A DNA stretch of 28,841 nt, from the IMG/VR virus record IMGVR_UViG_3300009149_000200, positions 1-28,841 of that record; one strand, given 5' to 3'. Every line of letters begins with the position of its first letter. The stretch's first letter is position 1. The position numbers and the translations under genes were made by a program. The notes below the pieces were generated by a model. It did not search any database, was not told the DNA's origin, and saw only the letters and a list, made by a program, of their open reading frames with translations. Below are positions 1-28,841 of the stretch, piece by piece. Source of the DNA: a virus.

Positions 1-33
1 GAGTTTGCCCGAATTAACGCTTCTGGAGTGTAA
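1..33 (+). CDS. C-terminal end of an upstream gene (partial)
   Basis: The first ten codons read EFARINASGV and end at TAA, in a frame open to the window edge. A strong hairpin follows 34 nt later, as expected after the last gene of a transcription unit. Too little remains to name a product; the short uncharged end would suit a virion protein, but this is a guess. Confidence 0.4.
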   Translation, partial: EFARINASGV

Positions 34-66
34 GTCATTAGACCCACAGAGAATGAAGAAAAAACG

Positions 67-114
67 TAAAATCACAACAAATAATATCAAGTGATAGTAT
101 TTGATGTGATTTTA
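67..114 (+). terminator. Long hairpin terminator
   Basis: Positions 67-83 and 98-114 are reverse complements with one mismatch (17 nt arms). The loop also pairs internally (tatca at 85-89 with tgata at 92-96), so the whole segment folds into one long hairpin. It ends in tttta. It lies after the partial upstream gene and probably ends its transcript. Confidence 0.7.
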
Positions 115-139
115 TTTAACTATCGTAAAAGATAAAAAA

Positions 140-382
140 ATGATTTTTGTTAAAAAACAAGATTATGAAAGAGCTTCATTTTGGAGAGATATTGAAAGAG
201 AGTTAAATAAAATTAAATTAGGGAATCATAAGTTAATAGATTTTATTAATAAATATAAATATGAACGATATAGTAATATCAGAGTAATAGTACCTTATGA
301 AGATGTTTATGAACTCATAAAACCATTAGACGTAATTTATCAAAGAAAAGAAAAAATAGAAAAACTTCGATCTAAATTATAA
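140..382 (+). CDS. Small UVR-motif-like protein
   Basis: An 80-residue charged protein. Residues 6-25 (KKQDYERASFWRDIEREL) match the pattern of a UVR motif, the short helical hairpin (x-D-[FY]-E-x-A-x-x-x-R-D-x-[IL]) that UvrB, UvrC and ClpC use for protein-protein contacts. The rest is helical and rich in K, E, I and Y, with no catalytic motif visible. It sits between a terminator and the tmRNA gene. A free-standing UVR hairpin could act as an adaptor for a Clp or Uvr protein, which would be interesting beside a tmRNA, but this is inference. The ATG at 140 follows an A-rich leader. Confidence 0.65.
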   Translation: MIFVKKQDYERASFWRDIERELNKIKLGNHKLIDFINKYKYERYSNIRVIVPYEDVYELIKPLDVIYQRKEKIEKLRSKL

Positions 383-409
383 CTATATAGATTAGTTCTT
401 TAAAAATAT

Positions 410-781
410 GGGGGTGTCTTGGATTTGATTATATAGGGAAATAATAAGACAGCAATTATCGCATTATCTAGAATGGCGATTAATAAATTAATGGGTAACA
501 AACAATAAATGGCGAAGCACACACGCATATCGTTTCTTCTAAATCAACTATATCAGTTACTGGAACTGTAGTTGAGAGAGAAGTTTCCGTAGCCTAAAAC
601 AGCAAAACCAGAAACCTTTTTAGTGAACTATTTATAAGGTTAATATAAAATGTTTAGTGGATTTAATAATTACCACCCAAAAATTATTTATTTTTGTTTT
701 ATTTAGAAAAATAAAACTATAATTGTAGACGTTTTTTAAAGACTATGTAAGACGAGATTTCGAATATCTCCACCTCCACTA
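410..781 (+). ncRNA. ssrA: Transfer-messenger RNA (tmRNA)
   Basis: tmRNA rescues stalled ribosomes, acting first as alanyl-tRNA and then as mRNA for a degradation tag. The 5' end gggggtg (410-416) pairs over 7 bp with cacctcc (771-777). The third pair is G412-U775, the G3-U70 identity element for alanyl-tRNA synthetase. A T-arm is complete: stem gagat (754-758), loop ttcgaat (759-765), stem atctc (766-770). A long P2 helix forms between ttatatag (429-436) and ctatgtaa (743-750). The tag region has the Bacteroidota-type context caataaatggcgaa. The 3' end reads A-CTA after the acceptor stem, so CCA is not encoded and must be added by the host enzyme. Length is about 370 nt, normal for a one-piece tmRNA. 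The pseudoknots were not modelled. Confidence 0.93.
511..597 (+). other. tmRNA tag reading frame (28 codons)
   Basis: Translation should resume at GGC 511, in the same context and with the same G-E start as Bacteroidota tmRNA tags. The frame stays open for 28 codons and stops at TAA 595-597. The peptide begins GEAHTHIVSS and ends VEREVSVA. Tags of this group are usually about 9-10 residues ending A-L-A-A. The resume codon is inferred from context; another choice would change the tag. Confidence 0.7.
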
Positions 782-782
782 A

Positions 783-811
783 CCTGTAACTCAATTAGTT
801 ACGGGTTTTTT
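783..811 (+). terminator. Terminator after the tmRNA
   Basis: cctgtaac (783-790) pairs with gttacggg (798-805) over 8 bp including one G-U, closing a 7-nt loop, and is followed directly by six T. This is a classical rho-independent terminator just behind the tmRNA. Confidence 0.85.
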
Positions 812-863
812 ATATAATATATTGACTTTTTTTATGTTTTTATATAATATGGTTCTAAAAAAT

Positions 864-873
864 TTATATATAG
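864..873 (+). promoter_or_regulatory. Late-promoter-like element TTATATATAG
   Basis: A member of the recurring TTWATATATAA element, 20 nt before the ATG at 894, with an A/T-rich leader after it. A separate sigma-70-like pair, TTGACT at 822 and TATAAT at 843, lies further upstream and could also serve. Confidence 0.5.
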
Positions 874-893
874 AATAAAATAAATATAAAAAT

Positions 894-1172
894 ATGGCAT
901 TAGAATTATTACGAGTTGATCCAGCAACGTCTGAGACAACATTAGCTGATCCTACATATTATGGGTATGCTACACCAGGAACTCTAGATGATGAGGCTAA
1001 ATGGTCTATTAAAAAGAGAGTTGTTGTTAGTGGTGTTGCACAATATCAATATCCTTATACATCAGGGACAACAATGGCAAATACTTATCCTGCAATTGAA
1101 GCTAATAATATAACATATCTTAAAGCTTCTGGTTGTGTTTGGGTAGATAGAAGTGGGTATACATATCAATAA
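894..1172 (+). CDS. Small probable virion protein
   Basis: A 92-residue protein not recognised by family. It begins MALELLRVDP and is rich in T, Y, A and G with few lysines, unlike the K/E-rich non-structural proteins around it. This favours a beta-rich structural protein. No signal peptide, membrane segment or catalytic motif is visible. A late-promoter-like element lies 20 nt upstream and the next gene follows after 17 nt, so the two are probably co-transcribed. The 88-residue protein at 12778 has a similar size, MAL- start and upstream element, but I cannot align the two convincingly. Confidence 0.7.
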   Translation: MALELLRVDPATSETTLADPTYYGYATPGTLDDEAKWSIKKRVVVSGVAQYQYPYTSGTTMANTYPAIEANNITYLKASGCVWVDRSGYTYQ

Positions 1173-1189
1173 AAAATAAAATATAAAAA

Positions 1190-2017
1190 ATGAAAAAATT
1201 TAGTTTATTAAAAGAATATATTAAACCAAAGTATGATTCTAAGGATCAATTAAAAAATGAAATTTATAATATCATTGATAATGAGATAGCATTAAAAGTA
1301 ACGAATGAAAAATATTTGAACTCTGATATAGATATTCATGGAAAAGAAGAATTAGTCGAAAAGATTAAATCTTTGATTGATGATGTTAGAATTAAAGAAA
1401 GAACGTTAACATTAGAGATAGTTAAAGCAAATGTTCATAGAAACTTTGATATGAAATGGTTAAATGACCAAATTAATACTCTTAAAAATTTAAAAACTAC
1501 ATCAAATATTGAATTGAATGAAGAAATTCAAGATATGGATGATATTCAACCTATTCAACCAGTACAACCTATTCAACCAGTACAAGTTGCTGAGTTACCA
1601 CAAGGAACGGAAGAAGTACAAGACACAGATGTTTTAGATACTAATAAAGATAGACGTAATTCGGATGTGACACATTATATTGCCAAGAAAATGAATGAAG
1701 TTAAAAAAATTGGTGATTTTAAATTTGAATATGAGCCATCTGATGGTATTTTGAGGTTTGTTAATGATGATGAAGGAATTATTGTTAAAGCAACCCCATT
1801 TTATACAGAAGATGATGATTTACCAATTGAAGTGTTTGATGAAAATCAAGTTGATACTCATATTTTTATAGAAAATAGAAATTTTGATGTCAATGAAATA
1901 GCTTTTGATAAATATCAAGAAATAATGGAAAAATTCTTAATTGAGGAATTTGAAGATTGGGTAGAAAGAGTTAATAAATTTGACGAAAAAGGTGGTGATA
2001 GTCCACAAGTACAATAA
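1190..2017 (+). CDS. Acidic helical protein with a QPIQPV repeat
   Basis: A 275-residue protein of unknown family. Residues 1-12 (MKKFSLLKEYIK) resemble the capsid-targeting-like N-termini seen elsewhere in the window. Residues 20-105 are charged and probably helical. A low-complexity linker at about residues 120-132 repeats Q-P-I-Q-P-V. The C-terminal part (about 160-275) is strongly acidic. This architecture of helices, proline linker and acidic domain would suit a head-core or scaffold-associated protein, but that is inference. It shares a unit with the gene at 894 and ends at a hairpin shared with the opposing heat-shock gene. Confidence 0.75.
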   Translation: MKKFSLLKEYIKPKYDSKDQLKNEIYNIIDNEIALKVTNEKYLNSDIDIHGKEELVEKIKSLIDDVRIKERTLTLEIVKANVHRNFDMKWLNDQINTLKNLKTTSNIELNEEIQDMDDIQPIQPVQPIQPVQVAELPQGTEEVQDTDVLDTNKDRRNSDVTHYIAKKMNEVKKIGDFKFEYEPSDGILRFVNDDEGIIVKATPFYTEDDDLPIEVFDENQVDTHIFIENRNFDVNEIAFDKYQEIMEKFLIEEFEDWVERVNKFDEKGGDSPQVQ

Positions 2018-2023
2018 TAAATA

Positions 2024-2050
2024 AAAAAGAGGCTTATTAAGCCTCTTTTT
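2024..2050. terminator. Bidirectional terminator
   Basis: aaaaagaggctt (2024-2035) and aagcctcttttt (2039-2050) form a perfect 12-bp stem with a 3-nt loop. It has A's on one side and T's on the other, so it can work on both strands. It lies between two genes that converge at about 2017 and 2050. Confidence 0.85.
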
Positions 2051-2478
2051 TATTTGATTTCGATTTCGATATTATCTAATTTTGTTTCTTCCATTTTAGG
2101 AACAGTGACATTCAATATCCCATCTTCCATAGATGCTGAAATTTCATTTTTATTAATTCCTTTTGGTAATGAGAAATTTCTTTCAAAACTAGATTTATAG
2201 AATTCTCTCCTGTAGTAACCATCTTTTTCTTCTTCGTTATTATTTTCAACATTAGATGATATTTTCAATATGTCATTTTCAATTTTAATTTTTATATCAT
2301 CTTTTTTGAAACCAGGTGCAGATAATTCAATCAAATAATCATTATCTGTTTCTAAAACATTAGATAACCCTTTTGATTCAAATAATCGTGATGGTTGATA
2401 CTCAAAATCATTATCAAAAAACTTTTTTGCGAAATCCAAAAATGGATTTTCATTTCTTGTAATTAAACTTCTATTCAT
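2050..2478 (-). CDS. Small heat-shock protein (Hsp20/alpha-crystallin)
   Basis: A 142-residue ATP-independent holdase chaperone that binds unfolding proteins in the cytoplasm. After a divergent N-terminal arm (residues 1-38), the alpha-crystallin domain runs from about 39 to the end. It shows the family's typical features: V-L-E-T-D-N-D-Y-L-I near the start, A-P-G-F-K-K-D-D-I-K-I in strand 3, the R-E-F region (YYRREFYKSSFERNFSLP), and the closing A-S-M-E-D-G-I-L-N-V-T-V-P. The length is normal. It is the only gene on its strand here, reads toward a shared terminator, and its upstream region holds a cluster of TGACA motifs. Phage copies of Hsp20 are known in large myoviruses, where they probably help virion protein folding. 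Confidence 0.93.
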   Translation of the reverse strand: MNRSLITRNENPFLDFAKKFFDNDFEYQPSRLFESKGLSNVLETDNDYLIELSAPGFKKDDIKIKIENDILKISSNVENNNEEEKDGYYRREFYKSSFERNFSLPKGINKNEISASMEDGILNVTVPKMEETKLDNIEIEIK

Positions 2479-2571
2479 AACTTTTTACTTTTTATTTTTA
2501 TAAGGTAAAAACCTTTATTATTTTAAAAATATATTATCAAGTATTATTCCATTATTAAAAAAATATCATTT

Positions 2572-2626
2572 TTGTCAAAATATAAATAATTTGTGTGTCA
2601 TTTTGTCAGACATTTTATTATTGTCA
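2572..2626 (-). promoter_or_regulatory. Cluster of four TGACA motifs before the heat-shock gene
   Basis: On the minus strand TGACA occurs at 2626-2622, 2608-2604, 2600-2596 and 2577-2573. Positions 2604-2612 form the perfect small palindrome tgtcagaca. The lowest copy reads TTGACA and could be a -35 box. The cluster lies in the 201-nt divergent gap between the Hsp20 and exonuclease genes and could be an operator for either. No regulator is identified. Confidence 0.35.
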
Positions 2627-2679
2627 ATTATAAACAATTATATAAAAATGATATACATAAATAAAAAGAATAATTATAT

Positions 2680-3657
2680 ATGATTAATATGAATCTCGTA
2701 ATTGATGGAAATTTCCTATTGTATAGGTCTGTCTTTATTTTACATAAATTAAAAACCTTATATGGTGATTTAGAAACCTTATTATTGAATGATTTTAATA
2801 ATATTTCAAATTCATACTCATTTAACAAGATATATTTTATTTCAGATAGTAAAAGAAGTTGGAGAAAGGATATTTATGCTGATTATAAAGCAAAAAGAAA
2901 AAAAGAACAAGATATAGATTGGGAATTTGTCTTTGATACATTTGATAAATTCAAAGAATCAATAAAAAATAGACATAATTGCTTACTATATCAAATAGAT
3001 CCATTTGAGGGTGATGATATTATTGCACATATTGTAAATGAATCAAATAAAGAAGGTTATTCTAATTATATTCTAACAGCTGATGGAGATATTCACCAAT
3101 TGTTAAGATTTAGTGTGGTGGGTAATTATATAAATATGATGTATAATCATAAATTTAATAATGAGAAATTATTTGTACCTGAAAACTACGGTATTTTTCT
3201 AAAACATATTGAAGAAAATTGTGATGGTGGAGATATTTTTGATTTGAGTGATGATATGGAATTTATAAATTATTTTGATAAAGTTACAAGTAGAGCTACT
3301 ATTGTACCAGTTAATAATGAAGAATCATATTTTAAAAAAATTGTTGCTGGTGATACTGGTGATAATATTTTGAGTGTGATTAGATTTAAGAAAGAAAGTA
3401 GGGGTATTGGTGAAGCTGGTGCAAGTACGGTGTATTTTATGTATAAACAAAATTATCCAGAGGATATTGATTTTGATTCTGATAATTTTGTTGAACAATT
3501 AACTAGAATAATAGCGGTATATAAGAAAAATAAAGATGGTGATTTTAAATATAAAGTTGCAGAAAATATTAAGTTTTCCAGAATATTGACAAGGTTAGAT
3601 GGGAAGTATTTACCAAAAAAATATCAAAAAAAGTTATTCAATTATGTTAAAATTTGA
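2680..3657 (+). CDS. rnh: T4 RNase H-like 5'-3' exonuclease (FEN family)
   Basis: A 325-residue flap/5' nuclease that would remove RNA primers from Okazaki fragments during phage DNA replication. The metal-binding residues of the family are in order: D9 in VIDGNFLLYR, D56 with R59 and R62 in SDSKRSWRKD, K70 and K73 in the helical-arch region, E110-x-D112-D113 in FEGDDIIA, D135 and D137 in TADGDIHQLL, and D225 and D228 in VAGDTGDN. A helix-hairpin-helix-like part follows (RGIGEAGAS). T4 Rnh is 305 residues, so the length fits. A second ATG at 2689 is possible, giving a protein three residues shorter. The clamp-loader gene follows after 55 nt, as expected for a replication block. Confidence 0.9.
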   Translation: MINMNLVIDGNFLLYRSVFILHKLKTLYGDLETLLLNDFNNISNSYSFNKIYFISDSKRSWRKDIYADYKAKRKKEQDIDWEFVFDTFDKFKESIKNRHNCLLYQIDPFEGDDIIAHIVNESNKEGYSNYILTADGDIHQLLRFSVVGNYINMMYNHKFNNEKLFVPENYGIFLKHIEENCDGGDIFDLSDDMEFINYFDKVTSRATIVPVNNEESYFKKIVAGDTGDNILSVIRFKKESRGIGEAGASTVYFMYKQNYPEDIDFDSDNFVEQLTRIIAVYKKNKDGDFKYKVAENIKFSRILTRLDGKYLPKKYQKKLFNYVKI

Positions 3658-3712
3658 AAACATTTACTAATTTTTGATATACATTAAACTATAAATTATA
3701 ATAAAAGAATAT

Positions 3713-4660
3713 ATGAAAGATGATATGTTTTGGTATAAGTTTCAACCAAAGAGTTTAAAAACAATAATATTATTACCAAGAATTAGAGAAATGGTTAAGG
3801 GTGGTTTAAGTACCAATATGATTTTTTATAGTGAATCACCAGGAACAGGTAAATCAACTTTAGCAAAGATATTATGTATGGGAACAGATAATATTGAGTT
3901 TAATGCATCACAAGATACGAGTGTTAATATTTTGAGAGATCAATTAAAATCACATTGTAAGAGTTTGAACCCATTTATGGGGAAAGGTGCAAAAAAGACA
4001 ATTTTTCTTGACGAATTTGATGGTGTTTCTTCTGAATATGAAAAAGCAATGAAAGGGTTTTCAGATAAGTATCAGCATGTTAGATTTGTATTAACTACAA
4101 ACTTTATCCAAGATATTGACGATAAAATTATATCAAGATTTAACAAAATTGATTTTACCCCTAAAAATAAAGAAGAAATTGATTATTTACAATTAATGTA
4201 TTCTAAGTATTTAATAGCAATTGCCAAAAAAGTTAAATTAACTATTACAGAGGAAGAAATTAAGAAAATTATAATGCTTAGTTTCCCTGATTTAAGAAGT
4301 GCTGTTCAGAAACTACAAGAAGTTTTTATAACAAAGAACACTAAACAATTTAAGACAATTTCGGCATCTGGGTATGATGATATTTTTGAGTTTGTTATGA
4401 ATGGACGAAATAATATTGAAGAAAATTACAAATATGTAATAAATAATTTTCAAGATAACCCATTAGAGTTAATGAAAGCATTAGGTAGACCATTGTTTAA
4501 TAGGTTGATGGATATTGATAATCAAAACTTAATTAAACAAGGTGCGATTTTAATAAGTTTACAGAAATCTTACAATGAGAAATATGGTGATACAATTGAT
4601 CCTGTTATACATTTGATTTCATATATAACTGACATAAAAGAAATATTAAAAAATGGATGA
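3713..4660 (+). CDS. 44: Clamp-loader ATPase subunit (T4 gp44-like)
   Basis: A 315-residue AAA+ ATPase that loads the sliding clamp onto primer-template DNA. The N-terminus FWYKFQPKSLKTIIL matches the start of clamp-loader subunits. Walker A is ESPGTGKST (41-49, K47), Walker B is IFLDEFD (97-103, D100 and E101), sensor 1 is LTTN (127-130, N130), and the arginine finger is the SRF at 141-143. The C-terminal helical collar (about 230-315) is present. T4 gp44 is 319 residues. The next small gene overlaps its end by 8 nt, the spot where T4 has the gp62 subunit. T4-type late transcription also needs the loaded clamp, which links this gene to gp55 at 12358. Confidence 0.93.
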   Translation: MKDDMFWYKFQPKSLKTIILLPRIREMVKGGLSTNMIFYSESPGTGKSTLAKILCMGTDNIEFNASQDTSVNILRDQLKSHCKSLNPFMGKGAKKTIFLDEFDGVSSEYEKAMKGFSDKYQHVRFVLTTNFIQDIDDKIISRFNKIDFTPKNKEEIDYLQLMYSKYLIAIAKKVKLTITEEEIKKIIMLSFPDLRSAVQKLQEVFITKNTKQFKTISASGYDDIFEFVMNGRNNIEENYKYVINNFQDNPLELMKALGRPLFNRLMDIDNQNLIKQGAILISLQKSYNEKYGDTIDPVIHLISYITDIKEILKNG

Positions 4661-4847
4661 AATAATAGAATTTATATTTGATAATTTATCAGATGAAGAG
4701 GTGGGTTATTGTGATAATTTTCTAATTGAAAATATAGTAATGAAATATTTATTTGAGTTCGATACTGACAAAGTTAGATATAAGATATTGAGTGATATAA
4801 AATTTTATTTGAAGATTCGACAAGAAGAAATAAATATAATGTTATAA
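4653..4847 (+). CDS. Small acidic protein downstream of gp44
   Basis: A 64-residue acidic, probably all-helical protein with no recognisable motif. It overlaps the gp44 gene by 8 nt and so is translationally coupled to it. In T4 the gene after 44 is 62, the small clamp-loader subunit (187 residues). This product is only a third of that length, so position is the sole argument for a gp62 role. It could be a minimal replacement or an unrelated gene. Confidence 0.6.
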   Translation: MDEIIEFIFDNLSDEEVGYCDNFLIENIVMKYLFEFDTDKVRYKILSDIKFYLKIRQEEINIML

Positions 4848-4849
4848 AA

Positions 4850-5053
4850 ATGAATTATACTAGTTATATAGCAGAAAATTTAGATAAAAATTTGAAATAT
4901 GCTGAATATATTGCAGATAATTTAGATAAAAATATCGATTATAGTAGTTATATAGCAGAAGCTCTAGGTAATAGTTTTGAAAAACAACGAAAAATTATAA
5001 GAGAAGAAAGAATTAATAAGTTGAATAATCTTGATAACTTAAATAATGAGTGA
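4850..5053 (+). CDS. Scaffold-repeat mini-protein
   Basis: A 67-residue protein made mostly of three 14-residue units (residues 3-44) of the pattern Y-x-x-Y-I-A-[ED]-[NA]-L. These are the same units that form the long repeat of the protease-scaffold fusion at 21154. A basic, charged tail follows (EKQRKIIREERINKL). The period of 14 residues equals two heptads, so it should form a coiled coil and could join the scaffold core or interfere with it. Its stop overlaps the start of the damaged protease-like gene at 5046. The locus thus repeats both parts of the gp21-22 fusion, but in the opposite order. It may be a live regulator or a decaying duplicate. Confidence 0.75.
   Translation: MNYTSYIAENLDKNLKYAEYIADNLDKNIDYSSYIAEALGNSFEKQRKIIREERINKLNNLDNLNNE
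4856..4981 (+). repeat. Three 42-nt scaffold repeats
   Basis: Three tandem 42-nt units encode YTSYIAENLDKNLK, YAEYIADNLDKNID and YSSYIAEALGNSFE. They match the eleven units at 22057-22518 in period and consensus. Confidence 0.85.
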
Positions 5054-5514
5054 TTTTTTTAAAATAGAAGATAATTTATATGAAAATTCAATAACTAATT
5101 CAGAGTATTTAATTAAATCCACATTTAACATAGATATTAATATTGTTGATGATATTATAATAGAAATTAAAAAGTTAGAAAAAATAAGAAAAAAAAAACG
5201 GTAATATTTATGGTGAATTAGATCATGTTAATAATATTGATTTTGGTTTATCAATAAATGGTATTTCTCATATTATAACAAATTTTGAATATGATGTACC
5301 TGTTCAATTACAACGAAAAGTTAAATTGTGTAAATTAGAAGGTAAAAAAATTGATGAAAAAATACCATTATATGTCTATATTAAACTTTTAAATACACTT
5401 ACTGGTAAAGAAGCTCGTGAATTTATGGATGATGGTTTATGTGTAAGGACATGTATTAAATGTGATGCTGTTGATGGTAAAATATCAATACAAAAAATAA
5501 ATATATTTATATAA
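5046..5514 (+). pseudogene. Frame-broken prohead-protease-like (gp21-like) gene
   Basis: Two frames together encode a relative of the protease domain of the 21154 gene. The first runs from ATG 5046 to a stop at 5202-5204. The second continues in another frame, open from about 5188 to 5514. The break is at a run of ten A (5189-5198); removing one A joins them. The joined product aligns through the break: EYLIKSTF with DYILGGTF, NIYGELDH with VVYGEFDH, ISHIITN with VSHTIQN, LLNTLTGKEAREFMDDG with LLNTHWGKEAKALVDDG. Both histidines are kept, but the nucleophile region IFVSSRAAG is replaced by VRTCIKC, so it is probably inactive. It could be a pseudogene, a homopolymer sequencing error, or a gene read by slippage. 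A shorter product starting at TTG 5326 is possible but unlikely. Confidence 0.7.
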
Positions 5515-5760
5515 GTGGAAAATAGTGTTAAAAAATGGATGAAAGAATGGACACATTTACATAATAGACAAAAAATTAAAACAATGACACTAGATTTAGT
5601 TCCTATTGTTCCTCATAGTAAACCAACAGGAATACTTTATTATATGGACTTCTGGTATGATACAATAGGTGATAAGAAAGAATTACGAAAGAAAAAATTA
5701 AATATTTTAATTAGACCAGACAAATTAGAATATATAGATAAACTAATAAAAAATAACTAA
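5515..5760 (+). CDS. Hypothetical protein, 73-81 residues
   Basis: Unknown family. The longest frame starts at GTG 5515, directly behind the stop of the preceding gene. An ATG at 5539 (MKEWTHLHNRQK) is the more conventional start and gives 73 residues. The product is basic, with a hydrophobic middle (TGILYYMDFWYD) too short and polar for a membrane helix, and a K-rich end (ELRKKKLNILIRPDKL) that could form a strand-helix unit. It follows the protease-like gene without a gap and precedes another small gene by 5 nt, so all are probably in one transcript. Confidence 0.6.
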   Translation: MENSVKKWMKEWTHLHNRQKIKTMTLDLVPIVPHSKPTGILYYMDFWYDTIGDKKELRKKKLNILIRPDKLEYIDKLIKNN

Positions 5761-5765
5761 ACAAT

Positions 5766-6050
5766 ATGGATGATATAAAAATGTTCAAAGAAAAAATTAT
5801 TAACGATTATATTTATGCTAACATAGACTTAACTCATGCTAAAGTTAGTGATATTAAAAATGGTTTAAGACAAGTATTAGGGGAAGAACCTGGTGTTAAG
5901 TTTAACTATGAAGAAAACATGAAAATTAATGAAGATAGCGGAAAAGTTGAAAGATTAGACAATGAATTAGAATCAGTAGAAATTTATTACACATATATTG
6001 GATCAGATAATATGCCACATGCTGCTCATTTAAAATATGTTGTTAATTAA
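5766..6050 (+). CDS. Hypothetical acidic protein
   Basis: A 94-residue acidic protein of unknown family. The N-terminal half (MFKEKIINDYIYANIDLTH) is probably helical; the end (VEIYYTYIGSDNMPHAAHLKY) looks like two beta strands. No cysteines, catalytic motif or membrane segment are visible. Its last base is shared with the first base of the nucleotidyltransferase gene (overlap at 6050), so the two are translationally coupled. Confidence 0.7.
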   Translation: MDDIKMFKEKIINDYIYANIDLTHAKVSDIKNGLRQVLGEEPGVKFNYEENMKINEDSGKVERLDNELESVEIYYTYIGSDNMPHAAHLKYVVN

Positions 6051-6526
6051 TGCAAAATATAAAATCAAAAATCTTTAATTGGGATAATCTACAAAATCAG
6101 ATTATTATATGGAGAAGTCAAAACAAAAAAATTGTATTTACAAATGGGTGTTTTGATATTCTCCATTTAGGTCATATAGAATATCTTTCTAAGTCTAAGG
6201 ACTTGGGAGATATTCTTATTGTTGGCTTAAATTCTGATTCTTCTCCATATTGGAAAGAAAAAGGTGAAAATAGACCAATTAACAATGAAAAATCAAGAAG
6301 TGTTCTTATTGCTTCATTAATGTTTGTAGATGCTGTTGTTTTATTTGATGATGAAATTCCATCTGATATTATTGATTTTATAAAACCTGATATATTAGTT
6401 AAAGGTAAGGATTATAAACCAGAGGACGTAGTTGGGTATGATAGTGTTGTTTCTAATGGGGGTGAAGTTTTAACGGTAGAATTAACAGAAGGTTTTTCTA
6501 CTACAAATATTTTAAGTAAATTATAG
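6050..6526 (+). CDS. HldE/RfaE2-like nucleotidyltransferase
   Basis: A 158-residue cytidylyltransferase-superfamily enzyme, closest in pattern to the adenylyltransferase domain of HldE (RfaE2), which makes ADP-heptose from heptose-1-phosphate and ATP. The nucleotide-binding start is FTNGCFDILHLGHIEYL with the H-x-G-H motif at 39-42. VGLNSDSS (58-65) and RPINNEKSR (75-83) follow in the usual order. The end VKGKDYKPEDVVG and the GFSTTNI signature (148-154) complete the domain. The length equals a free-standing RfaE2. No heptose kinase is in the window, so the substrate may be a host sugar phosphate or another glycerol/heptose-type phosphate. Its stop overlaps the end of the opposing gene by 6 nt. 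Confidence 0.88.
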   Translation: MQNIKSKIFNWDNLQNQIIIWRSQNKKIVFTNGCFDILHLGHIEYLSKSKDLGDILIVGLNSDSSPYWKEKGENRPINNEKSRSVLIASLMFVDAVVLFDDEIPSDIIDFIKPDILVKGKDYKPEDVVGYDSVVSNGGEVLTVELTEGFSTTNILSKL

Positions 6527-6976
6527 ATTATATTTTCTCATTTGTTTTGCATCTTCTAAGCTGATACCTCTTTCTTTATATCCATCTTTAATATACCAAT
6601 AATTAGTATGATAATATGAATTATTATCTTCATCATCATAATATATCATTTCATCTCTTAATAATTTATCAAGAGAAATACTATATGTTAAATCATAAAC
6701 ATTAGGATCACTTTCCACACCTTTTTTTATAATATCATTTGAATTGTTTGTGTTATATACCATTTGATTCCAATCACTTGTTATTTCACCACTATCTTCC
6801 CATAAATCAACCCAAGAGATAAAATCACTATTTTTATCTTTAACTAACACAAAAAACATTTCACCATTATCTTCATATTTTACAACAATTGGATCATAAT
6901 TAGAAACAATTCTATCTATTTCTTCTTCTAATTCTTTATCATATTCATATGTTTCAAACTTTTTAATATATTTCAT
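6521..6976 (-). CDS. Internal-protein-like small protein, last of the minus cassette
   Basis: A 151-residue very acidic protein. It starts MKYIKKFETYE, the capsid-targeting-like peptide, and ends MRKYNL, the shared C-terminal tag. The middle is rich in D, E, Y and N (DEMIYYDDEDNNSYYHTN) and includes a strand-rich section (PIVVKYEDNGEMFFVLVKDK). Function unknown. It overlaps the upstream gene by 4 nt (ATGA type). If the start peptide works as in T4, the protein would be packed in the prohead and cut near residue 8. Confidence 0.75.
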   Translation of the reverse strand: MKYIKKFETYEYDKELEEEIDRIVSNYDPIVVKYEDNGEMFFVLVKDKNSDFISWVDLWEDSGEITSDWNQMVYNTNNSNDIIKKGVESDPNVYDLTYSISLDKLLRDEMIYYDDEDNNSYYHTNYWYIKDGYKERGISLEDAKQMRKYNL

Positions 6977-7275
6977 AATATAACTTTAATTCTTTTTTTT
7001 CCGTTTTCAAAATCTTTATTCCAAACTATTCTAGTTTTATCATCTTTAAAATCATCAAATTCAACCCAAATTTGTTTGTTTTTATTATTATATCCAGTTA
7101 GGTTTTCTTTAATATAACCTTTACCTTTTATTGTTACTTTTTTACTTTCTGATTTTATTATTTTAAAATCTGTTACTAATAATTTAGGATTATTTTTTAT
7201 ATCTTTCACTATAATTTTGTAGTCAACATTTACAAATTTTCCTGTGTTCTCGAATATGTTAAATTTTGTTATCAT
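6973..7275 (-). CDS. Internal-protein-like basic small protein
   Basis: A 100-residue lysine-rich protein starting MITKFNIFENTGK, a targeting-like peptide with E at residue 9. The body is probably a small beta barrel (YKIIVKDIKN, VTIKGKGYI, IWVEFDDFKDDKTRIVW). It lacks the K-Y-N-L tag and ends KRIKVIL. Its high lysine content and single-domain size resemble packaged T4 internal proteins. It overlaps the next gene by 4 nt and lies 3 nt after the previous one. Confidence 0.72.
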   Translation of the reverse strand: MITKFNIFENTGKFVNVDYKIIVKDIKNNPKLLVTDFKIIKSESKKVTIKGKGYIKENLTGYNNKNKQIWVEFDDFKDDKTRIVWNKDFENGKKRIKVIL

Positions 7276-7278
7276 ATA

Positions 7279-7587
7279 TTATATTTTGTTATATCTTTTT
7301 TTTAGTAAGTATTCTTTAACTTCTTTAGGTGTTAAAAAATCGGATATTTCCCATCTATTTACTTTTATTGAGTTATTATACCCAGGTATTATTTCATCAA
7401 ATTCTATTTCAAATGGATATTCATCATCATTATCTTCATCATAATTTGCATCAATTGATATTATTTTTCCAATTTTATCATTAATAAATTCTTCAACAAA
7501 CCTATCAAAACTACCAGCATAAATACGTACATAATCACCTATTTTTGGTATAACTGCGGACTCAAATATTTTAAATTTTGTTATCAT
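7279..7587 (-). CDS. Internal-protein-like protein with GDYV barrel
   Basis: A 102-residue protein starting MITKFKIFESA and ending KKRYNKI, a variant of the C-terminal tag. The core starts IGDYVRIYAGSFD and contains IGKIISID and a strand PFEIEFDEI. This is the order seen in the other GDYV-type members (7584, 13046, 16873) and resembles an SH3/KOW-like barrel. Function unknown. It is coupled to the upstream gene by a 4-nt overlap. Confidence 0.75.
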   Translation of the reverse strand: MITKFKIFESAVIPKIGDYVRIYAGSFDRFVEEFINDKIGKIISIDANYDEDNDDEYPFEIEFDEIIPGYNNSIKVNRWEISDFLTPKEVKEYLLKKRYNKI

Positions 7588-7913
7588 ATGTTATATTTAT
7601 TTGAGTTTAATAATATTTCCAATTCATTTTTATTTGGTGTCCAATACTTTAATTTTTCTATTTTGAATTCTCCTTTATTTTGATATAAATAGTTTTCTTG
7701 TATATCTTCTGGGACATTTTCAAATTTTATAGTATAAATGTTTGATGTACCACCGTGTTCATATTGTATATCTATTATTTGTCCAATGTTAGAAGAAATA
7801 AAATTTAACCACATTTTAGGTTTAAATTGATATTCATTTTTATTGATTATTACATAATCATTTACTTTTGGTAAAATACTAATTTCTTCAAATAGTTTAA
7901 ATTTTGTTATCAT
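7584..7913 (-). CDS. Internal-protein-like protein with GDYV-type barrel
   Basis: A 109-residue paralogue of the 7279 gene. It starts MITKFKLFEEISILPK, has the core VNDYVIINKNEYQ, then SNIGQIIDIQYEHGG and YTIKFENVP, and ends LLNSNKYNI. Shared N-terminus, barrel motif and C-terminal tag make a common origin with 7279, 13046 and 16873 likely, although the parts in between differ greatly. It overlaps both neighbours by 4 nt. Function unknown. Confidence 0.75.
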   Translation of the reverse strand: MITKFKLFEEISILPKVNDYVIINKNEYQFKPKMWLNFISSNIGQIIDIQYEHGGTSNIYTIKFENVPEDIQENYLYQNKGEFKIEKLKYWTPNKNELEILLNSNKYNI

Positions 7914-8473
7914 AAATTATATTTATTCATATTTTTTAAAGCTTGAATGCTATTTTTAATCTCATATTTATATTTTTTATATAAATCAGGATGAACTTCA
8001 AAACTATTCTCAATTGCTTCTTCATCGTTCCAATCAATATCTTCATCATATCCATCAATAAACAATTCATAGAAATTTCTAAAATTATTATTCATTAGAT
8101 CCTCTTGAAATGTGTATAATAATTCATTTATACCTTCAGTGTATGATATTGATGCTTCATTTCGTTTCTTCTCTAATGTATCAATTAAATCATCAACTTC
8201 GTATATGTCTTTTATGTATTGTTGTAATTTTTTTAAATTTTTAATCTTTGATATTTCAACAATGGTTTTTTTGTTATAATCAAGGTCAGTTTTACGTATG
8301 TATGTTTCTATATTATCTAAGGGTGCATCATTTTGTCCCCATTCATAAATATAATCATTTGTCTCTGTAGATAAATTTGGTGATTTTCCAATATCTGTTA
8401 GTGTACCAAAAGAGTCTGTGTCTAAATATTTTGAATAATTTTCGTTGATTTGATTAAACTTTTTGATTTTCAT
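7910..8473 (-). CDS. Internal-protein-like protein, first of the minus cassette
   Basis: A 187-residue acidic, mainly helical protein. It starts MKIKKFNQINENY, which holds I-N-E, a perfect match to the T4 gp21 cleavage consensus ([LI]-[AN]-E). It ends ALKNMNKYNL. The middle has long charged helices (LKKLQQYIKDIYEVDDLIDTLEKKRNE) and no barrel motif, so the end tags are shared by unrelated bodies. It is the first gene of the five-gene unit; a TATATA element lies 6 nt before the ATG, so the message may be nearly leaderless. Confidence 0.75.
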   Translation of the reverse strand: MKIKKFNQINENYSKYLDTDSFGTLTDIGKSPNLSTETNDYIYEWGQNDAPLDNIETYIRKTDLDYNKKTIVEISKIKNLKKLQQYIKDIYEVDDLIDTLEKKRNEASISYTEGINELLYTFQEDLMNNNFRNFYELFIDGYDEDIDWNDEEAIENSFEVHPDLYKKYKYEIKNSIQALKNMNKYNL

Positions 8474-8479
8474 ATGTTG

Positions 8480-8489
8480 TATATATAAA
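8480..8489 (-). promoter_or_regulatory. Promoter-like element of the minus cassette
   Basis: The minus strand reads TTTATATATA here, 6 nt before the ATG at 8473. It matches the late element in sequence but is closer to the start codon than most, which would give a very short leader. Confidence 0.35.
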
Positions 8490-8500
8490 TATTTAAAAAT

Positions 8501-8531
8501 AAAAAACCCTACTTTTAAAAATAGCAGGGTT
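8501..8531 (-). terminator. Terminator facing the minus strand
   Basis: aaccct (8505-8510) pairs with agggtt (8526-8531), extended with a mismatch by two more pairs. The minus strand continues into six T (8506-8501). It lies upstream of the minus cassette, so it would stop transcripts arriving from the minus gene at 9507-10073 after they cross gp15 in antisense. Confidence 0.55.
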
Positions 8532-8634
8532 CTGTTTTATTAACAACTATGAATTGATTAATTAGGATTTTATTCCTATATTATTATACATTAAAAACAT
8601 AAAAAAGTTTAATTTATTTTATACAACATTTTTT

Positions 8635-8645
8635 TTATATATAAT
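8635..8645 (+). promoter_or_regulatory. Late-promoter-like element TTATATATAAT
   Basis: A full match to the recurrent element, 21 nt before the gp15 start codon. Confidence 0.6.
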
Positions 8646-8666
8646 AGTAAATAAAAAAGTTTTTCA

Positions 8667-9506
8667 ATGAATATAGGCAATGAATATAATTACGATGATA
8701 ATTTTGTTAGAATGACGACTGTTGCATTAACAAGTGTTTTAACTAAAAGAATTAGATGGATCAATCGTTGGGCAGATGGTAAGAAGATTAGAGTTTTAAT
8801 CCCTTTTTATACATCGTTTGCTGGACAAGAAAGATTTATGTTAGATGCGTTTGTTGATGATGTTTCAAGTACAAGAGTAGAAATGAATACTGATCAAAAA
8901 CAAAGAGGTGTTGTTACATTTAAAGGTGGATCACAACGAAATGATGAATTTGCAAACCCAAATGAATATTTAGCTAAAAGTAGTAAAATTAATGGAGAAT
9001 TTAAAAGTATTGTAAGTAGAACTAAAGCTATACCTGTGACCCTTAATTATGAAGTAATGATAAAATTGGACAATGAATGGGAAGCTGATACGTGTTATAA
9101 TAAAATATTAGATGTTTTATATACATATTATATTTTTAATATAAATTATTTTGGTATTAAAATTGACGCATTTTTTGGATTACCTTCTGAATCTGGAATT
9201 GAAATACCAAGAGAGATAAACTTAGGATCAGATGATACTATATCAGTTAAGTTTAATTTAGAAGTTAATACTTATTATCCAGTATTTAAAGTTAAAGAAG
9301 AAGATTTTGAAATTTGTGATAATGATGATTCTATTGATTGGGATTTCTTAGGTGTTAAAAAACCAGACGGTTCTGAAATTGGTAGTGCAGATGGAGCATT
9401 AAAAAGAGTTCATTGGTATCATAATTTATTGGAAAATAGAACTAAAGAAGAAATAATAACTGAGAATGAAAATAATAGGGACGATGAAATTGATAATATG
9501 GAGTAA
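8667..9506 (+). CDS. 15: Tail-sheath stabiliser / tail terminator (T4 gp15-like)
   Basis: A 279-residue protein that would form the hexameric ring closing the top of the contractile tail and joining it to the head. T4 gp15 is 272 residues. From memory of that protein the same landmarks occur in order: an N-terminal YNYDDNFVRMTTVAL followed by a basic LTKRIRWI; GKKIRVLIPFYTSFAGQERFM; a long IPVTLNYEVMIKLDNEWEADTCYNKIL; and the C-terminal strand ISVKFNLEVNTYYPVF. The last 50 residues are acidic and probably flexible. A late-promoter-like element precedes it. Its end abuts the opposing gene at 9507. The weak point is that the match was made by eye. Confidence 0.78.
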   Translation: MNIGNEYNYDDNFVRMTTVALTSVLTKRIRWINRWADGKKIRVLIPFYTSFAGQERFMLDAFVDDVSSTRVEMNTDQKQRGVVTFKGGSQRNDEFANPNEYLAKSSKINGEFKSIVSRTKAIPVTLNYEVMIKLDNEWEADTCYNKILDVLYTYYIFNINYFGIKIDAFFGLPSESGIEIPREINLGSDDTISVKFNLEVNTYYPVFKVKEEDFEICDNDDSIDWDFLGVKKPDGSEIGSADGALKRVHWYHNLLENRTKEEIITENENNRDDEIDNME

Positions 9507-10073
9507 TTAATAAACTTTTGTGTCAAAAAAAACTTCAAAATGATCTTTAGAATACCATCCTGTTTTTGGTCTAACTTCTTCTAATCTTTTACCACCTGTG
9601 CTTTTATCATCACCACCAAACATTGATGTACTGATAGATTCAACTCTAAGTCTTAAAGATTCTTTTTTTAATACTTTTTTCCAATCTCTTACAGATGTTT
9701 TAACCCAAGTGCCATTTTTATCAATAATTAAATTGTGTTTGACATCTGTTAAGTGATGCCATATCAAATCTTCATTTTTAACATTGAATTTATGTATTAT
9801 TTTTTTCAATTTTTCTTTTCTCACTTTTTCATATTTAACCCAATCGAAATTTTCAGATGTACTATCTTCTTTAACTTTTTTAGGTATAGCAACTTGATCT
9901 GGTTGTGTTTTATCTATTGATCCAATTAAAAATAATTCTTGAAATCTTATTGGCATAGCATAAAACCCTTTTGTAGAAGGGGGTGCATGAAAACTATCTT
10001 TATCATGACCTTGTTGTTTGGTTAAATGTAATCTACCATACCTAATAAATGTATTATCAATATCTTTTTTCAT
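9507..10073 (-). CDS. Hypothetical basic protein with an FHAPPSTKGFYAMP motif
   Basis: A 188-residue basic protein of unknown family. The N-terminal part has conserved-looking aromatic motifs: FIRYGRLHL (9-17), then a SFHAPPSTKGFYAMP segment (27-41) and FQELFLIGSI. These look like a ligand-binding or enzymatic site; the R-x-G...S-F-H...K-G-F-Y-A layout recalls ADP-ribosyltransferase folds only loosely, and I do not claim it. The middle is K-rich and helical (VRKEKLKKIIHKFN) and the C-terminal part has several W, R and K. It is alone on its strand. An upstream TATCTTTG box suggests host-type, possibly early transcription, unlike its late neighbours. Confidence 0.7.
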   Translation of the reverse strand: MKKDIDNTFIRYGRLHLTKQQGHDKDSFHAPPSTKGFYAMPIRFQELFLIGSIDKTQPDQVAIPKKVKEDSTSENFDWVKYEKVRKEKLKKIIHKFNVKNEDLIWHHLTDVKHNLIIDKNGTWVKTSVRDWKKVLKKESLRLRVESISTSMFGGDDKSTGGKRLEEVRPKTGWYSKDHFEVFFDTKVY

Positions 10074-10079
10074 TATTTA

Positions 10080-10087
10080 CAAAGATA
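10080..10087 (-). promoter_or_regulatory. Bacteroidota-type -7 box TATCTTTG
   Basis: The minus strand reads TATCTTTG, a match to the Bacteroidota TAnnTTTG element, ending 6 nt before the ATG at 10073. The expected start site would fall at or just before the start codon. No clear -33 TTTG partner is seen. Confidence 0.35.
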
Positions 10088-10118
10088 ATAATATTTTTGA
10101 AAAAAACCAGTTTTTTTA

Positions 10119-10131
10119 TTTAATATATAAT
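10119..10131 (+). promoter_or_regulatory. Late-promoter-like element TTTAATATATAAT
   Basis: A full match to the recurrent element, 37 nt before the ATG at 10169; this is the longest spacing in the set. Confidence 0.5.
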
Positions 10132-10168
10132 TCTGAATTAAATTAAAAAATAAAAAAACCTGCAAGAT

Positions 10169-10555
10169 ATGAAAATAATTAATGATTTTAAAAAATTTTT
10201 AAATGAGAATTTAGAAACATCTGATATTAATGTTATTATAGATGTATCATCTACAATGAGACCTTCAGATATTGATAGATTACCACAATTAATAGATTGT
10301 GATGAATGTCAAAAAATAAATATCATTTTAGTTAATACTGAAGTGGTAAAAGTTGATGTTATTTCTGATTTTTTAGAATTAGGTGATGTGTTTAAAACTG
10401 CACCATTAAATGGTGGTGGCACAGATTTACAACCAGGTATTAAATATATACTTGATAATGGATTAGAAAATAATAAAACATATATTGTTTCTGATTTTTA
10501 TTGTGAACCATTAGATTATTCTGGTGTATCAGAATATGAAGAAATAAAAATATAA
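10169..10555 (+). CDS. VWA-like domain protein with targeting-like N-terminus
   Basis: A 128-residue protein. After an N-terminus MKIINDFKKFLNENL (which holds L-N-E, a T4 gp21-type cleavage site) comes a compact von Willebrand A-like domain. Its metal-site residues are visible: D-x-S-x-T in VIIDVSSTMRP (about 26-30), the T-D of NGGGTDLQPGIKYIL (about 85), and S-D in YIVSDFYCEP (about 108). The spacing resembles small VWA-like domains such as DUF2201-type ones. VWA domains bind protein partners through a divalent metal. The partner here is unknown. It starts a plus-strand unit of three genes with targeting-like N-termini. Confidence 0.78.
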   Translation: MKIINDFKKFLNENLETSDINVIIDVSSTMRPSDIDRLPQLIDCDECQKINIILVNTEVVKVDVISDFLELGDVFKTAPLNGGGTDLQPGIKYILDNGLENNKTYIVSDFYCEPLDYSGVSEYEEIKI

Positions 10556-10578
10556 AAACAAAAAAAATAATTAGAAAT

Positions 10579-10794
10579 ATGAAAAATTTAAAAAAATTTG
10601 AAGATTTTAATTCAGAGTCAGCATTTAGAAGTTTATCATTTCCAACAGAAAAAATTAATAATTTTCTTAATAAATGGGAACAAAATAATATTGATATTAA
10701 AAATACATTTGAAAAAGGCCGTGTTACATATGTTGAATTTTATACAACAGATGATTTTAAAAAAGCGGCAATTTTAGCACAAGAAATTGTTTAA
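10579..10794 (+). CDS. Small internal-protein-like protein
   Basis: A 71-residue protein starting MKNLKKFEDFNSE, one of the clearest targeting-like peptides (E at residue 8). The remaining part looks like a small alpha/beta unit (KINNFLNKWEQ, RVTYVEFYTTDDFKKAAILAQEIV). Function unknown. It lies 23 nt after the VWA gene, and the following gene starts 28 nt later behind an identical gaaatatgaaaaattt start context. Confidence 0.72.
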   Translation: MKNLKKFEDFNSESAFRSLSFPTEKINNFLNKWEQNNIDIKNTFEKGRVTYVEFYTTDDFKKAAILAQEIV

Positions 10795-10822
10795 AAAAAA
10801 CAAAAAAAATAAAAATAGAAAT

Positions 10823-12109
10823 ATGAAAAATTTAAAGTATGATTTGTTTAATTTTAAAAAAGACCTTCCAATAGAAGACTACGAATTAAACACAATAGTA
10901 GAGAGTTACATTAGTAATTATGATAAATTTTCTGAAAAAGAACTTGTTTCTTCATTGAAAGAAACTTTAACACCATTTGCATGGGATTCTAAGGTTAAAA
11001 TGTTAGTTGAATCTTTGGAAGATGAAATTAAAGGAGAACCGTTAAATTACAATTTGAAAGATTTGTATAAAAAAGTAGAAAGAAAAAATCACGGACAAAT
11101 GTATCGTCCAGCATTAAGTTCTATTCTTAATATTATTAACATGACCGATAATGATACAAAAATGACATCTATTATCAATGAATTAGTTATTCACGATTGG
11201 ATTCCAGAAGTAAAATTATTTTTAGATGGGTATATGAATAATCCTATTCAAAGACAAAATTTAGTTAATTCAGGTAAAGCATCTAAGGTTTTTACATTAG
11301 TTGAAAAAACTGAAAATGGTAATTTAGTATTTATGAAAGATCGTTGGTTTTTAATTGATGAGCATGAAGTTAAACAAACGCTTTTAGAAGATCATATTAA
11401 AGATGTGGATAAACTAAGAGAGTTTAGAATGTTAGAAAAAGTTATGAGTATTGGTGATGTTCAGGAAGATTCAATATCTTTTAGACTTGATGAAAACTTA
11501 ATCCTAAGTCTTTCAACAAAAGATGATAAAGATGTATTTTTAAATGAGGAAAAATTAGATAAAGAAACTACATTAGAAAATTTATTTAATTCAAAAATTA
11601 TTCCTTGGTTGAAAAAAGATTATTATGCATTATCAAGTGTAGCTGCACAGAATATTGATAAATTCGTTGATTTAGATATAGCATTAAAAATTGAAAATAG
11701 ATTGCACCCACATTTAGAAACTTTTGTTATTAATTATAATGATAAGATGTATGTTTATAATAAAGATGCAAGAACTGGTACTGCTTTTTATGAGTATAAT
11801 TCAGCTAATGATTTAATTAATGATGTTCAACGAGAATTGGATTATGATTTATCTAAATTTTTAGAAAATAAATTATCAAAAGAGATTAAACATCTTAGAA
11901 CATTAGAAGATAAGGAAATGGAAATAAAAGAAAGTATTAAGAATATCGATGAAGCTCTAGCATTATTAAAAGAAAATGAACAATTAGTAAATGAAGATGA
12001 GAATTTAACTAAAACATTTAAAGAATTGTTAGTATCTAAACATGAACTTTATGAAAATTTAAGAGCAGTTAAAGAAGATAAAATTAAAGCAAAAAGGATG
12101 GTTATTTAA
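10823..12109 (+). CDS. Large helical protein, possible virion or head-core component
   Basis: A 428-residue protein of unknown family. The start is placed at ATG 10823, giving MKNLKYDLFNFKKD. The frame is open 12 codons further up to 10787, but that would overlap the previous gene and lose the start context shared with 10579. Residues 1-140 are helical, a middle part (about 145-330) has strands (KTENGNLVFMKDRWFLID, ISFRLDENLILSLSTKDD), and the C-terminus (about 345-428) is a long charged coiled coil. No catalytic motif is recognised. With the targeting-like start it could be a large internal head protein, in the way T4 Alt is, but no ADP-ribosyltransferase signature is seen. A strong terminator follows. 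Confidence 0.78.
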   Translation: MKNLKYDLFNFKKDLPIEDYELNTIVESYISNYDKFSEKELVSSLKETLTPFAWDSKVKMLVESLEDEIKGEPLNYNLKDLYKKVERKNHGQMYRPALSSILNIINMTDNDTKMTSIINELVIHDWIPEVKLFLDGYMNNPIQRQNLVNSGKASKVFTLVEKTENGNLVFMKDRWFLIDEHEVKQTLLEDHIKDVDKLREFRMLEKVMSIGDVQEDSISFRLDENLILSLSTKDDKDVFLNEEKLDKETTLENLFNSKIIPWLKKDYYALSSVAAQNIDKFVDLDIALKIENRLHPHLETFVINYNDKMYVYNKDARTGTAFYEYNSANDLINDVQRELDYDLSKFLENKLSKEIKHLRTLEDKEMEIKESIKNIDEALALLKENEQLVNEDENLTKTFKELLVSKHELYENLRAVKEDKIKAKRMVI

Positions 12110-12127
12110 TAATTAATGAATTTTATT

Positions 12128-12163
12128 AAAAAAGGTTCTACAAAAAATGTAGAACCTTTTTTT
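12128..12163 (+). terminator. Terminator after the 10169-12109 unit
   Basis: aaaaaaggttctaca (12128-12142) pairs perfectly with the segment starting tgtagaacc (12148 on), leaving a 5-nt loop and seven T. It is the strongest terminator in the window. Confidence 0.88.
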
Positions 12164-12270
12164 GTGTTATTTAACAAAATATATATTATGTTTATTATTT
12201 TTATAAACTTTTCATTATTAGAATCATATAAATATTGTTATTTTTATTTAATCTTATTAAAAATAACGAA

Positions 12271-12290
12271 TTAAAGGCAATTAAAGGCAA
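12271..12290 (+). repeat. Two tandem copies of TTAAAGGCAA
   Basis: The 10-mer ttaaaggcaa occurs twice in direct succession, about 70 nt before the gp55 gene. The rest of the 12164-12357 gap is A/T-rich without other clear structure. It may be a binding site for a regulator of the gp55 gene, or just a chance duplication. Confidence 0.4.
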
Positions 12291-12357
12291 TCAATATACA
12301 TTAACTGAAATAAGGTTTCTACTTATAATACAACAACCAAAAAAAATAATGTGATAT

Positions 12358-12732
12358 ATGGCTAGATACATAGACGATACTGATTTTTTTTACGAAATAA
12401 AGTTATCAAAAGGCAAAGGAAAATTAACCAAAAATGCTGAAAATATGATAATAAAAATAGGTGAAGAAATGATAAAAAAATTCGAGAGAAAATATAAAAC
12501 AATAGATGATAAATATGATTGTATGCAACAAGGATTATTGATGATGTTTCAAAATTGGCAAGGATTTAATGAAAAAAAATATAGTTCAGCTTTTCCTTAT
12601 TTTTCTGAAATATGTAAAAGAGGAATTGCTGGAGGTTTAAATGTTATTTATCAGAAAAAAAATAACCAAGATTCACCAAAAATGATAAGTCTTAGTCATT
12701 CAAATGATGGTAAAGGTTTACACAATATTTAA
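12358..12732 (+). CDS. 55: Late-transcription sigma factor (T4 gp55-like)
   Basis: A 124-residue minimal sigma factor that would bring host RNA polymerase to late promoters. In T4 it works with the sliding clamp and gp33. The start FFYEIKLSKGKGKLTKNAENMI and the middle DCMQQGLLMMFQNWQGFNEKKYSSAFPYFSEICKRGIAGGLNVIYQKK follow the sigma region-2-like core of gp55, including the aromatic FPYFSEICKRG stretch. The end KMISLSHSNDG also matches. T4 gp55 is 185 residues, so this copy is short and may lack part of the clamp-binding C-terminus. Its own promoter is not of the late type, as expected for a gene needed before late transcription. Confidence 0.88.
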   Translation: MARYIDDTDFFYEIKLSKGKGKLTKNAENMIIKIGEEMIKKFERKYKTIDDKYDCMQQGLLMMFQNWQGFNEKKYSSAFPYFSEICKRGIAGGLNVIYQKKNNQDSPKMISLSHSNDGKGLHNI

Positions 12733-12748
12733 TTTAACTTATTAATTT

Positions 12749-12759
12749 TTATATATAAA
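12749..12759 (+). promoter_or_regulatory. Late-promoter-like element TTATATATAAA
   Basis: A full match to the recurrent element, 18 nt before the ATG at 12778. Confidence 0.6.
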
Positions 12760-12777
12760 GAAAAAGGACAAATAATT

Positions 12778-13044
12778 ATGGCTTTATATGATTGGGTAAG
12801 GGACGAAGGGTTTATTACTTCAAATCCAATACCGTCAAGAACTACATATGGAAATGATGAATCATTTATTATGTTAGTTAGAGATATACAATTTCAAGAT
12901 GTCAAAAGTGGGGGTTATACTAGATTTCCAACTTTGTATGATGTTGCATTAGCAAACAACGGTAAGAACTATATTGCCGTGACAGATAATACTAGACTTG
13001 TACAAGATCCTCCAAATATAAATAAATTAAAAGGTGGCTATTGA
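12778..13044 (+). CDS. Small probable virion protein
   Basis: An 88-residue protein of unknown family starting MALYDWVRDEGFI. It has balanced charge with many T, G, Y and N (SGGYTRFPTLYDVALANNGKNYIAV), suggesting a beta-rich structural protein. A late-promoter-like element directly precedes it, and it leads a unit that continues to gp4, so a virion role is likely. No signal peptide or membrane segment. Confidence 0.72.
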   Translation: MALYDWVRDEGFITSNPIPSRTTYGNDESFIMLVRDIQFQDVKSGGYTRFPTLYDVALANNGKNYIAVTDNTRLVQDPPNINKLKGGY

Positions 13045-13045
13045 T

Positions 13046-13393
13046 ATGAAACACGTAAAAAAATATGAATTTTTTACTTTTAGAGATATGAGAAGTGGGG
13101 ATTATATTTTAAGAAAAAATGTTGATATGCAACACTATAAATATATTTTTGATAATAGTGATTATGAAAAAATTATAGATTATTTATCAAATACAATAGG
13201 TGAAATATGTACTATTTATACTGACAATAAGATAAAAGTAAAATATAAACCAACACAAGAATATTTGAAATTTTTTAAATATGATAAAAATGTTGGGTAT
13301 TATATAACATTAAAAGTTAAAGATGTATTAGATTTTTCAAGTAATAAGGAAGATTTAGAAATGATTATTCAATCAAATAAATATAATTTATAA
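13046..13393 (+). CDS. Internal-protein-like protein with GDYI barrel
   Basis: A 115-residue protein. The start is placed at ATG 13046 (MKHVKKYEFFTF) because it yields the targeting-like peptide; the frame is open to a GTG at 13034, which overlaps the previous gene. The core starts SGDYILRKN and has NTIGEICTIYTDNKIKVKY, the same order as in the minus-cassette paralogues. It ends MIIQSNKYNL. Function unknown. The next gene starts 2 nt after its stop. Confidence 0.78.
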   Translation: MKHVKKYEFFTFRDMRSGDYILRKNVDMQHYKYIFDNSDYEKIIDYLSNTIGEICTIYTDNKIKVKYKPTQEYLKFFKYDKNVGYYITLKVKDVLDFSSNKEDLEMIIQSNKYNL

Positions 13394-13395
13394 TT

Positions 13396-13755
13396 ATGAA
13401 ACATTTAAAAACATATGAAAGTTTAGATACAAATAATTTAAAAGTACAAGAAGTTATTTTAAAATATGGTAAAGAAGATGCTGCTAAATTTTTAGATTTT
13501 TTATTAAAAGGAAAATATATAATATTTAAACAAAGTATGTTTACTAAAACTGGTAATTATGAATATGCTGATAATGGTGGTGAAGTGACACGAATTTTTT
13601 ATATAGATAATAGTGGTTGTATGATTGCTAGATTAGATGAAGATAATACATATTTGGATTTGATGATAAATCGTTCAGTAGTATATTATGAAAAAGGTGA
13701 TTTAGATATTGATGCGGCAGAAATGATATTAACCACAGATAAATATAATTTATAA
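13396..13755 (+). CDS. Internal-protein-like protein with K-Y-N-L tail
   Basis: A 119-residue protein starting MKHLKTYESLD (E at residue 8) and ending MILTTDKYNL. The middle has a helical KEDAAKFLDFLLKGK, then strands KYIIFKQSMFTK, GGEVTRIFYIDNSG and MIARLDEDNTYLDLM, a diverged version of the barrel in the GDYV-type members. Function unknown. Its last base overlaps the first base of gene 4, so packaging-type and head-completion genes are translated together. Confidence 0.77.
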   Translation: MKHLKTYESLDTNNLKVQEVILKYGKEDAAKFLDFLLKGKYIIFKQSMFTKTGNYEYADNGGEVTRIFYIDNSGCMIARLDEDNTYLDLMINRSVVYYEKGDLDIDAAEMILTTDKYNL

Positions 13756-14255
13756 TGTATAGAGCAAAATCAAGAAATAGGAAATATAAACAGGGAGTAT
13801 ATGTAATTCAAAATCAAGAAAAATATATTGGGAAGATTCCAGTAATATATAGAAGTTCTTGGGAATATGCGTTTTGTAAATTTTGTGATATTAATAAAAA
13901 TGTTATAAAATGGTCATCAGAAGGATTTTATATCCCATATCACATAAGTAATGATATTGGTCAAATAGAAATACATCGTTATTATCCAGATTTTTATATT
14001 GAAACAATTAATCCAAATGATAAAGAAAGACACAATAGAATAGTAATAGAGATAAAACCAAAGAAGGAAACATCACAGCCTATACCCCCAAAGAAACAAA
14101 CATTAAAGATGTTAGAAAATTATGAATATTCTTTAAGAATGTTTAAAAAGAATTTACATAAATGGGTACATGCGAAGGAGTGGTGTGATAAAAGACATAT
14201 TGCTTTTAAAATTATAACTGAAGAATGGTTAAAAGATAAAGGGTTAATTCCTTAA
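13755..14255 (+). CDS. 4: Head-completion nuclease (T4 gp4-like)
   Basis: A 166-residue protein that in T4 finishes the DNA-filled head before tail attachment. T4 gp4 is about 150 residues. The start KYKQGVYVIQNQEKYIGK and IPVIYRSSWEYAFCKFCD (29-45) are typical. A PD-(D/E)xK nuclease core follows: H-R-Y-Y-P-D-F (74-80, D79) and V-I-E-I-K-P (97-102, E99 and K101). The C-terminal LHKWVHAKEWCDKRHIAFKIITEEWL fits the last helix and strand. It lies in the same unit as the preceding small proteins. Confidence 0.9.
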   Translation: MYRAKSRNRKYKQGVYVIQNQEKYIGKIPVIYRSSWEYAFCKFCDINKNVIKWSSEGFYIPYHISNDIGQIEIHRYYPDFYIETINPNDKERHNRIVIEIKPKKETSQPIPPKKQTLKMLENYEYSLRMFKKNLHKWVHAKEWCDKRHIAFKIITEEWLKDKGLIP

Positions 14256-14279
14256 TAAATTATAATAATATATACTATT

Positions 14280-15044
14280 ATGAAATTTAAATTCACTGAA
14301 GAAGTTAAGGCACTTTTTACTCAATATCAAAAAAACATAAAAGTGATAAAGGATGAATCTACTTTAGAAATGTTTACATATATTTTAAGGAAACCAAATA
14401 ACCAAGTTAGAATTACTAATATTAATAAAGTGACAACAGGTAAATTTTATATTATTAGATATAATTTTAATGGTAATAAAATATGGTGTCCAATATTAAC
14501 AATACCTCCAGTACCAAATAAGAATGAATTAGGTGTTTTAGAACGACAATTAAAGATACGAAATATTAAAAAAATATTATATGCTATAAATTTTGATTAT
14601 TTACCACTAAGATATAAGGCATTGCTTATAGATCAAATTATTATAAGTAATCCAGATAGATATAATAAAAATGAAGATAAAATAGCAAATGGTGAACTTG
14701 TTTCAAAAGAATATGGATTTAGAATTCCTTGGATTTATACATTTTTAAAAAAATATAAAAAAAATTATGCAATAACAGCATATGATATATCTAAAATCGA
14801 TAGAGTATATGATATTTCATCAACAATATTACAACGATTTGTTTTTATTGATACATATTATATTAATAAAAGAATGATGTATGAAACACTAACTAAATTA
14901 CAAAACGAAAAAACTAGAACGGAATTTTCTAAGAAAATAAAAAAGTATGAGGAAATATTAAAAATGTATGAAACAGATGTAGAACATTTTTATGAATCAT
15001 TAAGAGGTTTTGAGAAAAATTTAAAGTTAATGGAGAATATCTAA
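14280..15044 (+). CDS. Conserved-looking protein between gp4 and portal
   Basis: A 254-residue basic protein of unknown family. Residues 20-80 look strand-rich (NQVRITNINKVTTGKFYIIRYNF, WCPILTIPPVP). Residues 85-200 are helical with many aromatics (YLPLRYKALLIDQIIISNP), and the C-terminus (about 200-254) is a charged coiled coil. In T4 the gene after 4 is the baseplate-wedge gene 53, but no resemblance to gp53 is seen. It probably is a virion or assembly protein by position. Confidence 0.72.
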   Translation: MKFKFTEEVKALFTQYQKNIKVIKDESTLEMFTYILRKPNNQVRITNINKVTTGKFYIIRYNFNGNKIWCPILTIPPVPNKNELGVLERQLKIRNIKKILYAINFDYLPLRYKALLIDQIIISNPDRYNKNEDKIANGELVSKEYGFRIPWIYTFLKKYKKNYAITAYDISKIDRVYDISSTILQRFVFIDTYYINKRMMYETLTKLQNEKTRTEFSKKIKKYEEILKMYETDVEHFYESLRGFEKNLKLMENI

Positions 15045-15058
15045 ACGGACTTTTCTAT

Positions 15059-15071
15059 TTTAATATATAAT
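15059..15071 (+). promoter_or_regulatory. Late-promoter-like element TTTAATATATAAT
   Basis: A full match to the recurrent element, identical over 13 nt to the copy at 10119 and 17 nt before the portal start codon. Confidence 0.6.
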
Positions 15072-15088
15072 AAAAATTAATTGAATTA

Positions 15089-16846
15089 ATGGCAACATAT
15101 AATAGACATAATCAACCAAACTCAATGTACGAATTTGGAAAAGGTAGTACAGGAAGAAGTTTTAGTAATAAATTACTTAGAAAGATAAGTAATTTTGGGA
15201 TGGATGACCAAGAAATGGTTGTTAAGAATAGTCAAGCAATTGGTGCATTTCAAGACACGAGCAATTTACTTTATGAACCTGGTACTAATATGTATGACCT
15301 TTTTAGTAAAAAAATTATATCAAAAATATTAGAAAAGAAATCAATAGCGTATTTAGATAGAAGATATTTAGATAAAAGAAAAATTTTACATCAATATGCT
15401 ATTAAGGAAGAAATAAAAGATTATGTGACAAGAATTGCAGAGGAATGTGTAAATTATGATGATGATAATTATTTCTGTGGTGTTGCAGATATTCCTGATA
15501 GTTATGATCAGGCAATGAGATCAAAATTTCAAGATAATTTTAGAAGAATTTACAATTCATTTAATTTTAATGATGGATTAACAGCTTGGAATTATATGAA
15601 AACTTTTTTGATTGATGGATTTTTAGCTTTTGAAATAGTTTATGATGATGATCAAAAAAATATTATAGATCTTAGTTTATTGGATCCATTAACATTGATT
15701 GTTGCAGCAGAGCCAGGGACAGGAACAGTTGTTTGGATTCAAAACCCAGATATTCCACAATTAAGGAGAGTTTTATTGGATGCTAATATTATTTATATAT
15801 CATATTCTAATAATTTGGAGTATGATGAAACAAGTTATGTTGAAGGTTTAATAAAACCTTATAATCAATTAAAGTTGTTAGAATTTACAAAGTTAATGTA
15901 TAATTTAAACCAAGCTTCAATTTATAAAAAATTTGTTATACCTGTAAATGGACTAACTAGGCAACAAGCAGAGCAACAAATACAACAACTTATGAGTGAA
16001 TATCATGAAGATATTGAGTGGGATGATAGAACAGGAGTGCCTTATATTAATGGATCTACAAAAATACCACATTCAAAAGATTATTGGTTTCCAACATCTG
16101 AATTAGGAACACCAGATATGACAATTGAACAACCACAACAAGCAGAATTAAATGAGGATGTTACATTACAGTGGTTTTATAAAAGTTTTAAACGTGCATC
16201 AAAAATGCCATTTTCGAGATTAGATGAAGAACAAGGCGGTGGTAGTTTTTATGATGATACATCAGCTATTACAATGGATGAAATAAGATTTAAAAATTAT
16301 ATTAATCGTTTAAGAACATTATTTAAGGAAATTTTAGTTAAACCATTAAAAATCCAGATGATTTTAGATTTTCCAGAATTGCAAGCAGATAAAATTTTTG
16401 AAAGTTATATTAAAGTTGAATTTAATTCAAATGATTTATTTGAAGAGTGGAAGTATTTAAATAATTTAGCTAAAAGATCAGAAATAGCATCTACTTTATC
16501 CAGCAATTTACAAGATAGTGAAGGTCAGCCGTATTTTTCAATTGAATGGATTGTTCGTAATATTATGAAACTTACTGATAAGAACATAGAAGAAAATAAT
16601 AAATATAAAATGTCAGGTGGTGTTGCTGGAGAAGGTTCTGGTGGTGGTAGTGGCGGCTTCGGTGGAGGCGGTGGTGACGACTTCGGTGGAGGTGGTGACG
16701 ACTTCGGTGGAGGAGGTGGTGATGATTTCGGTGGAGGTGGAGAACCTGGTATTTCTGGAATGGAAGATATGGGTGGTAGTCAAGCTCAAGATATGGGCGG
16801 TGGTCAAGGACAAGCACAAAGCGGTGATGGGCAATCACAATTTTAA
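15089..16846 (+). CDS. 20: Portal protein (T4 gp20-like)
   Basis: A 585-residue protein that would form the dodecameric ring through which DNA enters and leaves the head and on which the prohead starts. T4 gp20 is 524 residues. Typical portal features: RRYLDKRKILHQYAIKEEIKDYVTRIAEECV near the start, a strand section (DGFLAFEIVYDDDQKNIIDLSLLDPLTLIV), IIYISYSN, a wing with YVEGLIKPYNQLKLLEF, and a long helical stem and crown (SAITMDEIRFKNYINRLRTLF). From about residue 509 a G/D-rich tail follows, with repeats of the G-G-G-D-D-F type, that T4 lacks. It follows its own late-promoter-like element and leads the head cluster. Confidence 0.92.
   Translation: MATYNRHNQPNSMYEFGKGSTGRSFSNKLLRKISNFGMDDQEMVVKNSQAIGAFQDTSNLLYEPGTNMYDLFSKKIISKILEKKSIAYLDRRYLDKRKILHQYAIKEEIKDYVTRIAEECVNYDDDNYFCGVADIPDSYDQAMRSKFQDNFRRIYNSFNFNDGLTAWNYMKTFLIDGFLAFEIVYDDDQKNIIDLSLLDPLTLIVAAEPGTGTVVWIQNPDIPQLRRVLLDANIIYISYSNNLEYDETSYVEGLIKPYNQLKLLEFTKLMYNLNQASIYKKFVIPVNGLTRQQAEQQIQQLMSEYHEDIEWDDRTGVPYINGSTKIPHSKDYWFPTSELGTPDMTIEQPQQAELNEDVTLQWFYKSFKRASKMPFSRLDEEQGGGSFYDDTSAITMDEIRFKNYINRLRTLFKEILVKPLKIQMILDFPELQADKIFESYIKVEFNSNDLFEEWKYLNNLAKRSEIASTLSSNLQDSEGQPYFSIEWIVRNIMKLTDKNIEENNKYKMSGGVAGEGSGGGSGGFGGGGGDDFGGGGDDFGGGGGDDFGGGGEPGISGMEDMGGSQAQDMGGGQGQAQSGDGQSQF
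16614..16745 (+). repeat. G+C-rich glycine/aspartate repeat in the portal tail
   Basis: Imperfect tandem units of ggtggaggtggtgacgacttc type encode G-G-G-[GD]-D-D-F repeats. Local G+C is far above the rest of the window. Confidence 0.8.
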
Positions 16847-16872
16847 AAATAATTATATTTTAAATTTATATA

Positions 16873-17166
16873 ATGAAATATATTAAAACAATTGAATTAA
16901 GAGAACTATCTATTATTAAAGTAGGAGATTATGTTATTTGTGATTCGGAACTAGATATAAGTGGAAATAAAACAAAAAATCCATATTATATAATAACGTC
17001 TATCGTTAAAAATAAATATAGTAAGGATTCAACATATACTTTATTAAATTTGATTGATAATAAAAAAATTGTGTTTGGTAAATATTCAAAATATTTTAGA
17101 AAATGTACAAAAGATGAAAAAGATAAAATAAATTTATTAATTAGTATAAATAAATATAATTTATAG
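16873..17166 (+). CDS. Internal-protein-like protein with GDYV barrel
   Basis: A 97-residue basic protein starting MKYIKTIELRELSIIK, core VGDYVICDSELD with YYIITSIVKNKY and YTLLNLIDNKKIV, and ending LISINKYNL. It is a further member of the GDYV / K-Y-N-L family and the only one inside the head cluster. In T4 the genes between 20 and 21 encode the small prohead core proteins gp67 and gp68, so its position supports a core or internal role for the whole family. Confidence 0.77.
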   Translation: MKYIKTIELRELSIIKVGDYVICDSELDISGNKTKNPYYIITSIVKNKYSKDSTYTLLNLIDNKKIVFGKYSKYFRKCTKDEKDKINLLISINKYNL

Positions 17167-17217
17167 TAAAAATTATTGAAACTAATAAAAATAATATAAA
17201 AATAAATTAAATAAAAA

Positions 17218-17700
17218 ATGGGATTAGATAGAAGAATATTATCAATATTATATTTTAATGATATAGTTGATGTGAATGATGTAGAAGAATTTATTGGAGA
17301 AGAAAATAAATATTATATAGTTAAAGTTAAGGGGGAGATTAAAAAACTTAAAGTTCCTGGTGTTTCTTATGACGATGATGTTTTTTCTGAATTTGAATTA
17401 GAACAAGAACCTCCAGAAGTAGAATATAAAGACACATTTGTTCAAAAAACAGTAGAAGAAGAATTATTAGAAGCAGAAAAAGAAAGTAAAAATATATTAT
17501 TATCTGTAACTAAGGAAGTTGTCATAACTGAAACTGTTATTGATAAACCAGTAAGTGAAGAAATAGTTTTAGAAAAAATTAAAAAGACAACTGAACATAT
17601 TAAGGAAATAAAGGATAAAAAAATAATAGAACCTAAAAAAACTACTACAAAAAGAACAACTAAGAAAAAAACTACAACAACAAAAAGAAATAATTTATAA
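17218..17700 (+). CDS. Probable head-core protein with basic K/T tail
   Basis: A 160-residue protein. Residues 1-60 look like a small alpha/beta domain (MGLDRRILSILYFNDIVDV, YYIVKVKGEIKKLKV). Residues 60-125 are acidic and helical. The last 30 residues are almost only K, T and R (KTTTKRTTKKKTTTTKR), a histone-like tail that could contact DNA or the acidic scaffold. By position, after gp20 and before gp21, it corresponds to T4 gp67/gp68, though no sequence match is claimed. The two minus-strand endonuclease-like genes follow directly, 3 nt away. Confidence 0.73.
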   Translation: MGLDRRILSILYFNDIVDVNDVEEFIGEENKYYIVKVKGEIKKLKVPGVSYDDDVFSEFELEQEPPEVEYKDTFVQKTVEEELLEAEKESKNILLSVTKEVVITETVIDKPVSEEIVLEKIKKTTEHIKEIKDKKIIEPKKTTTKRTTKKKTTTTKRNNL

Positions 17701-17702
17701 AA

Positions 17703-19265
17703 TTATGGAATATATTTGAATCTTAAATTTCCACAATCATATATTTTATAATAATATCTACTTTTCATAATTTCTGATTCTGTTTTATTCTTATCATATC
17801 CATTTTTTATTAGTATATCTTTTCGAAAATTAAATCTATTTAATCTAATTCCAATATCTTTATGAAAATAATAATAATTTGCCTGTGTATTACCTTTGGG
17901 CGTAAATCCAAGAATTTTGTATAATTTACCATTTGAATAACTTCTATCAGCATAAGTTGTTATCTCTTTTGGTTTATAATTTTTAATGAAATATTTGAAT
18001 AGTTTTGATGCGCCACCAATAATATTAGTATTTAATTTATTACAAAATCTAAGCAATTCAAATTCACTTTCATTGGTTGATTTCTTTCCCATAGCAATCC
18101 TTCTTTTCCCAAAAGTCATTAGGCTAACTAACTCGTTATCAAAAAATAATCCTAATTTAACTGTACTACCAACAAATCCGTGTAAGTGATTTTTATCTAA
18201 AAATTTTCTGATTAATTTATTGTCTATTACTTCTTTTATTTTAGTTTTTCTAGCATAAATTTTATTTGGAGTTTTATTTAACTTATTTAAAATTATAGAT
18301 TTAACTATTACCTGTTTATTTTTCCAATTATCTTCCCAAATATTAATTATCTCAATATTTTTTTCTTTAAAATAATTAAGCTTATTTATGTGATATTCTT
18401 TTTCTTTATATAATTCTGAATGCCACCATAAACCATTACATTCAAATCCAATATTCAAATCTGGTAAAAAAATATCTATTTCATATTTATTTGGTTTATA
18501 ATTATTTATAATTTTTCCTGAATATATTGATGATATGAATTTTTTTATGCTATTTTGAAAATCTGAAATATGATTATCAATTGGATTGCATATTGTACAT
18601 ACTGTGACACCAAATCTATTTCTTTGATTAAATAATGATCTGTGTATATTAAAAATGTGACCACATTTTATATTTTTTATTTTTAAATCATCTGCTTCAC
18701 ATTTTATTAATTTATATCCAATTTTTGATATTCTATTTGAAAAGTTTATATCTTTATTATCTTTTTTTGTTAAAATTATTTTTTTCTTAATTTGTGCAAT
18801 TATTTTTTTATCTTGAGATATAAAATCGACATTATATTTTTTTTTAACTGTATTTTTTCTTTTATTATTAATGATATCTTTTTTTTCTTTTGAAAATAGA
18901 CTTTTCGTTAATATGGATTTTTCTGTCATTGTTTTTCTATATTCAGTATCAAAATTACACTTTAACATATTTTTTATTCTACTTTGTTTAATATTATCGT
19001 TTTTATGTGAATGCTCTGCCGAACATTTTTTTGAACAAAATTTTCTATATCCTAAATTTAAGTTTCTAAATTTTAATTTATTTTTTTTGCAATTTGGGCA
19101 TACAGGTAAAATATTTAGTTCATTTTTATATAACCAAATTCTTTCTGATAATGTTATATCATCATCAATATTTATTTTAAATATTTCAGTATAAAAAATA
19201 AAATTATTTTTAATTAAATAATTTTCAGTTATTCCTCTCATATTTTTTATTGGTATAGATCTCAT
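17703..19265 (-). CDS. Homing-endonuclease-like protein: Zn, nuclease and GNAT-like domains
   Basis: A 520-residue multidomain protein. A zinc ribbon is formed by C56, C59, C77 and C81. One or two K-Y-N-V repeats (about 120-165) follow and a second Cys cluster (about 185-225). Next is a Vsr-like/PD-(D/E)xK domain: Y-E-I-D-I-F-L-P-D, then G-F-E-C-N-G-L-W-W-H, then I-N-I-W-E-D-N-W. The last 180 residues (FLDKNHLHGFVGS, ELVSLMTFGKRR, ELLRFCNKLNT, IIGGASKLFKYF, YADRSYSNGKLYKILGF) look like a GNAT fold. It is a close paralogue of 19328. It lies opposite to the head genes and probably is a mobile endonuclease gene inserted between gp20 and gp21; no split gene is needed for that. Confidence 0.82.
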   Translation of the reverse strand: MRSIPIKNMRGITENYLIKNNFIFYTEIFKINIDDDITLSERIWLYKNELNILPVCPNCKKNKLKFRNLNLGYRKFCSKKCSAEHSHKNDNIKQSRIKNMLKCNFDTEYRKTMTEKSILTKSLFSKEKKDIINNKRKNTVKKKYNVDFISQDKKIIAQIKKKIILTKKDNKDINFSNRISKIGYKLIKCEADDLKIKNIKCGHIFNIHRSLFNQRNRFGVTVCTICNPIDNHISDFQNSIKKFISSIYSGKIINNYKPNKYEIDIFLPDLNIGFECNGLWWHSELYKEKEYHINKLNYFKEKNIEIINIWEDNWKNKQVIVKSIILNKLNKTPNKIYARKTKIKEVIDNKLIRKFLDKNHLHGFVGSTVKLGLFFDNELVSLMTFGKRRIAMGKKSTNESEFELLRFCNKLNTNIIGGASKLFKYFIKNYKPKEITTYADRSYSNGKLYKILGFTPKGNTQANYYYFHKDIGIRLNRFNFRKDILIKNGYDKNKTESEIMKSRYYYKIYDCGNLRFKYIP

Positions 19266-19286
19266 GTATAATATTTTTATTTGTTA

Positions 19287-19298
19287 TTATATATTAAA
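19287..19298 (-). promoter_or_regulatory. Late-promoter-like element on the minus strand
   Basis: The minus strand reads TTTAATATATAA, 21 nt before the ATG at 19265, the same as the portal-gene element. The inserted gene thus carries a phage-type promoter. Confidence 0.5.
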
Positions 19299-19327
19299 TT
19301 CTGTGAATAGTTTTTTGTTTAGTGTGT

Positions 19328-20965
19328 TTATTTGTAACTAAATTTTAAATTTCCAGAATCATATATTCTAAAAATATTTCTATCTAACATTATTTGATGT
19401 TCAGTTTTATTAGGATCAAATCCTTCTTTGATTAATTTATCTTTACGATAATTAAATCTGTGTTTTCTAATACTATCAATAATATAATAATAGTTCGGTT
19501 GAGTTTTACCTTGTGATTCAAATTCAAGTGTTTTATATAAATTTCCATTTGAATGTCCCCTATCAGCATAAGTAGTTATTTCTTCTGGATTATAATTTCT
19601 AATAAAATATTTGAATAGTTTTGATGCGCCACCAATAACATTAGTATTCAATTTATTACAAAATCTTAACAACTCATATTCATTTTCATTAGTTGATTTC
19701 TTTCCCATAGCAACCCTTCTTTTCCCAAAAGTCATTAGGCTAATTAATTCATTATCAAAGAATAATCCTAATTTAATTTTTGATCCAACAAATCCTTGAA
19801 TATGGTTTTTATCCAAAAATTTTCTAACTAATTTATTATCAACGATTTTTTTAATTTCTGTTTTTCTGGCATATATTTTATTAGGTGTTTTATATAATTT
19901 ATTTAAAATAATAGACTTAACTATTTCTTGTTTGTTTTTCCAATCATCTTCCCATATATGAATTAATTGTATTCCTTTCTTTTCGCATTCTTCGGTTTTA
20001 TTTAGATGATAATTTTTATCTTTATAAAGTTCATTATGCCAATATAATCCATTAAATTCAAATGCTATTTTTAATTCAGGAATATAGATGTCTAATTCAT
20101 ACGGATTTATAATATTTTTATAGTTTTTATTACATTTATAATTAGTGTGTTTTGTTATAAAATCATATAACATAGACTCCATTATAGATGAATGTACTGA
20201 ACCGATTGGGTTACAAAATGTACATATATTTACTTGTAAATTATATCTGGTGTAAAATGATTTTTTATATATTTCAAATTCTTTATCACATATATCACAA
20301 TAGAATATAAATTTATCACCTTCACAATTTATTAAATTTTTATATTTTTTTTGTAATTTTATTAATAGATTTTTATTAATATTTTTTTTAAAATCTTTAT
20401 GTTGTGATATAAAATTAACGCCATAATTAATAAAACATGTTTCTTCTTTTTTTCTTTTAATGTGTTCTAATTTTGAAATGTTATTAACATTATATTTTTT
20501 TTGTATTGTTTTTTTTGATTTTTCTTTTATTTCGTCAGAAGATAACCCCCATTTAACTCCATATTTTTCTATAAATGTATTTATTTTTTTACTTTTTATT
20601 TCAGGACTTTGTGATATGTTATCAACCCCATATTTTTCTTTTATTGTATTTTTACTTTTATCTTTAATTTTATCTAACTGAAAAATATTATTAACTCCAT
20701 ATTTTTGTTGTGTTGTTTTTTTTCTTTTACAATTTTTACATATGAATTTTTCTAAGGAATTATTTTTATGTAAAATATTATATGCAATATTATATTCAGA
20801 ATAACATTTATCACATCTCATTTTTATTTTATATTTAGATCCTTTGGTTAAATATTTAACATTAACAATTTTTAATTCATTCACTTTAAGATTATCATAA
20901 TAATTATTATAATGGTTAATATTTGATGGGTTTATACGAATTTCAATTTTATTTGTTAATACCAT
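19328..20965 (-). CDS. Homing-endonuclease-like protein, paralogue of 17703
   Basis: A 545-residue protein of the same family. C51, C54, C76 and C79 form the first zinc ribbon. Residues 88-192 hold five repeats of about 22 residues starting K-Y-[GN]-V, probably DNA-binding modules. C223, C226, C248 and C251 form the second zinc site. The nuclease domain shows Y-E-L-D-I-Y-I-P-E (289-297), A-F-E-F-N-G-L-Y-W-H (301-310) and I-W-E-D-D-W (337-342). A GNAT-like domain covers about 380-500 (ELISLMTFGKRR, GGASKLFKYF, YADRGHSNGNLYKTL). The C-terminal halves of the two neighbours are almost the same, also at DNA level, so they arose by recent duplication or successive insertion. Confidence 0.82.
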   Translation of the reverse strand: MVLTNKIEIRINPSNINHYNNYYDNLKVNELKIVNVKYLTKGSKYKIKMRCDKCYSEYNIAYNILHKNNSLEKFICKNCKRKKTTQQKYGVNNIFQLDKIKDKSKNTIKEKYGVDNISQSPEIKSKKINTFIEKYGVKWGLSSDEIKEKSKKTIQKKYNVNNISKLEHIKRKKEETCFINYGVNFISQHKDFKKNINKNLLIKLQKKYKNLINCEGDKFIFYCDICDKEFEIYKKSFYTRYNLQVNICTFCNPIGSVHSSIMESMLYDFITKHTNYKCNKNYKNIINPYELDIYIPELKIAFEFNGLYWHNELYKDKNYHLNKTEECEKKGIQLIHIWEDDWKNKQEIVKSIILNKLYKTPNKIYARKTEIKKIVDNKLVRKFLDKNHIQGFVGSKIKLGLFFDNELISLMTFGKRRVAMGKKSTNENEYELLRFCNKLNTNVIGGASKLFKYFIRNYNPEEITTYADRGHSNGNLYKTLEFESQGKTQPNYYYIIDSIRKHRFNYRKDKLIKEGFDPNKTEHQIMLDRNIFRIYDSGNLKFSYK

Positions 20966-20979
20966 ATAATATTTTTATT

Positions 20980-20989
20980 TTATATATAA
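20980..20989 (-). promoter_or_regulatory. Late-promoter-like element TTATATATAA
   Basis: This perfect copy is a palindrome, so direction comes from context: the ATG of the minus gene is 14 nt away at 20965. The remaining gap up to 21123 shows only A/T-rich sequence. Confidence 0.5.
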
Positions 20990-21123
20990 AAAATATTATG
21001 TTAAGTTTTAATCAAATACCCCATTAATTACTTCTAATCATTTAATTTTTTTTAAAATATTGTAGTTTAGTATGATAAATATGGTTTTTTATTCAAAAAT
21101 AGAAAAATATGGTATTTTTTAAG

Positions 21124-21134
21124 TTATATATAAA
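21124..21134 (+). promoter_or_regulatory. Late-promoter-like element TTATATATAAA
   Basis: A full match to the recurrent element, 19 nt before the ATG of the protease-scaffold gene. Confidence 0.6.
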
Positions 21135-21153
21135 AGAAAAATAAAAATAAATT

Positions 21154-23538
21154 ATGAAACCAGTCCTTATTGTAGAACATTGTATGGACGGACTAAAACC
21201 ATTAAACGAATCAACCAAAAAAAAAGGTGATTATATTTTAGGTGGGACATTCACAGAATTTAATGTCAAAAATAGAAACGACAGAGTATATACTGCTGAA
21301 AAGTTTATCCCCCATTTAAATGAATTATTAGAACGTAAAAAAACCCTTGGTGTTGTTTATGGTGAATTTGACCATCCAGATGTTTTTGACACATCACTAT
21401 CAAGAGTTTCACACACAATCCAAAACGCTCAATATGTTAAAGAAAGTAACATAGTAACAGGCGAAATCAGATTGCTTAATACCCATTGGGGTAAAGAGGC
21501 GAAAGCACTTGTTGATGATGGTTGTCCTATTTTTGTATCAAGTAGAGCCGCAGGTATCACAGAATCTAATGGTACAGTAACTGTAAAAAAATTATTTACG
21601 TATGATGCCGTTGCTGATCCAGGCTTTAGTTCAGCAAGAATGGAAGTTAAATCTTTAAACGAAAGTTTAGGATTTAATCAAAAATCTAACTTTAGGATAT
21701 ATGATATATCCGATGAGTCAAAAATTAACGAATTATTTGAAATGAATGACAATTTTGTAACAAAAGACCAAATGCTTGAGTATTCAAATTATCTAACAGA
21801 AGAAATCGAAAAATTCAAAGGTGCCATTAATGAATCCATTAAGGATAAAGGTAAATTTGAACCTAAAAAGTTAGATTCAATGCTAGAGTATTATGAAAAC
21901 TTACAAGTACAACAAACAAAAATTGGACAATATCTTGATTATTTAGCTGAAAAGCTACAATTTGTTGTTAATGAGAATGTTGAATTGAAAAAAACTGCAA
22001 CCGACTTAATCAAGCATAACGATTATCTTGCTGAAAATTTAGAAAAAGTAGGAAACTATACTGAATATATAGCTGAAAACTTAGATAAAAATATTGATTA
22101 TGGTAAATATATTGCAGAAACACTAGACAAAAATATCGATTTTTCTGAGTACATCGCAGAGCATGTTGATAAAAATATCAAATACTCTGAATATATAGCA
22201 GAGAATCTTGATAAAAACATTGATTATTCTGAGTACATCGCTGAAAACTTGGATAACTCAATTGATTATTCTAAATATTTAGCTGAAAACTTGGACAATT
22301 CTATTGTTTATTCAGAGTATGTTGCTGAAAATTTAGATAATAATATTGCATACTCAGAATATATAGCTGAAAATTTAGATAATAATATTGCATACTCAGA
22401 ATATATAGCAGAGCATGTTGATAATAATATTTCTTATTCAGAATATATTGCTGAGAATCTTGATGATTCAATGGCATATACTAATTATATCGCTGAAAGT
22501 TTAGATAAAACAATTGAAAGTGGAAAACTTTTAACTGAAAAACTAAAAGGTGATAAAGTTCTTGAAAACTTCGAATTTGTAAATGAAGAAGGTGAAATTG
22601 ACGTTACTCAATTTTATGATGAAGAACCTACCGCAGCCGCTGCTGCTCCTGCACCTGCTGGTGAAGAAGTAGTTGAACAACCTGTAGTAGATGGTGATGC
22701 CCCAGTTGAAGACTTACCAGTTGAAACTGAACTTCCAACAGAAGAAATACCAAGTGAAGAAGAATTACCAATTGAAGAACCTATTGATGGTGAAGAAGAA
22801 TTGTTAGGTGAAGAAGAAGTAGATGGTATGCCAAGCCCAGGTGAAGTTGTTGCAGTTGGAGATAAAACAGGTGAAGTTATGGCAACTAATGCTCAGACAG
22901 GAATTGTTGTTGTTAAATTAGATACAGTTGACCAAGAAGGAGTACAACAAGAAGTTGAAGTACATGAATCTAAAGTTACTAGATTAAGCAGCAAAGTTAC
23001 TATGATAGAAAAATCGTTAAAAGAAAATTTAAATACCCTTATTCTTGAAACCAAAAAAAGAAAGGCTTCAGAACAAGATCAACCTCATTTCTTGATGTTC
23101 TTAACAGAGAAAAGAAAAGCTGCATATTACGCACTTTCAAATGAAGATAAAACCAAGGTAAAACTTGCTTTAAATGAAAATATTGGTAAATATACTAGCG
23201 AAATGCAAGTCATTACAATAATGAACGAAGCATTATCTCCAAAAAGAAAATCATTTGATGAATTATTACTTGATGCAATGCCATCAGACCTTAAACCAAT
23301 TTGGGAAAAGTTAGACACAAATGTTCAATCACAAATGTTGTCAACTTCAAGGTTATTCCCTGCTCTTGATTCAGTACAAAAATTTGAGAGTTTCTGGTAC
23401 AGTAGAAATTTAGAAAGGTTAACAAAAGAAAAACCTTCGAAGCAGTTAATTACTGAAAACCGTATAGTTGATGGTTCAAAACTTAGTGAATCTCAATTAG
23501 ATCGTTTTAAAAATGTATTTGATAAATTGAATTCTTAA
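21154..23538 (+). CDS. 21-22: Prohead protease-scaffold fusion (T4 gp21 + gp22)
   Basis: A 794-residue protein joining two T4 functions. Residues 1-165 are the maturation protease: GGTFTEFNVKNRNDRVY, H74 in VYGEFDHPD, H87 in RVSHTIQN and the serine pair S129-S130 in IFVSSRAAG, matching the Ser-His-His type of herpesvirus/T4 prohead proteases. Residues 170-300 are helical. Residues 302-455 are eleven exact 14-residue repeats of the Y-S-E-Y-I-A-E-N-L-D type, a coiled coil. A P/E-rich linker follows (about 490-560), then a small barrel (GEVVAVGDKTGEVMATN, IVVVKLDTVDQ), and a helical end. T4 keeps these as two genes. The fusion would place one protease per scaffold chain, and the protein probably digests itself. 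The gene is followed by gp23. Confidence 0.9.
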   Translation: MKPVLIVEHCMDGLKPLNESTKKKGDYILGGTFTEFNVKNRNDRVYTAEKFIPHLNELLERKKTLGVVYGEFDHPDVFDTSLSRVSHTIQNAQYVKESNIVTGEIRLLNTHWGKEAKALVDDGCPIFVSSRAAGITESNGTVTVKKLFTYDAVADPGFSSARMEVKSLNESLGFNQKSNFRIYDISDESKINELFEMNDNFVTKDQMLEYSNYLTEEIEKFKGAINESIKDKGKFEPKKLDSMLEYYENLQVQQTKIGQYLDYLAEKLQFVVNENVELKKTATDLIKHNDYLAENLEKVGNYTEYIAENLDKNIDYGKYIAETLDKNIDFSEYIAEHVDKNIKYSEYIAENLDKNIDYSEYIAENLDNSIDYSKYLAENLDNSIVYSEYVAENLDNNIAYSEYIAENLDNNIAYSEYIAEHVDNNISYSEYIAENLDDSMAYTNYIAESLDKTIESGKLLTEKLKGDKVLENFEFVNEEGEIDVTQFYDEEPTAAAAAPAPAGEEVVEQPVVDGDAPVEDLPVETELPTEEIPSEEELPIEEPIDGEEELLGEEEVDGMPSPGEVVAVGDKTGEVMATNAQTGIVVVKLDTVDQEGVQQEVEVHESKVTRLSSKVTMIEKSLKENLNTLILETKKRKASEQDQPHFLMFLTEKRKAAYYALSNEDKTKVKLALNENIGKYTSEMQVITIMNEALSPKRKSFDELLLDAMPSDLKPIWEKLDTNVQSQMLSTSRLFPALDSVQKFESFWYSRNLERLTKEKPSKQLITENRIVDGSKLSESQLDRFKNVFDKLNS
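22057..22518 (+). repeat. Eleven 42-nt repeats in the scaffold part
   Basis: Eleven units of exactly 42 nt encode the pattern Y-[ST]-[EK]-Y-[IVL]-A-E-[NTHS]-[LV]-D-[KND]. All units keep A-E; nine have I-A-E. A related but 13-residue unit (NDYLAENLEKVGN) precedes and SGKLLTEKLK follows. This is a protein-coding repeat, not a CRISPR array. Confidence 0.95.
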
Positions 23539-23588
23539 AAATAGAAAAAAATGACATTTTTAAAAGAATATATATCAATACAAAAATA

Positions 23589-23603
23589 AAGACAAAATGT
23601 CTT
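23589..23603 (+). promoter_or_regulatory. Leader hairpin before the major capsid gene
   Basis: aagaca (23589-23594) and tgtctt (23598-23603) form a 6-bp stem with an AAA loop, 18 nt before the gp23 ATG. No T-run follows, so it is a leader structure rather than a terminator and may stabilise the message. gaatatatatcaat at about 23566-23579 upstream is a weaker late-type element. Confidence 0.45.
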
Positions 23604-23621
23604 AAAAAAATAAAATAAAAA

Positions 23622-25451
23622 ATGAATTTAATAATTGACAATCAAAAAGCTATCGCTAAATGGAAACCAGTATTGGAAGCTCTAGGTGTAGAAGATCCTT
23701 CTAGACAAAAGTGGATGGCAGAGTATGCAGAAATGCACTCATTAAATGAAAATGTTGCTTATAGTACATTAGGTAACATTAATGGTATGGGAGCTGTACA
23801 AGCAGCACAGCCAGCAGGAACTCCAGGTTTAGTTTGGGGTGACTACGGTGCTGGAACAGCTGGTGGAATCGGTTCTGGTGATATCGGACAAAACTTACTT
23901 CCTGTGAGTATGAAAATTGCTGCTCAAACTATCGGTCTTGACTTGGTAGCTGTTAAACCAGCATCATCGCCAAAAGTTGACTTACTATTCGTAGATTTCA
24001 AATATGATAATCTTGATGACTCAACTCTTAAAGATGAAAGACCAATTATGTTCCAATTGAACTTAGCTTCTGGACTTTCAACTCTTAATACTGCATTAAA
24101 AGCAGCTATGGCAACTAAATTAGATGCTAATTCACAACCAGTAAGAGAAAAAGTAGGTGGTTTAACTAATCCTCTATATATTCACTTATCAGGGGGTACT
24201 TTTACAGTTAATATTGCTAATACAACAGGTACTTTAGCTGCATATTTTGATATTGCTCCTACTGCTGGTGCATCATCAATTCAAGGTTTTGACCCAACAT
24301 TAACTAATTATCCAGCTAATGGCGCAACTCCTAAAAAAGAAGGTTGGATGGAGTTTTTAGGTTGGTCTCGTATCAATGGATATCCAATGTTTAGAGTATT
24401 TAGACAATTTAACACAGGTGCTAATAACGCTGGATTTGGTTTTATTGATGATAGAAATACTTTCCCAACAGCAGCTTATTCAATCGCTGAAATGTTAAAT
24501 GATGGAGTTGTGATGGAAATTGCAACAACTGCTTCTGTGATTACTCCTGTATCTTTAACAGGTGCTACTATTGATTTGGTATCATTGTTAGAAGATCATA
24601 TTCCTGGTTTTTCAGCAGGTTGGTACATGAACAAACCTATGACTAGAGACGAGGACGAAAGAACTTATCCTAATTCAATTGGACCAGATATTTTCACTAA
24701 AACTATTCAAGTTGGTGACGTTGAAATCACTTCTTCATTGAAGAGAACTCAAATTGAGGATATCAAAGCAGCTACTGGAATGGATATCGTACAAAAATTA
24801 GAATCAGTATTGGTTAATGAACTTACTCAAACTATTTCTAAACAAATTGTAGCTAAAGTAACAGAACTTGCTGATAAAAATAGAATTGCATGGACTACTC
24901 CTAAAGATGGTTCTGGTGTTTCTAAATTTGACTTCAACGTTGATACTTACTTAGCAGTTGGTGCAGCTACCCCTGGTGGTGAAACAACTCATTCAATCCA
25001 AAGAAAACTTATTGCTAAAATCAATAACGCTTCTAACTTTATTGCAACTGAAGGTCGTGTAGGACCAGCTCAATACCTTGTGACTAACGGTAACTTAGCT
25101 TCCGTGATTCAAGATGTTGCTGGATATACAATTAACCCAGTTAAAGCAAACTTAAATGCAAACGGACAATTATTCCCTATGGGTAATGTTGGAAATGTTT
25201 CAATATATGTTGATCCTTATCAAAGATGGGATGATAACAGAATCTTCTTAGGAAGAAAAAATAGTGTTGAACAACCAGGTTTAGTATTCGTACCTTACTT
25301 GATGGCTCAATCAATTCAACTTATCTCTGAAGCAACATGGGCACCTAGAATGCTTATTAGAAGTCGTTATGCAGTCGCAGATATTGGGTTCTTCCCTTGG
25401 AAGCAATTCATGACCATAAATGTAACAGACACCGCTGGTGTACTTATCTAA
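23622..25451 (+). CDS. 23: Major capsid protein (T4 gp23-like)
   Basis: A 609-residue HK97-fold shell protein. The start NQKAIAKWKPVLEALGVED matches the gp23 N-terminus (K-W-K-P-[VL]-L-E). A G/A-rich section (GTAGGIGSGDIGQNLLPVSMKIAAQTIGLDLVAVKP) corresponds to the N-arm and to the start of the main domain. Typical C-terminal parts follow: KRTQIEDIKAATGMDIVQKLESVLVNELTQTISKQIV, the ISRKLI-like SIQRKLIAKINNASN, and the end APRMLIRSRYAVADIGFFPWKQF. Residue 43 closes an L-N-E (SLNENVAYS), a good candidate for the maturation cut. At 609 residues it is longer than T4 gp23 (521), with the extra length at about 150-330. Codon use is less A/T-biased than in the neighbours, as expected for a highly expressed gene. 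Confidence 0.95.
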   Translation: MNLIIDNQKAIAKWKPVLEALGVEDPSRQKWMAEYAEMHSLNENVAYSTLGNINGMGAVQAAQPAGTPGLVWGDYGAGTAGGIGSGDIGQNLLPVSMKIAAQTIGLDLVAVKPASSPKVDLLFVDFKYDNLDDSTLKDERPIMFQLNLASGLSTLNTALKAAMATKLDANSQPVREKVGGLTNPLYIHLSGGTFTVNIANTTGTLAAYFDIAPTAGASSIQGFDPTLTNYPANGATPKKEGWMEFLGWSRINGYPMFRVFRQFNTGANNAGFGFIDDRNTFPTAAYSIAEMLNDGVVMEIATTASVITPVSLTGATIDLVSLLEDHIPGFSAGWYMNKPMTRDEDERTYPNSIGPDIFTKTIQVGDVEITSSLKRTQIEDIKAATGMDIVQKLESVLVNELTQTISKQIVAKVTELADKNRIAWTTPKDGSGVSKFDFNVDTYLAVGAATPGGETTHSIQRKLIAKINNASNFIATEGRVGPAQYLVTNGNLASVIQDVAGYTINPVKANLNANGQLFPMGNVGNVSIYVDPYQRWDDNRIFLGRKNSVEQPGLVFVPYLMAQSIQLISEATWAPRMLIRSRYAVADIGFFPWKQFMTINVTDTAGVLI

Positions 25452-25478
25452 TAGATAATAACTTACATATAATAAAAG

Positions 25479-25507
25479 AAAGAGAGTATTTATACTCTCT
25501 TTTTTTA
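25479..25507 (+). terminator. Terminator of the major capsid gene
   Basis: aaagagagta (25479-25488) and tactctcttt (25493-25502) form a 10-bp stem with a TTTA loop, followed by more T. It separates the head genes from the endonuclease-like genes that follow. Confidence 0.87.
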
Positions 25508-25526
25508 TATGAAAAAATTAAACTTA

Positions 25527-25545
25527 TCAGTAAAAATCCAATATA
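25527..25545 (+). repeat. 19-nt direct repeat, left copy
   Basis: tcagtaaaaatccaatata here recurs exactly at 26515-26533. The preceding aactt and following caat are also shared with few changes, giving about 30 nt of similarity. The copies flank the gene at 25573-26496. Confidence 0.75.
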
Positions 25546-25572
25546 AGCAATAGAATAAATAATATATACATA

Positions 25573-26496
25573 ATGGGAAAAAAATTAACAGAAATTGAAT
25601 TAATCAACAAATCTAATATTATTCACAATTTTAAATATAAAATTAATTTTAATGGGTATACTAATATAAAAGATAAAGTAGTAATAACGTGTCCTAACCA
25701 TGGGAATTTTAAGCAAATAATGTCAGACCATTTAAATGGTCGTGGGTGTTCGATATGTGCGGTTGAAAAAAACACAACAAAAAAAAGAAATAATATTAAA
25801 GAACTTATAAATAGAGCAAATAAAATACACGATAGTTCATATATTTATAATTTAAATGAGCATAAATCTATGCATGATAATGTTGATATATTATGCCAAA
25901 AACATGGAATTTTCAATATGTCATTACATTCACATATAAATAAAAAAAGAGGGTGTAAAAAATGTGCAATAGAAAAAGTTACCATGACAAAATCAGAATT
26001 TATACAAATAGCAAATAAAATTCATAATAATAAATATGATTATAGTAAAGTTAATTATATTAATGGTAGGACAAAAATTATTATAATATGTCCAGAACAT
26101 AGTGATTTTTTACAACTACCACGTGATCATATAAATAAAAAAAACGGTTGTCCAATTTGCAATGAATCAAAAGGAGAAAGGTTGATATCTATATTATTAG
26201 ATAATTATAATATTAAATATGTCCCACAAAAATCATTTTTTGATTTAAAGTATAGAGGTTTATTATATTTTGAATTTTATTTACCAGAATTGAATATGTG
26301 TATAGAATTCGATGGTGAACATCATTTTAAACCTATCACATATTGGGGGGGTGATAAAACATTTAAATTGGTTAAAAAGAGAGATAAGTTAAAAAATGAT
26401 TATTGTAAATTAAAAAATATCCCATTATTAAGAATATCCCATAAAGATTCAGAATCTAAAATTGAATATGATATTTTATATTTTATAAAAAAATAG
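25573..26496 (+). CDS. Homing-endonuclease-like protein with triple zinc module
   Basis: A 307-residue protein. Three repeats of about 67 residues each end in a C-P-x-H-G...H...G-C-x-x-C zinc module: C40/H43/C59/C62, C108/H111/C128/C131, C173/H176/C193/C196 (the DUF723 pattern). The C-terminal nuclease domain has F-E-F-Y-L-P-E (233-239), I-E-F-D-G-E-H-H (244-251) and K-K-R-D-K-L-K-N-D-Y-C (268-278), the layout of Vsr-like EDxHD homing endonucleases. It follows the gp23 terminator and a 19-nt direct repeat. The ATG lies just behind an ataatatatac element. Mobile, self-spreading function is inferred from family knowledge. Confidence 0.85.
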   Translation: MGKKLTEIELINKSNIIHNFKYKINFNGYTNIKDKVVITCPNHGNFKQIMSDHLNGRGCSICAVEKNTTKKRNNIKELINRANKIHDSSYIYNLNEHKSMHDNVDILCQKHGIFNMSLHSHINKKRGCKKCAIEKVTMTKSEFIQIANKIHNNKYDYSKVNYINGRTKIIIICPEHSDFLQLPRDHINKKNGCPICNESKGERLISILLDNYNIKYVPQKSFFDLKYRGLLYFEFYLPELNMCIEFDGEHHFKPITYWGGDKTFKLVKKRDKLKNDYCKLKNIPLLRISHKDSESKIEYDILYFIKK

Positions 26497-26514
26497 ATTT
26501 CTTTGTACAACTTC

Positions 26515-26533
26515 TCAGTAAAAATCCAATATA
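26515..26533 (+). repeat. 19-nt direct repeat, right copy
   Basis: The exact second copy of the repeat at 25527-25545; it lies between the two endonuclease-like genes. Confidence 0.75.
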
Positions 26534-26547
26534 TACAATGAAATATT

Positions 26548-26557
26548 TTATATATAA
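26548..26557 (+). promoter_or_regulatory. Late-promoter-like element TTATATATAA
   Basis: A full match to the recurrent element, 14 nt before the ATG at 26572. Confidence 0.5.
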
Positions 26558-26571
26558 ATAAAGAACCATAA

Positions 26572-27597
26572 ATGATAATTTCAAAATACATAGACGTTAA
26601 AATATCAAATAAGAATTTAAAATTTTATAAAAATTTTTTTCCATTATCTAAATCAGGTGATATTATTAATGTTGATGTTAATATATTATCTAAAGGCTCA
26701 AAACAGAAAATTAAAGTTAAGTGTGATGTTTGTGAGGTGGAAAAAGAAATGTGTTTTAAAGATTATATAAGAATTACTAAAAATGATAATAAATATTTCT
26801 GTTTAAAATGTAAAAATATCAAAACATTAAAAACAGTACAAGATAAATATAATGTAGAAAATGTTTTTCAATTAGATGAAATAAAAATAAAATCAAAAAA
26901 TACATGTAATGAAAAATATGGGGTGGGTTTTTATCAACAAACTGAACATTTTAAAAATAAAGTAAAAAATACTAATATTGAAAAATATGGTGTTGAATTT
27001 CCAATGCAATCGAATAAAATTAAAAATAAAAGTATACATAAACCAACATTAGACAGTATTAATAAAATGAAATCTACTTGTAGTACAAATTACTCGAAAA
27101 TATTTATTGACAAATCAAATATTATACATGGTAATAAATATGATTATTCCTATTGTGATTATATTAATATGAATACAAAAGTTATTATAAAATGTCCTAT
27201 TCATGGAAAATTTAATCAAAGACCAAAAGATCATATACATTCTAGTCAAGGTTGTCCAATATGTAAACAATCTAAGGGCGAGTTAATGATAACTAATTAT
27301 TTAAAATCTCATAATATTGAATTTGTTACCCAAAAAACGTTTAAAGATTGTATAAATAAAAAAATGTTACCGTTTGATTTTTATTTACAAAAATTTAATT
27401 TATGTGTTGAATTTGATGGGGAACATCACTTTAGATCTATTGAATTTTTTGGTGGAGATAAAAGTTTTAAAAAACGAAAATTATTAGATAATATTAAAAA
27501 TAAATATTGTAGTGATAATAACATATTATTACTGAGAATAAAATATACAGATGATATTATTAATATTATTGATTCGTATATTAATAAAATAATTTAA
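26572..27597 (+). CDS. Chimeric homing-endonuclease-like protein
   Basis: A 341-residue protein built from two families. Residues 1-155 match the start of the 19328 type: C51, C54, C77 and C80 as zinc ribbon, then three K-Y-[NG]-V repeats (92-152). From about residue 175 it matches the end of the 25573 type: KSNIIHGNKYDYS, one C-P-x-H-G...G-C-P-I-C module (C208/H211/C228/C231), then P-F-D-F-Y-L and V-E-F-D-G-E-H-H-F (279-287). It lacks the GNAT-like part. Domain exchange between two mobile endonuclease families explains this best. The partial gene at 27610 starts 12 nt after its stop. Confidence 0.83.
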   Translation: MIISKYIDVKISNKNLKFYKNFFPLSKSGDIINVDVNILSKGSKQKIKVKCDVCEVEKEMCFKDYIRITKNDNKYFCLKCKNIKTLKTVQDKYNVENVFQLDEIKIKSKNTCNEKYGVGFYQQTEHFKNKVKNTNIEKYGVEFPMQSNKIKNKSIHKPTLDSINKMKSTCSTNYSKIFIDKSNIIHGNKYDYSYCDYINMNTKVIIKCPIHGKFNQRPKDHIHSSQGCPICKQSKGELMITNYLKSHNIEFVTQKTFKDCINKKMLPFDFYLQKFNLCVEFDGEHHFRSIEFFGGDKSFKKRKLLDNIKNKYCSDNNILLLRIKYTDDIINIIDSYINKII

Positions 27598-27609
27598 ATA
27601 AAAAATAAT

Positions 27610-28841
27610 ATGATAATAACAAAAGAAGTTAAAGTACGAGTGGTACCTAAAAATATTGAATTATATAAAAAATTAGGTTATGATGTAAATATAAATAAAG
27701 ATATAATTGTTAAAATTGAAGATTTACCATTAAACTCAAGAAAAATAGTTAATGTTGAATGTGATAATTGTGGTAGTAAAAAAGATATTGGTTTTAATAA
27801 TTATATGACAGTTTTTAATAAAAAGAAAAAATATTATTGTTCTGATTGTAAAGGTGTAAGTATAAAAGATGGTGTTAATATAAAATATGGGGTAGATAAT
27901 GTTTTTCAATTAGATGATATTAAGAATAAAATAGTTAAAACATGTGTAAGTAAATATGGGGTTGAACACCACTTAAAAAATAAATATATTTTAGAAAAAC
28001 AAAAAAAAACAAATTTAGAAAGATATGGTGTAGAATATCAAATGCAAAATAAAGAAACATTAATTAAAAGTCAAGAGACAAATTTAAAAAAATATGGAAC
28101 TAAGTTTTCTTTTTTAAATAAAGATGTAAAAGAAAAAACAAAAAACACAAATTTAGAAAGATATGGTGTAGAACATCCATTTAAAAATATTGATGTAATA
28201 AATAAATCTATATTATCTAAATCTATTGGTATTTTGAAAAAATATAAGGAGTATAATTTAATAAAAATAGAAAATGATAAATATACAATATTTTGTGAAA
28301 AATGTAATAATAATTTTATTATTGATTCTCAAAATTTTAGAAATAGAATTAAATATAATACCATATTATGTACCAATTGCAATGAAATTGGTTCATATAC
28401 TAAAAGTGGATTAGAAATTCAACTTCAAGAATTTATAAAAGAATATTTTAATGATGAAATTGTTTTTGGTGATAGAAACATAATTAACCCATTAGAATTA
28501 GATATTTATCTACCTGAATTAAAAATAGCATTTGAATTTAATGGTGTATGGTGGCACAATGAACTATATAAGGATAATAATTATCACTTAAATAAAACTG
28601 AAGAATGTGAAAAAAATAATATCCAATTAATTCAAATTTGGGAAGATAATTGGACTCATAAACAAGATATCGTTAAATCAATGATATTGAACAAATTAGG
28701 AAAATCTGGTAGAATTTATGCTAGAAAAACTGAAGTTAAAGAAGTTACAGATAACAAATTAGTTAGAGATTTTCTTGATAAAAATCACTTACAAGGTATT
28801 GTTGGTTCTAAAGTTAAATTAGGATTGTTCTTTGATAATGA
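27610..28841 (+). CDS. Homing-endonuclease-like protein, third GNAT-type copy (cut by window end)
   Basis: The frame opens at ATG 27610 and runs 410 codons to the window edge without a stop. It begins MIITKEVKVRVVPK. A zinc ribbon (VECDNCGSKK and YYCSDCKG) is followed by five K-Y-G-[VT] or R-Y-G-V repeats, a second Cys pair set (FCEKCNNN, LCTNCNE), the nuclease domain (LELDIYLPELKIAFEFNGV, WWHNELYKD, IQIWEDNW), and the first part of the GNAT-like domain (FLDKNHLQGIVGSK, KLGLFFDN). It is closely related to 17703 and 19328, but on the other strand and on the other side of gp23. The missing end is expected to be about 140 residues. Confidence 0.85.
   Translation, partial: MIITKEVKVRVVPKNIELYKKLGYDVNINKDIIVKIEDLPLNSRKIVNVECDNCGSKKDIGFNNYMTVFNKKKKYYCSDCKGVSIKDGVNIKYGVDNVFQLDDIKNKIVKTCVSKYGVEHHLKNKYILEKQKKTNLERYGVEYQMQNKETLIKSQETNLKKYGTKFSFLNKDVKEKTKNTNLERYGVEHPFKNIDVINKSILSKSIGILKKYKEYNLIKIENDKYTIFCEKCNNNFIIDSQNFRNRIKYNTILCTNCNEIGSYTKSGLEIQLQEFIKEYFNDEIVFGDRNIINPLELDIYLPELKIAFEFNGVWWHNELYKDNNYHLNKTEECEKNNIQLIQIWEDNWTHKQDIVKSMILNKLGKSGRIYARKTEVKEVTDNKLVRDFLDKNHLQGIVGSKVKLGLFFDN

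Follow-up and report, generated by a model that had tools for sequence, protein, structure and literature searches.

Head genes and tagged genes of the window

The window, by which we mean the whole stretch of DNA analysed, is a 28.8-kb IMG/VR fragment (28,841 nt) with 25% GC. It derives from a T4-like phage with gp20, gp21 and gp23 homologues, kin to a 735-kb 'huge phage', and encodes a T4-type portal (phrog_213), head protease (phrog_207) and major capsid protein (phrog_138) along with a clamp loader and an exonuclease. Portal homologues occur in 48 viral contigs, with 46-89% identity to the window portal. Among phage records, the best match to the portal is LR756501 (61%), the 735-kb record of an uncultured phage, followed by other records of 460-640 kb, Prevotella Lak phages and PAU, which is recorded as a Sphingomonas phage and whose host belongs to Sphingobacterium. 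The gp21 protease, gp22-type core and gp23 capsid protein are all phage-encoded, and the head genes of the window are the following:

15089..16846 (+), gp20-type portal protein
21154..23538 (+), head protease of the gp21 type, in fusion with a gp22-like core region
23622..25451 (+), gp23-type major capsid protein, with HSLNE/NVAYS near residue 43 as the presumed gp21 site

Some ten YSEYIAE(N)LDKNID-type repeats lie in the gp22-like core region; they are I-x-E sites and resemble YQEFIAE of T4.

A preliminary description of this DNA had counted about a dozen products that start alike, and all of the N-termini it quoted are present in the sequence where it placed them. Ten tagged genes within 6521-17166 are convincing; nine fit the combined rule given below, and the tenth (16873) falls just outside it. 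In the list, a slash follows the Glu of the tag, and C-tail refers to a C-terminal tail described in the last section.

6521..6976 (-), tagged protein, 151 aa, MKYIKKFE/TYE..., C-tail KYNL
6973..7275 (-), tagged protein, 100 aa, MITKFNIFE/NTGKFV..., without C-tail
7279..7587 (-), tagged protein, 102 aa, MITKFKIFE/S..., SH3-like family, with RYNKI, a degenerate tail, at its end
7584..7913 (-), tagged protein, 109 aa, MITKFKLFE/E...NKYNI, SH3-like barrel model
7910..8473 (-), tagged protein, 187 aa, MKIKKFNQINE/N..., C-tail KYNL
10169..10555 (+), small VWA-like protein with tag, 128 aa, MKIINDFKKFLNE/N...
10579..10794 (+), tagged protein, 71 aa, MKNLKKFE/D...
13046..13393 (+), tagged protein, 115 aa, MKHVKKYE/FF..., SH3-like family, C-tail KYNL
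13396..13755 (+), tagged protein, 119 aa, MKHLKTYE/S..., C-tail KYNL
16873..17166 (+), probable tagged protein, 97 aa, MKYIKTIELRE/L..., C-tail KYNL; tag not matched by the regular expressions
1190..2017 (+), borderline tag, 275 aa, MKKFSLLKE/Y..., fits L-x-E

Orthologues of the borderline gene at 1190 start MKKFTTLNE/E and MKKFSNINE/S, and the 10169 protein clusters with longer VWA proteins from related phages that lack the tag. The gene at 10823-12109 (MKNLKYDLFNF), counted earlier, was excluded; it is conserved, start included, in all relatives and mostly has no E.

An N-terminal peptide in excess of chance

The common N-terminal peptide of the window genes is real. Under a rule shaped on the data (M[KIR]...[ILVKTMNQ][FYN]E, with E at residue 7-11), it occurs in eight of 39 window genes, against 0.6 expected from 300 composition-preserving shuffles of residues 2-14 and 0 expected from internal Met positions. 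The relatives covered were LR756501 (400 kb), most of PAU and nine related contigs of 56-271 kb; further phages were 400 kb of one Lak phage, most of Tenacibaculum phage PTm1, T4, Syn9 and part of RM378, and the controls were the crAss-like phage phi14:2 and Bacteroidota host DNA (about 260 kb). Genes were called with a simple longest-ORF script, and absolute counts are approximate. The excess under the data-shaped rule was 3.5-13.6-fold in the relatives, the 735-kb phage and PAU, and the effect recurs in the nine related contigs, where the preliminary description had proposed to look. It had also raised the possibility that the peptide is common in host proteins; neither the host DNA nor phi14:2 showed an excess.

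Since this rule was fitted to the data, a second test was built from T4 alone, with a hydrophobic residue at 4, an aromatic at 7, a hydrophobic at 8 and E at 10, and one residue of slack. This pattern was found in 20 genes in the first 400 kb of LR756501 (0.83 expected), in 10 genes of the related contig G005 (0.37) and in 4 of G002 (0.36). T4 itself gave 4 against 0.29, with both MKTYQEFIAE proteins recovered, and there were zero matches in phi14:2 and the host DNA. No window gene matches this full T4 register; a short register, with the E directly after the aromatic residue, is found in seven window genes against 0.33 expected.

Under the combined rule, which takes all of these rules together, nine of the 39 window genes are tagged (1.3 expected), as are 8-21% of genes in the relatives, LR756501 and PAU, where 2-4% would be expected (2.7-7 times expectation). 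Smaller excesses occur in the Lak phage (20 against 8.9) and T4 (14 against 4.2), and phi14:2 and the host DNA have no tags above chance. PTm1, Syn9 and RM378 encode gp21 and show little or no excess, so the tag is not implied by gp21. Chance accounts for some of the matches, with 1-14 expected per genome; one example is a tagged lysozyme in G002 whose orthologues lack the tag. In PAU, 28 proteins are predicted cargo.

Register compared with the T4 signal

The T4 internal proteins IPI-IPIII and Alt carry the capsid-targeting sequence (CTS) MKTYQEFIAE (PMC9026906, PMC3012670). T4 separates targeting, which lies mainly at residues 4 and 7 of this peptide, from processing, which lies at 8 and 10; with D at 10, processing is blocked and targeting kept, and gp21 cleaves after L/I-x-E (PMC9026906). 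At the level of sequence, the shared peptide retains the spacing of the T4 signal. It sits at the extreme N-terminus with the E at residue 7-13, commonest at 8-9. Among the 77 tags with E at residue 8, residue 4 is hydrophobic in 92%, which the rule does not demand, and residue 7 is aromatic in 96%, a figure that for the E8 and E9 classes is partly by construction, as the rule demands [FYN] before the E. Residues 4, 7 and 8 are hydrophobic in 90%, 80% and 100% of the ten tags with E at residue 10, and the E11 tags have the same spacing moved one residue on, more loosely. The residue four before the E, which is unconstrained, is hydrophobic in 64% of tags versus 35% of internal matches. The start of the 10169 protein, MKIINDFKKFLNE, has the full T4 spacing offset by three residues.

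The context of the Glu is more variable. The [LI]-x-E type of context noted earlier for the window is present, as I/L/V/M at P3, in five of nine tags, but the remaining tags lack these residues. It reaches 74-82% in G001, G002, PAU and the 735-kb phage (82% in the first and last of these) and only 33-41% in G007, G008 and G011, where KTFE and KKFE forms dominate. As most tags in these last three have no I/L/V/M at P3, canonical gp21 cleavage is doubtful there, and the variation between genomes means that packaging may be general and cleavage not. The tag form of PAU is uniform (MKTLSKLYE/S), and the PAU protease ends KKLYE/SIKSKILKR while its tags read SKLYE/S.

The family of the 6973-7275 protein offers the clearest single evidence for a putative T4-type signal. 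Searches with this one protein found no relatives, and tblastn against phage records gave no match; an alignment-based search succeeded. The body is conserved in 16 loci (53-68% identity; the window protein matches the others at 50-66%) while the tags differ, the starts in different phages including MITKFNIFE/N, MIIKFELFE/N, MKNYEQFILE/E, MKNFKEFLE/G, MKYIKKFNE/G, MKNFSEFIIE/Q and MKTYNQFIE/AS, the last of which is close to MKTYQEFIAE/AS of T4.

Bodies and distribution of the tagged proteins

The bodies behind the tag had been described as mostly unrelated. This agrees with the many clusters and domains that we found, but the proteins at 7279, 7584 and 13046 share one family with a predicted SH3-like barrel, which has 18 members in all. 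Clustering of the loosely tagged proteins of twelve genomes, chance matches among them, gave 237 sequence clusters, 160 with a single gene. Domains among the tagged proteins that would suit takeover effectors are GNAT, RimK, methyltransferase, NUDIX, sigma-70 and ADP-ribosyltransferase; AAA and metallopeptidase-VWA domains are also present. Each of nine defence-gene models matched one of the 136 tagged proteins scanned. In Pfam and PHROG searches with the tagged proteins of the window, the one firm result was a VWA-related match, for 10169.

AlphaFold predicts an SH3-like barrel for the 7584 protein (pLDDT 82) and an all-beta fold for the 6973-7275 protein, with residues 1-11 and 1-9, respectively, below pLDDT 50; in both models the confident fold begins immediately past the disordered tag. 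Fold searches returned weak SH3-like and chromobarrel matches for the SH3-like model (best E 0.06; 0.011 in a viral library) and no match for the 6973 model, and neither has a close solved relative.

Tagged genes are accessory. None of the 91 genes in families present in all ten lineages is tagged, narrow families are enriched for tags relative to broad ones (p 5e-6), and tagged genes adjoin each other above chance in six of eight genomes.

Packaging as the probable explanation of the tag

We consider it probable, from the sequence evidence above, that the tagged genes encode packaged internal head proteins of the T4 type in a greatly expanded set. The T4-like capsid targeting put forward in the preliminary description gains good support from the register, the exchange of tags, gp21, the gp22-like core and the accessory distribution, although the cleavage context is uneven. 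We infer packaging, core binding, cleavage, injection and any anti-defence role as follows. The short N-terminal CTS would bind the gp22-like scaffolding core during prohead assembly, and this binding would carry otherwise unrelated small proteins into the head. The gp21-type protease would cut tags with an [LI]-x-E site, behind the Glu; cleavage is likely at such sites and uncertain elsewhere. It would release a folded domain, which would remain with the DNA and, if the T4 precedent holds, be injected with it into the next cell. Action against host defences, as for IPI*, is possible, and here we are guessing by analogy. The cargo repertoire would be fast-changing, with bodies turning over and the tag kept or exchanged. 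For PAU and the Tenacibaculum jumbo phages, the open-access literature yielded no proteomic study of virions.

Alternatively, the peptide may be some other localisation or assembly signal, such as an amphipathic membrane or replication-site anchor, with the proteins acting unpackaged in the infected cell. Being amphipathic and rich in K, with a spacing of three between hydrophobic residues, the peptide could attach to a membrane; the variants without E and the KTFE and KKFE forms imply that the protease site is sometimes lost, and the enzyme domains of some tagged proteins could act in the cell. We nevertheless regard such an anchor as unlikely, given that the register fits the experimentally mapped targeting and processing positions of T4 with the E conserved, and that orthologues swap the peptide with near-T4 forms.

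Descent of all the tagged proteins from one paralogous family, with strongly diverged bodies, could explain the shared N-termini, and both the SH3-like family, with three window proteins among its 18, and the frequent adjacency of tagged genes would fit it; it is made very improbable by bodies that fall into more than 200 sequence clusters (some chance matches included) with many different domains, and by several tag forms on one conserved body. Least probable of all, to the point that we give it hardly any weight, is that AT-rich codons favoured near starts without a Shine-Dalgarno sequence produce the pattern. The genome does have 25% GC, and its upstream regions are AT-rich with no evident Shine-Dalgarno sequence, yet neither shuffles that preserve the composition of each N-terminus nor internal Met positions reproduce the pattern, and AT-rich phi14:2 shows no excess of tags and Lak little.

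As T4-type internal proteins, the tagged proteins would share with their T4 counterparts an N-terminal peptide of about 8-13 residues with a hydrophobic pair three apart, a Glu cleavage-type site that is often [LI]-x-E, variable bodies, accessory genes and the gp21/gp22/gp23 head system. They differ in number, with 8-54 matching genes per contig (1-14 expected), known here from sequence alone, against a handful in T4; in the shortened register, with the E one residue after the aromatic, that dominates the window's subclade; and in an additional C-terminal KYNL/KFNL tail. The DarB/Dar proteins of phage P1 are also comparable, as there an anti-restriction protein enters the head by virtue of an N-terminal signal, but one that falls in the first 30 residues of a protein of 250 kDa (PMC9024508). 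Like the phages considered here, phiKZ and SPN3US are large and have a gp21-related protease that cuts after Glu and many internal proteins; their propeptides, however, are far longer than 10-20 residues, several exceeding 100, and share no common short tag (PMC5694885). In the literature searched, mostly non-subscription, we found no paper on such a set of tags in huge phages.

Functions have not been assigned to most genes of huge phages. If the tag is a packaging code, the sequence alone would pick out about 6-40 proteins per contig, above chance, that are expected to enter the host with the DNA, and these would be a natural place to seek counters to host defences. The small internal-protein set of T4 would then be one end of a much larger system, and a short tag would be available with which chosen proteins could be loaded into very large heads.

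A C-terminal tail and a second motif

The preliminary description overlooked a C-terminal tail, K[YF]N[LIV], that is present on six of the window's tagged proteins. In the wider form [KR][YF]N[LIVM], it ends 84 proteins (48 clusters) in eight genomes of the window's subclade. Of these proteins, 67 satisfy the N-terminal rule; the other 17 mostly have variant-looking starts, such as MKYIKTIELRE or MFKKFKDYISNN, and some tail-bearing proteins have no E in the start peptide. Tail and tag are strongly associated in every one of the larger genomes (p 1e-11 in G001, for instance). The tail was not found in G004, G005, LR756501, PAU or T4; G005 and LR756501 have instead a DP[YLF]GEExW motif, internal or near-terminal.

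The tail may be a second signal in the window's subclade, and our guess is that it serves docking to the core, DNA or a host partner. If it acts in packaging or delivery, it would be a new kind of signal. On a bolder reading, which we hold tentatively and lean slightly against, huge T4-like phages would load dozens of effectors per virion by means of a T4-type N-terminal code together with a second short motif (C-terminal K[YF]N[LIV] in one subclade and DP[YLF]GEExW in another) acting as a separate docking or sorting signal, giving a two-part code and a large injected proteome.

We rejected the idea that the KYNL tail acts at the level of DNA or in translational coupling. Its codon use is that of the background, and exchanges occur between F and Y and among L, I and V; the codon use and these conservative exchanges together indicate that the tail is kept as protein. 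A close downstream gene on the same strand is about equally frequent after tail genes (55%) and after others (49%).

Motif and head-gene fragments

In the first 400 kb of LR756501, a 735-kb uncultured phage genome (stretches L117-L136), the short motif DP[YLF]GEExW occurs 42 times across 33 proteins, and G005, a contig related to the window (stretches L082-L088), carries 38 copies across 29 proteins. No match to the motif was found in the remaining genomes compared. In both genomes, its codons differ between copies and its placement within the proteins varies, with some copies lying 1-4 residues short of the C-terminus. A number of the motif-bearing proteins also have the N-terminal tag, the short peptide likened to the T4 capsid-targeting sequence (CTS).

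We also observed that some small ORFs in these two genomes are pieces of the same phage's portal, capsid or protease genes, several of them ending in DPYGEExW:

LR756501, L117 near 11314: one fragment ORF
LR756501, L119 near 8028: one fragment ORF
LR756501, L124 near 5582 and near 5891: two fragment ORFs
G005, L087 near 8962: one fragment ORF

Other proteins with CTS-like starts

Window 4850-5053: 67-aa ORF, a duplicate of the core repeats found in the protease-core gene (window 21154-23538)
Phage T4 (NC_000866) 18966-19130 and 20112-20369: 61.1 and 61.4
Window 10169-10555, and contig G007 at 42920 and 58396: small tagged VWA-domain proteins

The duplicate is 66% identical to these repeats across 44 aa, and its own N-terminus, MNYTSYIAE/N (slash, presumed cut), is likewise CTS-like. 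By sequence, so are those of T4 61.1 (MKTFKEFIKE/D) and 61.4 (MTRKYVKWIAE/D). The small tagged VWA-domain proteins group with longer untagged VWA proteins of the same or related phages; in contig G002 (28202-31117), consecutive AAA and metallopeptidase-VWA genes both have tag-like starts.

Additional genes in the window

410-781: phage-encoded tmRNA (Rfam RF00023, 52 bits)
2050-2478: gene assigned by eye to the Hsp20-like small heat-shock type
17703-19265 and 19328-20965: two large paralogous ORFs between portal and protease

The bacterial relatives found for the Hsp20-like gene are just 26-44% identical and spread over several phyla. Judged by eye, the two paralogous ORFs look like homing-endonuclease-type insertions.
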